Shown here one piece after another: positions 1 to 64,000 of a stretch of 64,000 nucleotides of DNA. Position numbers and translations under genes: made by a program. How positions within the stretch are numbered: position 1 is the stretch's first letter; every line of letters begins with the position of its first letter. Source of the DNA: Metabacillus rhizolycopersici. GTDB taxonomy: Bacteria; Bacillota; Bacilli; Bacillales; Bacillaceae. The stretch covers positions 1-64,000 of the forward strand of contig NZ_JAIQUM010000021.1 of NCBI RefSeq assembly GCF_020075705.1, read 5' to 3'. The notes under the pieces were generated by a model, which did no database searches, was not told the DNA's origin, and saw nothing but the letters and a program-made list of their open reading frames with translations.

Positions 1-124
1 ACTTGCTCATAAGTTTTGTACTATATAGTACGTTTTTGTTAATCGAAATTAACGTTGGCACGCTTGGTTTTGTTTAGTTTTCAAAGATCATCGTGTTGTC
101 GTTTCTCTCAGAAGCGACTTTATT
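1..124 (-). other. rRNA operon leader (16S gene lies off the left edge)
   Basis: Read on the minus strand, this stretch matches the transcribed leader that precedes 16S rRNA in Bacillaceae: a GATCTTTGAAAACTAAAC boxA-like segment, then an AT-rich spacer ending in GAGCAAGT at the window edge. Two strong promoters lie directly upstream. The mature 16S sequence is not visible and presumably starts within some tens of bases beyond position 1. The recognition rests on remembered leader sequences, not on an alignment. Confidence 0.75.
72..90 (-). promoter_or_regulatory. rrn boxA-like antitermination element
   Basis: The minus strand reads TGATCTTTGAAAACTAAAC, close to the boxA of Bacillus rRNA leaders (TGNTCTTTGAAAACT). 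It lies about 40 bases downstream of the predicted start of the second promoter. In rRNA operons boxA recruits the NusB/NusE antitermination complex. Confidence 0.7.
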
Positions 125-153
125 AATATATCACTTTCAAAATGTTAGGTCAA
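125..153 (-). promoter_or_regulatory. rrn promoter P2 (SigA)
   Basis: On the minus strand there is a -35 TTGACC at 153-148, a 17-base spacer and a -10 TATATT at 130-125. AT-rich sequence resembling an UP element lies upstream. Tandem promoters of this kind precede Bacillus rRNA operons. Confidence 0.8.
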
Positions 154-217
154 CACTTTTTTTAAAGTTTTTTAAAATGTGTTTCAAAACATCACCTGTC
201 AATCCGACAAGAATTTA

Positions 218-246
218 ATAATATAATAGATTCATTTAAATGTCAA
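218..246 (-). promoter_or_regulatory. rrn promoter P1 (SigA)
   Basis: On the minus strand there is a consensus -35 TTGACA at 246-241, exactly 17 bases, then -10 TATTAT at 223-218. It lies about 90 bases upstream of the second promoter, as in tandem P1/P2 rrn arrangements. Confidence 0.8.
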
Positions 247-639
247 CAATTAAATCGAATTACCTTAGAGCTTTAAATCCATTACTACTGAATACTACTC
301 AACGTTCATCAGAGAAGAACAGGAAAGACTTGATGAACCCCTTTGAGCGAGGACTTTTTTACGAGTTTCTTCTATATATACATCTTCATTTTAAACCGCT
401 TTGATATTTCTTTAACCAACTTATAACACATCACCTTTTTTAAAGTCTTTATTGTATGATTGCCCATAAAATAAGATTTTCCTTTTTTGTTTGGTATTCT
501 TCGTAAAACCTTTTCCGCAGTAAAAGGGATCCTCGAAAGACTCGCTACGAGCGAATGTCTAGTTCTTACTCGGCGGGAATCACACCCACTATATGTTACA
601 ACCTTGCTCGGACGCTCTCACACTGTGACTGGAAATCCG
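247..639. other. gene-free spacer with a cluster of hairpins
   Basis: No credible gene is seen between the hag terminator and the rrn promoters. The part nearest hag holds three short hairpins: 509-527 (CCTTTT/AAAAGG), about 540-552 (GCTCG/CGAGT) and 573-589 (GTGGG/CCCGC). They could be a structured RNA or the remnant of a mobile element. I do not recognise the family. The stretch 247-500 is AT-rich with no feature I can name. Confidence 0.4.
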
Positions 640-674
640 AAAAGAGACCCTAGTATTTGAACTAGAGTCTCTTT
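640..674 (-). terminator. hag terminator
   Basis: An inverted repeat (AAAGAGACTCTAG ... CTAGGGTCTCTTTT on the minus strand) starts about 12 bases after the stop codon of the last hag exon and ends in a short T run. Confidence 0.85.
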
Positions 675-685
675 CATATCTAAAA

Positions 686-2536
686 TTAACGAAGAAGTTG
701 TAAAACTCCTTGTGGTTGTTGGTTGGCTTGCTTTGCCGCTATGCCTTTCGGTCACAGAATAGACTATATCTTCATCCATGTTTTCATGGAGCTGGGCACT
801 TCGAACAGCTTTTACTACCCTACGAGATTCATAGCCATTGCTTGCGCCTTAGACCGTATTCTCTAGTCGTTGAACCTTCTCCAGAGTTTCCCCACAGGAG
901 CTTGGCTGCTGATTATCCATTGTATCATCTTCATCATTTTCAAACCTTCACGCTGACCGTTTCCAGTTACGTTGTGGTTGATGAAGCTTTAGGAAGTTCC
1001 AGCAATTCACCCAGTTATCCTCTAGCTCGTTACCAAGCTAGACGCCCTTCTAATCATTATCTCAAGAGTTGTAATACTCCTTGAGGCATCTGGTTAGATT
1101 GAGCCAACATTGCTTGTGCTGCTTGACCAAGAATTGAATTCTTAGTTTGTTCCATCATTTCTTTCGCCATCGCGCGAACATTTGCTTTCACAAATGACCA
1201 GACTATATCTTCACCCTCTAGTAATCTACTAATAAGGGTCGGGCACTTCGGATTCACAATGCTGATGACCATTGTTTCACCTACGGATTTCATCATCATA
1301 GCTTTTACCTTAGATGGTCTATCCTAGTCGTTGAACCTTCTCCACTCTTTCGAGACAGGAGCTTGGCTGCTGATTGCCCATATCCTTTCTTTTTTCAAAC
1401 CATCACGCTTGTCGTTTCCAACTACGTTGTGGTAAGAAAAGCTCTAAGGGTTTTCCAGCAATTCACCCGATGATAATCTCTAGCCGTTACCAGCTAGGAC
1501 GACTGTGCTTGTTACTGCTTTAAGCAGCTAAAGCATAATCAACGTCACGGATACGAGATTCCGCAGCAGTTAGGTTTTCAGAAGATGTGTTCAAATTATT
1601 AATTGTATGATCAAGTCTGTTTTGCTTAGCACCCATTTGAGAACGTTCATCAGAAACTAATTTGATGGCAGCGTCAATGTCAGTAATGGCAGCAGTTGAC
1701 GTTGCTGCATCAGTACCTAATGCAGGAACACCACCAGCAAAAAGTGCTGTTGATTGCATATCCGCAAAAGTAACATCTAGGGTTTGGTCTTCATTTGCAC
1801 CAATTTGGAATGTGAATGTTCCATCGGAACCAGCACCGCCTGAACCGTTTAATAATTTTTGAGTATTAAACTCAGTAGTTGTTGCAATACGATCTATTTC
1901 TGCGATAAGATCTGCATTCTCCTTTTGAATCTGTGCTCTATCTTCGGCTGTATTCGTATCAGAAGAAGATTGAACAGCTAATTCACGCATACGTTGTAGA
2001 ATGTCATGAGTTTCATTCAATGCACCTTCGGCAGTTTGAATCATAGAAATCAAATTTGTTATCGCAGTGGCTTTTTATCCTCTGCTTCTTTATGTTTCCA
2101 TAAAGTTCAGGTCATATCTTCATCCTAATAGGATGCCCCGCGCTCGTGGGTGGGTTATTGGTACGGTTCCTCACCACCTGACCGTCACACCTTCCTAACT
2201 ACTATTCTACCGATTCATTAGGCTTGGCTCGGTATTGCCCACCATCCACCTTGAAGATTGGTTTGGGGTTCCACCGAATTCACGGAGTGTTCATCTAAAC
2301 ATTACTGTTTAGAGCGGCATTTCTAGTCTACCGTCTTGAGCATTTTTAGATGCCATATCTAATCCACGAATTTGTCCACGCATTTTTTCAGAAATTGCAA
2401 GACCTGCTGCATCGTCCTTAGCACTGTTAATACGAAGTCCTGAAGATAATTTCTCCATTGATGATTGTTGCGCATTGTTTGCTGCACCCAACTGACGATA
2501 AGTATTCAACGCCGCAATATTATGATTAATTCTCAT
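686..2536 (-). CDS. hag: flagellin, gene interrupted by three group I introns
   Basis: Filament protein of the flagellum, exported by the flagellar type III system. Four exons on the minus strand are 2536-2330 (69 codons, D0/D1 N-terminus MRINHNIAALN...), 2050-1538 (171 codons, central region through SRIRDVD), 1170-1084 (29 codons, MAKEMMEQTKN...) and 730-686 (QANQQPQGVLQLLR and stop). Every junction falls between codons. Joining all four gives 283 residues, a usual flagellin size. Without splicing, introns 1 and 2 truncate the protein soon after NAQDG or RDVD. If only intron 3 stays, a 277-residue protein still ends in QSNQMPQGVLQLLR. Exon joins reproduce the family consensus (NAQDG-ISMIQTAEGALNE and RIRDVD-MAKEMM). 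The start is supported by AAGGAGG nine bases upstream. Confidence 0.93.
731..1083 (-). ncRNA. group I intron 3 in hag
   Basis: This 353-nt intron has P1 pairing the exon end GAUGCCU with the guide GGGCGUC (seven pairs including U.G at the splice site), directly before P2 (CUAGCU/AGCUAG). The P strand (AAUUGCUGGAA) and Q strand (AAUCAGCAGCCAAGC) form P4. The R strand (GGUUCAACGACUAG) and S strand (AAGAUAUAGUC) form P7. A GAAA-capped P9 precedes the terminal G at 731. No ORF or homing endonuclease is present. The first 27 bases are in frame with exon 3 and encode QGVLQLLR-stop, duplicating the flagellin end. The 3' site is inferred from the 8-base tail after P9 shared with intron 2. Confidence 0.9.
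1171..1537 (-). ncRNA. group I intron 2 in hag
   Basis: This 367-nt intron lies between GAU (RIRDVD) and AUG (MAKEMM) and ends in the canonical G at 1171. Its core is nearly identical to intron 3: AAUUGCUGGAA (P), CAAUCAGCAGCCAAGC (Q), GGUUCAACGACUAG (R) and GAAGAUAUAGUC (S). P7 is GACUA:UAGUC. P1 is proposed as GUUGAU with GUCGUC (one U-U mismatch, U.G at the splice site). The P1 loop holds an extra perfect stem GCUUUA/UAAAGC and the in-frame stop that ends unspliced translation at RDVDYALAA. P9 is CAUUUG/CAAAUG. There is no endonuclease ORF. Confidence 0.9.
2051..2329 (-). ncRNA. group I intron 1 in hag
   Basis: This 279-nt intron lies between GGU (NAQDG) and AUU (ISMIQ) and ends in G at 2051. 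P1 pairs GACGGU with GCCGCUC (U.G at the cut, one bulge), directly before P2 (CUAAAC/GUUUAG). P4 is UCGGU:ACCGA and P7 is GGUCA:UGACC, different bases but the same pairings as introns 2 and 3. The Q strand GGGCAAUACCGAGCCAAGC is a classic group I signature. P9 is CUUUAUG-GAAA-CAUAAAG, followed by a further hairpin. It is shorter and more diverged than the other two and has no ORF. Confidence 0.92.
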
Positions 2537-2542
2537 TATAAA

Positions 2543-2579
2543 TTTCCTCCTTGAATATATGAATGATCCACATCCATGT
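2543..2579 (-). promoter_or_regulatory. CsrA-binding leader and ribosome site of hag
   Basis: The hag leader carries ACATGGATGT at 2579-2570, with CACAT/ATGTG pairing that presents GG in a hairpin loop. This is essentially the CsrA consensus. A second GGA lies in the Shine-Dalgarno sequence AAGGAGGAAA at 2552-2543. In B. subtilis, CsrA represses hag by binding two such sites, and csrA lies next door here too. Confidence 0.8.
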
Positions 2580-2639
2580 GAATCTTCTAAATAAGGTATC
2601 CCTCATGTCGGCCGCCATGGGTTCAACCTCTTACTTTAT

Positions 2640-2665
2640 ATATCGTCTCTGGGTGGAATAGTTTA
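2640..2665 (-). promoter_or_regulatory. SigD promoter of hag
   Basis: TAAA at 2665-2662, 14 bases, then GACGATAT at 2647-2640 on the minus strand matches the SigD consensus TAAA-N14/16-GCCGATAT at 11 of 12 positions. It lies about 100 bases upstream of the start codon, leaving room for the CsrA-controlled leader. Confidence 0.82.
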
Positions 2666-2689
2666 ATAGCTTTTAAAGAAAAAAATAAA

Positions 2690-2720
2690 AAAACCTCAAG
2701 TGTTTTTCACTTAAGGTTTT
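2690..2720 (-). terminator. terminator overlapping the csrA stop codon
   Basis: The inverted repeat AAAACCTTAAGTG / CACTTGAGGTTTT is followed by a T run on the minus strand. The last csrA codons and its TGA stop lie inside the stem. It separates the fliW-csrA transcript from the hag promoter. Confidence 0.85.
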
Positions 2721-2940
2721 TGGATGTGCTTTTTAAAATATCCAATACATTCGGAAGAGTGGAAGCCGCTTCACTATTTGATTCCTGTATCGACACATAA
2801 ATTTCCTTCCGATGCACTTCAACTTCTTTCGGGGCGTTTATCCCTAGCTTTATTTGATCGCCTTGAACAGATAGAATCGTAATCTCAATGTTATCGCCAA
2901 TTTGAATCGATTCATTTAGTTTTCTCGTCAAAACCAGCAT
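2707..2940 (-). CDS. csrA: carbon storage regulator CsrA
   Basis: RNA-binding translational repressor. In Bacillus its main target is hag mRNA, and FliW antagonises it. The 77-residue protein opens [20 protein letters not shown], the hallmark of the CsrA/RsmA family. The usual [24 protein letters not shown] core follows at about residues 25-48. The length matches the B. subtilis protein (about 74). AGGAGG precedes the ATG. The gene starts 11 bases after fliW, so the two are cotranscribed. The hag leader downstream carries a near-ideal CsrA site. Confidence 0.97.
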
Positions 2941-2951
2941 ACTTCCACCTC

Positions 2952-3389
2952 CTATTTGCCTACTTTTTCAGGAAACAAATGTTGTTTTGTTTTATATTGA
3001 GGGGTATTCAAGATAATTTGTTTCGCTTGGTTGTTTTTCGCGTTGAGGACGATCGGTGCTTGTAAGTTAGCTGTTGAATCTTCAAAAGGATCTTTAACAT
3101 TTAAGATCATCCACACAACTACATCTTTTTCAGAAGTAAGATTCAAGAGTTGCTTATCACCTTCAGAAAGATCAAATTCATAAGTTGTGAAGTATTGAAA
3201 TGGATTCACAACCACAAAGCCTAATTCAGGTGTTGCCATTGATTGTAAAATCCAAAATGGTGAATCGGTGTCTAATGGTAGTAGGACAAATGATTTTTCT
3301 TCTAAAAAGCCTGGGATTCCATTTTGAAATTGGAGAATGTCCTTTTCATCTGTTTCGATTACTCCGTGGTACTTTGTTGTTGTGCCCAT
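2952..3389 (-). CDS. fliW: flagellar assembly factor FliW
   Basis: Protein that binds free flagellin and CsrA, so flagellin export controls flagellin translation. The 145 residues carry the family signature: [20 protein letters not shown] near residues 18-37, a central [11 protein letters not shown] segment and a conserved [11 protein letters not shown] strand. The start is set by GGAG nine bases before ATG, and it lies only a few bases from the yviE stop, indicating tight coupling. It is followed directly by csrA, as in B. subtilis. Because its partner Hag comes from an intron-containing gene here, FliW activity would depend on splicing as well. Confidence 0.97.
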
Positions 3390-3393
3390 TCAT

Positions 3394-3963
3394 TTATTCT
3401 CCTTTATTTACTGACTCAAAATCGATCGAGAGTTCATTTCGTCTTTCTAGCTCCACTTCTACATTTCCTGGCTGATAATCAATGATTGGTTTATGTACGG
3501 TAGCATTTATTAGCGACTTGTTCATCTTCGCCTCAATATTTACTTTTGCTGGCTCATAGTGAATTTTCACGCTTCCGGCTGATGGAATAAAACCGATATT
3601 GAAGGGATACATTGGCTTTTCACTATGCTTTTTCGCTAGATCAGCAAGCGGGTTTCCGCCATCTTCAATCCGCTTTAACTGCTCGCCTTCTTCAGCTCTG
3701 CGGGCGATCCCAGCAAGTGCATCCTGATAGCCCTGTTGTGCAGCTTCGCTTACTCGGCGTGAGATATGCTTCAAATCCATGTCTGCCCATGCTTCTGTTT
3801 GATCAATTGATAAGGTGGATGGAGTGGTTTCGATTGTTAATTCTGCTTTAGGCTGCTCCATTGACAGCTCTGCTTTTGGTTGTTCGATTGTTTGTTGACC
3901 TTTAGTAGTATGAATCCCTAGCTGCGCCGATATACTTTGCAGGCGAATTTGCGGTACATTCAC
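3394..3963 (-). CDS. yviE: YviE-like protein (DUF6470 type)
   Basis: Protein of unknown function that sits between flgL and fliW in Bacillus flagellar clusters. I chose the GTG at 3963 (MNVPQIRLQS...), with AAGGGAG upstream. This gives 189 residues. An ATG 30 bases further upstream would lie inside a dispersed repeat. Near the N-terminus there is a repetitive stretch with QPKAELSMEQPKAELTIE, i.e. short near-identical beta-like units. The rest is hydrophilic with no signal peptide or membrane segment. Assignment rests on position and overall character. A terminator and the repeat separate it from flgL, so it may need its own promoter. Confidence 0.85.
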   Translation of the reverse strand: MNVPQIRLQSISAQLGIHTTKGQQTIEQPKAELSMEQPKAELTIETTPSTLSIDQTEAWADMDLKHISRRVSEAAQQGYQDALAGIARRAEEGEQLKRIEDGGNPLADLAKKHSEKPMYPFNIGFIPSAGSVKIHYEPAKVNIEAKMNKSLINATVHKPIIDYQPGNVEVELERRNELSIDFESVNKGE

Positions 3964-3979
3964 TGGTTTCACTCCCTTG

Positions 3980-4078
3980 TAAGAAAAGCGCAAGCGCCTT
4001 GTTCAGCCTCGGGCAAATAAGACGCTTTTGACCTCGAGGGGCTAGGCGCTGGAGCTGGACACGAAAACTAAGTCCAAA
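3980..4078 (+). repeat. dispersed foldback repeat, copy 1
   Basis: The sequence runs from AGAAAAGCGCAAGCGCCTTG to GGGGCTAGGCGCTGGAGC and ends in the tail ACACGAAAACTAAGTC. The two ends are complementary (AGCGCC / GGCGCT and a CAGCC / GGCTA arm), so the unit folds on itself. The variable middle hairpin is missing here. It sits between flgL and yviE. Confidence 0.85.
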
Positions 4079-4100
4079 ATTTTATACTTTCTTATCTTGT

Positions 4101-4134
4101 AAAAAGGTCTGACCCATCGTTTATGTGTCAGACC
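4101..4134 (-). terminator. terminator after flgL
   Basis: GGTCTGAC ... GTCAGACC followed by TTTTT on the minus strand, about 20 bases after the flgL stop codon. It divides the flagellar run into two transcription units. Confidence 0.85.
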
Positions 4135-4156
4135 GATCAATCGTATTTACTGTTTC

Positions 4157-5035
4157 TTATCTTAAAAAGTCAATCAATGACGGCTGAATAATTCTTGAAC
4201 TGACCGCGAGCGATGCACGGTGAATACTTTCTTGGATTGTTAAATCTGTAATCACTCGTTCGATGTCTGCGTCTTCGTTTTCAGACAAAATTCGGCTTGC
4301 GATGATTTCTTGGTCTTGAATTCGTGCATCGATCATTTCTAAGCGATTATAGCGGGCCCCGATTTCAGAGCGTTCTGCCGACATGACATCAAAATGGTCG
4401 TCTAATTTGCTTAGGAAGTCATCACCGGATTCCAGCGTTCCACTGTTTAATGCATCTTCAAGCAATTGCAGTGTATCAAAAAGCTCACTACCAAACACAT
4501 TTGTCGCGTTGATATTCACTTTTAGATTCACACCGTTTGATACCTCAACATTAAATGCGTCTGTGTTCATATCAACGGAAATCGTACCGTCCGTAATTGT
4601 GACAGGGGCACTGTCTGTTTTAGTTCCGTTAAAAATGTAACGGCCAGCTACTTGTGTGTTTGCGACATTCGCAATGTCTTCTTTTAGCTGCCCAATTTCA
4701 ACCGCGATCGCTTTTAAATCTGAAGGGCTGTTTGTACCAGTTTGCCCTTGAACGACTAATTCACGAACACGTTGCATCACTTGGGTCGCATGGTCAATTC
4801 CTGCTTCTGAGCTCTCCATCCACTGATACGCTTCATTTAAGTTCCGTTTATACTGTTCAACTTCTGTTAAGTTTGAACGATAATACATCCCTTTAATCGC
4901 GACAACAGGATCATCAGAAGGGCGGTTAATCTTTTTGCCTGTTGCAAGCTGATCCTGGTATTTTCCCATATTTGAATAGCTTTGGCTTAAATGACGGAGC
5001 GAATTCGTCGCGATCATTCCTTGAGTTACACGCAT
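4157..5035 (-). CDS. flgL: hook-associated protein FlgL (HAP3)
   Basis: Junction protein between hook and filament, exported by the flagellar machine and placed after FlgK. The 292 residues open with MRVTQGMIATNSLRHLSQSY and hold the flagellin-like N-terminal helix (MGKYQDQLATGKKINRPSDDP) and the C-terminal SRIIQPSLIDFLR that pack in the D0 core. Length fits B. subtilis FlgL (about 298). It starts 11 bases after flgK, so they are cotranscribed. A strong terminator follows. In Bacillus the gene is in the late flagellar set. Confidence 0.97.
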   Translation of the reverse strand: MRVTQGMIATNSLRHLSQSYSNMGKYQDQLATGKKINRPSDDPVVAIKGMYYRSNLTEVEQYKRNLNEAYQWMESSEAGIDHATQVMQRVRELVVQGQTGTNSPSDLKAIAVEIGQLKEDIANVANTQVAGRYIFNGTKTDSAPVTITDGTISVDMNTDAFNVEVSNGVNLKVNINATNVFGSELFDTLQLLEDALNSGTLESGDDFLSKLDDHFDVMSAERSEIGARYNRLEMIDARIQDQEIIASRILSENEDADIERVITDLTIQESIHRASLAVSSRIIQPSLIDFLR

Positions 5036-5046
5036 GTTCTATTTAC

Positions 5047-6606
5047 CTACCTTCCTGATAATCCCATTCCGTTAATGATGCGATCTAATATCTCATCCTG
5101 CATTGTAATCATTCGTGCTGATGCATTGTATGCATGCTGGAATTGGATCATGTTTGTCATTTCTTCATCAAGTGAAACGGCACTGACAGACTGTCTTCTG
5201 ACTTCAACGGCATCTCGTAACACCTCACTGTTCGAGGTTAGGCGTGTTGCCTCCTGTGAATCGACGGCCATTCCACCGATAATGCTTTCGTAATAGTTTT
5301 GAAAGGATGTAGTGTTTCCATCAATACTAAATGTTTTGTTTTTTACATTTGCTAAAATAATAGCGTTCTGACTATCACCAATCGCTACGCTACCATCTGA
5401 GTTAGCTAATGCTGCAGCGATGTTATCTGTCGAGTTCAGAATATCTTGTGACACTTGGATTAGCGCTGCTGCACCTTTTGACGTTGTTAATGAAACATCA
5501 CCGAATGAAAAGAAATCAAGTGGTGTATGTGTACCTGCATTGTAATCCGTCATACTTCGTCCTGCTTGATGTGCCTCATTAAATTTACTCGCAAATTCGA
5601 ATGCCATTGTATCAATGTTCGCAAGCATGTCAGGAAATGCGCCTTTTTCAAACGTACTAGATCCACTTTCATACGTATATCCATAGGAATCAATTAAGCT
5701 ACTAATTTTCCCTGTGCTATTAAACTCTAATGCACCGAGTTTTTTTTGACCGATTGTTACCGATTCAACTAAGCCGCTATCTGCTTTGTAGCCTACCTGC
5801 AGTGTGTTCGCCTTTTTCTGTTTTGCATCAACAAGCGTACCTAACGTGTTGCCATTGTCATCAACAATGGCAACTGTTAGCGCACCTTCTGCGATGGCAA
5901 GGGCATTCCCACCAGAAGGATTTCCCGTTACTTTAATGTTTGCTAGTGATGAGAGTTGGTCGATTAAGCGATCCCGTTCGTCATATAAATCATTAGGTAA
6001 GTAGCCATGTGGTTCGATTTCAGAGATTTGCTTATTAATATTGTTAATTTGTAACGCTAGTGAATTAATTTCCTTCACCGTGACATCAAGCTCATTTTTT
6101 AAATCACCTTGGATTGATTTCAATGATGTTGATAAATAGTTGAACGTTTCAGCCACAGCAATCCCACGTTCACGGACAACCGAACGCGCGCCTGCATTTG
6201 TTGGGTTCACCGCTAAGTCTTGTAATGATTGCCAAAAACGGTCAAGAGTACTTGATAAGCCTGTCTCAGACGGCTCATTCATAATTTCCTCCATTTTCTC
6301 TAACGCATCTGCACGAGATTCCCAATAGCCTAGTTTGTTATTTTCATTTCGATATTGAACATCTAAGAAATCCTCGCGTACACGTTGAACGGTTCCACCT
6401 TCTACACCAGTACCTATTTGGCCCGGTATTGTTGGGCTATTTTTTGAAACAGTCGGATACGGCGTTGTCTGTACAAAGTTAACACGTTGGCGTGAATAGC
6501 CAGGTGTATTGGCATTGGCAATATTATGTGCCGTTGTACTTAACGCACTTTGTTGCGTAAACATTCCGCGTCTCGCAGTTTCTAATCCGAAAAATGTTGA
6601 TGTCAT
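5047..6606 (-). CDS. flgK: hook-associated protein FlgK (HAP1)
   Basis: First hook-filament junction protein, exported with help from the chaperone FlgN encoded just upstream. The 519-residue protein has the flagellar rod/hook N-terminal motif (ALSTTAHNIANANTPGYSRQ, about residues 22-41). It ends in the matching C-terminal helix (MTNMIQFQHAYNASARMITMQDEILDRIING) that pairs with it in the D0 domain. Length is close to B. subtilis FlgK (507). AAAGGAGG precedes the ATG. The gene lies 18 bases after flgN and 11 before flgL. Confidence 0.97.
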   Translation of the reverse strand: MTSTFFGLETARRGMFTQQSALSTTAHNIANANTPGYSRQRVNFVQTTPYPTVSKNSPTIPGQIGTGVEGGTVQRVREDFLDVQYRNENNKLGYWESRADALEKMEEIMNEPSETGLSSTLDRFWQSLQDLAVNPTNAGARSVVRERGIAVAETFNYLSTSLKSIQGDLKNELDVTVKEINSLALQINNINKQISEIEPHGYLPNDLYDERDRLIDQLSSLANIKVTGNPSGGNALAIAEGALTVAIVDDNGNTLGTLVDAKQKKANTLQVGYKADSGLVESVTIGQKKLGALEFNSTGKISSLIDSYGYTYESGSSTFEKGAFPDMLANIDTMAFEFASKFNEAHQAGRSMTDYNAGTHTPLDFFSFGDVSLTTSKGAAALIQVSQDILNSTDNIAAALANSDGSVAIGDSQNAIILANVKNKTFSIDGNTTSFQNYYESIIGGMAVDSQEATRLTSNSEVLRDAVEVRRQSVSAVSLDEEMTNMIQFQHAYNASARMITMQDEILDRIINGMGLSGR

Positions 6607-6624
6607 AGTCGTTTCCTCCTTTCG

Positions 6625-7110
6625 TTATGCTTGTGAATCAAATAGTGAACGCCGTACTTTTTCTGTTTGTGCTTTGTTTCCATCCAGACGCTGATAGTTT
6701 GTAAAGCTTTCTTGGGGCATGAGCATATCAAGTGAAAGCGAGACAAATTGGAGTGCCTGCTGTGTTAATTCGCGATTGATCTGGATTGTCGCCTTCAGCT
6801 TGTCCATCGTTTCATTGAAGTCATTTGCGATTCGCTGCAACGTTTCTTTTTCTTCAGCTTCTGCTTTTTCGATACAGGCTGAAAGGGTTAGCTCCTCGCT
6901 ACGATCAAGAAATTTAGAAGTAATTTCAATTCGCTCAGCTTCTATTTGCTTAATCGCTTGAACAAACATCTGCTCTTTCTTTAGCAACTCTTTTAATTCT
7001 TCGACCTTCTCGCTTTTTAAGCTTTCCGTTTTTTGAAGGGTTACTTTGTAAAGGTTTTGATGAAGTTGTAAAAGCTTTTGCAATGTTTCAATTAAGTTTC
7101 CGACTGCCAT
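6625..7110 (-). CDS. flgN: flagellar export chaperone FlgN
   Basis: Cytoplasmic chaperone for the hook-associated proteins FlgK and FlgL (YvyG in B. subtilis). The 161-residue protein is almost wholly helical and charged (LKSEKVEELKELLKKEQMFV, residues 29-48), as expected for the FlgN four-helix fold. GGAGG stands before the ATG. It is placed between flgM and flgK, the conserved order. Sequence conservation of the family is low, so the call leans on size, predicted helicity and position. Confidence 0.93.
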   Translation of the reverse strand: MAVGNLIETLQKLLQLHQNLYKVTLQKTESLKSEKVEELKELLKKEQMFVQAIKQIEAERIEITSKFLDRSEELTLSACIEKAEAEEKETLQRIANDFNETMDKLKATIQINRELTQQALQFVSLSLDMLMPQESFTNYQRLDGNKAQTEKVRRSLFDSQA

Positions 7111-7131
7111 TTATAACCCTCCATTCCAGCT

Positions 7132-7395
7132 TTATTTTTTGTAGAAATCGAGCAATCCTTTGGCAATTGCTTTCGGATCAATTGTGTAGGTTCCGTTCTC
7201 TACTTGGTTTTTTAGTGCTTGGACCTTTTTCTGTCTTGCTTTTGTTATCTCGTTCGATTGTTGAAGATCTATTGCTTTTGCGGAAATCTCTACTTTGTCT
7301 TCTTTTGTTTGCGGTTTTTGTGCTGCTTGAGCACTTTTTTCTAAGCTGCGTTTATATGGATTTACCCCCATTGAACCTAGATTGTTTATTTTCAC
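7132..7395 (-). CDS. flgM: anti-sigma factor FlgM
   Basis: Inhibitor of the flagellar sigma factor SigD, held in the cell until the hook is complete. The 87 residues carry the family pattern MKINNLGSMGVNPYKRS at the N-terminus and the SigD-binding C-terminal half (VQALKNQVENGTYTIDPKAIAKGLLDFYKK). The start is GTG with GTGAGGG upstream. It has its own SigD promoter at 7468-7442, giving the usual negative feedback. B. subtilis FlgM has 88 residues. flgN follows after 21 bases. Confidence 0.96.
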   Translation of the reverse strand: MKINNLGSMGVNPYKRSLEKSAQAAQKPQTKEDKVEISAKAIDLQQSNEITKARQKKVQALKNQVENGTYTIDPKAIAKGLLDFYKK

Positions 7396-7441
7396 GCGTA
7401 TCCCTCACTTTCAATCGTTAACGTGCAAGTTTATACGATAT

Positions 7442-7468
7442 ATATCGGTGTGTTTTGAGCTTTTTTTA
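7442..7468 (-). promoter_or_regulatory. SigD promoter of flgM
   Basis: TAAA at 7468-7465, 15 bases, ACCGATAT at 7449-7442 on the minus strand. It matches SigD promoters at 11 of 12 consensus positions and lies about 47 bases before the flgM GTG, just after the yvyF stop. Confidence 0.85.
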
Positions 7469-7491
7469 GTCATTTACTCTAATTTGGTACT

Positions 7492-7896
7492 TTATGAGTA
7501 ATAAGTTGATTGCTGAGGTTTTTCTTTATTCCGTTCACTAATCTTTTCTTCCTGTTCGATTTGATTCAGTTGTTTGTGAATATTCTTTTTACAGCTTTCA
7601 CATAACCGATCCTCTCTAATCGGATTTCCACACTTTTCACACGGGTATCCAAGGTTCGGGAAGTTTGCAAGCTGAATCCGTCCATTGCGAATAAATTTTA
7701 AAATTAAGCCTTCTGACACGCCTGTCCCTTCGACTACTTCGTGTAAATGCGCTTGCCGATTTTCACGTTTGCGTAAAAATTGATAAACGGTTTCGTATGC
7801 CTTTTCTTCTTCCTTAAAGCATGCGTCACAAATCGAGCGGAATTGTGTTTGTACAAATAAATTATTACATTTTGGGCAGTTTGCCAATTCTCCCAT
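7492..7896 (-). CDS. yvyF: YvyF-like zinc-ribbon protein
   Basis: Small protein of the comF-flg junction, sometimes annotated as a flagellar operon protein. From the second ATG (spacing seven from AGGAG) it has 134 residues. Two cysteine clusters are visible: CPKCNNLF...CDACFKEEE at the N-terminus and CEKCGNPIREDRLCESCKKN at about residues 88-107. Each looks like a zinc ribbon. A helix-turn-helix-like middle (HLHEVVEGTGVSEGLILKFI) resembles the MerR/YvyF winged pattern. It follows comFC and precedes flgM, as in B. subtilis. The molecular role is not settled. Confidence 0.9.
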   Translation of the reverse strand: MGELANCPKCNNLFVQTQFRSICDACFKEEEKAYETVYQFLRKRENRQAHLHEVVEGTGVSEGLILKFIRNGRIQLANFPNLGYPCEKCGNPIREDRLCESCKKNIHKQLNQIEQEEKISERNKEKPQQSTYYS

Positions 7897-7953
7897 ATTC
7901 ATTCTCCTATCCGTTATTATCTACTGATTATATCGGCAGGTGGAGAAAAATAT

Positions 7954-8652
7954 TTAACTTCTAATTAATGTTAGCGAAGAAACACTCGTTGCCCCATTTT
8001 GAAGAAGTAGCTTTGCCGCGTGACGGAGCGTGCTTCCTGTTGTATAGATATCGTCTACTATTACTATTCGTTTGTTTGCTATTTTACTTGGGCTGGTGAG
8101 CGAAAACACATTGGCAGCTGCTAGTCGTTCTGTGCGTGATTTTTTTGATTGTTTTTCATGATGGGTTCGCTTTAGAACGTCTAGTTGGGGTAATGGGAGA
8201 AAATCAGTGAGTAGCTTTGCTTGATTAAAGCCGCGTTCATATAATCGTTCGGCGCTTAATGGAATTGGGATGGCTGCATCGAAGGACAGTGAAGCTAGTT
8301 GATTTTTAAAGCTTTCAACAAATGCTTGTTGAAAAACATTGACTAACGCTGCATCACCGCGAAATTTGAATGTTGAGAGAATTTCTTTCATTGCGTCATT
8401 GTATTCAAAGACAGAAATATTTTTAGTAAGGATGTTTTGCCATGCAGGATCATCCTCCCACCTCCCACAATCACTACAAAGCGTTTCGACATCTTGAGGT
8501 CGACAACAGATCGGACAGGCTGGACCAGTAACCTTTTTTAAGTTTTTAAAACAATCATCGCATGTAACATTTTCAGATCCTAAAAGCAAACTGGTCCATG
8601 AAGCCTTCCTGGAAATTTCCTCATTACAAATAAGACATATGATTAGAATCAA
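7954..8652 (-). CDS. comFC: competence protein ComFC (phosphoribosyltransferase-like)
   Basis: Late competence protein needed for efficient DNA uptake, related to ComF/GntX proteins. It has an N-terminal zinc finger (CLICNEE...CDDCFKNL...CPICCRPQ...CSDCG) and a C-terminal PRTase fold with the PRPP loop IVIVDDIYTTGSTLRHAAKLL near the end. The start is uncertain. The comFB end contains the ribosome site AAAAGGAGG, but the in-frame TTG touches it, and the better spaced codons are ATT and ATC, where B. subtilis has ATG. I report the TTG at 8652 as the outer limit (232 residues). It overlaps comFB, so translation is coupled. Confidence 0.93.
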   Translation of the reverse strand: MILIICLICNEEISRKASWTSLLLGSENVTCDDCFKNLKKVTGPACPICCRPQDVETLCSDCGRWEDDPAWQNILTKNISVFEYNDAMKEILSTFKFRGDAALVNVFQQAFVESFKNQLASLSFDAAIPIPLSAERLYERGFNQAKLLTDFLPLPQLDVLKRTHHEKQSKKSRTERLAAANVFSLTSPSKIANKRIVIVDDIYTTGSTLRHAAKLLLQNGATSVSSLTLIRS

Positions 8653-8929
8653 CCTCCTTTTTATCACTTTGACATTGAGGTTTGTCTGAAACAATTTTTG
8701 CGCATTCTGCTAATTTAACTAAAAGTGATGTTAGTTCTTGTTTGTCAATGAATTCTGCTTTTACGTACGTGATTTTTTCTACTTTCGCTATATAGCGAGG
8801 TTTTGTTTTATTTAATGTAAGCGCTAGAATGTCATCTAAACAATCATTACATGTACAGTTTAGCTGCAAGTGATTTTTATATTCATCCAGTAAATCTTTC
8901 ATAATTCGTTCCATAGCATTAATGACCAT
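8624..8929 (-). CDS. comFB: competence protein ComFB
   Basis: Late competence operon protein of unclear function. From the ATG at 8929 (GGGAG nine bases upstream) it has 101 residues. It shows the family pattern: MERIMKDLLDEYKNHLQLNCTC, then CNDCLDDILALTLNKTKPRY and a helical C-terminal half. The cysteine trio CTCNDC resembles the B. subtilis protein, which has CTCQVC. Its last codons include the ribosome site of comFC and overlap that gene. It lies between comFA and comFC, the B. subtilis order. Confidence 0.93.
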   Translation of the reverse strand: MVINAMERIMKDLLDEYKNHLQLNCTCNDCLDDILALTLNKTKPRYIAKVEKITYVKAEFIDKQELTSLLVKLAECAKIVSDKPQCQSDKKEVDSNHMSYL

Positions 8930-9000
8930 GTAATCAGACTCCCAACTAAGCAAATGTTACTACATTATGCCATAAAAAGGATTATACTGAAAGAAATTTG

Positions 9001-10491
9001 CTACTTCCCGATTAAATATTCACTATTCTTCGCTTCTTCATTCATTTGCTCAATATGTCGTTTCGCATCAAGCATCGCTTGCGTTTTACCGTAATGAAAA
9101 AAAGTAATCTCACCAGTTGGAAATGCGGCGTTCCTTCCGACGCGACCTGATATTTGCACGAGGGCACTTTCAGTGAAAATATCATCCTCACTGCCAAGTA
9201 CAGCTACATCACTATTCGGAATTGTTACGCCACGTTCGAGGATTGTCGACGTGACAATGAGTGGGATTTCACCGTTACGAAAGCGGCTTACCTTTTCCTT
9301 ACGCCGGGCGTCCTCTGCATGTACACCTTCGATTCGTTCGTCAAACTGCTGACATAATTCAACGACTTGATCAATGAGCGCGACCGATGGAACAAATAAA
9401 AACGCCTGCTTCTTACTTTGTAACTGTGTAGTGAGCCATTTTAAAATAATGGGTGGAAGTGTGTGCTGTTTCAGCTTCCCCTTCCAATTTCCACACCAAG
9501 CAAATTGCGGGACAGGTAAAGGGTGTCCATGATACCTTGCAGGAATTTTAATAGCTGACCGCTTCTTTAGCTCCACATCTTTTTTCCATTGCTTAGAAGG
9601 AGTTGCTGTTAAGTAGATGAGCGAACTTTTTTGCTTTCTCGATTTTTTCACCGCATATTGCAATGATTTGTCAGCAGAGTAAGGAAAAGCATCGACTTCG
9701 TCAACGATGACGGTATCAAATGCTTCTTTAAAGCGTAGAAGCTGGTGTGTTGTTGCTACATACAATGAGGCAGGTTGATGAATTTCTTCGCTACCACCGT
9801 AGAGGGCTGAAATTGTAGTTTTTGGAAATACCTTTCTCAGTCGCGGTGCTAATTCTAAAACAACGTCTGTACGAGGGGTGGCGATGCACATTCTTTTTCC
9901 ATCCATGAGGCCGTATTCAAGTCCTTTAAATAAGACTTCAGTTTTTCCAGCGCCACATACCGCCCAGATTAACAGTTCTTGGTTCGCTTTCATGGCATTG
10001 ATAACTTCCTCTGATGCATGAGCCTGTCCTTTCGACAACACGCCGTTCCAATCCAATGAGGCAGTTGAATTCGTGTCAGGTACAGGTCCATTCCAACTAT
10101 ACAGCGGTGTGCATTCACTAATCCGCCCCATCATGATGCAGTTCCGACAATAGTGGCATTGCTGTTCTCCACAACGAGCACAGCAAAAATAGGCAAAAAG
10201 CGATGAATTGGTATTCCCACAACGATTGCATGTAAGGCGGTCATTTTCACGCCAAACACCATGATTCAATTTGATAAAGCCATTCTGATAATGAGCGTGC
10301 AGCGTTTCATTTGAGAATGGGCCCTCAGACGATAACAGTTCTCTACCTGAGAGGTAACGCTGTAGCTGTGTGGAGTACATGAATGTGTCATTGAAGGGGT
10401 TTTGAGGAATCGGACGATGGTTTGAAATAGGCAACCCTTCTGCGTGAGACAAAACTTGCGTAAGGGTATTATGTTGCAGTGAAAATCTCAT
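9001..10491 (-). CDS. comFA: competence DNA helicase ComFA
   Basis: Membrane-associated DEAD-type ATPase that drives single-stranded DNA import during transformation. The 496-residue protein has an N-terminal four-cysteine zinc finger (CNRCGNTN...CCARCGEQQCHYC, about residues 88-115). It has a Walker A AVCGAGKTE near residue 180, DEVD box near 265 and TATP (motif III) near 295. The C-terminal helicase motif is SGRVGRNAAFPTGEI. Only a few bases separate it from the small SANT-like gene upstream. It is slightly longer than B. subtilis ComFA (463). In Bacillus the operon is activated by ComK, but I did not find a convincing ComK box. Confidence 0.97.
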   Translation of the reverse strand: MRFSLQHNTLTQVLSHAEGLPISNHRPIPQNPFNDTFMYSTQLQRYLSGRELLSSEGPFSNETLHAHYQNGFIKLNHGVWRENDRLTCNRCGNTNSSLFAYFCCARCGEQQCHYCRNCIMMGRISECTPLYSWNGPVPDTNSTASLDWNGVLSKGQAHASEEVINAMKANQELLIWAVCGAGKTEVLFKGLEYGLMDGKRMCIATPRTDVVLELAPRLRKVFPKTTISALYGGSEEIHQPASLYVATTHQLLRFKEAFDTVIVDEVDAFPYSADKSLQYAVKKSRKQKSSLIYLTATPSKQWKKDVELKKRSAIKIPARYHGHPLPVPQFAWCGNWKGKLKQHTLPPIILKWLTTQLQSKKQAFLFVPSVALIDQVVELCQQFDERIEGVHAEDARRKEKVSRFRNGEIPLIVTSTILERGVTIPNSDVAVLGSEDDIFTESALVQISGRVGRNAAFPTGEITFFHYGKTQAMLDAKRHIEQMNEEAKNSEYLIGK

Positions 10492-10494
10492 TCG

Positions 10495-10701
10495 TCACCA
10501 CAGATCTCCTTTTTGGATTTTTCGATAACGCTTTTCTACACTAATGGCTGTCCGTGATAGCTCTGTTGCGATTTGTTTAAATTTCAACCCACTATGACGT
10601 AATTCCAAAAGCTTTCGATCTTCGAGAGTTGTCCAATGTCGATATGTTCTTTTCTTAACTTCCTTGTTAGATTGTGTAGTGTGATTGGAAGTATTGTTCA
10701 A
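10495..10701 (-). CDS. small SANT/Myb-like helix-turn-helix protein
   Basis: I do not recognise a named gene. The 68-residue protein has the pattern HWTTLEDRKLLELRHSGLKF then IATELSRTAISVEKRYRKIQ, which is a single SANT/Myb-like DNA-binding domain (tryptophan, acidic ED, helix-turn-helix spacing) similar to RsfA-type or phage DNA-binding domains. The start is TTG with AGGAGG 12 bases upstream, a long spacing. It ends three bases before comFA and has a good SigA promoter at 10767-10739, so it heads the comF operon. It could regulate the operon. Confidence 0.75.
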   Translation of the reverse strand: MNNTSNHTTQSNKEVKKRTYRHWTTLEDRKLLELRHSGLKFKQIATELSRTAISVEKRYRKIQKGDLW

Positions 10702-10738
10702 TCTTTATTAATCCTCCTAAACGTCATTGTTCAAGAGT

Positions 10739-10767
10739 ATTATGCGGGATGAAAAATAACCTGTCCA
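10739..10767 (-). promoter_or_regulatory. SigA promoter of the comF operon
   Basis: On the minus strand: TGGACA at 10767-10762, 17 bases, CATAAT at 10744-10739. It is one mismatch from consensus in each hexamer. The start of transcription would lie about 30 bases before the SANT-like gene. Confidence 0.65.
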
Positions 10768-10790
10768 TGATTTATCTTGAATTTGAGAGA

Positions 10791-10814
10791 AAAGTACTAG
10801 ACCAATTGTACTTT
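10791..10814. promoter_or_regulatory. inverted repeat upstream of the comF promoter
   Basis: Perfect 7-base arms AAAGTAC and GTACTTT with a 10-base spacer, ending 24 bases upstream of the -35 box. The position suits an activator site. The binder is unknown, and the sequence is not a clear ComK box (paired AAAA-N5-TTTT). Confidence 0.45.
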
Positions 10815-10879
10815 CTCCTCCTATCTTTTCAGATGAACAGGCAGTACGTCCCTTGCTTTAACGGAAAGAGAAACAAACC

Positions 10880-11722
10880 CTATTTCATATACCACCCTAA
10901 ACCAATCGCACCCTCTCCAAGATGAGTGCCAATTACTGCACCAAAATAGCTGATCAAGCATTCAACGTGTGGATATTTATCCTCAATCTCTCGCTTCATT
11001 TTTTCCGCCTCATCAGATCGGTTTGCATGGATCACAACTGCGCGCATCGGTTTATTCTTTTCGGCATCTTCTTTAAAAAGCTCATTTACGCGATTTATCG
11101 CTTTTTTTCGTGTGCGAATTTTTTCAAATGGAACGATCATTTTATCATCAACGTGAAGAATCGGTTTGACTTGTAGTAAACTCCCGATGAATGCCTGTGC
11201 TCCGCTCAGTCGCCCTCCCCGCTGAAGATTTGTTAAATCATCAACCATAAAGTAGGCCCGCATGGATTGCTTCATTTTTTCTAATCGAGCTAGTATCTCT
11301 TCAGGCCTTTTTCCTGCATTCGCCATCTGGGATGCTTCAAGCGCATAGAAGCCTTGAACCATGCAGCTTATTTCTGAATCAAATGGAAAAACCTTTATAT
11401 GATCAACCATCGTCGCCGCTGTCACCGCACCGCTGTATGTACCACTAATGCCACTTGAAAGATGAATTGAGAGGACGGCATCATATTCCTCTGCCAGCTT
11501 CTCAAATAACTCGACAAACATCCCAGTTGGTGGCTGTGACGTTGTTGGAAGATCCTTCCTCTCATTCATCTTTGTATAAAATTGTTCTGCTGTCATGTCG
11601 ACTTCTTCCTGATAGCTTTCTGTCCCAAAATTTACACTCAATGGAATCATATGAATACTGTGCCTATCACGTAATTCCTTAGGGATATATGCGGTACTAT
11701 CCGTTAAAATCGCCGTTTTCAT
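10880..11722 (-). CDS. degV: DegV family fatty-acid-binding protein
   Basis: Fatty-acid-binding (FakB-like) protein of the DegV family. FakB proteins present fatty acids to the kinase FakA. The 280 residues open with KTAILTDSTAYIPKE, the conserved TDS motif at about residues 7-9. Also present are TSQPPTGMFVELFEKL near residue 60, and HLSSGISGTYSGA near 90 with the SGT motif. The GRLSGAQAFIGSLLQVKPIL segment sits near 165. Gene order degU-degV-comFA matches B. subtilis. GGAATT stands before the ATG. The name DegV reflects position only, as a role in degradative enzyme control has not been shown to my knowledge. Confidence 0.95.
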   Translation of the reverse strand: MKTAILTDSTAYIPKELRDRHSIHMIPLSVNFGTESYQEEVDMTAEQFYTKMNERKDLPTTSQPPTGMFVELFEKLAEEYDAVLSIHLSSGISGTYSGAVTAATMVDHIKVFPFDSEISCMVQGFYALEASQMANAGKRPEEILARLEKMKQSMRAYFMVDDLTNLQRGGRLSGAQAFIGSLLQVKPILHVDDKMIVPFEKIRTRKKAINRVNELFKEDAEKNKPMRAVVIHANRSDEAEKMKREIEDKYPHVECLISYFGAVIGTHLGEGAIGLGWYMK

Positions 11723-12085
11723 GTTTAAAATTCCTTTCTTGTAAAAAGATCAACTTTTTTACTATATATTTTAAAGGAAATTGGATGGGATTTCACGAAC
11801 AAAAGCGCAAGTAAACTACATTCATTTTGGCTGTTTTCGCAAACTTTGTTGCTATTGTCATATAGAGTGCCATCAACAGTCACCGCTTCGGTTTCTTTTT
11901 TCAAGAATCGGGCACGTAAACACTATAAAGGTGACCGCTTTGGCTCCTTTTTTCAAGAATCGGACACGTAACTCCTGGAAAGGTGACCGCTTTGGCTCTT
12001 TTTCCTTGATTCGGGCTTCTAACCCATCAAAAAACAACACTCATTTAGAAACAGCCTTCATTTTTAGAGGCCCCTGCCCTATGAC
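11723..12085. other. spacer between degU and degV
   Basis: No gene is visible in this stretch. It contains a set of three 52-base direct repeats (11880-12030). The part next to degV (11723-11870) should hold the degV promoter, but I see no convincing hexamer pair. Confidence 0.5.
11880..12035. repeat. three tandem 52-base repeats
   Basis: Units begin at 11880, 11932 and 11984 with (T)GACCGCTTTGGCT or TCACCGCTTCGGT. They share TTTTTTCAAGAATCGG and GGCACGTAA, and the third is partly decayed. The period is exactly 52. There is no coding potential with a ribosome site on either strand. Confidence 0.75.
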
Positions 12086-12124
12086 AAAAAACGGGTTAGA
12101 CCCCTGAGAGCCTAACCCGTTTTC
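12086..12124 (-). terminator. terminator after degU
   Basis: AACGGGTTAGG ... TCTAACCCGTT with a T run on the minus strand, directly at the degU 3' end. Confidence 0.88.
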
Positions 12125-12126
12125 AC

Positions 12127-12813
12127 TTATTTCACTTCTACCCAGCCATTTTTAATCGCGACAACTACCGCTTGCGTACGGTCGTTGACACTCATTTTTT
12201 GCAAAATATTACTTACATGGTTTTTAACTGTTTTTTCACTAATAAACAGCGCTTCTCCGATTCCACGGTTACTTTTACCATCTGCTAGCATTTGGAGCAC
12301 TTCACACTCACGTCTAGTAAGAATATGTAATGGTCGGCGAATCTCTGGTTGCAATCTCTGGTTTAGAACATCTTGTCCATTTGATGTGGCAAGTCGTCTG
12401 AACTCATTGACTAAATTATGTGTTACCTTCGGATGTAAATAAGAGCCACCTTCTGCGACAACTTTGACTGCTTCAATCAGTGTATCTGCATCCATCTCTT
12501 TTAATAGATAACCTCTTGCACCTGTCTTGAGTGCATGTGTTACATAGTTTTCATCATCATGTATTGATAAAATAATGATCTTTGTTTCCGCATCAGCTTC
12601 AATTAGTTGCTTTGTTGCTTCGACACCATTTACTTTTGGCATATTAATATCCATGATTACAACATCAGGCTTATGAGCATCAACGATTGCTAATGCGTCT
12701 TCACCGTCATCACCTTCTGCTACAACCTCAAAGCTTGGTTCGAAATCCAAAATGCGTTTTACACCTTCACGAAATAACTGATGATCATCAATAATAACTA
12801 TCTTCGTCTTCAT
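12127..12813 (-). CDS. degU: response regulator DegU
   Basis: DNA-binding regulator of degradative enzymes, competence and motility, phosphorylated by DegS. The 228 residues have an N-terminal receiver domain (DD at 9-10, phospho-acceptor Asp55 in [10 protein letters not shown], Lys in the [14 protein letters not shown] loop). The C-terminal LuxR-type helix-turn-helix is [20 protein letters not shown], then [15 protein letters not shown]. It is almost the length of B. subtilis DegU (229). It follows degS after an 89-base gap and ends in a strong terminator. Confidence 0.98.
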
Positions 12814-12902
12814 GCTTACGCCTCCCCACTGTTTATTCTATTCTATTTGCCAACTATACCGTCAATAAGCCTTTTGATCGTATTTTCTGGCCTATGAAAT
12901 CA

Positions 12903-14066
12903 TCAGCCAACTTGATATGGGACTTGAATCATGATAAATGTCCCTAGGCCAATTTTAGAATCAATCGTTATTTTACCTTCAAGAAGTTCAATCCGCTCTT
13001 TCATACCAATGAGACCAAATGATTTCTTGTCTTTATTCCTATTATATTCCTTTAGGTCAAACCCCTCACCATTATCTTTAATGACCATTGTACAAATCGT
13101 TTCCGCCGCTTCAACCTTTACGGTGATTTCACTTGCTTTCGCATGCTTCAACGCATTTGTAATTGCCTCTTGTGCAAGCCTAAAAAGCGCAACCTCGAAC
13201 CGCGATGAAAGACGCTGATCTTCTAGACAACCAATACTTTGAAAGGTAATTTTTGTTTTACCATTATATTCTTCGATTGTATTGATATATTTTTTGAGGG
13301 TTGGAATAAGACCTAAGTCATCTAACGCCATTGGTCTTAAGTCATAGATAATTCGCCTAACTTCATATAACGCATTACGGACATTTTGCCTGAGATTACG
13401 GATTTCCTTAAAACCTTCTTCAGCACCGCGCTCACGATAAATTCGCTCGATAAGTTCAGAACGCATCATCACATTGGCTAGCATTTGTGCTGGACCATCG
13501 TGAATCTCCCTTGAAACTCGCTTCCGTTCTTCCTCTTGAGCTTCAATAATCCGGAGACCAAAATCCTGCTTTTGCTGTGCATCCTCTAACAATACACCAA
13601 CTTGACGAATATCGCGATTTAAATAATTTAATACGACTGTTATCTGACTAACAAGTGACTGCGAACGTTCGATAGTTTCTTGTAGGTTTAGTAAACTACG
13701 TTCTAAATCATCACGGCGATGACGTAGCTGCTTTTCATGCTGCTGAATCATCGTTAACTCAACCTGAAGCTTATGTGCCTTTTCATACGCCTCACGAATG
13801 TCCTCCTCCGTAAACTCTTTAAATTGCTTACTTACCTGTGAAAGTCGATTACGTGCAATTCTTGCCTGCATCCCGAGCTTGTCACCCTCATCGATCACCT
13901 TACTTACTTGAATTTTTATATCCTTTAGCTCTTCCACTAATGATTCATATTGCTTTCGAGACTGTTCACCAATCCGGAAGATTTCATCTTTGCTTCCGTC
14001 CACCGTTTGAATCATTCGTTCTAAAACTTCATCAAGCACCTTGTTATCTATTTTATTGGAGTTCAC
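12903..14066 (-). CDS. degS: sensor histidine kinase DegS
   Basis: Cytoplasmic kinase/phosphatase partner of DegU. I use the GTG at 14066 (GGAGGAAAG upstream). It gives 387 residues and aligns with the B. subtilis start, opening NSNKIDNKVLDEVLERMIQT. A long coiled-coil sensor region (about 40-180) leads to the HisKA_3 dimerisation box with the phospho-histidine in VSREIHDGPAQML (about 190). The ATPase domain carries EAITNALKHA and DNGEGFDL and ends with GLGTFIMIQVPYQ. There is no membrane segment, as expected for DegS. It is divergent from yvyE. Confidence 0.97.
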   Translation of the reverse strand: MNSNKIDNKVLDEVLERMIQTVDGSKDEIFRIGEQSRKQYESLVEELKDIKIQVSKVIDEGDKLGMQARIARNRLSQVSKQFKEFTEEDIREAYEKAHKLQVELTMIQQHEKQLRHRRDDLERSLLNLQETIERSQSLVSQITVVLNYLNRDIRQVGVLLEDAQQKQDFGLRIIEAQEEERKRVSREIHDGPAQMLANVMMRSELIERIYRERGAEEGFKEIRNLRQNVRNALYEVRRIIYDLRPMALDDLGLIPTLKKYINTIEEYNGKTKITFQSIGCLEDQRLSSRFEVALFRLAQEAITNALKHAKASEITVKVEAAETICTMVIKDNGEGFDLKEYNRNKDKKSFGLIGMKERIELLEGKITIDSKIGLGTFIMIQVPYQVG

Positions 14067-14254
14067 GTTCTTTCCTCCGTTTTGTATGTATACTAAGAAA
14101 TGCGCAGATTCACTCTTATCTGCAATAAGGATGTAGCTAAACTCCAGCAAATTTCACTTACAAAATATAGCTAGTTATATCCTTTACATTTCATTATCTT
14201 CTTATTTTCACAAAAAACAACATAACTCTTTTTTATTTGTCACATTATTTACGA

Positions 14255-14283
14255 TTGAAGTAAAAAAAATGTCGTTTTATAAT
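14255..14283 (+). promoter_or_regulatory. SigA promoter of yvyE
   Basis: TTGAAG at 14255-14260, 17 bases, then a perfect TATAAT at 14278-14283. It lies about 50 bases before the yvyE start codon. Confidence 0.8.
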
Positions 14284-14332
14284 ATAAGAACGACTATTCA
14301 AATTTTGCTTGCTTGTCAGGAGGTGTACAAGC

Positions 14333-14971
14333 ATGCTTTCATATTATTATACCGTAAAAGGGTATGGAGAGCATGAACTAATTATTCAGAAATCACGTTT
14401 TATTTGTTATACAGAGCGAGTCACAACAGAAGAGGACGCTCAAGCTTTTATCCAACAAATAAAAAAGAAACATTATAATGCAACCCATAATTGCTCAGCA
14501 TACCTCATTGGCGAACATGACCACGTTCAAAAAGCAAATGATGATGGCGAGCCTAGCGGAACAGCAGGAGTTCCTATGCTAGAAGTGCTAAAAAAGAAAA
14601 ACTTAAAAGACACAGTTGTCGTTGTAACTCGTTATTTCGGCGGGATTAAACTAGGTGCAGGTGGATTAATTCGTGCTTATGGAAAATCCGTTTCCGAAGG
14701 GCTAAACGAAATTGGAATCGTAGAACGAAAATTAATGCGCGTAATGCATACAAAAATTGATTATACATGGTTGGGAAAAGTGGAAAATGAATTACGATCT
14801 TCCAAATTTTTATTAAAGGAAATTCACTATTTAAATGACGTAGAAGTGGAAACCTATGTAGAAGAAGAGAAAAAGGAATCCTTTGTTGAGTGGATAACAG
14901 AGCTGACGAATGGGAAATGTGAAATATTCGAAGGCGATGTCACTTATTTGGAACAGCAAGTTCAAATTTAA
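14333..14971 (+). CDS. yvyE: YvyE/YigZ family (IMPACT-type) protein
   Basis: Member of the UPF0029/IMPACT family, whose eukaryotic relatives bind Gcn1. The bacterial role is poorly defined. The ATG at 14333 is chosen because AGGAGG stands nine bases upstream, giving 212 residues. The N-terminal IMPACT domain shows KSRFICYTERV, NATHNCSAYLIG, DDGEPSGTAGVPMLEVL and TRYFGGIKLGAGGLIRAY (about residues 20-125), followed by the small C-terminal DUF1949 domain. It is one of the few plus-strand genes, with its own promoter, and is followed 18 bases later by an LCP gene. Confidence 0.96.
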   Translation: MLSYYYTVKGYGEHELIIQKSRFICYTERVTTEEDAQAFIQQIKKKHYNATHNCSAYLIGEHDHVQKANDDGEPSGTAGVPMLEVLKKKNLKDTVVVVTRYFGGIKLGAGGLIRAYGKSVSEGLNEIGIVERKLMRVMHTKIDYTWLGKVENELRSSKFLLKEIHYLNDVEVETYVEEEKKESFVEWITELTNGKCEIFEGDVTYLEQQVQI

Positions 14972-14989
14972 TCGTTAGAGGAGAACCAT

Positions 14990-16021
14990 ATGAATCGAAA
15001 AGAAATGAAGAGAGCAAAGAAGAAAAAGAAACGCCCAATTTTAAGAAGGTTGTTATTTCTTGCTCTCCTATTGTTTTTATGTGTTGGGGGCTATATTGGA
15101 TACGTGTTCTACCAAACATTTGCAGCAGCAAATGAGTCCTACGATGATTTAGGCCGAGAAAAATCAAGGCTTCGTGATTACGCAGTTAGTATTTCAAATG
15201 ACCCTGTATCTATCCTCCTTTTAGGTGTCGAGAATTATTCAAGCGGCGGAAAGGGAGGACGATCTGACACATTGATGGTAGCTACATTTAACCCTACTGA
15301 TCAAACCATGAAGCTTTTAAGCATCCCACGTGATACTCGTGTTGAAATACCCGGGAAGGGCAAGAATAAAATTAATCATTCCTTTTCTAAAGGTGGCAAA
15401 GAGCTAACGATTGAAACAGTTGAAGACTTTTTAGAAATCCCAATTGATTACTATGCTACTGTAAATTTTGATGGTTTAAAAAACATCGTGGACATTGTTG
15501 GCGGGGTTACTGTTGATGTTCCATTTGACTTCACACAAAACAGTGATGATCCTAAAGCGGAAAAACTTGAATTTTTTGAAGGCCCAATGAAATTAGATGG
15601 TAGATACGCGCTTGCATATGCAAGAATGCGTCTGCAGGATCCTAATAACGACATAGGCCGTAATGAGCGTCAACAAGAGGTTGTAAAGGCGATCATTGAT
15701 GAAATCGCTTCTGCTGGAACCCTTTTGAAGGTTGATAAACTGACGAACGAGGTTGGTAAAAATGTTGAAACAAACATGAGGGTTTCTGAGCTACTAGGCT
15801 TCTACCAAAAATATTCTGGCTTTAGCACAAAAAGCATCGAGACAATAAAACTCGACGGTGTAGGGGAATACATCAGCGGAACAGCTTATTGGATTCCAGA
15901 AGAAGAAAGTGTCAAGAAAGTACAAAAGGAATTGCAATCCCATCTAGAGATTCCAGTAAATAGTGCGACAGACAAAACTGAATCGACAGATGTAGTAGAA
16001 AAAAACGCCGCTACTAAATAA
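14990..16021 (+). CDS. LCP (LytR-CpsA-Psr) cell-wall glycopolymer ligase
   Basis: Membrane-anchored enzyme that transfers lipid-linked wall polymers (teichoic acid type) to peptidoglycan. The 343 residues start with a basic segment (KKKKRPILRR), then one transmembrane helix (about 21-42). The extracellular LCP domain follows, with DPVSILLLGVEN, the arginine-rich active site SIPRDTRVEIPGKGKNKINH and the RMRLQDPNNDIGRNERQQEV motif. It lies between yvyE and tagO like B. subtilis yvhJ. A second LCP gene occurs at 44.4 kb. A strong terminator follows. Confidence 0.94.
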   Translation: MNRKEMKRAKKKKKRPILRRLLFLALLLFLCVGGYIGYVFYQTFAAANESYDDLGREKSRLRDYAVSISNDPVSILLLGVENYSSGGKGGRSDTLMVATFNPTDQTMKLLSIPRDTRVEIPGKGKNKINHSFSKGGKELTIETVEDFLEIPIDYYATVNFDGLKNIVDIVGGVTVDVPFDFTQNSDDPKAEKLEFFEGPMKLDGRYALAYARMRLQDPNNDIGRNERQQEVVKAIIDEIASAGTLLKVDKLTNEVGKNVETNMRVSELLGFYQKYSGFSTKSIETIKLDGVGEYISGTAYWIPEEESVKKVQKELQSHLEIPVNSATDKTESTDVVEKNAATK

Positions 16022-16038
16022 TAATGCCAATTTAATCT

Positions 16039-16076
16039 AAGCAGGTTGAACCACCCAATGGTTTACCTGCTTTTTT
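16039..16076 (+). terminator. terminator after the first LCP gene
   Basis: AAGCAGGT..AACCA / TGGTT..ACCTGCTT followed by six T on the plus strand, about 20 bases after the stop codon. Confidence 0.9.
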
Positions 16077-16082
16077 CTCGTC

Positions 16083-16212
16083 ATAAGAAAAGCGCAAGCG
16101 CCTTGTTCAGCCTCAGGCATAGCACAAGACGAGCCTCACGGAAAGGTGTTCTTTACCTTTCTGGGAGGCTTGGCTTGTGACCTCGAGGGGCTAGGCGCTG
16201 GAGCTGGACAGT
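16083..16212 (+). repeat. dispersed foldback repeat, copy 2
   Basis: Full-length unit: AGAAAAGCGCAAGCGCCTTG start, middle hairpin (CCTCACGGAAAGG / CCTTTCTGGGAGG), and CTCGAGGGGCTAGGCGCTGG end. The tail after GGACA differs from the two common tail types. It lies directly after the LCP terminator. Confidence 0.85.
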
Positions 16213-16240
16213 TCTCGAAGCCAAAACTTGTAAATCCTGA

Positions 16241-16458
16241 TATAAAGCGAGACTTCCATCAGTGGGGGTTTTCTTCATCCCCCACTGATGGTTAGTGAGA
16301 CTTATCATGCTCAGGAACGCCACATCCTGTGGCTTCGCCTGACTTGGACGTCCTGTCCTTCGTCGGATCTTTACGGGCAGTTATCTCCCACTTATCTTCT
16401 TTGCTTCTCTCGAATCTCGAAGTCGGAGTTTTACTGCCCGTTAAGGTGGGATAAAAAA
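16241..16458. repeat. two-hairpin structured element, copy A
   Basis: It starts TATAAAGCGAGACTTCCATC. The first stem at 16256-16291 is CCATCAGTGGGGG / CCCCCACTGATGG, and the second, enclosing stem at 16373-16441 is ACGGGCAGT / ACTGCCCGT. Copy B at 32.7 kb shares both stems and the edges (TATAAAGCGAGACTTC and GGGATAAAAA). Copy A has about 57 extra bases between them (CCACATCCTGTGGC region). The family is not recognised. Confidence 0.8.
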
Positions 16459-16481
16459 AGAACCAGTCCAAAGACTGATCC
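16453..16481 (-). terminator. terminator after tagO
   Basis: GATCAGTC-TTTG-GACTGGTTC followed by seven T on the minus strand, 14 bases after the tagO stop. It overlaps the edge of the structured element. Confidence 0.8.
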
Positions 16482-16494
16482 TTTCCTAAAAATA

Positions 16495-17577
16495 TCAATT
16501 ATCCTTTTGAGGCTTTTTTACAGAGAATAACCTTCTAAACATATTAATTAATGGCGTTCGATTTTTCCCGATCAAGCCAACAAATTCTGCAATAAATTGT
16601 AAAGCTATGAGGAGAATAATCAGAATAAAAAATGACATCCACAATGTTGCGTTTGAGAAAATGATCGCCGAAAATCCAAAGCACGCACTAAAGAAATAAA
16701 TAACTAATACTGCCGCACGGTGGCTAAATCCGAGTTCCACTAAACAATAGTGTAAATGAAGCTTATCTGGTGCAGCAATGCTACGTTTATTCAATAATCT
16801 TCTGATAATCGCAAATACTGTATCAAATATTGGAACAGCTAATACAATAATCGGAATAATAAAGCTGAATAATGTTATGTTTTTAAACAATCCTAACATG
16901 GAAATAATCGAAATAGAGTAGCCTAAAAACAATGCCCCAGTATCACCCATGAAGATTTTCGCTGGGTAAAAATTGTGAACAAGAAAGCCTAATGTACTTC
17001 CAATTAAGATGAAACATAATGCGACAACTAAAAATTGTGAATCAGCAAACGCCATGATAAGAATGCTTGTCATCGCAATCGATGATACACCTGCTGCTAG
17101 ACCATCAAGTCCATCAATTAAATTAATCGCGTTTGTAATTGCAACAATCCATAAAACTGTAACTGGGTAGCTAAAAAAATCTAGATAAACAACTCCGAAA
17201 AAAGGAACTGTAAATTTTTCAACTAAAAGACCTGATGAAACAACAACGATAGCTGCTACTAGCTGTCCTAAGAACTTATACCGTGCTGGTAACGTAAACC
17301 TGTCATCGAGTATACCAATGATCACGATGATAAAAGCTCCAATAATCACTTCTGTCATATAGATTGATTGTGGATTTAAATAGATAAAACCAGCAGTAAC
17401 TCCGATAAAAATTGCGAGTCCACCTAGTCGAGGCATAATGTCCTTATGAATTTTACGTTTGTTTGGTTGATCTGTAGCACCAATTTTTATTGCCAACTTC
17501 TTAACCAATGGTGTGATTAAAACAGCGACAGTAAAAGAAAGAATAAAGGCTACAATATAGTCAATATAAGAATGCAT
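16495..17577 (-). CDS. tagO: undecaprenyl-phosphate GlcNAc-1-phosphate transferase TagO
   Basis: First enzyme of wall teichoic acid, teichuronic acid and related glycopolymers: it moves GlcNAc-1-P from UDP-GlcNAc to undecaprenyl phosphate. The 360-residue protein has about ten or eleven transmembrane helices and the family motifs. These are DQPNKRKIHKDIMPRLGG near residue 36, NAINLIDGLDGLAAG near 150, FMGDTGALFLGY near 210 and PDKLHLHYCLVELG near 275. The usual HLHH reads HLHY here. Length matches B. subtilis TagO (358). It has its own SigA promoter and terminator. Confidence 0.97.
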   Translation of the reverse strand: MHSYIDYIVAFILSFTVAVLITPLVKKLAIKIGATDQPNKRKIHKDIMPRLGGLAIFIGVTAGFIYLNPQSIYMTEVIIGAFIIVIIGILDDRFTLPARYKFLGQLVAAIVVVSSGLLVEKFTVPFFGVVYLDFFSYPVTVLWIVAITNAINLIDGLDGLAAGVSSIAMTSILIMAFADSQFLVVALCFILIGSTLGFLVHNFYPAKIFMGDTGALFLGYSISIISMLGLFKNITLFSFIIPIIVLAVPIFDTVFAIIRRLLNKRSIAAPDKLHLHYCLVELGFSHRAAVLVIYFFSACFGFSAIIFSNATLWMSFFILIILLIALQFIAEFVGLIGKNRTPLINMFRRLFSVKKPQKDN

Positions 17578-17616
17578 AGTTTACACCCACTTGTGTGAGA
17601 AATTAATACCTATTCC

Positions 17617-17644
17617 ATCATAGCAAAAATTTATTAAGTTTCAA
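17617..17644 (-). promoter_or_regulatory. SigA promoter of tagO
   Basis: Minus strand TTGAAA at 17644-17639, 16 bases, TATGAT at 17622-17617, about 40 bases before the tagO ATG. Confidence 0.7.
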
Positions 17645-17751
17645 TGGTAATTTTCTTAAAGTTAGATGACAAAAATCAACTTTTTCATACAATATTAGCA
17701 TTGACATATGTGTCAAAACCTATCGCATGACCAATGAAAATGAAATAATTA

Positions 17752-18876
17752 CTATTTCTCAAGAAGTTGTTTGTAAAAAGCGAAAAGTTTTTCCTCTTCA
17801 GAATTCCAATTATATGCCAAGTTAAAGGCCTCCATACCATTTTCCCCCATCTCCTTCGTTAAAACAGGGTTTTCTAACAATTCAAGCATAGCTTTCGATA
17901 TAGATTGTGGACGTTCAGGGTTTACTAACAAACCACTTTGAGAAGAATCAACCACCTTCCGATAGTGAGGAAAATCCGATGCAATAACTGCTACACCTGC
18001 CGCCATGTATTCGAATAACTTATTAGGTAAACAGACAAGATGGTTAGGCACAGGCAAATAGGGAATGATACCTATCGAGGCCTTTGATAAATGCTCTTCA
18101 ATTTGTTCATACGGTACCTTGCCTTTAAATTCAACTTTGTCATTCAATTGATTCGCTTTAATTTTTTCACGAATCTTTTTTTCAAATGCCTCCGATTCAA
18201 AACTACCAACAAAAATAAGCTTAGCCTGAGGTCGTAATTTAGATGTATGTGCAAATCCGTCGATTAGCTCCTCAATGCCCCTAATCGGTGTTATCCCACC
18301 GAGATATAAAAGATAATCTTCGTTCTTACTTGTTTTTTTAGTAGGAGTAAACATATCAGGTAAAGGGTAGTTCTCTATTTTACAGTTCTTGTATGATTGA
18401 TATCGCTCACCCACTTCTTCTGTCGTGTATATGACACCAGAAAGAATCGGTAATGACATTTTTTCGATGAGTTCATACGCAATCCTGATCGGATTCTTCA
18501 GCCACCTTTTTAAATACTTTTTACTCATGATGGCATTTGGATAATGCTCGTGGACATCAAATATCACTGGTTTTCTAGTGAAAATCCGAAGCAGTACACC
18601 TACTGGCAGTAATTCTGGATCATGAAAATGATACAAGTCTGCCTTTGTTTCTTTTGCTAGCTTAAAGACAGAAAATGCATGTAAAAACCTCTTCCACTCT
18701 TTTTTCGGCTTTTCAATTGGAATCAAGTCAATTCCATCATCTTCAATTCGTTTATCAGGCTTTGGCGCTAAAAGAGTCACCTCATAGCCAGCCTTCTTTA
18801 GTGATTTACATTGTTTATGGTAGATTCGGCCATCGTACGCGTGGTGAACCGTTGTTAACACACAAATTTTCGTCAT
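17752..18876 (-). CDS. GT4 family glycosyltransferase
   Basis: Retaining GT-B enzyme likely adding a sugar to the envelope polymer. The 374 residues have the N-terminal lobe signature CVLTTVHHAYDGRIYHKQCKSL and DLYHFHDPELLP near residue 80. The C-terminal lobe has DYLLYLGGITPIRGIEELI and the EX7E-type motif FEYMAAGVAVIASD near residue 290. The donor sugar cannot be told from sequence. It is divergent from the next transferase over a 100-base gap. Its neighbours tagO and mnaA point to a TagO-primed glycopolymer. No signal or membrane segment is present. Confidence 0.92.
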   Translation of the reverse strand: MTKICVLTTVHHAYDGRIYHKQCKSLKKAGYEVTLLAPKPDKRIEDDGIDLIPIEKPKKEWKRFLHAFSVFKLAKETKADLYHFHDPELLPVGVLLRIFTRKPVIFDVHEHYPNAIMSKKYLKRWLKNPIRIAYELIEKMSLPILSGVIYTTEEVGERYQSYKNCKIENYPLPDMFTPTKKTSKNEDYLLYLGGITPIRGIEELIDGFAHTSKLRPQAKLIFVGSFESEAFEKKIREKIKANQLNDKVEFKGKVPYEQIEEHLSKASIGIIPYLPVPNHLVCLPNKLFEYMAAGVAVIASDFPHYRKVVDSSQSGLLVNPERPQSISKAMLELLENPVLTKEMGENGMEAFNLAYNWNSEEEKLFAFYKQLLEK

Positions 18877-18976
18877 AATATCATATCCTTTTACATATCA
18901 AAAGTTGTAACTTTTCCATTAATACTTTACACTATACTATTGATAATTCCTAATTTTTTTATGGAAAGGGATCAAT

Positions 18977-20221
18977 ATGAAAATCATCTATATCACACAA
19001 CATTTCCCACCCGAAATCGGTGCAGCACAAGGTCGCGCATATGATATGAGCTCAAATTTATCGAAATTAGGTCATGACCTACATGTGCTAACGACCTTTC
19101 CTAATTCCCAACCTACAAAAAAGGTATTTAAAAAAGAGAAAGTAAACAATCTTAGCGTTTATCGTTCTTTCCGAATAAGAGATACAAAAACTAGCACCGT
19201 ACGGAGACTTGCTAATTATCTATCGTTTATGATCTCAAGCTGCTTATCCGGGTTGTTCGTAAAAAAGGTCGATATCGTCTATGCTACTTCTCCCCAGCTA
19301 TTCCAAGGGGTTACAGGTTATTTTCTAAGTCGCATTCATCGAGCCAAATTTGTCTTTGAAATCCGTGATTTATGGGTCGACTTTGCCGAATTGTTAGGGC
19401 AATTTAAAAATAAAAAACTCTTAAATCTTGCCCGGAAACTGGAGAACTTCTTATATAATAAAGCGGATCACATCATTGTCGTAACACATGGCTATAAAAA
19501 GCGCCTGATCGACCTTGGAATCAAGGAAGACAAAATTACGGTTATTCCAAATGGTGTTAACCCTTCATCACTAAATCAACTAGTTACGAATCATACAAAT
19601 TCAGTAAAACAGCAGTATGCAATCGAGGACAAGTTTCTCGTCTTATACGCAGGAAACATCGGTGCTGCTCAAGGGTTAGACACCATTATCTCTGCAGCTG
19701 AGCAATTAAAACATGACCCTTCCATCGTTTTTATGTTCATTGGTGGGGGCGTTGAAAAGCAGACTTTAATGGAGCGAGCACGAACTCTTCAGCTTTCAAA
19801 TGTTATCTTCATTGATAGCAAAAAGAAGGAAGAACTAGCTAGCTATTATGATGCTGCGGATATTGGCATTGTCTCATTGAAAAAACATCCTTTGTTTGAA
19901 ATCACAATCCCATCAAAAGTATTCGACTATATGTCAATGTCAATTCCAGTCTTAATTGGTGTAGATGGTGAAGCAAGAGAAATCGTTGAAAAGCATCATG
20001 CTGGTTTTTATTTTGAACCAGAAAACCCAACAGATTTTATTCGTTCTTTAAAGCACGCTCAAAACAATCCTAATGTGCTTAAGGAGATTGAGCTTAACGT
20101 AAAGCAAGAGCTTCTTCAATCATTTAATCGAGAAACGCAAGCAAAAGAGTTGTCAGAAGCTTTCACTCATTTGACTAATCGAAACGACAAAGAGTTGCAA
20201 AAAAAGACGACCAGTTTCTAA
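18977..20221 (+). CDS. GT4 family glycosyltransferase (WbuB-like)
   Basis: This 414-residue GT-B transferase on the plus strand opens KIIYITQHFPPEIGAAQGRA, typical of WbuB/FnlC-neighbourhood transferases of amino-sugar O-antigens. Further features are IVYATSPQLFQGVTGY near residue 105, VVTHGYKKRLIDLGI near 165 and a donor-site motif VFDYMSMSIPVLIGVDGEAR near 315. The EX7E glutamates are not perfectly preserved (VFDYM...GEAREIVE). Possible activity on an N-acetylated sugar is inference. A GGAAAGGG ribosome site precedes the ATG. It shares a bidirectional terminator with mnaA. Confidence 0.9.
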   Translation: MKIIYITQHFPPEIGAAQGRAYDMSSNLSKLGHDLHVLTTFPNSQPTKKVFKKEKVNNLSVYRSFRIRDTKTSTVRRLANYLSFMISSCLSGLFVKKVDIVYATSPQLFQGVTGYFLSRIHRAKFVFEIRDLWVDFAELLGQFKNKKLLNLARKLENFLYNKADHIIVVTHGYKKRLIDLGIKEDKITVIPNGVNPSSLNQLVTNHTNSVKQQYAIEDKFLVLYAGNIGAAQGLDTIISAAEQLKHDPSIVFMFIGGGVEKQTLMERARTLQLSNVIFIDSKKKEELASYYDAADIGIVSLKKHPLFEITIPSKVFDYMSMSIPVLIGVDGEAREIVEKHHAGFYFEPENPTDFIRSLKHAQNNPNVLKEIELNVKQELLQSFNRETQAKELSEAFTHLTNRNDKELQKKTTSF

Positions 20222-20239
20222 AAAACTAGGTCGTCTTTT
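20203..20239. terminator. bidirectional terminator between convergent genes
   Basis: AAGACGACC-AG ... CT-AGGTCGTCTT. T runs lie on both sides (seven T on the minus strand, four on plus). It serves both the plus-strand transferase and mnaA. Confidence 0.88.
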
Positions 20240-20242
20240 CAT

Positions 20243-21388
20243 TTATGGTTGGAATCTCGCTGGCTTTTCATCACGTTTGCCAAAATGATGAAGAATTGCG
20301 TTCACTATACGACTTGATGCATTTCCGTCACCATATGGATTTGAAGCCTTAGACATTTTTTCATATGCTGCTTTATCATTTAAAAGCTCATATGCCAAAG
20401 TATAAATTGTTTCTTCATCAGTACCAGCTAGCTTTAATGTACCTGCTTCAATACCTTCTGGTCGCTCTGTCGTGTCACGTAGCACTAATACAGGTACACC
20501 TAATGAAGGTGCTTCTTCTTGTACACCGCCTGAATCCGTTAAAATAATATGTGCGCGAGCTGCAAAGTTATGGAAATCGTAGACACCTAGTGGCTCAATT
20601 AAGTGAATTCTAGCGTCATCTCCAAGTATTTCATCTGCTACTTCACGAACAGCTGGATTTAAATGAACAGGATAAACAACTTGAACATCCTCATGCTCTG
20701 TCACAAGTCGTTTAATCGCCCGGAACATATTTCTCATAGGTTCACCTAGATTTTCTCTGCGGTGTGCTGTTAAGAGAATCAAGCGATCTGTTCCAAGTCT
20801 ATCTAATACTTCGTGTGTATATGTATCTTTTACTGTTGTTTTAAGGGCATCAATCGCCGTATTACCTGTTACATAAATCGTTTCAGCCTTCTTATTTTCT
20901 TGAAGTAGATTTTGCTCTGACTTATCAGTTGGAGAAAAATGAAGGTCTGCGATGACACCTGTGATTTGTCGATTCACTTCTTCAGGGAACGGTGAATATT
21001 TATTCCACGTTCTTAAGCCTGCCTCAACATGACCAACGGAAATTTGATTATACAAAGCTGCTAAGCTAGCGACAAACGTTGTTGTTGTATCACCGTGCAC
21101 AAGAACAAGATCTGGCTTAACATCTTTCATAACTTCGTCTAAGCCTTCTAAAGCGCGTGTTGTTACACCTGTTAACGTTTGGCGATCCTTCATGATATTT
21201 AAATCATGATCTGGTGTGACTTTGAAAAGTTCAAGTACTTGATCGAGCATTTGACGATGCTGCGCTGTAACTGTAACAATTGAATCTATCTCATTCGGGT
21301 ACTTCTCTAATTCTAAAACAAGTGGAGCCATTTTGATTGCTTCTGGTCTCGTTCCGAAGATTGTCATCACTTTTATTTTACGATCCAT
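20243..21388 (-). CDS. mnaA: UDP-GlcNAc 2-epimerase MnaA
   Basis: Makes UDP-ManNAc from UDP-GlcNAc, the precursor of the teichoic acid linkage unit and of ManNAcA. The 381-residue protein carries the non-hydrolysing epimerase motifs GTRPEAIKMAPLV (residues 11-23), HGDTTTTFVASL near 95 and TAHRRENLGEPMRN near 210. The UDP-site segment is TDSGGVQEEAPSLGVPVLVL near 290. Length equals B. subtilis MnaA (380). It has its own promoter and terminator. The nearby UDP-ManNAc dehydrogenase gene suggests its product is also oxidised. Confidence 0.97.
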   Translation of the reverse strand: MDRKIKVMTIFGTRPEAIKMAPLVLELEKYPNEIDSIVTVTAQHRQMLDQVLELFKVTPDHDLNIMKDRQTLTGVTTRALEGLDEVMKDVKPDLVLVHGDTTTTFVASLAALYNQISVGHVEAGLRTWNKYSPFPEEVNRQITGVIADLHFSPTDKSEQNLLQENKKAETIYVTGNTAIDALKTTVKDTYTHEVLDRLGTDRLILLTAHRRENLGEPMRNMFRAIKRLVTEHEDVQVVYPVHLNPAVREVADEILGDDARIHLIEPLGVYDFHNFAARAHIILTDSGGVQEEAPSLGVPVLVLRDTTERPEGIEAGTLKLAGTDEETIYTLAYELLNDKAAYEKMSKASNPYGDGNASSRIVNAILHHFGKRDEKPARFQP

Positions 21389-21420
21389 TTGTCTATCTCC
21401 TTTAATGCATTCTATTAACT

Positions 21421-21449
21421 AAATTAGCATACTCTACAAAAATCTACAA
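21421..21449 (-). promoter_or_regulatory. SigA promoter of mnaA
   Basis: Minus strand TTGTAG at 21449-21444, 17 bases, TAATTT at 21426-21421, preceded by a TG extension (TATGCTAAT). It lies about 35 bases before the ATG. Confidence 0.6.
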
Positions 21450-21489
21450 ATCATTCTCTTTGTGCTTACGTTGAAGGTTGGTCGATACA

Positions 21490-21595
21490 TTGGTGATTTC
21501 GGACAATAAATTTCAAAATCAGACAATAAAACCTTGAGTTTGGACAAAAAGACCTCAAGCTCAGACAATAAATCATGATTATGGACAATACATCA
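21490..21595 (+). repeat. GGACAATAAA short-repeat cluster 1
   Basis: Five degenerate units about 22 bases apart: CGGACAATAAA, CAGACAATAAA, TGGACAAAAAG, CAGACAATAAA, TGGACAATACA, with variable short spacers. They lie in the 337-base gene-free gap upstream of mnaA. Similar clusters in the opposite orientation occur at 38.6 and 39.8 kb. Confidence 0.7.
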
Positions 21596-21663
21596 TTTCG
21601 AATAGGTGAAGTAGAAATCAAGTAAGTTTAAAAACAACAAAGTTTACTAAAAAAGAGAAAATA

Positions 21664-21697
21664 AAAGCGGTGGCGTCAAGATTTCTACACCACCGCA
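21664..21697 (-). terminator. terminator after the exporter-linked glycosyltransferase
   Basis: GCGGTGG ... CCACCGC followed by TTTTATTTT on the minus strand, about 30 bases past the stop codon. Confidence 0.85.
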
Positions 21698-21725
21698 CTA
21701 AGTATATTAAGTTTTTGCGAAACAC

Positions 21726-22946
21726 CTATCTAACTAACCCTTGATATAGCTCAATTAATTTTTTACTTTCATCTTCCCACGTTAACACCTTTTGGGCATT
21801 CAAACAGTTTTGCTGATAATAACGATAATTGTTGACAACTTCGTTTATTCCTTTAACAATCCCATCAACGGTTTCTTCTGCTAATACTCCTGTTTTATAT
21901 TCATCAATAATGACCGATTTACCAGGGTGATTGGAAGAAACTGCAGGAATACCTGCTTGAATATATTCAAAGATCTTATTCGGAGTGGAATAATAATTAT
22001 TTTTAGAAACCTTCTCATACATAACAAGGCCTATATGTGCTTGTCGTGTATAATAAATCAATTCGTCCGAGGGAACCTGATCATGGAAAAAGACCTTTTC
22101 TGAAAGGTTCAGTGTACGAACAAGTTCTTCCAGTTCATCCTTTAGAACCCCAGAACCAATTAAAACTAATTTATAGTTTTTTGGAAGTTTTTCCATCGAT
22201 TGAATAATTAATTCTAATCCTCGATACGGAGAAAAACCTCCTTGATAGAGTAAAATAACATCATCTTGCCCAAAGTTATAATTCCAAGTAGCAGGCACCT
22301 CAGTTTTTGACATTTGCTGCTCATTAACAAGCGGAATGTTTTGAATCAGAATACTAGGCTTTTCACCATTACGCTCGAATAAATAGTCTCTTAAATAAGA
22401 ATTCACGGTTACAACATAATCAACTTTACGAAATAGTTGTTTTTCCATCCGATATCCTACGATTCGATCTAACTTATTTCGGCCAGCCATTTCATTAAAA
22501 ATCTCATGGGAGTCATAAATAAGTTTTGCCAAAAGGTCCTCAGATAGCATACTACCTTGCCATAATGTATTTAAGTCATGACAATGGATTACATCAATCT
22601 CTAGATTCTTAACCAGTACTTTAACCTTTTTATAGTACTCGTAATAAGCTAAATAATCTTTTATTATTTTTATTACAGGTCTTCGAACAGTCCATACTAA
22701 AGTGCTTTTCAAGATTGATTTTTTTGAACTCTTCATTTCTTGCTGTGTAATAGAGGCTTTCATACTCTTTACGGATATAGCAACATGCAGCAGTTTTATA
22801 TTTTTATGTAAAAAAGGAGCAGGCTCTTTGTATTCTTTCACACAAGAAATATATACAAAATGGCCTGCTTCGGCTAACGCCAACGCCTCTCTTTTTACTC
22901 TTGCATCATAATGAATATCTTTATATAAAAGCATTAAAATATTCAT
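21726..22946 (-). CDS. GT4 family glycosyltransferase
   Basis: This 406-residue GT-B transferase is the third gene of a unit with an ABC-2 permease and ATPase. The N-lobe has MLLYKDIHYDARVKREALAL and VIHCHDLNTLWQGSML near residue 120. The C-lobe has LLYQGGFSPYRGLELIIQSM near 235 and the donor-binding motif NKIFEYIQAGIPAVSSNHPG near 325. The ATG overlaps the end of the ATPase gene by four bases, so they are translationally coupled. This coupling suggests it builds the polymer that the transporter exports. The donor sugar is unknown. Confidence 0.92.
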   Translation of the reverse strand: MNILMLLYKDIHYDARVKREALALAEAGHFVYISCVKEYKEPAPFLHKNIKLLHVAISVKSMKASITQQEMKSSKKSILKSTLVWTVRRPVIKIIKDYLAYYEYYKKVKVLVKNLEIDVIHCHDLNTLWQGSMLSEDLLAKLIYDSHEIFNEMAGRNKLDRIVGYRMEKQLFRKVDYVVTVNSYLRDYLFERNGEKPSILIQNIPLVNEQQMSKTEVPATWNYNFGQDDVILLYQGGFSPYRGLELIIQSMEKLPKNYKLVLIGSGVLKDELEELVRTLNLSEKVFFHDQVPSDELIYYTRQAHIGLVMYEKVSKNNYYSTPNKIFEYIQAGIPAVSSNHPGKSVIIDEYKTGVLAEETVDGIVKGINEVVNNYRYYQQNCLNAQKVLTWEDESKKLIELYQGLVR

Positions 22947-23680
22947 TTAGCAACACTGCTCTTCATAAACGCATCGTACTCGGTTACGATCGGTCCGGTT
23001 TCACCTACTGCTTTTTGTTCACCCAGGTGAATCCACACAACTCGGTCACAGATTTGTCTAACTAGGTTTGATGAATGAGTAACAAGAATGACGGTTCTTT
23101 CTTGTTTAATCTTCTCCATAATGGCTTGTCTACACTTTTGTTGAAAGGCAGTGTCTCCTACACCTAATACTTCATCAATAAGGAGAATCTCTGGATCCAG
23201 TGATATAGCTGTTGCAAACGCTAGTCTTGATTTCATCCCTGCAGAATAAGTTCTTACAGGCTTATAAATAAAATCACCTAACTCTGAGAACTCAATGATT
23301 TCATCAATTTTTTCATCAATTGTTTTTTTGTTATGTCCAAGCAATAAACCATTGAGATAAATGTTTTCAATTCCCGGTAACTCAGCTTGGAATCCAGCCC
23401 CCAATGAAAGGAGGACTGGGTGCTCTTTTTCGGAAATACTAAATTCTCCTTTATCTGGTGAAATCAGCCCGCTTAACAGTTTAAGAAGCGTACTTTTCCC
23501 TGAACCATTTCGTCCAATAATACCGAGAACTTCACCTTTTTTCACTTCAAAGTTTAATCCCTTTAACGCCCAAAATCGATCATCTTTTTTGTGTAAATTG
23601 AATAACTTTTTTAAAGGTTTTTCCGTATACTCTGGATATGATACCCAGAGGTCTTTTATTTCAATTATATTTTCAGTCAA
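22943..23680 (-). CDS. polysaccharide/teichoic acid ABC exporter ATPase (TagH/Wzt-like)
   Basis: Nucleotide-binding subunit of an ABC-2 exporter that carries undecaprenyl-linked polymer across the membrane. The 245 residues have Walker A GIIGRNGSGKSTLLKLL near residue 53, the signature YSAGMKSRLAFA near 145 and Walker B ILLIDEVLGVGD near 165, with the switch histidine in VILVTHSS. It lacks the long C-terminal extension of B. subtilis TagH (527 residues). Start is TTG, right after the permease stop, with AAGGTGAT inside the permease end. It overlaps the following transferase gene. Confidence 0.94.
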   Translation of the reverse strand: MTENIIEIKDLWVSYPEYTEKPLKKLFNLHKKDDRFWALKGLNFEVKKGEVLGIIGRNGSGKSTLLKLLSGLISPDKGEFSISEKEHPVLLSLGAGFQAELPGIENIYLNGLLLGHNKKTIDEKIDEIIEFSELGDFIYKPVRTYSAGMKSRLAFATAISLDPEILLIDEVLGVGDTAFQQKCRQAIMEKIKQERTVILVTHSSNLVRQICDRVVWIHLGEQKAVGETGPIVTEYDAFMKSSVAK

Positions 23681-24460
23681 TTAAATCACCTTGGCATATT
23701 CTTTTTCGTTTTTGTTTAACAAACGTAAACCTAAATAAAGGACGAGCACTGATACAATTGTTAAAATAAATAACGGTAAAAACTCAGGTGGTCTTCCGTA
23801 AATTAATATATCTCGATAGGATTCCAAAAATGTTGTAAATGGATTCAAGTACAAATATGGTACTAGACTTTTTGGTACATCACTTAATTCAAAAAGTACA
23901 GGTGATAAATACATAAGTACTCTCGATATATATTGCATCATGTTTTTAACATCTTTAATAAAAACACCTAGATGTGCTAAGAAAATCATAACACCTAACA
24001 AGCAGAATGCATTTATCAGAAAAACTAATGGAAAATAAAGGGCATTCCAAGTGAAGTCGATTCCATATATAAACAAGAAAAGGAATAGCATAACAACACT
24101 AATTATATATTTAATACAGTTAACTAATAAGCGGACGATAATAAAGATTATTTTTGGAACATAAACCTGTTGTAAAATATTCCCTTTAGATGATATAGCA
24201 TTTGTTCCGTCGACAAGAGAAGCCGTTACAAACTTAAGTGGAATCAACCCTGTGAAGATAATAACAGGATAATTTGGTCCTCCTCTATCTAAGATCAAAA
24301 CGACTAAAAAGTAAAAAACAGCCATATAGAATATCGGATCTAATACCCACCATAGAAAACCAAAATACGTTCTTGAAGTATTCGCTTTAAAATCAGAAGT
24401 AGTTAAGTGATAAATTAAATCTTTGTTGGTTTTAATGGCTTTTATTGTATCAATAAACAT
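23681..24460 (-). CDS. polysaccharide/teichoic acid ABC exporter permease (TagG/Wzm-like)
   Basis: Membrane subunit of the exporter. The 259 residues have about six transmembrane helices and the ABC-2 family pattern. The N-terminal segment is NTSRTYFGFLWWVLDPIFYM (residues 28-47), with LNPFTTFLESYRDIL near 205 and the ending LRLLNKNEKEYAKVI. TAGGAGAA precedes the ATG. It heads a three-gene unit: permease, ATPase, transferase. Together with tagO and mnaA it could export wall teichoic acid or another TagO-primed polymer. I infer the substrate class but not the polymer. Confidence 0.93.
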   Translation of the reverse strand: MFIDTIKAIKTNKDLIYHLTTSDFKANTSRTYFGFLWWVLDPIFYMAVFYFLVVLILDRGGPNYPVIIFTGLIPLKFVTASLVDGTNAISSKGNILQQVYVPKIIFIIVRLLVNCIKYIISVVMLFLFLFIYGIDFTWNALYFPLVFLINAFCLLGVMIFLAHLGVFIKDVKNMMQYISRVLMYLSPVLFELSDVPKSLVPYLYLNPFTTFLESYRDILIYGRPPEFLPLFILTIVSVLVLYLGLRLLNKNEKEYAKVI

Positions 24461-24631
24461 ACACGTTCTCCTAACCTACAAAATGTTGCATCTTTATAAT
24501 AATAAACTTTGTTCATACAGCTTTCAAGTTTTACATTATGAATCACTATCGTCTCCAAAGAATACTCCCAATAGACAAAGATCACTATGATAAGTCTCTT
24601 TTTTACTGCTTTCACACGATACTTTTAGCTT

Positions 24632-24661
24632 AAAATGCGACCATAATTCATTATGGTCGCA
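24632..24661 (-). terminator. terminator after the UDP-ManNAc dehydrogenase gene
   Basis: TGCGACCATAAT / ATTATGGTCGCA with TTTT on the minus strand, about 40 bases past the stop codon. Confidence 0.8.
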
Positions 24662-24697
24662 GAGTGAAATCATATGAAGATGTCTACATATGGCTTA

Positions 24698-25954
24698 TCA
24701 AATATATTGATAAAGATTACCAAAGTTAATGTACGAAACATCCTCTGGGTAATTTTTCACAATATTTTTTGTATCAAAGATTTGTTTTACTGCCATTCCA
24801 GCTAAGTCATTTGTCTCGATAGATTTAAATTCGCTGTGGTCTGTTAAAACTAACACTAAGCTTGAATTTTTAACAGCGACTTCTATATCCTTTTCAACCC
24901 AATCCTTTTTGACATGTGGGTCATATGCAACAACTTCCTTTGCACCTGCAGCTTTCAACTCTCCATAAATATCCATTGCTGGACTTTCACGGACATCGTC
25001 CACATTTCCTTTATACGTAAGACCAAACACTGTGATTTTTTTGTCTTCAATTCCACCAAGAATCTTTGCTACTTGCTCAACAACAAATGAAGGCATTGAA
25101 ACGTTAATATCTCGAGCCTGATAAATTAGTTTCGCTTGCTCTGGTGCTTCTGCTACAATAAAATAAGGATCAACAGCTAAGCAGTGACCACCTACTCCAG
25201 GACCTGGCGAATGCAAGTTTACACGAGGATGCTTATTTGCCATTTCAATAACATCTAACGCATTTATTCCTAGTTTTGTACAGATTTTAACAAGTTCATT
25301 TGCCAATGAGATATTGACATCACGATACGTATTTTCCATAAGCTTAGACATTTCAGCCGTTTTCGCATCAGTTAAAATCAGCTCTCCTTGAACAAACGTA
25401 CGATAAACGTTTGCACCTGCTTCTTTACAAGCTTCTGTTACTCCACCAATAATACGGTTGTTATAGATTAACTCATGCATAATTTGGCCAGGTAGTACCC
25501 TTTCTGGACAATGTACAAGGAAAAGATCTTCGCCGATTGTAAAACCCGCTTTTTCTAACAGTGGTTTTACATGATCATCTGTCGTACGTGGAGCAATTGT
25601 AGATTCAACAATGACTATGTTATTCTTTTCAAGATATGGAATCATGTTTTCTACTGCACTTAATACATATTTTAAATCAACTGATTTATATTGATCATCT
25701 TTATTTGGTGTAGGCACAGCAATAATAAATGCATCCGCCTTTTCAGGTTCTGTGGAAGCTTTAAATTTGCCTGTTTCCATAACTTCTTCTAAAGCTTCTT
25801 GTAAACCAGGCTCTTCAATATGAATTTTGCCGTGATTTAATGAGTCAACAACTTCTTGTTGGACATCTACACCAATCACGTCAACTCCATGCTTTGCAAA
25901 CATAATTGAAGTCGGCAGGCCAATATAACCGAGACCAATTGTTACTAACTTCAT
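24698..25954 (-). CDS. UDP-N-acetylmannosamine dehydrogenase (WecC-like)
   Basis: NAD-dependent four-electron oxidation of UDP-ManNAc to UDP-ManNAcA. The ATG at 25954 (GGAGG eight bases upstream) gives 418 residues. It has a Rossmann motif VTIGLGYIGLPTS at the N-terminus, VHCPERVLPGQIMHEL near residue 160 and the catalytic-cysteine segment GPGVGGHCLAVDPYF near 255. That last form (HCLAVDPYF) is typical of WecC-type rather than UDP-glucose dehydrogenases, which have GSCFPKDT. Substrate assignment is from family knowledge plus the presence of mnaA. Repeats lie upstream. Confidence 0.93.
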   Translation of the reverse strand: MKLVTIGLGYIGLPTSIMFAKHGVDVIGVDVQQEVVDSLNHGKIHIEEPGLQEALEEVMETGKFKASTEPEKADAFIIAVPTPNKDDQYKSVDLKYVLSAVENMIPYLEKNNIVIVESTIAPRTTDDHVKPLLEKAGFTIGEDLFLVHCPERVLPGQIMHELIYNNRIIGGVTEACKEAGANVYRTFVQGELILTDAKTAEMSKLMENTYRDVNISLANELVKICTKLGINALDVIEMANKHPRVNLHSPGPGVGGHCLAVDPYFIVAEAPEQAKLIYQARDINVSMPSFVVEQVAKILGGIEDKKITVFGLTYKGNVDDVRESPAMDIYGELKAAGAKEVVAYDPHVKKDWVEKDIEVAVKNSSLVLVLTDHSEFKSIETNDLAGMAVKQIFDTKNIVKNYPEDVSYINFGNLYQYI

Positions 25955-26046
25955 ATCCAATTTCCTCCAGTATATACCAAAATGTTAAAATTACTCCTTA
26001 CAACATTACAACTTAGACAAATCCATGTCAATAATGTCGTTGCCTC

Positions 26047-26190
26047 TAAGAAAAGCGCAAGCGCCTTGTTCAGCCCCGACATGCATAAGACGATCAGGAA
26101 TAGAAGGTGTTCTCTGCCTTCAATTCCTGAGTGGCTTAGACCCAAGAGGAGCTAGGACGCTTGCGCTGGACACGAAAACTAAGTCAAAAA
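26047..26190 (+). repeat. dispersed foldback repeat, copy 3
   Basis: Full unit with the middle hairpin ATCAGGAATAGAAGG / CCTTCAATTCCTGA and the ACACGAAAACTAAGTC tail. Confidence 0.88.
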
Positions 26191-26360
26191 ACTTATTCTC
26201 TAAGAAAAGGGCAAATTAGACACTTGAGCCTTGAATGCGCTCTTTATCTTCAAGCCTAGACCTTAGAAGCAGTTACGAACGATTACGTTAAGTGCTCAGG
26301 ACGTTAGAGTTAGACATAAAGCCCAAATCTAAAATGTCATAATTCCGACGATATCACTTA

Positions 26361-26505
26361 AGAACAAAAGCGGAAGCGCCTTGATCAGCCTAAGGCAGGC
26401 ATAAGACGCGCATGAATAGAAGGTGTTCTTTGCCCTCAATTCATGCGTGGCCGGACGCTTGCGCTGGTTGTCGTGTGCTTATCCCCAGTACAAGAATTTT
26501 ATAGT
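26361..26505 (+). repeat. dispersed foldback repeat, copy 4
   Basis: Full unit with middle hairpin GCGCATGAATAGAAGG / CCTCAATTCATGCGTGG and the second tail type (TGTCGTGTGCTTATCC ... AAGAATTTTATAG). It ends just past the following transferase gene. Confidence 0.88.
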
Positions 26506-26517
26506 TTTCCTATAACA

Positions 26518-28125
26518 CTAAGAAATGATTTCATTTAATTCAGAACGAATCATCTTATTCTTACTACACTGATGACGTACACGATTTGCAGCTCTATTCG
26601 ATTTAGTTAGAAAATCCTCAGGATTATGATATAAATGTTCAATCGCGTTTGCTAAACCGATGTAATCTTCATTAGATGCTAAAAAGCCACACGACTCGTC
26701 AATGAACTCAGGGATTGCACAAATACCGTTTGTTACTGGCACAAGCCCACTTGACATAGCCTCCCCTAATGATACCCCTTGGGAATCCATCCGAGAAGGA
26801 CACAAAAAGATTCCGTGTGTTTTATGTTGTTCAGCAATTTGCTCTTGTGATAAAAAGTAATTATGAAGATGTACATTTGGAATATTACGTATCGGTTCTA
26901 CAACTTCATCGAACAACGGTCCTTGCCCATATATATCAAAATCAAGATCATTAAAAAATGGCCGATCTTTTAAAGCTAATATGGCTTTCACGGTTAAATC
27001 ATTCGCATACGTTCGTGATGCAAATGGACGTATTGTTAAAATTCGCTTTCTTTGTTCGGCCGTTTTTTCAACATAATTGAATAATTCATCATCAATTACA
27101 TTATGAATAACCTTATAATTTTTCACGATCGAATTTGTGTCTTTTTCCGCAATCTTTTCTTTATACCAATTCGACACAAAGATAAATTTTATGTCATCAT
27201 CATCTGTTGTATAAAGTTTACGCATAAAGTCTAACTGCTTTTGATTTCCATCCGCTTGATTAAGGGCTGAACGTAGGCTTTTTGTATTCTGATAAAAGTT
27301 AAACCATCGACGATACCATTTTGTTGTTTCATACCCATGAACCCACACTAGCTTTGGTGTTTGTTTTGCTTGAGACTTGCGAACGGCACCATACATACGT
27401 TCATTGATAAAGTGGAAGAATATCTTTTTATAAGGCTTTACATTCAACAAGTTTACCAATTCATCTTCACCACTAATAAAAACAGGGATGCCTTCAAACG
27501 TATACGAAGCAATGCTCCCCGGTGAAGTATTTAGACGATAAATCTCTACATTGATACCTTTTTCAAGATAAGATAATGCTCTCCTATGGATGAACATATT
27601 TTGATAATAATTATTTTTTTCCGGATACACATTAGTGATAATTAAATAATCACGCTCAGGATTTTTTGTAAACAATTCCTTTTTACTATCAGCAATGGCA
27701 GTGTTATAAGTCGTAAGTGAAAATTCTGATATAGTCACTTCTCCATCTCCAGACAACCTCACTCCAACCGAATAGCTAACTGTAGTTTCTGGAAAGTTTA
27801 CAATCATTTCACTACCTAAGGGATTATAAACACTAAATACTTGTTTATTATTTTTATCGTATCCAACAATCACCTGTTGTATTTGCAAACTATTATTTGT
27901 TTCCCCATCTAGCTTTGCTACATAGGTTCTGTTTGTATTTATTTTATCTTTAAACACCTTTTTGTTATCGTAATAAATGATGATCGGCAGTGCATCCTTG
28001 TTTATCTGCTGTACTTTCATTTTTAGCACAGCAGAGTCAGCAATCAATACTTTATAGGTAGTGTTTGTTTGCTTAGGCCATTTATCTAAAAATTGAATGG
28101 ATTCAATTGAATCGTCTTTTAACAC
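26518..28125 (-). CDS. large GT4 glycosyltransferase with N-terminal beta domain
   Basis: This 535-residue protein has two parts. Residues 1-160 are beta-rich (KVLIADSAVLKMKVQQINKD ... VSYSVGVRLSGDGEVTISEF) and resemble an accessory sugar- or protein-binding domain. Residues 170-535 form a GT-B transferase with TNVYPEKNNYYQNMFIHRRA, KLVWVHGYETTKWYRRW, the C-lobe LTIRPFASRTYANDLTVKA and CPSRMDSQGVSLGEAMSSGL, which carries the E-X7-type donor site. The start is GTG with GAGGGG upstream. The fold of the N-terminal domain and the acceptor are unknown. It probably decorates a polymer or surface protein. Confidence 0.87.
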   Translation of the reverse strand: MLKDDSIESIQFLDKWPKQTNTTYKVLIADSAVLKMKVQQINKDALPIIIYYDNKKVFKDKINTNRTYVAKLDGETNNSLQIQQVIVGYDKNNKQVFSVYNPLGSEMIVNFPETTVSYSVGVRLSGDGEVTISEFSLTTYNTAIADSKKELFTKNPERDYLIITNVYPEKNNYYQNMFIHRRALSYLEKGINVEIYRLNTSPGSIASYTFEGIPVFISGEDELVNLLNVKPYKKIFFHFINERMYGAVRKSQAKQTPKLVWVHGYETTKWYRRWFNFYQNTKSLRSALNQADGNQKQLDFMRKLYTTDDDDIKFIFVSNWYKEKIAEKDTNSIVKNYKVIHNVIDDELFNYVEKTAEQRKRILTIRPFASRTYANDLTVKAILALKDRPFFNDLDFDIYGQGPLFDEVVEPIRNIPNVHLHNYFLSQEQIAEQHKTHGIFLCPSRMDSQGVSLGEAMSSGLVPVTNGICAIPEFIDESCGFLASNEDYIGLANAIEHLYHNPEDFLTKSNRAANRVRHQCSKNKMIRSELNEIIS

Positions 28126-28176
28126 TCTATTTCCCCTCCTGCTGAATACATACGAGAAGATTTGTATTTGGAATGA

Positions 28177-28536
28177 TTATTTTTTATTTCTAAGTCCCCA
28201 TAATCTCTTTTGTAATTTCCCTAATTTGGAATTCTCTAATTTATTTATTTTTTTCTTTAGATCATTGATTGTTTGTTCTTGTTCATCTATTGTGTTAATT
28301 AATTTTTCAGGAGAGAATCCTGATTCCTTAAATGATTCGAATTCTTTTTTACTTAAGAGCTCACCGATTTGTTCACGAGTTTCCACTTCATCTACAACAC
28401 GGGATAGAATTTCCTTAAATTCTTTCTCCATTTCTTTTTTATCCTCAATAAGTCGCTCAGTTAATTCTTTCAATTCTTCATATTCCTTTTTACTTATCGT
28501 AATCATTTCACGACCAATCACTGGAGTATTCCCCAT
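28177..28536 (-). CDS. small coiled-coil protein with LGKLQKRLW tail
   Basis: I do not recognise this gene. From the ATG at 28536 (GAGGAG eight bases upstream) it has 119 residues. It is almost all helical and charged (KKEYEELKELTERLIEDKKE; EQEQTINDLKKKINKLENSK), a clear coiled coil. It ends in SKLGKLQKRLWGLRNKK. The methyltransferase encoded at 31-32 kb ends in the similar SRFGRIQLKYWSLKKKI. The shared tail suggests both proteins dock on the same membrane or enzyme partner. It lies between two large transferases on the same strand. Confidence 0.75.
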   Translation of the reverse strand: MGNTPVIGREMITISKKEYEELKELTERLIEDKKEMEKEFKEILSRVVDEVETREQIGELLSKKEFESFKESGFSPEKLINTIDEQEQTINDLKKKINKLENSKLGKLQKRLWGLRNKK

Positions 28537-28889
28537 CCATTCTGCTCCTCTCATCATTACTTTCTGAACATGCTTTTCTTTGTCTCCCTACACCATTTAA
28601 ACAAATATAAGTATCTTTTTAAAGTACCGTATGACATTTTTAACTTATTTGTTATTTTGCTCAATACTTATTTATATAAATATGAAAGGTATAGCTATAA
28701 TTGGAATAATTCGTTAGATTTACAAAACAAAAGCGCAAGCGCCTTGATCAGCCCCGACAAGCATAAGACGATCAGGAATAGAAGGTGTTTTTTACCTTCA
28801 ATTCCTGATTGGCTTATGACATCGAGGGGCTAGGCGCTGGAGCTGGATGTCGTGCACTTATCCACAGTACAAGAATTTTATAATCACAT
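28537..28889. other. gene-free stretch upstream of the coiled-coil gene
   Basis: It is AT-rich from 28540 to 28720, where the promoter of the coiled-coil gene should lie, though no clear hexamers stand out. One foldback repeat follows. Apparent reading frames through the repeat lack ribosome sites. Confidence 0.5.
28724..28884 (+). repeat. dispersed foldback repeat, copy 5
   Basis: Full unit with middle hairpin ATCAGGAATAGAAGG / CCTTCAATTCCTGAT and the second tail type (GTGCACTTATCCACAGTAC ...). Confidence 0.88.
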
Positions 28890-28928
28890 AAAAAAAACAG
28901 AAAAATATGAGAACATATCTTTCTGTTT
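28890..28928 (-). terminator. terminator after the two-domain transferase
   Basis: ACAGAAAGATATG / CATATTTTTCTGT followed by an eight-base T run on the minus strand, just past the stop codon at 28944. Confidence 0.88.
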
Positions 28929-28943
28929 TGTCATTTCATTATC

Positions 28944-31145
28944 TTAAGAAAACTTTTTGTTAACTAACTGCTCATACACTCCTGCTGCTGCTTCGAAGTC
29001 ATTTAGTAGAGATAAGAAAGTAGCTTGTTCACTGTTACTTAAAATACTGCCTTCTTCATATATTCCCCATATATCAGTACCACTACCACTATAATCACTT
29101 AACTTAGATGGTAAATATGGATTGATTTCCTTATTATCCTTCGTTGTTGAATCATTGACAATTAAACAATCAAATTTAGTACATAAATTTAAAAATTTAT
29201 AAAAGTCAACGTACCCGTTTACGATAACATTATCCTCAAGTGGATCATTTTGAAGCTGTTCACTTAATTCATCAGGCTTAGATGTGAATACATGAATAAG
29301 CACTCTGTCTTTTACATTGTCTTTGGATAACTTAAGCCCCTCGAAAATATCATTTAAGTTTCGTTTGCTGTAGAAATTACCAAAGTACGCCAAGTTAACA
29401 TGTTCCTCTGATAATAACGGGTAGTTAAACTCTTCCATATGATAATATTTATCTGGTAGTGTTGGATGTGGATCAATTATTGCTTTCTTCTTAATAACAT
29501 CCTTAATTTCAGCAATTGGGAAAACATCCATCATATACTGTAACTGATTTTTGTTTGTGAAAATTAATTCATCTGCAAACACATAAGGTAAATATTCACA
29601 CCAGAAAAATAGATTATTCGTATTAGGTACAGGCATTCCAGCCTTTTTCACGTTTTCTTCCATCATTTTGATGTAGTCATTATCCGTAATGTCTACGTGT
29701 CTTTTTTTCGCTTCTATATCATATAGCAATGGATCTGAGAATTCTGCAATCCATTTCGATTCTGGATGTTTCATTTTATACTGAAAGGCAAGAAAATGCG
29801 ATGCTGCCCACATAGCACGGCTAAATACCTCTTTATGCACACCATTTTTTTTGACTAACTCCTCAATTTCTTTCATACCCATATCAACAAATGTTTTGAT
29901 ATCCTTCCAATTTGAAAAGCTTGAAGGGGATTTTATAGGTACACGAACATTGATTAAGTCATCAACCATTTTGTTTAAAGAGTAACTTTTATTTCGAACA
30001 CGATCCATTGTATTATAAACAACATCTGATACTTTCCCAGCTTCTCTCATACGTTTAGCCATTACATTACCAGCAGTATCATTATATGGTGGGAAACAAT
30101 AGGATACGACTAAACGTTCAACACGCTCCTGATTAATAAGATGGTAAGGGAAGTAAATGAATTTTCTACTAGCAAGCTCATCGATGATTCGATCATATTC
30201 ATCAGGGTGCTCATCATAGTATTTTTTCACAAACGAACCTTGTGCATTTATTTTACGTTCAATAAAATCTCTTTTACTAAATGGAAGGTCATCAACTTCT
30301 AGGAGATTATTTAACAAGGAAATAACATCTGCACGTTGTTTTATGTTGAAGTCGAATGTCATCGCTTGACGAGAAATCGAATTTTCTCTTAATGTTCGAT
30401 AGTAAACCACTTGTTTTGTAATAGGTGCTAATACATAGTTAAAATCATTTTTTACAAATAACTCTGTGAAAAATGCAATATCCTCTCCACTACGAAGTGT
30501 TTCATTGAATCGATATTTCTGTAAGTACATCGTCGGAATGAGCTTACATGCGCTGATTGTTAATACAGTATGTAATTTATAATATGCATGCTGTTTGCTT
30601 ATCACTGACTTTAATATTTGTCTATTAATTGGGTTCGATGTTTGAAGTTTTCCATCTGGCTCAACATTATAAATTTGCGAAACGACAATCGTGTCTTGCT
30701 TTGCAAGTTTATACATCTCTTCTAAAAAGTTATTCGAAAAATAATCATCATCATCGATAAACGTACAATATTGACGTGATGCTAAAGCAATGCCTTTATT
30801 GCGGGCAATGGAAGCCCCTGCTTCGTCAATCGAAATCACTTTGATATTTGTTAGCTGCTTATCATCGATTAGCTGGTTAATTAGTTTCTCACTATTGTCT
30901 TTTTCCCCATTAATCACAACGATAACTTCAAATAAAGAAGGATCAAGTGTTTGGCTTGCTAATGACTCTAAGCATTTTTGAATAAGTGCTTCACCTTTAT
31001 AGGTTGGCAAAATAATGCTAACGCCCTCTTCATAAAGTGGCTTCTCATTTTTTCGTATGATGTCTTCAGGTAATTCGTAACCAAGTTTTTTCGCGCGTGT
31101 AAGTCGTACCTTATTTAAACGTCTGAGTAGTTCCTCTTTCAGCAT
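28944..31145 (-). CDS. two-domain glycosyltransferase (GT2 plus GT-B)
   Basis: This 733-residue protein appears to join two transferases. Residues about 40-290 are a GT-A/GT2 domain with VSIILPTYKGEALIQKCLES, IARNKGIALASRQYCTFIDD and a DDDD metal site, then RSGEDIAFF. Residues about 345-733 look like a GT-B fold with LVVSYCFPPYNDTAGNVMAK, NLAYFGNFYSKRNLNDIFEG and YLPSKLSDYSGSGTDIW in place of the usual EX7E. The start overlaps the methyltransferase stop as TAATG, so they are coupled. This may build a repeating disaccharide. Specificity is unknown. Confidence 0.88.
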   Translation of the reverse strand: MLKEELLRRLNKVRLTRAKKLGYELPEDIIRKNEKPLYEEGVSIILPTYKGEALIQKCLESLASQTLDPSLFEVIVVINGEKDNSEKLINQLIDDKQLTNIKVISIDEAGASIARNKGIALASRQYCTFIDDDDYFSNNFLEEMYKLAKQDTIVVSQIYNVEPDGKLQTSNPINRQILKSVISKQHAYYKLHTVLTISACKLIPTMYLQKYRFNETLRSGEDIAFFTELFVKNDFNYVLAPITKQVVYYRTLRENSISRQAMTFDFNIKQRADVISLLNNLLEVDDLPFSKRDFIERKINAQGSFVKKYYDEHPDEYDRIIDELASRKFIYFPYHLINQERVERLVVSYCFPPYNDTAGNVMAKRMREAGKVSDVVYNTMDRVRNKSYSLNKMVDDLINVRVPIKSPSSFSNWKDIKTFVDMGMKEIEELVKKNGVHKEVFSRAMWAASHFLAFQYKMKHPESKWIAEFSDPLLYDIEAKKRHVDITDNDYIKMMEENVKKAGMPVPNTNNLFFWCEYLPYVFADELIFTNKNQLQYMMDVFPIAEIKDVIKKKAIIDPHPTLPDKYYHMEEFNYPLLSEEHVNLAYFGNFYSKRNLNDIFEGLKLSKDNVKDRVLIHVFTSKPDELSEQLQNDPLEDNVIVNGYVDFYKFLNLCTKFDCLIVNDSTTKDNKEINPYLPSKLSDYSGSGTDIWGIYEEGSILSNSEQATFLSLLNDFEAAAGVYEQLVNKKFS

Positions 31146-32131
31146 TATTTTTTACCTCTTCCAACAATTTTTTTCTTTAACGACCAATATTTTAATTGAA
31201 TTCTCCCAAATCGTGAACGTTTTAAAACATTATAGCGATGTTCTAATAAAGATATTTGCCTATTCAATTCTGCAATTTTATCAGACTTTGCAATTGCTGC
31301 TGTTAATGCCTCTTCTTCTCTATTTAATAATTCAACTGTTTCGATTTGAAGCTGACGAATATACTCTTCCTTCTCAAGAACAGATAATTTCAGTTCATCT
31401 ACTAAAGGTGCCTTCCTTTGAAGATCATCTGAATCCTTTTTATATTTATGATTATCTCGGATATACTGCTCTAATTGAGTTTTATACTCACGCTCAACCA
31501 CTTCAAAAGCATCTTCTAATTGACGAATTGCTTGCTCCGAATAAAGTGAATCATTCTTTTCAGATGACGCTTTACAAATAACCCCTACCCATTTCCCCAG
31601 ATATTCAACAGAATCTATAGAAAAATGAGCTCTTACTTGTTCAATCAATCGAGAATAATAATATGTACGTTTATGATCAATATAATCATTAATACCAAAC
31701 GGCACTGTGATAATCAATTTCCCATTATGTTTTACGTGCTTACTAACTTTTTGTAAAAATGCATTCGGATCACTAATATGCTCTAGCACTTCAGTTAATA
31801 AAACTGTATCATATTGATGCTTTATTTCATCATCAGTCATAAAATTTGCAAGGCGAAAAGTAACCAATTGCTGCACAGAAGAATGCTCATTTTCAAGTTC
31901 TTTTATAGCATATTCGATTGACTCACTTGAGATATCAATTCCGTCTACTCTTTTTCCTTCACGCCCTAGTAGTATTGAAGTAATTCCTTGAGAACAGCCG
32001 ATATCTAAAATGTTGTTCCCTTCTACATGTGTGACAATCCAATTAATACGTTCTCTTGTTTGTTTACTAAAATCTGTTCCCAAAGCTCCATAATAAGCTT
32101 CATTCACACGATCTATAGAAAGATTTCCCAA
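31145..32131 (-). CDS. SAM-dependent methyltransferase with C-terminal coiled coil
   Basis: A class I methyltransferase domain lies in about residues 25-200: NILDIGCSQGITSILLGREG is motif I, VDGIDISSESIEYA motif II and DTVLLTEVLEHISDPNAFLQ motif IV/post-I. A long coiled coil (about 215-300) follows. The protein ends in SRFGRIQLKYWSLKKKI, matching the tail of the 119-residue protein at 28.2 kb. Total 328 residues. The start is TTG with GGAGGAG upstream. It might cap a growing chain by methylation, with the coiled coil acting as a ruler, as in WbdD-type chain terminators. That is inference only. Confidence 0.86.
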   Translation of the reverse strand: MGNLSIDRVNEAYYGALGTDFSKQTRERINWIVTHVEGNNILDIGCSQGITSILLGREGKRVDGIDISSESIEYAIKELENEHSSVQQLVTFRLANFMTDDEIKHQYDTVLLTEVLEHISDPNAFLQKVSKHVKHNGKLIITVPFGINDYIDHKRTYYYSRLIEQVRAHFSIDSVEYLGKWVGVICKASSEKNDSLYSEQAIRQLEDAFEVVEREYKTQLEQYIRDNHKYKKDSDDLQRKAPLVDELKLSVLEKEEYIRQLQIETVELLNREEEALTAAIAKSDKIAELNRQISLLEHRYNVLKRSRFGRIQLKYWSLKKKIVGRGKK

Positions 32132-32299
32132 AATAACTCCTCCAATTAATGAACTAAAAGTATTTCTAGTTTATATATTAGTGCTTAGGCTTTGCATTTA
32201 GGTTTATTGTAATTCTTTAATAGGCTTCATTTATTATATCGAAGAAAGTCTAATTACAACAACATTAAAAAAGTTATATTCTTTGATAGGGAAAAGATT

Positions 32300-32470
32300 G
32301 GATAAACATAAACAAAAGCGTAAGCGCCTTGGTCAGCCCCGACAAACATAAGAAGCTTTTGAATAGAAGGCGTACTTTGCCTTCAATTCAAAAGTGGCTT
32401 ATGATCTCGAGGGGCTAGGCGCTGGAGCTGGATATCCTGCGCTTATCCACAGTTCAAGAATTTTACAATT
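32300..32470 (+). repeat. dispersed foldback repeat, copy 6
   Basis: Full unit with middle hairpin CTTTTGAATAGAAGG / CCTTCAATTCAAAAG and second-type tail (GCGCTTATCCACAG ... AAGAATTTTAC). Confidence 0.88.
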
Positions 32471-32471
32471 T

Positions 32472-32575
32472 GCTAAACATAAACAAAAGCATAAGCGCCT
32501 TGATCAGCCTCGGGCAAATAAGACGCTCTAGAATAGAAGGTGTTTTTTCACCTTCTATTCTAGAGCGTCCGCTGT
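32472..32575 (+). repeat. dispersed foldback repeat, copy 7 (3' part missing)
   Basis: Directly abuts copy 6. The 5' half and a perfect middle hairpin (GCTCTAGAATAGAAGGTG / CACCTTCTATTCTAGAGC) are present. The GGGGCTAGGCGCTGG half is absent. Confidence 0.82.
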
Positions 32576-32745
32576 TCTTTTACCTACAGAGTCGAAGCAT
32601 TGCTAGATGGCGCATAACCTTTTATTCCATTATATTCAATTCTACTTCAACCATTTATTTCGTTAAATAAAATGAAATCACATGTTGCATAATAAGTAAG
32701 ATAAATCTCAAATATTGTCGAACATAGACATCCATATTGCGGTAT

Positions 32746-32907
32746 TATAAAGCGAGACTTCCATCAGTGGGGGTTTTCCTTATCCCCCACTGATGGATAG
32801 CGAGACTTATCAGGCTTTTACGGGCAGTTATCCCCCACCTTCGCCTCTTTGTGATTCACTTAAGCTTAGAGGTGGAGGTATTACTGCCCGTTAATGCGGG
32901 ATAAAAA
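32746..32907. repeat. two-hairpin structured element, copy B
   Basis: It shares with copy A the edge TATAAAGCGAGACTTCCATC, the stem CCATCAGTGGGGG / CCCCCACTGATGG and the enclosing ACGGGCAGT / ACTGCCCGT stem, ending in GCGGGATAAAAA. It is shorter than copy A by the middle segment. Confidence 0.8.
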
Positions 32908-33090
32908 GTTATTCTTCCAATACCAAAAAACAAAATTCGACATATGCATCTGAACCTAAGAGATATCCGGTGGTTAAAACAAAGAGCACGATCGAATGGA
33001 ACCATATCGTAGGCTTTTAGTCTGACCATTTTTTGAAACAGTCAGATGAGAAGGACCAAACTCTTGATAGATTCAAGCTTTATACCATGC

Positions 33091-33122
33091 AAAGAGGTAG
33101 GTATTTTTCAAATACCTACCTC
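33091..33122 (-). terminator. terminator after ugd
   Basis: AGAGGTAGGTATTT-GA-AAAATACCTACCTCT on the minus strand, with a long stem but only a short T run. It starts within ten bases of the ugd stop. Confidence 0.75.
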
Positions 33123-33128
33123 TAGTAA

Positions 33129-34457
33129 TTAATCATTTTGGTTGGCTATTGGTTGGAGAACAGATTCCCGGCCTATTGAAACATAATTAATCTCATGTTC
33201 CACGGCTTCTTCTAGTGAATAGCAGTTTCTCCCATCAAATACTCTTGGGGTATCCATAAGCTTTTTAAATCGATTGATTGGATACTCTTTTATGTCCTTC
33301 CATTCAGTCCCTATAAATGTTACTTCCGTTCCGCGAATAGCCTCATCAATCGATGTGCAATATTTTACACAATCACCTAGAACCTTCCTTGCGTTCTCTA
33401 AGGCAATTGGATCGTAAACAGACACGATTGATCCACTTTCAATCAATTCCTTTGCCAATACGAGTGACGCTGATTCTCTCATATCATCCGTATTTGGTTT
33501 AAAGGCTAAACCTAACAAGGCCACTCGCCTTCCTTTTAATTCTCCAACAATAGCTTTCGCTTTTTCAATTAATAATCGGGGCTGATTATTGTTTACTTTT
33601 ATGACAGACTCTAACAATTCAAATTTATGCTTTACATTACCAGCTAACTGCACTAATGCTTTTGTATCCTTCGGGAAGCAAGAACCACCATAGCCGATGC
33701 CAGCCTGTAGGAACTGATTTCCTATTCTCTTATCCAAGCCAATTCCTGCTGCAACATCCTCAATATTTGCCCCCACCTTTTCACAAATCGTTGCAATTTC
33801 ATTTATAAAACTAATTTTCGTTGCAAGGAATGCGTTGGAAGCATATTTAATCATTTCTGAACTTCTAATATCTGTCCTAACAATTGGAACTTTAAAAGGT
33901 GAATACAAATCTTCAATAATATCACCTGCTTGTTGATTTGCCGAACCGATAACAATACGATCACCTTCAAAGGTATCTTTTATCGCCGATCCCTCTCTCA
34001 AAAACTCAGGATTTGACACAACTTCAACTTGCAGATGAGGTGGTTTACGTGAATTAATTAACTCTTTTACTCTATCATTTGTTCCAACCGGAACGGTGCT
34101 TTTTATTGTAACAATAACCTCTTCAGTAATGTGCTCTGCTATATCCTGTGATACACTATCTATATATGACAAATTCGCTGATCCATCTGGGTTCTCTGGT
34201 GTACCAACAGCAATGATAATGACTTCTCTTTGGTTATAAGCTAATTTTGGTGAGCTTGTAAAACGAAGGTTACCTCCCTCTAGATTTTTGACAAGCATAT
34301 CCTCTAAGCCCGGTTCATATATCGGGGATGCCCCACTATTTAGCATCCGGATTTTTATTTCATCTAAATCAATACAAATCACTTCATGACCTACTTCAGC
34401 TAAACATACACCCGTTACTAAACCAACATAACCCGTACCAGCCACAGTTACTTTCAA
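33129..34457 (-). CDS. ugd: UDP-glucose 6-dehydrogenase (TuaD/Ugd type)
   Basis: NAD-dependent oxidation of UDP-glucose to UDP-glucuronate. The 442 residues have the Rossmann motif VTVAGTGYVGLVTGVCLAEV, then VSNPEFLREGSAIKDTFEGD near 150. The catalytic-cysteine segment GYGGSCFPKDTKALVQLA near 255 is the UDP-glucose dehydrogenase form. C-terminal FKPNTDDMRESASLVLAKEL is also present. The start is TTG with AGGAGG upstream. It follows gtaB by 18 bases, so the pair makes UDP-glucuronate from glucose-1-phosphate. B. subtilis has four such paralogues, so the symbol is generic. Confidence 0.95.
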   Translation of the reverse strand: MKVTVAGTGYVGLVTGVCLAEVGHEVICIDLDEIKIRMLNSGASPIYEPGLEDMLVKNLEGGNLRFTSSPKLAYNQREVIIIAVGTPENPDGSANLSYIDSVSQDIAEHITEEVIVTIKSTVPVGTNDRVKELINSRKPPHLQVEVVSNPEFLREGSAIKDTFEGDRIVIGSANQQAGDIIEDLYSPFKVPIVRTDIRSSEMIKYASNAFLATKISFINEIATICEKVGANIEDVAAGIGLDKRIGNQFLQAGIGYGGSCFPKDTKALVQLAGNVKHKFELLESVIKVNNNQPRLLIEKAKAIVGELKGRRVALLGLAFKPNTDDMRESASLVLAKELIESGSIVSVYDPIALENARKVLGDCVKYCTSIDEAIRGTEVTFIGTEWKDIKEYPINRFKKLMDTPRVFDGRNCYSLEEAVEHEINYVSIGRESVLQPIANQND

Positions 34458-34475
34458 GGTAGTACCTCCTAGCTA

Positions 34476-35372
34476 CTAGCGATTTATATGATTTCGTTCA
34501 CTCATTAATTGATTTAGATAGTCTAATAAATCATTTTTTAATTCATGTCTCTCTAATGCAAAATCGATTGTCGCCTTAATAAAGCCAAGTTTATCTCCAA
34601 CATCATATCTCTTACCATTAAAATGATACGCTAACATGCTTTGATTTTTTAATAAAGTGGTCAGAGCATCAGTTAATTGAATTTCTCCACCAGCACCTGG
34701 AGCTTGATTCTCTAAAACAGCAAAAATTTCTGGAGTTAAAATATACCTCCCCATGATAGCACTATTTGAAGGAGCTTGATCAATACTTGGTTTTTCAACT
34801 AGGTCTACTATATTGTATATATTTTCTTGTATTGGCTCCGTTTCATAGCTGACAATTCCATATTTAGAAACATCCGCTTCGTTAACTTTTTGCACACCTA
34901 TAACTGCTTGTTCATATTGATTATAAACTTGAATAAGCTGCTTCAAACAAGGGGTCGACCCATTTGTTTGCACAATGTCATCTCCCAGCATAACAGCAAA
35001 AGGCTCATTACCGATAAAGCGCCGTGCACAATGGACGGCATGTCCAAGTCCCTTCGGCTCTTTTTGTCGTATATAATGAATATTAGCAAGCTGAGAAATA
35101 CGTTGTATCTCTTCAAGAATATCCCATTTCTCTTTATGAGCTAATGTTTCTTCCAATTCATATGATTTATCAAAATGGTCCTCAATTGCTCGCTTTCCGC
35201 GGCCACTAACAATTAGAATATCTTCAATTCCAGAAGCTACTGCTTCCTCGATAATGTATTGAATAGTTGGCTTATCAACAATCGGTAGCATTTCCTTTGG
35301 TTGTGCCTTCGTCGCAGGCAAAAACCTCGTTCCTAAACCAGCTGCAGGAATAATTGCCTTTTTTATCTGCAT
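34476..35372 (-). CDS. gtaB: UTP-glucose-1-phosphate uridylyltransferase
   Basis: Makes UDP-glucose for glycolipid, teichoic acid glucosylation and (with the next gene) UDP-glucuronate. About 298 residues. The nucleotide-binding motif is [20 protein letters not shown] at the N-terminus, with [34 protein letters not shown] near 105 and a C-terminal [17 protein letters not shown]. Two consecutive ATG codons are possible, and the second is better spaced from GGGGGAG. It heads a two-gene unit with ugd. Length fits B. subtilis GtaB (292). Confidence 0.96.
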
Positions 35373-35620
35373 CATTTCTCCCCCTTAAAAGTTTAGATTC
35401 TGCCCATAATTAATGTAACATTCTAAAGTTGTTTCATTCAGGGGTGCTATGTCACATATAGGATTACAAGGTTTAGATACACTAAAAGATTTCTCTTTAT
35501 CTACTTATATTCATTTTATCGTACTTTATCATTAAAAAAGTAAAGCTTTTGTTAAAGTTTCATAAAGTATGTAAACATGACCATCTGTTATTCTATGAAG
35601 CTAGAACCTTAATATCGAAT

Positions 35621-35659
35621 AAAAAAGACATGTACCTTACAAAATGTAAAGTACATGCC
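35621..35659 (-). terminator. terminator after the CWB2 protein gene
   Basis: GCATGTACTTTACA / TGTAAGGTACATGT followed by TTTTTTATT on the minus strand, next to the stop codon. Confidence 0.88.
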
Positions 35660-35664
35660 ATTAA

Positions 35665-37458
35665 TTAATTTATTAATTTTTGAAACGAAGGAACAAGGTC
35701 TTCATTTATTGCACCATTTCCTCCTACTAAATAAAAATGTTCAAGACTGCTGACATTTCCAGTTATGACAGGCGGCATTTCATTCGGTTTAACAAGTAAA
35801 ATTGGTGCGTTGTATTTGGCTGCTAAAACCGATCCTGTTAGGGCATCCGGATAGTTCGTTCCATTAGTGAAGAAGATTCTCCTTTGATCAAGATCTACTT
35901 CCTTTAAAATTTCTACAGCAGTAGAGTATCGTTCTTCACCTGATATTCTTGTTGATATTTTTAATTTATTCTCCACTTTTGAACTAATAACTCCCGTTCC
36001 ACCAACAATAATTGTTTCTTCCATTCCAGACAAGGCCTTGTTCACACTAGAAGGAATTTCCTCCTTATTGGTTAACAAAATTGGATATCCTTGACGCGCT
36101 GCATAAGGAGCGATTGCCAATGCATCTGGAAAGTTCCATCCATATGCAATAATAGCCTTCTTAGGATTACCACCAAGTTTATTAGCAATTTGCACGGACG
36201 TTTCAAAACGATCTTTGCCAGAAATTCTTTCAATTTTTAGATTTAAAGCACGTAATTCCTTTGCAACAGATTCACTAACCGCACCAGTTCCACCAAGAAT
36301 AATAACTTTACCTGCTTTTAGACGAATAATTTCATTTTTTGTAACTGCATCTAGCTTATTTTTATTTGTTAATAGAATCGGAGAATCTAGTTTATACGCT
36401 AATGGTCCTCCAGCAAGAGCATCTGGAAAATCATCTCCTCTAGCAAGAACAACTGTATTCGCCGTATCCCATCCAGCCTTAGAAATTTGAACAGCTGTTT
36501 CATATCGATCTTTCCCAGAAATTCTCGAACCTATTCTATTAATATATTTAGATGCAATATATCCTTGCTTGGAACCACTTTTTACAGGGACCCAACTAAA
36601 GCGATTGGCCTTACTAACTAGATCATATTCCAACTCACCTTGGACAGAAAGAACAGATTTTGATGTAATATCCATCACCTTATTTCCTGTTGTTGGTGAT
36701 TTCTGCAATCTAGTGTTCGTTGTAACTTCTACATAATCATTTTGTTGTGTATATAATTCTTTTGAATTCGTTAATGAACCGTCAAAATCATATTGCTTGT
36801 CCAAAAACTGGATATTGTTACTAGATCCACAAGTATAGTTGAAATCTTGAGGTTTGAAAGGGATTTGATCCATTTTTATTGAAATTTCGTAATTTTTTTC
36901 TAAAATTGTATATACCTTTTCCTGATATGCATTTACATTTCTTGTAATCTCAGGCTTCAAGCATTTTTCAAAAGGGCTATTCACTGGTTTAATACCATTA
37001 TAAGCCATAACTGCAAAGTACCAGCTTTCTAGCTTTTCATTAGAATGATCATTTATTTTCGGTAAATCAGACCTAGAATAAAAATTCGATGCTAATCTTT
37101 TAACCCCTTCTTCGATGTTAAAAATAGCATCATTTTTTAGTCGTTCCTTATCTTTAGCGGCATATGAGGTAATTTGCATGATTCCGATCCCACCATCATC
37201 TGATATGATCGCTTCACCTTTATCATCAAATTGTTCCCAATTTCCTTTTTCTTGTGTCGCTATAGCCTTTACTATTTCTGGGGGTACTCCATATTCTTTA
37301 GCTTTCGTTGTTAATATACAATTGACTTGTTGGAAAGAAGGGTCTTTCCCTTTTTCAGGTGTGTAACCACACATACTCTCTACAGCTGATGCTGGTTTCC
37401 CTTGAATACTTAAAACAACAAGTATCGCTAGCATCATTATTACTAGTTTTAATTTCAA
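35665..37458 (-). CDS. secreted wall protein: transglycosylase-like domain, SH3-like segment, three CWB2 repeats
   Basis: The 597-residue protein has a signal peptide (KLKLVIMMLAILVVLSIQ ... ASA, residues 1-26). An SLT/lysozyme-like domain at about 45-165 has the candidate catalytic Glu in IVKAIATQEKGNW and the GGIGIMQIT motif. A bacterial SH3-like stretch spans about 240-305 (NTRLQKSPTTGNKVMDITSK, KQGYIASKYI). Three CWB2 repeats follow (RISGKDRYETAVQISKAGW, RISGKDRFETSVQIANKLGG, RISGEERYSTAVEILKEVDL), which attach proteins non-covalently to wall glycopolymers. The start is TTG with AGGAGG. Likely role is peptidoglycan cutting at the wall. Confidence 0.92.
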   Translation of the reverse strand: MKLKLVIMMLAILVVLSIQGKPASAVESMCGYTPEKGKDPSFQQVNCILTTKAKEYGVPPEIVKAIATQEKGNWEQFDDKGEAIISDDGGIGIMQITSYAAKDKERLKNDAIFNIEEGVKRLASNFYSRSDLPKINDHSNEKLESWYFAVMAYNGIKPVNSPFEKCLKPEITRNVNAYQEKVYTILEKNYEISIKMDQIPFKPQDFNYTCGSSNNIQFLDKQYDFDGSLTNSKELYTQQNDYVEVTTNTRLQKSPTTGNKVMDITSKSVLSVQGELEYDLVSKANRFSWVPVKSGSKQGYIASKYINRIGSRISGKDRYETAVQISKAGWDTANTVVLARGDDFPDALAGGPLAYKLDSPILLTNKNKLDAVTKNEIIRLKAGKVIILGGTGAVSESVAKELRALNLKIERISGKDRFETSVQIANKLGGNPKKAIIAYGWNFPDALAIAPYAARQGYPILLTNKEEIPSSVNKALSGMEETIIVGGTGVISSKVENKLKISTRISGEERYSTAVEILKEVDLDQRRIFFTNGTNYPDALTGSVLAAKYNAPILLVKPNEMPPVITGNVSSLEHFYLVGGNGAINEDLVPSFQKLIN

Positions 37459-37580
37459 TTTCGAGCCTCCTAAATTAATTGTTTACTATTTTTACTATAA
37501 CAAAATTTTACATTAGAAATAAGGGATTTTCCTAGAATACTAAAATTTTAGTAGTTATTTTGCCCCGCGATAAAAGTCTC

Positions 37581-37642
37581 TAAGAACAAAAGCGCTGGTG
37601 CTGGATGTCGTGCGCTTATCCACAGTATAAGAATTTTATAGT
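37581..37642 (+). repeat. dispersed foldback repeat, copy 8 (remnant)
   Basis: Only the first bases (AGAACAAAAGCGC) joined to the 3' end (TGGTGCTGGATGTCGTGCGC) and the second-type tail remain, as if the foldback centre had been lost by deletion between its arms. Confidence 0.8.
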
Positions 37643-37652
37643 ACGCTTTAAC

Positions 37653-37684
37653 AAAAAATAGACGATGGAATCTCCACCGTCTAC
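37653..37684 (-). terminator. terminator after the SGNH-like gene
   Basis: TAGACGGTGGAGA-TTCCATCGTCTA followed by TTTTTTG on the minus strand, overlapping the stop codon at 37681. Confidence 0.85.
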
Positions 37685-38463
37685 TTGGCAATAAAGTATT
37701 TAATTAAAAAGTCCGCCCAAATTTTATTTCCATTATCATTGGCATCACTTTCTTCTGTTAAGTAATCATTCATTTTACTATCTTCTAAATCAGGCCAGGC
37801 TTCCCAATGATTTAAATAAGTTAGGTTATTTTGCTTCGCATATTCCTGAAGTTCTTTAACTTCCTTTGGGTAATAATTAGCTGAATATAATGGATTTGGT
37901 GGCTGGATCATGATTGTAACAGCATCATTTTCCGATTTCCATGAATCCATCATTGTTTCAATATTATCTAGAGTATTTGATAAACCAATAAGTCCATTAT
38001 CTTTCAGCATGAATGGTTCAAATAATACGATATCAGGCTTTAATTCACTGACCTGCTTATACGACTTTTCTCTAACAACATCAAGTGATGTTTTTTCCCC
38101 TTCTGATATTACTGTTACTTGAAATACATTCGTACCATATGTATCTTCTAACTGCTTTGAGAGCTGAGCAGGCCAAGCTCCTTCTTCAACTGACGTCGCA
38201 TTAGACCCATAGATAACAAACTGTAACGGTTGTCCCGATGTTTGTGCATCCTTAATTTTATTTTGTACACTCTCAGGTAGATTACTAAAATATACTGAAA
38301 CGTCTTGATTAGCTTCTGCTTCTTTTAAAGGTTCAGTTTTAGCTACAACTGTATTCGCCACTTCTTCCCCTCGAGCAGCTATTTTATTTTTCCAATGTAG
38401 ATTTCCAAATATAATTGTTCCTACACATAGAATAAGAGTTATAATGACAACAATCCTTTTCAC
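37681..38463 (-). CDS. secreted SGNH-like protein, degenerate active site
   Basis: Probably an extracytoplasmic protein of the SGNH/GDSL fold found near polysaccharide genes. The GTG at 38463 (GGGGGAAT upstream) gives 260 residues with an N-terminal membrane anchor or signal (RIVVIITLILCVGTIIFGNL). The fold is suggested by LQFVIYGSNATSVEEGAWPA, KPDIVLFEPFMLKDNG and NDAVTIMIQPPNPLY. The usual catalytic GDS reads GSN, and the C-terminal DxxH block reads ESDANDNGNK, so hydrolase activity is doubtful. It may bind or acetylate-modify sugar chains. Function is not assigned. Confidence 0.75.
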   Translation of the reverse strand: MKRIVVIITLILCVGTIIFGNLHWKNKIAARGEEVANTVVAKTEPLKEAEANQDVSVYFSNLPESVQNKIKDAQTSGQPLQFVIYGSNATSVEEGAWPAQLSKQLEDTYGTNVFQVTVISEGEKTSLDVVREKSYKQVSELKPDIVLFEPFMLKDNGLIGLSNTLDNIETMMDSWKSENDAVTIMIQPPNPLYSANYYPKEVKELQEYAKQNNLTYLNHWEAWPDLEDSKMNDYLTEESDANDNGNKIWADFLIKYFIAK

Positions 38464-38609
38464 AATAATTCCCCCAATTCCCGACAATTTCCTCTTAAAA
38501 TTATACACAAAAAAGCGATATCTACAAACCAATTTCCAAACTCAGGATCATTTCCTCATTATCTTTTTATCATAATCTTCACCTAAGATTGTGGCACGCG
38601 TATAACTTA

Positions 38610-38690
38610 TTGTCCTAAAAATAAGTTTTTTATCGGGATTGAGGAGTATATTGTCCGGTTTCTGGATTTATTGTCCGAAATGAGTATGAT
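38610..38690 (-). repeat. GGACAATAAA short-repeat cluster 2
   Basis: Units TTATTGTCCTAAA, ATATTGTCCGG and TTATTGTCCGAAA lie in the gap between the NERD gene and the SGNH-like gene, in the inverse orientation to cluster 1. Confidence 0.6.
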
Positions 38691-38740
38691 ATCAGCGGAA
38701 ATCAAAAACATTTTGACCGGACGCCATATTCAGACAAAAA

Positions 38741-39706
38741 TCAGGTAACATTCAAGTGGTATATTTTCCCCCTTTTAGTACCACTACTTTCTAATTTCAA
38801 AGAAAAAAGCAATTTATTTGCAACAGATGTAGATTGTATATTTAAAAACTCTCTCATCTTCTGATTAGTAATCGTTGAGTCAATTAGCAAAGAATAGTCC
38901 TCGAGTGCTGAAAGATGGGCATCTTTTGATATAAAACTGCATTTGGAACATATCCATTTGCCTTTACTTCTCTTCATAGGCAGAGATTGACAGTATGAGC
39001 AAATTACTGCTTTTAAAATGTCTCCTTTGGGAATTTTGTATTGTGCAAGAATATCAATGTTTAGTGGGGTATGGTTCGTTACCATTTGCTGACTTAATTG
39101 AAAAAGTTGTTTTTCACTGAGGTAATTCTTTTTGTAATCTTGTTCAATTGACAAAATCGCAAATGGGAGCTTCGCGCTATGTATAACCTTTTTATAGATT
39201 TTTTCATTTTGAGGCGTTGTTTCAAGGATAGTTCGAGGTGAACCAATTACAACAAGTGATTGAACAGGAAGGTTTGAATGCTTGATAAGCCTCAACCATT
39301 TCCTTAACTGATAATTTTGTCGCTCCACCTGCAAAATCGGATCAGGAAATGATTCCTTCTTTTCATCCTGTATTCTTATTAGTTGGTTAAAATCACTATC
39401 AAAATAAAGTGTACCTGTAATATTTTTCACCTCTAGAATAAGGATGAATTTTTTCGAAAGAATAACAGTGTCCAATTGAAAAAAATGTGTTCCATCGTAG
39501 ATCCTTACATCATGTAAGATGTGGTATTGGTGTTCAGCTAGAAATCCTAAATGGTAATCCAAGCTTTGTTCACCTCTGTATCCCGCTATTCTTTTTCCAC
39601 AGTCTTCTTTAATGAGTTCGAATTTCGGATGTTCTAACAATAGTCTTCTTTGCAGCGCTTCTAATTTTTTGATGTAAAGAGGATACATTCGTGGTTTTAT
39701 AATCAT
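38741..39706 (-). CDS. NERD domain protein
   Basis: A nuclease-related (NERD) domain lies at about residues 40-160: GYRGEQSLDYHLGFLAEHQY, HILHDVRI, FFQLDTVILSKKFILILEVK with the D...E-V-K arrangement typical of restriction-endonuclease-like folds. A C-terminal zinc ribbon (CSYCQSLPMKRSKGKWICSKC, about 245-265) and helical tail complete 321 residues. NERD proteins are common in Bacillaceae as stand-alone genes of unknown role, perhaps in DNA repair or plasmid contexts. GGACTGATGAA precedes the ATG. Both flanks carry GGACAATAAA-type repeats. Confidence 0.88.
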   Translation of the reverse strand: MIIKPRMYPLYIKKLEALQRRLLLEHPKFELIKEDCGKRIAGYRGEQSLDYHLGFLAEHQYHILHDVRIYDGTHFFQLDTVILSKKFILILEVKNITGTLYFDSDFNQLIRIQDEKKESFPDPILQVERQNYQLRKWLRLIKHSNLPVQSLVVIGSPRTILETTPQNEKIYKKVIHSAKLPFAILSIEQDYKKNYLSEKQLFQLSQQMVTNHTPLNIDILAQYKIPKGDILKAVICSYCQSLPMKRSKGKWICSKCSFISKDAHLSALEDYSLLIDSTITNQKMREFLNIQSTSVANKLLFSLKLESSGTKRGKIYHLNVT

Positions 39707-39774
39707 TTCATCAGTCCTTTGCCTTTTTTGTTCTTGATGTCTTTCGACGCCGAGATTCGTACATCCTGCTAGGC

Positions 39775-39870
39775 AGATAAGGGACCTATTATCCGAAAAT
39801 CACTATTTATTGTCGGATTTGACCACTTTATTGTCTGATTTTCTTACTTCTTTGTCCTAAATCAGTATTA
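39775..39870 (-). repeat. GGACAATAAA short-repeat cluster 3
   Basis: Units ATTATCCGAAAATC, TTATTGTCGGATTT, TTATTGTCTGATTT, TTTGTCCTAAATC are about 22 bases apart, between the LRR gene and the NERD gene. Confidence 0.6.
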
Positions 39871-39997
39871 TATTAGCCGAAAACACAAAATTATCAACCG
39901 TTCGACAAATAACTAACACATCACCGTAGTAAATCAACTAGAATTCTACTACAAAAAAAAGAAGGGAACCAAGTCCCCCTCTTTCTTTCTTTCTTAC

Positions 39998-42900
39998 TTA
40001 TCTATTATTCACTCTTTTTCTCTTCTGTATAAAAAGAACTATTCCACCTAGACTTATGACAATAAGTCCAACCACTAATAGGTTATAAGTTTCAGTGGCT
40101 GTATTTGGTAGTTCTCCCTTTGCATTGTTACCTTTGGCATTTTTTGAATTCTCATCTGTTTTGACTGGGTCAACAGGACCGTTTACTTCCGAAGGTGTTG
40201 GTTCTGTTGGTTCTTGCTGTTCATCCTTATCCTTTTCGATGTCTTCACCATTTCCACCCTCACTAGGCGGTGTAACTGGACCCTTGTCACTTTCTTCTAA
40301 CACGAAGATAATTGGATTTTTAAGATAATCCTCTGTTCCTTTTATTTGAAACTGGAAGCTTACTTCTTCTTCGTCTTCCGTCAGGAACATGATTTCATAG
40401 TTTCCTATAGGTAGTTTAAAAATATCAAGTTCTTCATCTGAAGAATAGTCAATTAATTGACCTTGGGCATCAGAGCCACCGAAGTAATAAACATTTTCCG
40501 TTTCGTCATCGGTTCCGTGAAGGTCAAACATAGCATCAGCTTCAGGAACATCGTCTGTTTTGTACACATACATGCTTACATCCTTGACCGTACCTTCAAT
40601 CGGTAAAGTTGTTACTTCTGCAAGCAGATAGCCATAATATTCATCTTCTTCGACATTGACTTCAACAATATAGTCGGTAAATGGTGATAGATTCGTAAAT
40701 TGATAGCTTGTTTCATTGCTATCTAGCGCTATTTCTCCAACAGTTTCTTCTCCATCGTTCGTATAGATAGAAAGGTTGTAAGAACCTATACCTTTAGGTA
40801 ACATTGGATCCCATGAAATCGAAATAGTCGTTTCTGTCACTTCATCAATGTACAGTTCTGGGTTCATATCGACTTCAGTATTAACATAAACTCCCCATTG
40901 CTTTAACTGTTCGATAACTTGGGCATTTTCAGCTTCAGTTAGATCAAGCGTAGAAATATTGTGTAACGAAACAGTTTCTAAGCTTGATAAATCAAGTAAA
41001 GGCGTTAGATTAGTAATCATTGTATCATCTAAAATCAATTCAACAAGGTTTTCAAGCTGTGCGATACTTGAGATGTCTTCAATTGGATTTCCACTGACAT
41101 CTAAATGATAAAGGCTATCACTTGACGCTTTTAGTGGTGCTAGATCTTTAATGTTATTGTTTGCTAGATTAATCGAATTTAGTCTCTTTAATGATGATAA
41201 CACCGAGATGTCTTGAATTTGATTGTTATTTAATGTGAGATCTTGTACCTTTTTCAAACCGCTTAAAAAGGAAAGATCCTCAAGGTTATTATTTACGATT
41301 GATAAAGAGAATAGGTTTTTTAATTCGTTTAACATTGCATAACTCTTTATTGGAGATTCCTCGATATAGATATTGGATAGCTCTTTTAGTCCTTTAAGTG
41401 GCGCTAGGTCTAGTGTAAAAGCATTGCTAGCCAAATGAAAATCGACTAAATTTGTGGCGTATTCTAAACCAGTAAGGTCTTTGATATCAGACTCATCCAA
41501 GTAAAGAAAATCAAGTTTTTCTAAATCACTTGCTCTTACGTCACGTTCAAGTCCAAACTGCTCCTTAATGAGAGCTTTCAGGTTGTCATCCTTGAATTTT
41601 ACCTTGTCACCAGTTGGTTCACCCCATGTTGTTTCAGAAGTTGTACTACTTTTAACAAGCTCTTTCTTACCATTGTATGCTTTCACTTCTACTTCATACT
41701 CAGTATTTGGTGCAAGCTTGTCTATTTTCAAATCGACTTCTTCACCTGTTAACGATGTGTGAAGCTTTCCATTCACATAGACTTCATACTTTGCTATTTC
41801 TTGTTCACCATAATAATCCCAGTAAACGTGCATTGAATTTTCTGTTACCGTACCGATATATGCTTCAAACCATTCTTCTTCTTCTTCAGATCCTTCATAA
41901 TCAACATATACACCACGTTGCTCAAGCTGTTCAATAACTTGACGTGCAACAGACCCTTCATTCAGATCTAACTTTTCGTTCCCATATAGTGATACATATT
42001 GAAGCTCTTCTAATTTTAGTAATACATCAATCGTTTCAAGCGCTGAAAAGGCGATATTCACATCTTTTATTTTACTAAGCTGCTGGATGTCCGTAATCGA
42101 CAACAACGGATTTCCATCCGCATAAAGATATTCTAGCTGTGCTACCTTTTCTATTCCTTTAAGGCTTTTAAGATTATTATCATAAATCGATAAAAAGACG
42201 AGGTTCTTTAAAGCTGGAAGTGTTGCTAGATTCTCTAAGTTGTTTCGATCAAGAGCTAGACTATCTAGATTTTGTAAGTCTGCTAGGACAGATAAATCAG
42301 TGATACCCGTTGCCCCTAATGTAAGAGTTGTTAAATTCGTTAGTCCCTTTAATGCAGTGAAATTTGTAATCGGATTATCATCTACAGATAACTCGGTTAA
42401 ATTTTTCAATGCTGCTAATGGTGTTAAATCAGTAATTCTATTTGCAGATAAACTTAATCTTTGAAGGTTTGTGGCTGCTTCAAGGCCAGATAAATCATTA
42501 ATTCGTTTGCGATCAAGATAAAGCTCTTCTAGTGCCTTCATATCACTGACAAAAAGATCACGCTCTAAACCAAATTCAGCTTTAATTGCTTTTTCTAGCT
42601 GTGGATCGCCAAAGACAACTTTTTCGCCATCAGGTGTTGAGAGTGTTTTAAATGCTGAAAAGGTTTTACCGATTTGTTCACCTTTGTCGTTATACGCAAC
42701 AATCTCCACGGTATATTCTGTATTTTGTTGAAGTTCATTAACTGTTAGACTAGTTGTCGATTCAGCTTGGTCAACTTTTGTTACTTTATCAGCAACTTTT
42801 ACCTCGTAATAGTCTACGTCGTCCTCACCTTCGTACTCCCAGCTAATTTTCACACGTTCTTCATTAGCCTTTATTGACGTGATGTACATCTGATAACCGT

Positions 42901-44203
42901 CATCATGAAGGATTGATAAACCTTCACGTTCAAGTGCTTGAACCTCATCAAATAAATCAAAATAAAGATCACCGTACACGACTAATGTCGCTAAATTAGC
43001 TAGCTTTTGTAGCGGTAAAATCGTTGTAAGCTCAGTATAGCTAATATCTAATGTTTCTAGATTCGCAAGCTCCACTATTGGTTCTAAACCTTTTATTGAT
43101 GAATCTGAGAGAATAAGAGTTTTTAAGTTTGTTAAATAAGTTAGAAATTGGATATTATTTCCCTCATAATCTGAAAGATCTAGATACTCTAGATTTGTTA
43201 AGGATTGCAATGCAGATGCATTTTTAATTTCATTACCTGCTAATTCAAGCTTTGTTAAATTAGTCGCCTTTTCTAAACCAGTGATATCTTTCACACCACG
43301 ATAAGACACATCAAGTGTTGTTAAGCTTTCGATATCTGACACGTATATGTCATCACGTTTCAATTTTAGAGCTGCTTTTATCGCCCGTTTTAAAACTAAG
43401 TCAGGGATTGTAACAAGCTCGCCTGATGGCTCCGATGCTACTAGTTTCATCGTCTCTTTGTTTTCGGTTACTTCTTCGGTTACTTCCTCTTTTACTGCTT
43501 CTTTTACGTCTTCTCTTACTTCTTCTTTTACTTGATCTTCTACTTTTTCAATTTTAGGTGCAGCTAGAGTTGTCGTAGCCACCACTGCTTCTTTTATCAT
43601 CGAGCCATTACCAAGCGCGCGAATGCTAATCGAATAGCTTTGCTCACTTTCAAGATCCTTTAGCTCATAAGATGTGACTTGTGCAACTTGATCAACAATC
43701 TTACCATCTAAAACGACCTGGTAATGATCAACATCTTGAACCGCTGACCAAGATACATTGATAGACTGGTCTGTTACGTTTTTCACTTTGACTTCGAACG
43801 GCTCTGCTACTTCTTTTACTTGTTGATAGGTTACGTTAATCGGTTCTGATTGAAGCTCAGTATCATCTGTTTTTTTCACGGCATATGAATATGTCTCACC
43901 TGAAGTCACTTGTTGATCAACTAGTTGGTACGTTCTTACAAGCTTTCCTTCAGAATCTGTTGTTGACTCGATTACTTCTACTGAAGAGATCTTAGTTTCT
44001 TCATTATTTTTTATAAGCGTAAAACTTGCTTCAGCCTGTGATGTAGAGATTGTTCTCCACTGCAGCTGAATACCATCTTCTTTACTTACTGCTGGTAAAA
44101 ATGTCATACTGTCGCTAGCAGCAACAGCTGTTGGTAAAAATGGGATAAATTGAGCTAATAGTAATATAAAAACTAGTAATACAGAAACATAACGTTTAGT
44201 CAA
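39998..44203 (-). CDS. giant LPNTA-anchored leucine-rich-repeat surface protein
   Basis: Large internalin-like wall protein. I choose the TTG at 44203 (GGAGG ten bases upstream; 1401 residues) because it places the signal peptide (KRYVSVLLVFILLLAQF ... AVAA) at the N-terminus. Three modules follow. Each opens with a similar segment (AIKAALKLKRDDIYVSDIES, AIKAEFGLERDLFVSDMKAL, LIKEQFGLERDVRASDLEKL), then 22-residue LRRs (LTKLELAGNEIKNASALQSL type) and a fibronectin-III-like domain. A prealbumin-like domain and Pro/Glu-rich stalk lead to the sorting signal LPNTA, a hydrophobic helix and KRKR tail. LPNTA recalls class D sortases. Likely adhesion. Confidence 0.93.
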   Translation of the reverse strand: MTKRYVSVLLVFILLLAQFIPFLPTAVAASDSMTFLPAVSKEDGIQLQWRTISTSQAEASFTLIKNNEETKISSVEVIESTTDSEGKLVRTYQLVDQQVTSGETYSYAVKKTDDTELQSEPINVTYQQVKEVAEPFEVKVKNVTDQSINVSWSAVQDVDHYQVVLDGKIVDQVAQVTSYELKDLESEQSYSISIRALGNGSMIKEAVVATTTLAAPKIEKVEDQVKEEVREDVKEAVKEEVTEEVTENKETMKLVASEPSGELVTIPDLVLKRAIKAALKLKRDDIYVSDIESLTTLDVSYRGVKDITGLEKATNLTKLELAGNEIKNASALQSLTNLEYLDLSDYEGNNIQFLTYLTNLKTLILSDSSIKGLEPIVELANLETLDISYTELTTILPLQKLANLATLVVYGDLYFDLFDEVQALEREGLSILHDDGYQMYITSIKANEERVKISWEYEGEDDVDYYEVKVADKVTKVDQAESTTSLTVNELQQNTEYTVEIVAYNDKGEQIGKTFSAFKTLSTPDGEKVVFGDPQLEKAIKAEFGLERDLFVSDMKALEELYLDRKRINDLSGLEAATNLQRLSLSANRITDLTPLAALKNLTELSVDDNPITNFTALKGLTNLTTLTLGATGITDLSVLADLQNLDSLALDRNNLENLATLPALKNLVFLSIYDNNLKSLKGIEKVAQLEYLYADGNPLLSITDIQQLSKIKDVNIAFSALETIDVLLKLEELQYVSLYGNEKLDLNEGSVARQVIEQLEQRGVYVDYEGSEEEEEWFEAYIGTVTENSMHVYWDYYGEQEIAKYEVYVNGKLHTSLTGEEVDLKIDKLAPNTEYEVEVKAYNGKKELVKSSTTSETTWGEPTGDKVKFKDDNLKALIKEQFGLERDVRASDLEKLDFLYLDESDIKDLTGLEYATNLVDFHLASNAFTLDLAPLKGLKELSNIYIEESPIKSYAMLNELKNLFSLSIVNNNLEDLSFLSGLKKVQDLTLNNNQIQDISVLSSLKRLNSINLANNNIKDLAPLKASSDSLYHLDVSGNPIEDISSIAQLENLVELILDDTMITNLTPLLDLSSLETVSLHNISTLDLTEAENAQVIEQLKQWGVYVNTEVDMNPELYIDEVTETTISISWDPMLPKGIGSYNLSIYTNDGEETVGEIALDSNETSYQFTNLSPFTDYIVEVNVEEDEYYGYLLAEVTTLPIEGTVKDVSMYVYKTDDVPEADAMFDLHGTDDETENVYYFGGSDAQGQLIDYSSDEELDIFKLPIGNYEIMFLTEDEEEVSFQFQIKGTEDYLKNPIIFVLEESDKGPVTPPSEGGNGEDIEKDKDEQQEPTEPTPSEVNGPVDPVKTDENSKNAKGNNAKGELPNTATETYNLLVVGLIVISLGGIVLFIQKRKRVNNR

Positions 44204-44365
44204 GTTAGTCTTTCCTCCTATAATATTCAATATAATGACAAATTTCATTATAGTTTTTATTTCTGCTTCTGCCTATAGTATTTTTTAGACAAAATTCTAC
44301 ATAAATGAAACCTTTTAACACTACTGTTCGTCAAATAATTGGAAACAATTTTTCACAAAAAAAGA

Positions 44366-44394
44366 TTGTGATAATAGTAGGAGAGAACTATAAT
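44366..44394 (+). promoter_or_regulatory. SigA promoter of the second LCP gene
   Basis: TTGTGA at 44366-44371, 17 bases, perfect TATAAT at 44389-44394, about 45 bases before the ATG. Confidence 0.75.
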
Positions 44395-44439
44395 CTATAT
44401 AGCGTGACAATTAATTTTTCAAAAAAGGATGAAACATAT

Positions 44440-45387
44440 ATGAGAACGGAAAAAAGGATGAAGAAAAAGGTCCTCTGGATTACGTTGAGTATTATCGGTT
44501 TACTCGTTTTAGGTACAGGTGGATATGCTTTTTATCTATATAAATCTGCTGCAGATACTGTTGCTAGCATTCATGAAGATTTAAATCGAGACAAATCTGA
44601 TAAACGTACGGAAGAGGTAAAGTTCTCTGAAAAGGATCCCATTTCGATCCTGTTAATGGGTGTAGATGAACGTGATGGTGATGCAGGTCGTTCTGACTCT
44701 TTAATTTTAATGACAGTCAACCCTAATACAAACTCAACCCAAATGGTAAGTATCCCACGTGATACGAGAACTGAAATTGTCGGTAAAGGAAAAGAAGACA
44801 AAATTAACCACGCCTACGCTTTTGGTGGAACAGAAATGGCCATTAACACAGTCGAACACTTTCTTGATATTCCAATTGACTACTTTGTGAAAATCAATAT
44901 GGAAAGCTTCAAAGATACTGTGGATGCTGTTGGTGGTGTTGAGGTTAATAACACACTTGATTTTTCATACGGTGGATATGATTTTCCTAAAGGAATCGTT
45001 TCCTTAGATGGTGAAAAAGCATTAGCCTTCACAAGAATGCGTTATGAAGATCCACGCGGAGATTTCGGACGTCAAGAACGTCAACGTCAAATTATCGAAG
45101 CAGTTCTTAAAAAAGGTGCAAACATTTCTTCTATTACAAAGTTTGGTGATATGTTTGGTGTTGTGCGTAACAATATAACAACAAACCTTACATTTGATGA
45201 AATGTGGGCAGTCCAAGCAAATTATAAGACCGCAATCAAAAAACTTGAACAGTTCCAGGTGAAAGGTTCAGGCGATACAATTAACGGTATTTACTATTAT
45301 ATTGTTCCAGAGGATGAGCGCTTAACTTTATCTAATCAGCTTAAAGAACATTTGGAAATCTCTACGAATACTGCTAGTACAAATTAA
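44440..45387 (+). CDS. LCP (LytR-CpsA-Psr) cell-wall glycopolymer ligase, second copy
   Basis: Same family as the protein encoded at 15 kb. From the ATG at 44440 (AAAGGATG eight bases upstream) it has 315 residues. A transmembrane helix spans about 10-30 (VLWITLSIIGLLVLGTGGYA). The LCP domain carries DPISILLMGVDERDGDAGRS, the arginine site SIPRDTRTEIVGKGKEDKIN and TRMRYEDPRGDFGRQERQRQ. Its own promoter lies upstream of the chosen start, which supports it over longer frames. It transfers wall polymer to peptidoglycan, perhaps the one made by the cluster at 17-35 kb. Confidence 0.95.
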   Translation: MRTEKRMKKKVLWITLSIIGLLVLGTGGYAFYLYKSAADTVASIHEDLNRDKSDKRTEEVKFSEKDPISILLMGVDERDGDAGRSDSLILMTVNPNTNSTQMVSIPRDTRTEIVGKGKEDKINHAYAFGGTEMAINTVEHFLDIPIDYFVKINMESFKDTVDAVGGVEVNNTLDFSYGGYDFPKGIVSLDGEKALAFTRMRYEDPRGDFGRQERQRQIIEAVLKKGANISSITKFGDMFGVVRNNITTNLTFDEMWAVQANYKTAIKKLEQFQVKGSGDTINGIYYYIVPEDERLTLSNQLKEHLEISTNTASTN

Positions 45388-45392
45388 CTCCA

Positions 45393-45427
45393 AAAAGTTT
45401 CAGCTTTTACGGCTGAAACTTTTTTTA
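45393..45427 (+). terminator. terminator after the second LCP gene
   Basis: AAAAAGTTTCAGC-TTTTAC-GGCTGAAACTTTTTTT on the plus strand, directly after the stop codon. Confidence 0.9.
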
Positions 45428-45558
45428 TGTTCATTTTCGAATTCGGCTCCCCCTTCCTTATCCGCTACATCCTTAAAGAAAGAGTATTTTCAGTAGGCAT
45501 ATACAAAGAACATGCACCATATTCTTTAATGATCATTGATTTTTGGGAGGGATTTATT

Positions 45559-45816
45559 GTGGAATTTTCTTTTGGTTTAATTCTCTCAATCGTCATCGCA
45601 ATTTTCTTAGCAATTGATGCACCGAAGCATGAACGTAGCCCATGGGTTTGGGGAATTTTAGGATTCCTTTTCGGACCAATCGTGCTTGGAATTTATCTCA
45701 TTGTGACAGATCGAAAAGTGGCGGGTTGGATTATTTTAGGGGTTTGTATTTTACTTATTTTACTCTTTATTTTATTATTTGGTGTCGGTATGTTCTTTAT
45801 TTTCAGTGGTGCGTGA
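45559..45816 (+). CDS. small membrane protein
   Basis: I do not recognise a family. The GTG at 45559 (GGGAGG eight bases upstream) gives 85 residues with three hydrophobic stretches: SFGLILSIVIAIFLAIDA, WVWGILGFLFGPIVLGIYLI and a C-terminal VCILLILLFILLFGVGMFFI. The middle section (ERSPWVWGILGFLFGPIVLG) resembles PLDc_N/YqaE-like small membrane proteins. It stands alone between a terminator and a foldback repeat. A longer frame from 45427 would run through the LCP terminator and is unlikely. Confidence 0.75.
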   Translation: MEFSFGLILSIVIAIFLAIDAPKHERSPWVWGILGFLFGPIVLGIYLIVTDRKVAGWIILGVCILLILLFILLFGVGMFFIFSGA

Positions 45817-45817
45817 A

Positions 45818-45983
45818 TAACAAAAGCGCAAGCGCCTTGATCAGCCTCGGGCAAATAAGACGATCAGGAATAGAAGGTGTTTTTTACCTTCAATTCAAGA
45901 GTGGCTTAGACCCAAGAGGGGCTAGGGGCTAGGCGCTTACGCTTGCTGTCGTGCGCTTATCCACAGTATAAGAATTTTATAGT
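45818..45983 (+). repeat. dispersed foldback repeat, copy 9
   Basis: Full unit with middle hairpin (ATCAGGAATAGAAGG / CCTTCAATTCAAGAG, imperfect), a small internal duplication (GGGGCTAGGGGCTAGGCGC) and the second-type tail. Confidence 0.88.
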
Positions 45984-45989
45984 TTCCTA

Positions 45990-46034
45990 AAAAAAGGTCC
46001 TCTACTCATTTGATGAGTGGAGGGCCTTTTATTT
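45990..46034. terminator. bidirectional terminator
   Basis: AAAGGTCCTCTACTCA-TTTGA-TGAGTGGAGGGCCTTT with T-rich flanks on both strands, between the small membrane protein gene and a convergent gene. Confidence 0.88.
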
Positions 46035-46052
46035 TGAGGAAGATTCCCACTA

Positions 46053-46511
46053 CTAAAACTCCCAAACAATCCGCCAACCATCATCTTCCTCAACAACATA
46101 AATATCTTGAATTACCTTAAATATGCCAAACTTACTTTTGAACGTTTGCTCGACCTCCACCCGTGTCGCATATGCAAACTCCTCTGTATCCTTGGCCATC
46201 TTCCAGTTTTGCACGTCCTCTTCTTTTCCAAGTACAAACGAGAAGGTTTCTACACCATAATGACTCATATATATGTGTGATCGCTCCGTTACGTACGCAT
46301 TTTTCGAAAAACGCTCCTGCATAACTGGATGGAATAATTCCCATGCACTACCGAAGTCACCTTCTTGTTCATACTGATAAAAGGCTGCGACTACATCATT
46401 CGGATCTTGTTTACCTAGACCTGGCATTACTTTAACGATCAGTATGACCAATAGCAGCACTACTACAACGACGATAATAACGGGAAGCCTAATTTGCGAT
46501 CGTCTTCTCAT
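46053..46511 (-). CDS. single-pass membrane protein, NTF2-like extracellular domain
   Basis: No named family is recognised. From the ATG at 46511 it has 152 residues: a basic start (RRRSQIRL), a transmembrane helix (VIIVVVVVLLLVILIVKVM, about 10-28), then an outer domain of about 120 residues (DPNDVVAAFYQYEQEGDFGS, AWELFHPVMQERFSKNAY ... YVVEEDDGWRIVWEF). The pattern of an early helix pair and a final strand WRIVWEF resembles NTF2/SnoaL-like or DUF4878 lipoprotein-type domains. It is monocistronic, with the terminator close behind. Confidence 0.78.
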   Translation of the reverse strand: MRRRSQIRLPVIIVVVVVLLLVILIVKVMPGLGKQDPNDVVAAFYQYEQEGDFGSAWELFHPVMQERFSKNAYVTERSHIYMSHYGVETFSFVLGKEEDVQNWKMAKDTEEFAYATRVEVEQTFKSKFGIFKVIQDIYVVEEDDGWRIVWEF

Positions 46512-46660
46512 CCGTATACACCTCACAGCCTGTCTATTACAAGCTATGATGTTAGGTCGATGAATATTCTTTTTACTAACAATATCAGGAAATGATTCTT
46601 TTTGACTGAGAAATTGTTATAATAAGAGTCAGTAAAATAAGATAGAAGTGAGTGAATTCA

Positions 46661-47089
46661 ATGAAGGATGGCATTACATTTATTGTTGAAATTGTTAACA
46701 ATATTCATGATATATTAATCGTTATATTAAACGATATTCTAGGGCTCCAAATGACTGATAAGGACATGCATTTCTGGATTATGGGCTTTATTGGAATTTT
46801 CACCTTTGCATGTGTATTTGTCATATCTAAATGGTTATCAAAATTCCCATTTGGAATCCAACTTATCGCCTTTCTGTACACGTTAACGTTTATGGTTGTC
46901 TTGGTATTTGCGATCGAGATTCAACAGGCAATAACAAATAGAGGGAACATGGAGTTTATTGATGCGATTATTGGAATGTGGGGATTTATTGCCTTATTTT
47001 TAGTGTATGTTGGGATTGTAGCGTTTTTCATGATCATAAAATTGATCGTAGGGAAGTTTAAAAGAAACGATGATGATATAGAAATGTGA
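46661..47089 (+). CDS. multi-pass membrane protein of unknown function
   Basis: Not recognised. From the ATG at 46661 it has 142 residues and about four hydrophobic helices: FIVEIVNNIHDILIVILNDI (partly amphipathic), FWIMGFIGIFTFACVFVISK, IQLIAFLYTLTFMVVLVFAI and a C-terminal MWGFIALFLVYVGIVAFFMI, then a charged tail GKFKRNDDDIEM. An alternative GTG lies nine bases upstream. It is flanked by terminators and so is probably transcribed alone. Confidence 0.78.
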   Translation: MKDGITFIVEIVNNIHDILIVILNDILGLQMTDKDMHFWIMGFIGIFTFACVFVISKWLSKFPFGIQLIAFLYTLTFMVVLVFAIEIQQAITNRGNMEFIDAIIGMWGFIALFLVYVGIVAFFMIIKLIVGKFKRNDDDIEM

Positions 47090-47095
47090 AGAGAT

Positions 47096-47150
47096 AAAAA
47101 AGGAAGTAACTAATTAGATTTCTAGGTCTAAATAAGTTACTTCTTTTTAT
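47096..47150. terminator. bidirectional terminator between convergent genes
   Basis: GGAAGTAACTAATTAGA ... TCTAAATAAGTTACTTCT flanked by A and T runs. It serves the membrane protein gene (+) and the PHP gene (-). Confidence 0.8.
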
Positions 47151-47161
47151 ATGTAGCTTCA

Positions 47162-47980
47162 TTAAAGTGCTGTCATAACCCTTTGCTTCTTAACAAAGTA
47201 GGCCCACTCTTGAAAGCCTATTTCTTTTAAACGCTTTTGTACGAGTTCAAAGTCGTCACCAATTCGTTCCGGTTTATGGGCATCTGAACCAAAGGTGACC
47301 TTGACATTGTAGAAAAGTGCTCGCTCTAATATGTCATCAGCTGGGTACCAGCCACCACAATCCTTTGTTTTTCCTGATGTATTGATCTCTATCGCAACAT
47401 CTTCTTCACCAATGATCTTTAACGTTTTTTCAATCGCTTCAGTTTCAATTGCTGAAAATGCTGGGTAATATCCTTTCATCGCATCAATATGGCCTAAGAT
47501 TTGAAATGCGCCGCTTTTTGCTGACTTCTGGATTAAGTCATAATATTCTTCTTTAACGATTAACTTCTCTCGTGAAGTTAATCCATCCCAACGGTCTCTT
47601 TTAAAAATGTTAACGTCCTGAACATAATGTATAGATCCAATTATGTAATCAAAAGGATGTAAAAGGTATTGATCACGGTAAATGCCAATATGATCTGGAA
47701 AGAAGTCACTTTCTACTCCTAGCAAGACGTGAATTTTATCTTGATATTTTTCTTTTAAATGAAGTACTTCTTCAATATAAGAAACAAATTCACTTTTTGC
47801 CATTGCAATTGATGGATAGAGTTGATCTTCGTCACTATAAAAATGCGGTGAGTGATCTGAAATGCCAATATAGTGTAACCCGTAGTCAATCGCTTGCTTT
47901 ACATAGTCCTCGATTGTGCCAATTGCATGTCCACAGCGATGATGATGGGTGTGTAAATCAAATTTGATAGATTCCGTCAT
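47162..47980 (-). CDS. PHP-type histidinol-phosphatase
   Basis: Metal-dependent phosphatase of the PHP superfamily, HisK/HisJ type, which removes phosphate from histidinol phosphate in histidine synthesis. The 272 residues start FDLHTHHHRCGHAIGTIEDY, giving the HxH metal site, with ISDHSPHF (residues about 40-47) and HIDAMKGYYP near 165. INTSGKTKDCGGWYP and FGSDAHKPERIGDDF sit near the end, completing the metal ligands. No other his genes are near, so the physiological substrate is not certain. GAAGGGAG precedes the ATG. Length fits B. subtilis HisJ (268). Confidence 0.9.
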   Translation of the reverse strand: MTESIKFDLHTHHHRCGHAIGTIEDYVKQAIDYGLHYIGISDHSPHFYSDEDQLYPSIAMAKSEFVSYIEEVLHLKEKYQDKIHVLLGVESDFFPDHIGIYRDQYLLHPFDYIIGSIHYVQDVNIFKRDRWDGLTSREKLIVKEEYYDLIQKSAKSGAFQILGHIDAMKGYYPAFSAIETEAIEKTLKIIGEEDVAIEINTSGKTKDCGGWYPADDILERALFYNVKVTFGSDAHKPERIGDDFELVQKRLKEIGFQEWAYFVKKQRVMTAL

Positions 47981-48085
47981 TACCCAGTGCTCCCTTCTAA
48001 AATTAGCTAGTTTGTTCTTATTTCATCATAGCTTAGATTTTTATTTTTATCCATGAAAAGAGCCCTGATGTGCCAAAATCTGGAG

Positions 48086-48130
48086 AAGAACAAAAGCATT
48101 GGAGTTGGACACGAAAACTAAGTCAAAAAA
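48086..48130 (+). repeat. dispersed foldback repeat, copy 10 (remnant)
   Basis: AGAACAAAAGCATTGGAGTTGG joined to the first-type tail ACACGAAAACTAAGTC. As in copy 8, the foldback centre is missing. Confidence 0.75.
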
Positions 48131-48223
48131 TCTACCTATTAATACTATTACTTTAAAAACCTTTGAATCAATGAATAAAGTATGCCAAGTTTAAAAGTAT
48201 CACTTTTCTATCACAGCTAGCTT

Positions 48224-49756
48224 CTACAACACATGACGTGTCAAATGATTCATAAACTCTTGAAACGCTCTCTGACCTTCATCGTCACGTTTAAATACAC
48301 CCGCATGTTCAAGGATGGCTGCAAAGACAATGCCAACTTCTTTCCGTAAGATGTCATGTACGTTTTCATTGGAAAGTTCCGTGTTCTTTGCTTTAACTTT
48401 TTTGGCCCATTCTAAATGCTTGGCGATATCTTCATTTTTTTCGATTTCTGATTCAAATTCATCCGAAATGAGGCAGTCAGCTAGTACGTTCATTTCCTCT
48501 TTTAACCGTCCAGGTAATACCGCAAGACCCATCACTTCAATTAGACCAATATTTTCCTTTTTAATATGATGTACTTCCTCATGCGGATGGAAAATACCCA
48601 TTGGATGTTCATCACTTGTTCGATTGTTACGAAGAACTAAATCGATTTCGAATAGTTCACCCCTTCTTCTTGCAATTGGCGTAATGGTATTATGGGGTGT
48701 TTCTTCCGTGAATGAAAAGATCTCAACATCTGCATCGCTGTACTTTCTCCAACTTTGTAGAATATGATCCGATAATTCTACAAGTTCATCGCGCTTTCTG
48801 CCTTGTAGACGAACAACGGACATCGGCCATTTGACAATACCTGCTCGTACATCTGGATAATTTTTAAACGTAAATTCCTTTTCAATTTCTGCATTCGCCA
48901 TCGGAAAATCATGGTGACCACCTTGAAAATGATCATGCGTTAAAATTGATCCTCCCACGATGGGTAAGTCTGCATTTGAGCCAAGGAAATAATGAGGAAA
49001 TTGATCAACAAATTGCAAAAGACGTGCGAATGTATCTTTTTCAATTTTCATTGGTTTATGTTCTGCTGATAAAACAATCGCATGCTCGTTATAATACACA
49101 TATGGTGAGAACTGCAAAAACCATTGTTCATCGTTTAACTGAACAGGAATAATCCGATGATTTTGTCTCGCTGGATGATTCACACGACCTGCATAGCCGG
49201 TATTTTCCTTACATAACAAGCATGTTGGATACGAATTTTCCTTCATTTTCTTTGCAGCCATTATAGCTTTTGGATCTTTTTCGGGCTTTGATAAGTTAAT
49301 CGTCATCTCTAAATCGCCGTATTCTGTTTGTACCAGCCACTGTTCGTTTTTGGCGATCCGGTCTGTCCGTATATAATGAACAGCTTTTGAAAACTCGTAA
49401 AAAGCTTTAGTCGATGCTTCTGCTCCTTCTTTTTCATAACACTCAAAAAAACGGCGATTCATCTCAGAAGGCAGTGGAACAAAGCATGCCATTAGATCCG
49501 TATCTAGTAAATCGCGATACGTTACAGTATTTTCTTCTATCCTTCCATTCTCTGCTGCCCAATCTAAAATTTTTTCTAAAATCGCAACAGGAGTATCCAT
49601 CTGTTCCTTCGCTACTTCCACTACCTCAAACTCATCGAGTCTCAATACGCTCAATATTTTATTACGAACAACCTCTATATCCCATTTTGTGATTAATTCT
49701 TTATTTAAACCATACTGTAGTAACCGTTCAATTTGCTCATAAATAGAAATGACCAC
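48224..49756 (-). CDS. galT: galactose-1-phosphate uridylyltransferase
   Basis: Leloir pathway enzyme exchanging UMP between UDP-glucose and galactose-1-phosphate. The 510-residue protein is of the long Gram-positive type (B. subtilis GalT about 513). The catalytic region ILTHDHFQGGHHDFPMANAE lies at about 260-280, with CLLCKENTGYAGRVNHPARQ near 180 and the MGIFHPHEEVHHIKKENIGL near 385. The start is GTG with AAAGGGG upstream. It is last in the run lacZ-galM-galK-galE-galT. Repeats lie beyond its end, and I see no good terminator. Confidence 0.96.
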   Translation of the reverse strand: MVISIYEQIERLLQYGLNKELITKWDIEVVRNKILSVLRLDEFEVVEVAKEQMDTPVAILEKILDWAAENGRIEENTVTYRDLLDTDLMACFVPLPSEMNRRFFECYEKEGAEASTKAFYEFSKAVHYIRTDRIAKNEQWLVQTEYGDLEMTINLSKPEKDPKAIMAAKKMKENSYPTCLLCKENTGYAGRVNHPARQNHRIIPVQLNDEQWFLQFSPYVYYNEHAIVLSAEHKPMKIEKDTFARLLQFVDQFPHYFLGSNADLPIVGGSILTHDHFQGGHHDFPMANAEIEKEFTFKNYPDVRAGIVKWPMSVVRLQGRKRDELVELSDHILQSWRKYSDADVEIFSFTEETPHNTITPIARRRGELFEIDLVLRNNRTSDEHPMGIFHPHEEVHHIKKENIGLIEVMGLAVLPGRLKEEMNVLADCLISDEFESEIEKNEDIAKHLEWAKKVKAKNTELSNENVHDILRKEVGIVFAAILEHAGVFKRDDEGQRAFQEFMNHLTRHVL

Positions 49757-49822
49757 AGGTAGACCCCTTTCTTTAAAAAGAGTAGTAATAGCATGGTGAT
49801 TTACCTTCTCTTTTGTAGACGG

Positions 49823-50812
49823 TTATTTCTCATAGCCATTTGGATGCATCTGGAACCAGTTCCATGCGGTTTCAATTATTTTTTCAAGTGAAGTATAACG
49901 TGGCTGCCAGCCTAATTCTTTTATTGCTTTTGCCTGGGATGCAACAAGTTTTGCAGGATCTCCCGCACGTCTAGGAGCCAATTCTTCCGGAATGCGATGA
50001 CCTGTTACGTTACGTGCTGTATCAATGACCTCTCTTACAGTAAATCCATTTCCATTCCCCAGGTTGTATGTGCCACTCTTGTTATCACGTCGTAATTTTT
50101 CAATCGCTAAAATATGAGCATCCGCCAAGTCTGTTACATGAATGTAGTCACGGACACATGTACCATCATGTGTATCATAATCATCACCAAAAATACTGAT
50201 TTTCTCACGTTTCCCCAATGCCACTTGTAAAATAATCGGAATGAGATGCGTTTCCGGACTGTGGTCTTCTCCTAATTTTCCATCTATATGAGCACCCGCT
50301 ACATTAAAGTAACGCAATACTACATATTTCATGCCATAGGCTTGTTCAGTCCATCTCAACATTTTTTCAATCGCCAATTTTGTTTCTCCATACGGATTCG
50401 TTGGCTCTGTCGGATCATCTTCTAAAATGGGGAAGTTTTTCGCTTCACCATATGTTGCAGCAGTTGAGGAGAACACGATTTTCTTTACATCATGTTTCAC
50501 CATTGTACGCAATAAGCAAAGCGCTCCGTATACATTATTGTCATAATACGTTAACGGATTTTCTACACTTATACCAACAAGTGAATCAGCAGCAAAATGA
50601 ACAACCGCTTCGATCTTGTGATTTGTAAACACATCTTCCAATAATGCTTCATCTCGCAAATCACCGACATAGAGTCTCGCACCGTCTATTACTGCTTGCC
50701 CGTGCCCTGTTTGCAGATTATCGACTACAATCACGTCTTCACCCTTGTCGACTAACTCGGAAACTGTATGACTGCCAATATATCCAGCTCCCCCACAAAC
50801 TAAAATCGCCAT
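49823..50812 (-). CDS. galE: UDP-glucose 4-epimerase
   Basis: Interconverts UDP-galactose and UDP-glucose with bound NAD. The 329 residues have the Rossmann start ILVCGGAGYIGSHTVSELVD, the Ser/Thr and Tyr-X3-Lys active site (FSSTAATYGEAK near 125, NPYGETKLAIEKML near 147), RYFNVAGAHIDGKLGEDH near 170 and DGTCVRDYIHVTDLADAHI near 215. GGAGGGAA precedes the ATG. It lies between galK and galT. It may also feed UDP-sugars to the wall polymer genes, but its position assigns it to galactose catabolism. Confidence 0.97.
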   Translation of the reverse strand: MAILVCGGAGYIGSHTVSELVDKGEDVIVVDNLQTGHGQAVIDGARLYVGDLRDEALLEDVFTNHKIEAVVHFAADSLVGISVENPLTYYDNNVYGALCLLRTMVKHDVKKIVFSSTAATYGEAKNFPILEDDPTEPTNPYGETKLAIEKMLRWTEQAYGMKYVVLRYFNVAGAHIDGKLGEDHSPETHLIPIILQVALGKREKISIFGDDYDTHDGTCVRDYIHVTDLADAHILAIEKLRRDNKSGTYNLGNGNGFTVREVIDTARNVTGHRIPEELAPRRAGDPAKLVASQAKAIKELGWQPRYTSLEKIIETAWNWFQMHPNGYEK

Positions 50813-50832
50813 TATATTCCCTCCCTTTTTTG

Positions 50833-52020
50833 TTAAATTGTTTCACGAACGAGCTCAGTTGCACCGCCACCTACTTGTACAACATAAAAGTCCGCTGTCA
50901 AACCTATTTTTTCTTTGTATTGTTTACCTACTTGTTCTATGAACAAATCAATTTTATTATTTTCTACAATGCTGATGGTGCATCCTCCAAAGCCTGCTCC
51001 CGTCATTCTTGAGCCAATCACACCTTCTTGCATCCAAGCCATTTCGACTAATGCATCTAATTCCTTTCCTGTTACTTCATAGTCATCACGTAACGACTCA
51101 TGCGATTTCTTCATTAATTCACCAAAGCCAGCAATATCACCTTGTTGAAGCTTACTAACTCCTTCTTTTGTACGAGCATTTTCATAAACTGCATGTTTAG
51201 CACGCTTGCGGTCAACAGGATTTTGAATAAGATGCTTATGCTGCTCAAACTGCTCTGGTGTTAATTCTCCTAACGAATAAATACTTAGTTCGACTTGAAG
51301 ATCTTTTAACGCTCTTTCGCATTCCCCTCGACGCTCATTATATTTTGAATCTGCCAATCCTCTTTGTTTATTTGTATTCGCAATAATCAAGGAAGCATCC
51401 TGAAGTCTAAGGGGAGTATATGTAAAATCGAGTGTTTGACAGTTTAATAGAACAGCATGATCTTCCTTTCCCATTCCAATCGCAAACTGATCCATAATCC
51501 CGCAGTTCACACCGATAAATTCATTTTCTGCTTGCTGACTCATTTTCACCATACTGACCATATCTGTTTGTAAAGCAAATAATTCTTTTATCAATACCGC
51601 TGTCACTAATTCAATCGATGCAGAAGAAGATAATCCTGCTCCATTTGGAATATTGCCATAAAACAAGACATCGAAGCCTTTATCGATCACATATCCATGC
51701 TTTTTAAATGTGTGAATGATACCTTTTGGATAGTTGGCCCACTCATGTGATTCTTCATATTGAAGACGATCGAGTGAAAATTCAATCATACCGGTGTTCT
51801 CAGCATTCATCGAATACATTCTCATCATTTTGTCTTCTCGCTTTTGCAAAGCGGCATAGGTTCCGATGCTCAAGGCACATGGAAAAACATGCCCACCGTT
51901 ATAATCCGTATGTTCTCCAATTAAATTGACACGACCCGGTGCGAAAAACACTCGAATCTGTTCATCTGAGCTGTTAAAAATGGTTATAAATTGATTGATT
52001 AGATTTTGATTCAAGTTCAT
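50833..52020 (-). CDS. galK: galactokinase
   Basis: Phosphorylates galactose at C1 with ATP. The 395-residue GHMP kinase has the galactokinase signature GRVNLIGEHTDYNGGHVFPC at about residues 29-48, the ATP loop NGAGLSSSASIELV near 125 and CGIMDQFAIGMGKEDHAVLL near 170. The C-terminal motif SRMTGAGFGGCTI is near 340. TGGGGGATG overlaps the start. galE follows after 20 bases. Length is close to B. subtilis GalK (390). Confidence 0.97.
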   Translation of the reverse strand: MNLNQNLINQFITIFNSSDEQIRVFFAPGRVNLIGEHTDYNGGHVFPCALSIGTYAALQKREDKMMRMYSMNAENTGMIEFSLDRLQYEESHEWANYPKGIIHTFKKHGYVIDKGFDVLFYGNIPNGAGLSSSASIELVTAVLIKELFALQTDMVSMVKMSQQAENEFIGVNCGIMDQFAIGMGKEDHAVLLNCQTLDFTYTPLRLQDASLIIANTNKQRGLADSKYNERRGECERALKDLQVELSIYSLGELTPEQFEQHKHLIQNPVDRKRAKHAVYENARTKEGVSKLQQGDIAGFGELMKKSHESLRDDYEVTGKELDALVEMAWMQEGVIGSRMTGAGFGGCTISIVENNKIDLFIEQVGKQYKEKIGLTADFYVVQVGGGATELVRETI

Positions 52021-52124
52021 CCCCCATTTCTTTCTATTAAATGCTGATTTTAGTGACTTATTATACTACCTCTTCACATTCAATCCTACATGACAGCCTA
52101 GGTATCTCTTTACACTCTTTTCTC

Positions 52125-53171
52125 CTAATCAACTAGAAACGTATATTTTGTCAAAGAAGAAAATAATTGATCCTTCTCTAAAACGTAAGAAGGAAAGTGT
52201 GGGTGATGAATAGCGTCGGGAAGTCCTTGTGTTTCTAAGCAAAGTCCTAAATACTTCTTACTTTTCACTCCGTAAACAGGTAGATCTTCTTGTAATTGAT
52301 TACCTGTATATAAAACGACACTAACTTCATCTGTTTCGACTACGAGCTTACGTCCACTTTCTTCATCCCACATCGTAATTTCTCCATTATGATGGCTGTT
52401 TAAAAGAAAAGAATGATCATATCCTTGGCCAACTAATTGATTTTGTGGGTGATTAGAAATTACCCCTTCTTCGATTTCTCTTCCTTCACGAAAGTCAAAA
52501 ACTGTGTCCGTTACATCTAGCAATTCTCCGGTTGGCAATAGCTGTTCATTTAATTCTACGAACTGGTTACTATCTATTTTCAAGACATGATGTAAAGCAT
52601 CGCGTTTTAAATCACCACTTAAATTAAAATACGTATGATTCGTTAAATTTAATAACGTTGTTTTATCTGAGTTTGCTTGATAATGAATAAGGAACTCATT
52701 ATCGTTATTTAGCAAATAAGTTATTGTTACCTGAACGGTTCCAGGATATCCTTCCTCTCCATCGGGACTCGTATAAGAAAACTGGATCCCCACTTCCTTC
52801 TCGTTCTTTAGGATGACAGCATCCCACAGAACATGACTAAACCCTTTTGAACCACCGTGAAGATGATTTCCGTTGTCATTCATTTCTAACTCAAATGATT
52901 GTCCATCCAGTTCGAATTGTCCGCCTTTTATTCGGCCAGATACACGCCCAACAACTGCTCCAAAGTAAGGAGAATGCTTCTCGTAGTCTTCCATGTTGTT
53001 GAAACCTAAAACAATATTTTCATAGTTTCCATCTCTATTAGGCGTTACTATTTTTGTAATAACACAACCGTAATTTAAACAGGTAATTTCTATATTTTGA
53101 TCATTTATTAACGTATATGCGTCTACATTTTGTCCATTTATTTCACCAAACGGTTTCTGAACGATCCTCAT
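52125..53171 (-). CDS. galM: aldose 1-epimerase (galactose mutarotase)
   Basis: Converts beta- to alpha-galactose, the form used by GalK. The ATG at 53171 (GGAGGGG five bases before) gives 348 residues. The family pattern is present: GAVVGRVSGRIKGGQFELDG near 70 and MNDNGNHLHGGSKGFSHVLW near 95. LLNLTNHTYFNLSGDL near 170 contains the catalytic His, and LCLETQGLPDAIHHPHFPS near 310 contains the catalytic Glu. It follows lacZ after a gap with a terminator, so it may also have a promoter of its own. Confidence 0.96.
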   Translation of the reverse strand: MRIVQKPFGEINGQNVDAYTLINDQNIEITCLNYGCVITKIVTPNRDGNYENIVLGFNNMEDYEKHSPYFGAVVGRVSGRIKGGQFELDGQSFELEMNDNGNHLHGGSKGFSHVLWDAVILKNEKEVGIQFSYTSPDGEEGYPGTVQVTITYLLNNDNEFLIHYQANSDKTTLLNLTNHTYFNLSGDLKRDALHHVLKIDSNQFVELNEQLLPTGELLDVTDTVFDFREGREIEEGVISNHPQNQLVGQGYDHSFLLNSHHNGEITMWDEESGRKLVVETDEVSVVLYTGNQLQEDLPVYGVKSKKYLGLCLETQGLPDAIHHPHFPSYVLEKDQLFSSLTKYTFLVD

Positions 53172-53281
53172 TTTTCCCCTCCAAAAGTACAATACAATTG
53201 CTTATCAATTAAAAGTGATTGGTAAATTTCAAACATAACTAGAAAAAAAGCTGCAGCCTTTAACGCCCCTAGTGGTCAATT

Positions 53282-53319
53282 CTGAAAATGGGAAAAGAAC
53301 AACATTCTCTTCCCATTTT
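53282..53319 (-). terminator. terminator after lacZ
   Basis: AAAATGGGAAGAGAA-TGTTG-TTCTTTTCCCATTTT on the minus strand, about 30 bases after the stop. The 3' stem ends in TTTT. It may attenuate read-through into galM. Confidence 0.8.
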
Positions 53320-53347
53320 GATAACAGTGCCTTAGTGAGAGCTTCTT

Positions 53348-57317
<3,970 letters not shown>

Positions 57318-57318
<1 letters not shown>

Positions 57319-58238
57319 TAAATTTCCCCTCCTCTTGATAGTTTTATTTGGAAGAAACTTATAATCCCAACAATAATGGTAATGATGTATGCTGCTGCAG
57401 ATGCATAACCAAATTGAAAACTTTGGAATCCAAACTGGTAAATGTACATGACAGGTGTATTCGTTGCATTATTAGGCCCACCCATCGTTAACAAAGATGG
57501 CTCTGTAAATAATTGAATCGTCCCGATTGTAGATAAAATCCCACAAAACAGCAGGATAGGTTTTAACATCGGAATGGTAATCTTGAAAAACTGTGTAAAC
57601 TTATTTGCTCCATCAATTTCTGCAGATTCATATAACGACTCATCTATAGCAGTTAATCCTGCTAATAAAATAATTGTATTGTATCCTACCCATCTCCACG
57701 TTACAGCAATAATGATTAATATCTTTGACCAGAAGGGGTCACTGAACCATAGAATCGGATCGATATGAAAAAGCCCTAATAAGTAATTCACCATACCGTA
57801 TTGCTCATGGAAAATAATTGAAAATACAATTGAATAGGTTACTAAATCTATTAAAACAGGCAAAAATATCATCAATCGAAATAATGGCTTTGCTTTAATA
57901 AATTTGGAGTTTAATATAACAGCCAGTAATGAACCTAAAATAAGCATGATAGGTACTTGTATGATTAAAATAATAAAAACATTAGATAGAGATTTCCAAA
58001 ACAAACCATCTGTTAGTATATTTTTAAAATTTTCTAAGCCAATCCACTCAGATGTATTTCCTTGAGTAGACGTGAATGATAAATACAATGATTCAATTAT
58101 TGGATACACCATAAAAATAATAAACACGATGAAAAATGGAGATAAAAATAGATATGGAACTAATATCTTCTGATTCCACTTTTTCTTTCTTACTGTAATC
58201 TTTGGATCTTTTTTACTCACAACAGTCGTAACTTCCAT
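57318..58238 (-). CDS. sugar ABC transporter permease (MalF type)
   Basis: Partner permease of the MalG-type protein encoded next. The 306 residues carry a short basic N-terminus, then helices starting ILVPYLFLSPFFIVFIIFMV, and the EAA loop ESAEIDGANKFTQFFKITIP near residue 210, followed by MGGPNNATNTPVMYIYQFGF. AGGAGGTTGAG precedes the ATG. No ATPase gene is in this operon. Related Bacillus importers use the shared MsmX ATPase, which probably applies here. Confidence 0.95.
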
Positions 58239-58295
58239 TTCTCAACCTCCTATAAATGAATAGGTGTTCAACTTACAAACACCTATTCTTCTATA

Positions 58296-59564
58296 TTATT
58301 CGTTTATATCGAGATTCGTTGTTTTAGAAATTGATGTAGCCGCAGTTTCCATCGATTTATCTACGTCTTTACCTTCTAACACTGCACCAATCATGTCATT
58401 AACTGGTTTCGTTGCATCTAACATAATTGGACCGTGATCCATTTTTTCAATATTTGAAGTTAGCCCTGCGAAAAAAGGATATACTTCCATTTCAAAATAG
58501 TCATTATATTCTTTAAATACTTCACTCTGATAGAAAGGAGTATATGAAGGGAATAGTCCGTAATTTAACATGACAGTTTGTCCTTCTTCTGTCGTTAAAA
58601 CGTATTCAATAAATTTAAATGCTGCGTCTGCATTTTTTGACTGCTTTGATATAGTTAAAATTGAGCCACCTAAATTAGCCTGTGTATTCCCACCTTCTTC
58701 AAAGGCTGGTAAAGGAACAATTCCCCAATTTCCTGCTTGTTGTTCAACAGAATGCTGCAACGTACCTGCATACCATACTGGTAAAATAACTGACGCGATT
58801 TTTTCATTGTTTAGCTCTGTAATACGGCCATTCCAATCTTTCACACTAATCGCAACATCTTCATCCTTCATCTCTTTTTGCAGTAAAAGTGCTTCTTTTG
58901 ATTCAGGTGAATTCACATTGATCTTTCCGTCTTTCACATATGTACCACCTAGTTGGTTTAGGAAAACTTCGTAAAGATCAAAATCGTTTGTATAACCTGT
59001 CATCGTTGTTTCTGGTATCGCCTTTTTCAATTCCTTTCCAGCTTCTATATAATCTTCCCACGTTTTAATTGATGCTATATCAATTCCAGCCTTTTCAAAA
59101 AGGTCTTTTCGATAATACAACGCAGATGGACCTATATCCCAAGGCATTGCGTATACTTTTCCATCTTTTGAAACAGATTCCCATGAGGACTCGAGAAATT
59201 TATCCTGATAGTCCTTCGTTTTTTCTGTCAGATCAACAAATTGATCAGGGAACTTATTTAAAAATGCTGGAAAATCCCTTGCTTGTGTTTGAATAATATC
59301 AGGTGCCCCTGTTCCTGCCGCTAAAGCTGGTGTCACTTTTGAATACTCTGGATCTACTTGTAAAATTTCCACTTTAATATCTGGATACTTTTTATTAAAT
59401 CCTTCAATCTGGTCGGTTAGTGCGTTGGCTGCAGCATTCCATGCCGCTACTTTAATTGTTGTTTCGCCTTCAGAGGTATTACTTTCTTCTGAACTCCCAC
59501 CACCGCAAGCTGCTAAAAATATGGATGTTACAAAAAATAAGGACACTAATACTAATTTTTTCAC
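58296..59564 (-). CDS. sugar-binding lipoprotein of the galactoside importer
   Basis: Extracellular solute-binding protein (family 1). The GTG at 59564 (AAGGGGAGAG upstream) gives 422 residues and places the lipoprotein signal (KKLVLVSLFFVTSIFLAACG, lipobox LAAC) at the N-terminus. The mature part has the family features: TTIKVAAWNAAANALTDQIE, the hinge-region MPWDIGPSALYYRKDLFEKA near 145 and GGSILTISKQSKNADAAFKF near 300. It is first in the operon, directly downstream of two 18-bp operators and a cre-overlapped promoter. Substrate is inferred from lacZ and gal genes downstream. Confidence 0.94.
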   Translation of the reverse strand: MKKLVLVSLFFVTSIFLAACGGGSSEESNTSEGETTIKVAAWNAAANALTDQIEGFNKKYPDIKVEILQVDPEYSKVTPALAAGTGAPDIIQTQARDFPAFLNKFPDQFVDLTEKTKDYQDKFLESSWESVSKDGKVYAMPWDIGPSALYYRKDLFEKAGIDIASIKTWEDYIEAGKELKKAIPETTMTGYTNDFDLYEVFLNQLGGTYVKDGKINVNSPESKEALLLQKEMKDEDVAISVKDWNGRITELNNEKIASVILPVWYAGTLQHSVEQQAGNWGIVPLPAFEEGGNTQANLGGSILTISKQSKNADAAFKFIEYVLTTEEGQTVMLNYGLFPSYTPFYQSEVFKEYNDYFEMEVYPFFAGLTSNIEKMDHGPIMLDATKPVNDMIGAVLEGKDVDKSMETAATSISKTTNLDINE

Positions 59565-59594
59565 TTTTCTCACTCTCCCCTTATTTATTAAATT

Positions 59595-59612
59595 TGTGGT
59601 CACGTGACCACA
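59595..59612. promoter_or_regulatory. operator O1 for the LacI-type regulator
   Basis: Perfect 18-bp palindrome TGTGGTCACGTGACCACA with a central CG, as usual for LacI-family operators. It lies about 30 bases before the binding-protein start codon and is identical to O2, with centres 34 bp apart. Confidence 0.88.
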
Positions 59613-59624
59613 TTGCTTTTAAAA

Positions 59625-59650
59625 ATATTGTGGTCACGTGACCACAATAT
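59625..59650. promoter_or_regulatory. operator O2 for the LacI-type regulator
   Basis: The same 18-bp palindrome as O1 at 59629-59646, extended here by ATAT / ATAT to a perfect 26-bp palindrome. A weak promoter could also straddle it (TTGAAT ... CAATAT). Confidence 0.88.
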
Positions 59651-59674
59651 TCAAAAAATAAGATAAAATTTTTG

Positions 59675-59694
59675 GCTTGAAAATATTTTCAAGC
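59675..59694. promoter_or_regulatory. 20-bp AT-rich palindrome in the galactoside operon leader
   Basis: GCTTGAAAATATTTTCAAGC is a perfect palindrome just after the predicted transcription start (about 59697, minus strand). It differs in sequence from the two CG-centred operators, so it may bind another regulator or form an RNA hairpin. Confidence 0.6.
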
Positions 59695-59703
59695 TCTATT
59701 TAA

Positions 59704-59732
59704 AATATAAATCATCCTGAAAACGCTGTCAA
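59704..59732 (-). promoter_or_regulatory. SigA promoter of the galactoside operon
   Basis: Minus strand consensus TTGACA at 59732-59727, exactly 17 bases, TATATT at 59709-59704. The -35 overlaps the stop codon of the lacI-type gene and the cre site. Confidence 0.8.
59718..59731. promoter_or_regulatory. CcpA cre site
   Basis: TGAAAACGCTGTCA matches the cre consensus TGWAANCGNTNWCA at every position. It covers the -35 box, so glucose repression by CcpA would block the promoter. Confidence 0.88.
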
Positions 59733-60730
59733 TGTTTTTTTACAGATTCTCTTTCTATTAATCTACCTTCACTTTCAATCTTTGTCTCAATTTTCATTTC
59801 GTTGTGAAGCTGGTCTAATAACTGTTGAACAAGCATTTTACCAATTTCCCTTTTGGGAATATCGATGGTTGTCAATGTTGGTGTTACTATTTTAGCTAAT
59901 TCAATATTATCAACACCAATGACTGATATGTCATCTGGAACCTTTTTTCCACTTTCAATAATTGCCCTCATAGCTCCTGCTGCTAACAGATCATTTGTCG
60001 CTGCAACAGCCGTAAATGATTGTCCATTTTCTAGTAAAGACTTTATCTCATCATATCCCGTCGTTAATTTATCTTGATACATCGCGATAAATTTTTTGTA
60101 ATACTCTTTAACTGGTAAATGATGCGCATCCATTGCAAGTTTATATCCCTCATATCTAGGATTTCCATAAGCATTCTCAAAATAATGACCTAAAAAGACA
60201 ATCTCCTTATGCCCTTTTTCTATTAAATGCTCTACTGAATTTGTCATTACCTTTATTAAATCAACAAAGACATGCGGAGTCTTGATTTCTTCTTGACGGT
60301 CCCAATAGACAGATAATGGCTTTTTTTGCACACCACTGTTAAGCTTGATTACATTACCTATTTCATACGGAGCAAGTAAAATGATTCCATCATAAGGTCC
60401 TTCTAATACTTGCTTCAAATAATTCAATCTTTCCTTCGTAATATTATATAGCGATAAAGAATATCCTTTCTCTAGTGCTGCTTCCTCAATCCCAACAAAC
60501 ATTTCCGAAAAAAACGAATTCGTAATAGATGGTGTTAAACACGCAATTTGTTTATACGATTTCATCCGTAAATTTCGTGCGGCTTGATTAGGTATATAAT
60601 TCAGTTCTGCAATTGCTGATTCTACTCTTTCTCTAGCTTCTGTCGTCACATATCCATTATTATTAATGACACGCGACACTGTTGATGGTGAAACACCCGC
60701 TTTTTGTGCAACCTCTTTTCTTGTAACCAT
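59729..60730 (-). CDS. LacI/GalR family transcriptional regulator
   Basis: Sugar-responsive repressor, probably of the galactoside operon. The 333 residues have the LacI DNA-binding motif TRKEVAQKAGVSPSTVSRVI (residues 3-22), the hinge helix NYIPNQAARNLRMKSYKQIA and a periplasmic-binding-like effector domain (FTAVAATNDLLAAGAMRAII near 230; ISVIGVDNIELAKIVTPTLT near 270). Two identical palindromic operators lie 80-130 bases after its stop codon, in front of the binding-protein gene on the same strand. GGAGAAC precedes the ATG. Confidence 0.95.
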   Translation of the reverse strand: MVTRKEVAQKAGVSPSTVSRVINNNGYVTTEARERVESAIAELNYIPNQAARNLRMKSYKQIACLTPSITNSFFSEMFVGIEEAALEKGYSLSLYNITKERLNYLKQVLEGPYDGIILLAPYEIGNVIKLNSGVQKKPLSVYWDRQEEIKTPHVFVDLIKVMTNSVEHLIEKGHKEIVFLGHYFENAYGNPRYEGYKLAMDAHHLPVKEYYKKFIAMYQDKLTTGYDEIKSLLENGQSFTAVAATNDLLAAGAMRAIIESGKKVPDDISVIGVDNIELAKIVTPTLTTIDIPKREIGKMLVQQLLDQLHNEMKIETKIESEGRLIERESVKKH

Positions 60731-60864
60731 TTGTTCTCCTTTCTCCTCATACAGTCCAAAATACTTTTTACAGTGGATGTTGATTTATCGAACTTACCTT
60801 TATAAGTAATACTATACAATACTATTGATTTGATATGTATAAAAAAGGAGATTTTCTGTGATAA

Positions 60865-60914
60865 GGGACTGTCCCCTACCGCTTTAAAGTGGTAGGGAAC
60901 AGTCCCTTAAATAC
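60865..60914 (-). terminator. terminator after melA
   Basis: AAGGGACTGTTCCCTACC / GGTAGGGGACAGTCCCTT is a very strong hairpin at the melA stop codon. The T run after it is weak, so it may act as a processing or stabilising hairpin too. Confidence 0.75.
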
Positions 60915-62242
60915 TATTTCACATAATCGAAAGATCCATTAGTTGAAAACTGTGGCAACCAGTTTCCATGTGCTTCAATTAATTCGTCACACATAGAAAT
61001 AATATCGTCCATCGATAACTCCGCACTTGTATGTGGGTCAAGCATTGCTGCTTGGTATACATGCTCTCGTTTTCCTGAGATCGCTGCTTCGATTGTTAAT
61101 AATTGTGTATTAATATTTGTTCTGTTCAGTGCAGCTAGTTGCTCTGGTAGATCACCAATGTAGGTTGGCATAATTCCATTGCGATCGACCACACAAGGTA
61201 CTTCAACAACTGCTTTTTCTGGGAGATTGCTAATCAAACGCCCTGTATTTAGCACATTTCCGCCAAATTTGAATGGCACATTCGTTTCCATCGCTTCAAT
61301 AATTCTTGAACCATACTCATGTGAACGAGTATGCGTAAGCTGACTGTTGTTCACCATTTCTTCCCGCATTGACACCCATTCCTCAATTTGAGACACACAA
61401 CGACGTGGGTATTCATCAAGCGGAATATTGAACTTTTCTATTAGCTCAGGATATCTGCTCTTAATAAAATATGGATGGTACTCTGCATTATGCTCAGATG
61501 ACTCTGTGATATAGTATCCGAACTTGTCCATTAATTCGTAGCGAACCATATCCTCATGCTTTGATTGTTGTCTTTCCTTGGCACGACGCTTGATTTCTGG
61601 ATATAAATCCTTGCCATCACGTTTTACCTCAAGCAACCAGGCCATATGGTTAATACCAGCGATTTTTTCTTCAATTCCTTCATGGTCCATCCCTAAGTCC
61701 TTAAACAGGTGCTCTGTACAAACCTGAACACTATGACATAATCCAATTGTTTTCACATTTGTGTAGCGCAGCATTGCCCCTGTTAAAGCGGCCATCGGAT
61801 TTGTATAATTTAAGAAAAGGGCATCTGGACAAACCTCTTCAATATCCTTGGCAAAATCTAACATAACAGGAATTGTCCGAAGCGCTCTGAAAATCCCACC
61901 AATACCAGTCGTATCGGCAATTGTTTGCTGTAAACCATATTTTTTAGGAATCTCAAAGTCTATCACTGTACTAGGCTTATACCCACCTACTTGGATTGCA
62001 TTAATAACATATTTCGCTCCACGTAAAGCATCTTTTCGATCAGAGTATGATTTGATCGTTACATTACTATTGTAGTTTTCCTTTAAGTTATTCAACATAT
62101 TTTCTGAGTCTTTTAGACGCTGCTCATCAATATCGAAAAGGGCAAATTCAAATCCTGCTAATGCTGGTACAAACAAACAATCTCCTAGGACATTTTTTGT
62201 GAAAATCGTACTTCCTGCTCCAATAAAAGTAATTTTAGACAT
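60914..62242 (-). CDS. melA: alpha-galactosidase, glycoside hydrolase family 4
   Basis: NAD- and Mn-dependent hydrolysis of melibiose and other alpha-galactosides. The 442 residues have the GH4 start KITFIGAGSTIFTKNVLGDC (NAD site). Also present are TIADTTGIGGIFRALRTIPV near 110 and LFLNYTNPMAALTGAMLRYT near 140. The metal ligands are Cys in GLCHSVQVC near 170 and His in AGINHMAWLLEV near 200. The N-terminal sequence and DTTGIGGIFRALR favour alpha-galactosidase over 6-phospho-glucosidase members. It follows two sugar permeases by 34 bases. Galactose released would enter the neighbouring gal pathway. Confidence 0.95.
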   Translation of the reverse strand: MSKITFIGAGSTIFTKNVLGDCLFVPALAGFEFALFDIDEQRLKDSENMLNNLKENYNSNVTIKSYSDRKDALRGAKYVINAIQVGGYKPSTVIDFEIPKKYGLQQTIADTTGIGGIFRALRTIPVMLDFAKDIEEVCPDALFLNYTNPMAALTGAMLRYTNVKTIGLCHSVQVCTEHLFKDLGMDHEGIEEKIAGINHMAWLLEVKRDGKDLYPEIKRRAKERQQSKHEDMVRYELMDKFGYYITESSEHNAEYHPYFIKSRYPELIEKFNIPLDEYPRRCVSQIEEWVSMREEMVNNSQLTHTRSHEYGSRIIEAMETNVPFKFGGNVLNTGRLISNLPEKAVVEVPCVVDRNGIMPTYIGDLPEQLAALNRTNINTQLLTIEAAISGKREHVYQAAMLDPHTSAELSMDDIISMCDELIEAHGNWLPQFSTNGSFDYVK

Positions 62243-62276
62243 ATTTCATCTTCCTTCCTTATAACTTTTTATTTTT

Positions 62277-63107
62277 TTACCCTTTCACTGAACCCGCGGA
62301 TAAACCTGCGATGAAGTATTTTTGTAAGAATAAGAATAAAATGGTCATTGGTAACATCGACATTAAGGCCGCAGCAGCTACTAAGTTAAGATTATTTTGA
62401 TTTGAACCAAAGAAATTGGCTAATGAAACGGTTAATGTATGCATCGAACTATCTTGTAAGAAGAAGATCGCAAACTGGTAATCATTCCAAATGTACACAC
62501 AAGATATAATAAGAATCGATGCAGTTATTGGTTTTAACAAAGGAAATACAATTCGGAAAAAAATTCCTAACGTACTAGCCCCATCAATCTTTGCAGCCTC
62601 TTCTAATTCCTTTGGTATCGTCGAACGGATGAAGCCTGCATATAAAAAGATCGTTAACGGCATAAATGCTGCAACATTATTTAAAATTGCCACCTCATAC
62701 GTATTCATCATGCCAAAATCAACGACCAAATTGTACAATGGCACTAACGCAGTCAATGGTGGAATAATCATGATGGCTATAAATAAGAAGTAAAAAAACT
62801 TATTTAATTTTGTTTGACGACGCGCCAGTGGGTAGGCTGACATTGATCCAAACACAATCAATAATACGGCTGAAAACAGTGTGATAGTTGCCGTATTAAA
62901 AAACGAATTCCCTAAGTTTGCAAGTTCCCACGCCTCGGAAAAGTTTTGGAAATTCAATTGATCTGGAAAAACCCATTTTGAACTAAAATCACCTTTCGCT
63001 TTTAAAGAAGTCGTAATTAAAATATAGAAAGGAATAATATGAACGAACGTAATGAGAATAGCTAACCCTGTTAACAATCGTTTCCTTTTCTTATCTATGT
63101 ATGTCAT
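62277..63107 (-). CDS. sugar ABC transporter permease (MalG type), melA unit
   Basis: The 276 residues have six transmembrane helices, the EAA loop EEAAKIDGASTLGIFFRIVF near residue 180 and the C-terminal KYFIAGLSAGSVKG. The start overlaps the stop of the upstream permease gene (TAATG). It is similar in layout to the MalG-type protein at 57 kb but clearly a separate paralogue. With melA directly downstream, it probably imports melibiose, raffinose or related alpha-galactosides. No ATPase is seen. Confidence 0.94.
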   Translation of the reverse strand: MTYIDKKRKRLLTGLAILITFVHIIPFYILITTSLKAKGDFSSKWVFPDQLNFQNFSEAWELANLGNSFFNTATITLFSAVLLIVFGSMSAYPLARRQTKLNKFFYFLFIAIMIIPPLTALVPLYNLVVDFGMMNTYEVAILNNVAAFMPLTIFLYAGFIRSTIPKELEEAAKIDGASTLGIFFRIVFPLLKPITASILIISCVYIWNDYQFAIFFLQDSSMHTLTVSLANFFGSNQNNLNLVAAAALMSMLPMTILFLFLQKYFIAGLSAGSVKG

Positions 63108-64000
63108 TATGCTTCAATCTCCTTCCGTCTAAAGTAAACGAGGGCAGCTAAGCTTAAAATAAGGATGATTACAGCCATGAAAACACCTTGAGTTGCTGCA
63201 TAACCAGCATCCTGTCTTTTAAAATAAAGATCATACATAAACGTTGACATCGATTGAGAGGCATTTCCAGGTCCTCCACCAGTTAATGCAATAATCACAT
63301 CAAATAATTTCAAACCACCGATAATATTTAGCACTACATTAATCGTGATCGATGGCATTAATAAAGGTAGTGTAATATTTTTAAACTGCTGAAGTGCAGA
63401 TGCACCATCAATTTGAGCTGCTTCATAAAAATCTTTTGAGATACTTTGTAACCCAGCTAAATAAATAATCATGGCAACACCCACATATTGATACGTGTTG
63501 ACAAACACAATGATCCACGTATTCATTTCAGGACTTGCTAACATGTTCATTTTTTCTAATCCAAAGAAAAGCAATACGTCATTAAGTGCTCCACCTTGAA
63601 AGGCAAAGAAGAAATACCAAATATACCCCATGATTAACGGACTAATAATTACTGGAAGGTAAATCACCGTTCGAGTAATCGCCTTCATTCTAATGCTTTG
63701 ATTTAACAGTATCGCGTAAAGTAAGCCAATAATATTTTGTAAAACCGTGCTTCCGACTCCATAAAGTAATGTATTTTTCACAACAAGCCATGTTGTTGGA
63801 TCTGTAAACATTCGCTTGTATTGGTCTAAGCCTACCCAATCATAACTTTGCGAAAATCCATTCCAATTCGTAAAAGATAATTGAATCCCATTAATGAATG
63901 GATATAGAATAAACAGAAACACGATGACAAAGCTGGGCATGTACATCCACCAAAGAGAAGATTGCTTTTTCTCTTTTCGCTTCGGCGCTTTCTTGGCAAC
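63107..64000 (-). CDS. sugar ABC transporter permease (MalF type), partial
   Basis: Partner of the preceding MalG-type permease. The gene runs off the right edge, so its start is not seen. The visible 297 codons begin in a basic N-terminus (AKKAPKREKKQSS), then the helices from [20 protein letters not shown], the EAA loop [20 protein letters not shown] near the middle and [20 protein letters not shown]. An internal methionine (63946) has no good ribosome site, so the true start is probably just outside. A binding-protein gene is expected next. Confidence 0.93.

Follow-up and report, generated by a model that had tools for sequence, protein, structure and literature searches.

The window, by which we mean the whole 64-kb stretch of DNA that was analysed, holds at its left end the flagellin gene hag, adjoined by csrA, fliW and flgL-like and flgK-like genes. 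The gene lies on the minus strand, runs from a start at 2536 to a stop at 686, and is broken into four coding pieces. An earlier note on this DNA had proposed that hag is split by three group I introns, and this proposal held: a search with Rfam model RF00028 (gathering score 50 bits) gave one match at each of the three places where an intron had been expected, at 2088-2339 (64.9 bits), 1179-1532 (90.4 bits) and 739-1065 (70.7 bits), each of them spanning model positions 1-253 of 253, and no further Rfam match reached the gathering threshold anywhere in the 64-kb window. By this covariance-model core all three are group I introns, with self-splicing predicted, and the P4 and P7 strings that had been named for them are present in the intron sequences. 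A homing endonuclease ORF is absent, stop-free stretches within the introns reaching 51 residues at most, and a tandem repeat scan of window positions 1-3000 found nothing.

Exon 1 (2330..2536, on the minus strand like everything that follows) comprises 69 codons ending in KNAQDG and matches Pfam Flagellin_N 1-67 (E 2.2e-21). It is followed by the 279-nt intron 1 (2051..2329), in which read-through gives RLEMPL and a stop, by exon 2 (1538..2050; 171 codons, ISMIQ to RIRDVD, matching Flagellin_N 68-137 and Flagellin_C 2-50) and by the 367-nt intron 2 (1171..1537), in which read-through gives YALAA and a stop. Next come exon 3, in its corrected extent (1102..1170; 69 nt, or 23 codons, MAKEMM to QAMLA), the correspondingly corrected intron 3 (731..1101; 371 nt) and exon 4 (686..730). 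The first three pieces match directly adjoining stretches of the Pfam profiles (Flagellin_N 1-67 and 68-137, Flagellin_C 2-50 and 51-79), which supports the first two junctions, NAQDG/ISMIQ and RIRDVD/MAKEMM, just as they had been placed, but not the site of intron 3, because the third piece was cut at the end chosen in the earlier note; introns of similar length in relatives also support these two junctions. With exon 3 corrected to 69 nt, all exon lengths are multiples of three and all junctions remain in phase 0, as had been claimed, and each of the three introns does end in G immediately before the next exon. The further claim that each 5' exon ends in a U opposite a guide G is borne out for introns 1 and 2, where the exons end in GGU and GAU (read from the sequence only), but fails in relatives for the residue that had been picked at intron 3.

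The flagellin leader (window 2537-2580, minus strand) carries a CACAUGGAUGUG hairpin and a AAGGAGGA ribosome site, an arrangement of the kind known from leaders that bind CsrA; the genes csrA and fliW themselves are found directly upstream of hag.

Our first sample of relatives consisted of 77 flagellin loci found by scanning named genomes, in which each exon was searched by tblastn around the best exon 2 match. Nine of these loci have a gap of 359-366 nt at the intron 2 site, two more (L006 and L057) lie on contigs that end inside an intron at this site, and a single locus (L018) has a gap at the intron 1 site, of 278 nt as compared with 279 in the window. L107 and L124 seemed to have gaps ahead of exon 2, but since the frame continues through them these are not introns. 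The closest host by flgK and flgL among the 77 loci, Metabacillus litoralis (L064; 79% and 80% protein identity), has a flagellin with no gap at the intron 1 and 2 sites and no match to any of the three introns. Intron 3 is widespread: of 397 genomes sampled evenly across the order, at least 69 contain it, 68 of these with the duplicated tail described below, and this count is a lower bound because only near full-length matches among those listed were fetched and classified. Near full-length copies of intron 1 occur in 14 of the same 397 genomes at E <= 4.5e-93, while 19 match at E <= 1e-20. When the class was sampled, 34 of 398 genomes matched at E <= 1e-40; 32 of these 34 loci hold intron 3, while L208 has intron 2 alone and L213 is truncated. 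Pooling the hits and removing identical copies left 110 distinct classified copies of intron 3, all at the same site, where classification required MLA or MLS followed by Q, E or K.

The earlier note had regarded three introns in one bacterial hag as an arrangement not previously described. The arrangement itself stands, but it is not unique to the window, since flagellin genes with introns 1, 2 and 3 recur in six other sampled genomes (G380, G237, G338, G359, G109 and G003, the last with part of intron 2 reading N). At the other extreme, intron 3 stands alone in 42 of the 84 intron-3 genes, the sites of introns 1 and 2 being without a gap.

The 5' end of intron 3 had been placed after QSNQMP (1084/1083), which is 18 nt off; we predict that the splice site lies after MLA (1102/1101). 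Here the exon's GCU and the first intron base, C, are predicted to pair with an internal guide GGGC (1044..1047), with a U-G wobble at the splice site. In minimum-energy folding of 101 distinct segments, obtained from the 108 of 110 classified relatives that have a GGGC guide, 98 show the exon U at the MLA site paired with the guide G, as compared with one for the residue at the end of QSNQMP. In the two copies without GGGC (L203 and L205) the exon codon is TCT and the guide GGGA, so that exon and guide have changed in a compensatory manner. The codon before the corrected site is GCT in all 84 intron-3 genes versus 38 of 82 genes that lack intron 3, and among the 110 pooled copies 108 have GCT there and two have TCT. 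The extension of P1 varies between copies in a way that fits each copy's own partner: P1 strands folded with their own partners reach -10.50 kcal/mol versus -8.83 with swapped ones (sd 0.20; 0 of 5000 permutations; 72 distinct of 82 genes), although this test ignores kinship, which must inflate it, since pairing at the QSNQMP site likewise beats swapped partners (-8.26 versus -7.57, 0 of 5000). Compared directly, P1 at the MLA site beats the QSNQMP pairing in 63 of the 72. A splice site after MLA gives a spliced product of 277 aa rather than 283, without a six-residue duplication.

The corrected boundary brings out what is the most unusual property of intron 3, and one that the earlier note overlooked. 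The first 45 nt of the intron (1057..1101), within the predicted P1 stem-loop, encode in frame QSNQMPQGVLQLLR followed by a stop, which is a second copy of the tail encoded by exon 4, QANQQPQGVLQLLR followed by a stop. When exon 3 is read unspliced it runs in frame into this spare tail, whereas intron 2 has none. Both peptides look like complete flagellin tails: QANQQPQGVLQLLR ends 39 of the 82 flagellin genes without intron 3, and the 37 residues that exon 3 and the spare tail jointly encode in the unspliced form can be aligned over their full length, up to the last residue, with the C-terminal part of flagellins of known structure (E 7.3e-11). In the genes that have intron 3 alone, the unspliced frame thus reaches a complete tail. 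The peptides read from the 56 distinct copies of intron 2, which share one insertion site, are of another kind, 31 being YALAA before the stop and all but one of the rest a similar peptide of five or six residues.

The spare tail is present in 106 of the 110 distinct classified copies of intron 3, and the exon 4 tail in all 110. In the four copies that lack the spare tail (L155, L167 at 4348, L196 and L200) the sequence in its place is unlike any tail, and since one of them, L167 at 4348, is the third intron of the three-intron gene in G359, the spare tail cannot be indispensable. These copies fall in three separate places on a tree of 164 intron cores, which suggests that they arose by loss. 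Most copies of intron 3 were found with queries containing the spare tail, so that a bias toward tail-bearing copies is possible; against this, the body of intron 3 alone exceeds 300 nt. Six damaged or partial hits were set aside from the 110. In three of these (L145, L183 and L213) the 5' part of intron 3 is missing or rearranged and the exon 4 tail is readable, with no stop directly after it in L213, and two others, the second gene of L018 and the second hit of L204, are decayed. The former (L018:11274-11884, a second flagellin of Oceanobacillus caeni) is a decaying copy: introns 2 and 3 survive only as remnants, exon 3 is broken and exon 4 contains a stop. The sixth, L165, has from about 2140 on the minus strand an exon 3 fragment joined to foreign upstream sequence and then intron 3; in this gene fragment without upstream exons exon 4 is intact and the spare tail has two stops, as one would expect if it is translation that maintains the spare tail.

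If both tails serve as protein, one would look for the marks of selection on codons. When each spare tail was compared with its own exon 4 over codons 7-14, pS was 0.77 and pN 0.13 (81 distinct pairs, from 82 of the 84 intron-3 genes, two without a spare tail having been dropped); the two copies are therefore old, but the peptides they specify have stayed almost identical. For codons 7-14, pN/pS among spare tails is 0.124, versus 0.372 for codons 1-6, which hold a P1 strand; among exon 4 copies the respective values are 0.165 and 0.068. Changes were also counted along the intron tree in 106 copies, which were picked by their tail pattern, so that the pattern shaped the set, although there is no near-miss among the four left out. 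Codons 7-14 of the spare tail have undergone 54, 10 and 184 changes at positions 1, 2 and 3, and those of exon 4 have undergone 43, 9 and 131. The third-position share in the spare tail, 0.742, is reached by none of 286 windows of the intron core that have at least 20 changes (maximum 0.701). Residues 9-13 show no amino-acid change at all, either in the spare tail or in exon 4 (106 copies). The last residue of spare tail and exon 4 is R/R in 95 of the 106 copies, Q/Q in five, G/G in four and K/R in two; thus, lineages that end in G or Q instead of R have the same residue in both tails in nine cases out of nine (G in L168, L170, L182 and L202; Q in L150, L161, L173, L175 and one copy of L167), and only the two K/R pairs disagree. 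Changes in the two tails also coincide at residue 8 (seven and five changes, joint 7) and at residue 14 (six and six, joint 6), which could also be explained by conversion taking place between the copies now and then. The simplest reading of these patterns is that both tails are translated and selected as protein.

As for the origin of the introns, introns 2 and 3 belong to one family and intron 1 to a separate one, an intron 3 profile having given no match to intron 1. Three unrelated introns were ruled out by the kinship of introns 2 and 3, evident both in sequence matches and in the core tree. In that tree of 164 cores (midpoint rooting), 53 of 54 intron 2 rows form one clade among the intron 3 rows, the single stray (L181) sitting on a long branch. 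Since introns 2 and 3 are kin and only 69 nt apart, one intron lineage probably colonised both sites. Across 53 of the 84 genes (31 were dropped), the distances between copies of intron 3 show no significant match to those calculated from a conserved stretch of exon 2 (Mantel r 0.12; a value this high arose in 182 of 2000 permutations); between the window and L106, for example, the intron 3 core is 96.6% identical and the exon 2 segments 70%. Such a mismatch of intron and host is compatible with the intron having moved together with its flanking sequence, or with flagellin genes having recombined with one another. A third flagellin of Fredinandcohnia onubensis, which is intronless, has a tail (L074:11542-11586) that starts like the spare tail and ends like exon 4, and this hybrid is possibly the footprint of clean intron loss by recombination between the two tails.

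One may consider explanations of the spare tail in which it is not translated to any purpose, but is a relic of insertion whose likeness to exon 4 is maintained through gene conversion or RNA pairing in P1. Part of the spare tail is indeed the 5' strand of P1, and the joint changes with exon 4 at residues 8 and 14 could stem from conversion, the tracts of which can be short. However, synonymous differences between the two copies are near saturation while the amino acids mostly agree, the period-three pattern of changes is unmatched in the intron core, and codons 7-14 are better kept as protein than are the codons holding the P1 strand. We therefore regard a relic of this kind as unlikely. Conversely, intron 3 might no longer splice, in which case the spare tail would be the true end of the gene and exon 4 a fossil. 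The unspliced frame of the 42 genes with intron 3 alone does reach a complete tail; nevertheless, exon 4 reads as a tail in every one of the 110 copies, its residues 9-13 have stayed unchanged through 131 third-position changes in codons 7-14, and both P1 and the core are retained. Lost constraint looks otherwise, as in the second flagellin of L018, with its stop in exon 4 and its broken exon 3. On the constraint seen in exon 4 the dead fossil was rejected, and we consider it very unlikely.

Two other possibilities concern the splice site and the repeat itself. Were splicing to occur after QSNQMP, it would add six residues to the product (QSNQMP-QANQQP). In the window AUGCCU could pair there with GGGCGU, as read from the sequence, and the pairing at this site does beat swapped partners. 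Yet its last residue pairs with the guide G in only one segment as against 98 for the MLA site, the last base there is not U in 14 of 82 intron-3 genes, the four copies without a spare tail still pair exon GCU and intron C with GGGC (their loop being shorter or unrelated), and it is splicing after MLA, by contrast, that gives the canonical tail length. QSNQMP was thus rejected as the 5' splice site on P1 pairing and codon conservation in relatives, and we give it hardly any credence. Alternatively, the 45-nt direct repeat could serve movement, recombination between its copies deleting the intron cleanly and leaving the gene intact. The hybrid tail of the intronless F. onubensis flagellin and the lack of a significant match between intron and host distances speak in favour of such a role, but clean loss alone would not maintain constraint at the level of codons, and recombination should be rare between repeats so diverged (pS 0.77). 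As an account of the spare tail this has in our opinion only a slight chance of being right, and it is not exclusive with an intron 3 that has two outcomes.

We therefore return to the reading in which both tails are used. We think it likely that the message with intron 3 encodes a complete flagellin in both of its forms, with the exon 4 tail when spliced and with the intron's own tail when the intron is retained. Ribosomes arriving before splicing would read from exon 3 into the P1 loop, end at the stop codon within intron 3 and release a complete flagellin. Were the RNA to fold first, P1 would form between exon GCU with intron C and the guide GGGC, extended by pairing of spare tail codons 2-5 with the bases just upstream of the guide, after which intron 3 would leave and exon 4 would supply the tail. 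Splicing and translation would thus compete for the 5' end of intron 3, and whichever of them wins, a complete flagellin would result. Introns 1 and 2 would still have to be removed, because they have early in-frame stops and no spare tail. A spare tail would suit the last site in particular, where the missing part is only 14 codons. In more general terms, we lean towards the view that these are widespread ribozyme introns whose splicing is optional, the intron acting as an alternative last exon and both messages giving a working flagellin with slightly different C-termini. If this is true, splicing, which in other flagellin introns is temperature-dependent, would decide which of two filament proteins is made, rather than whether the cell is motile. 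Since introns 2 and 3 are similar and flank an exon of 69 nt, in-frame skipping of that exon may be a further possibility.

Group I introns in flagellin genes are known from thermophilic Bacillus and Geobacillus, where they are described as self-splicing in a temperature-dependent manner (Hayakawa and Ishizuka 2009, 2012, cited in PMC3984707 and PMC4853749). The introns described here share with them the type of intron and the host gene; several introns per gene and an intron-borne tail, in contrast, are unmentioned in those citing passages (PMC3984707, PMC4853749). A similar architecture is reported for Orf142 of the Staphylococcus phage Twort, which has three group I introns, the second and third highly similar to one another around a short exon, and for which exon skipping has been reported (PMC10136302). 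As in Twort, three group I introns occur in hag and the related introns 2 and 3 flank a short exon, here of 69 nt; Twort Orf142 differs in being a phage gene with a middle exon of 23 nt, and a duplicate tail is not mentioned in the part of that account on which we draw (PMC10136302). The nearest parallel for the tail itself comes from fungal mitochondria, in which mobile elements in atp6, atp9, cox2 and nad3 carry a second C-terminus, each with an endonuclease ORF, the cox2 case also listing a group I intron, and in which the resident tail of atp6 and cox2 is not expressed (PMC3630166). There too, the insert brings an in-frame copy of the host gene's C-terminus, with the resident copy downstream. 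However, as far as that description goes, intron 3 of hag differs in having no endonuclease ORF and in being a predicted ribozyme whose splicing could reconnect the resident tail, and constraint acts on both hag tails, unlike atp6 and cox2, where the resident one is silent (PMC3630166). Among the matches listed in a search of open-licence literature (titles and the starts of abstracts), there was neither an intron-borne flagellin tail nor a flagellin gene with three introns.

Group I introns in bacterial protein-coding genes are thought to be selected against, translation interfering with the folding of the intron (PMC3984707). By carrying the piece of protein that would otherwise be cut off, intron 3 would escape this cost. 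The unspliced frame of a gene with intron 3 alone ends in a complete tail, so that gene finders are likely to see an ordinary gene. With this reading it becomes possible to test how a ribozyme intron is able to establish itself in a gene of high expression, and whether bacteria can use a retained intron as a coding outcome.

Several minor observations may be added. Within hag, an 80-codon frame (window 1057-1299, minus strand) runs from the interior of intron 2 through its 3' splice site and exon 3 into the spare tail; it is probably due to chance, although it would yield a C-terminal fragment of flagellin from unspliced RNA. Elsewhere on the minus strand of the window, 39998-44248 encodes a surface protein of 1416 residues with leucine-rich repeats, fibronectin type III domains and an LPXTG anchor, and 48224-62242 holds genes of sugar use, namely those for galactose-1-phosphate uridylyltransferase, a family 2 beta-galactosidase and a family 4 glycosidase. 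In another of the sampled genomes (G010:C80:61665-63242; hits L091, L097 and L101) there are three group I intron matches within 1.6 kb, one of them over the cut-off, and the frame before one of these introns reads GAQMIMLAD, presumably part of a ribonucleotide reductase-like protein.
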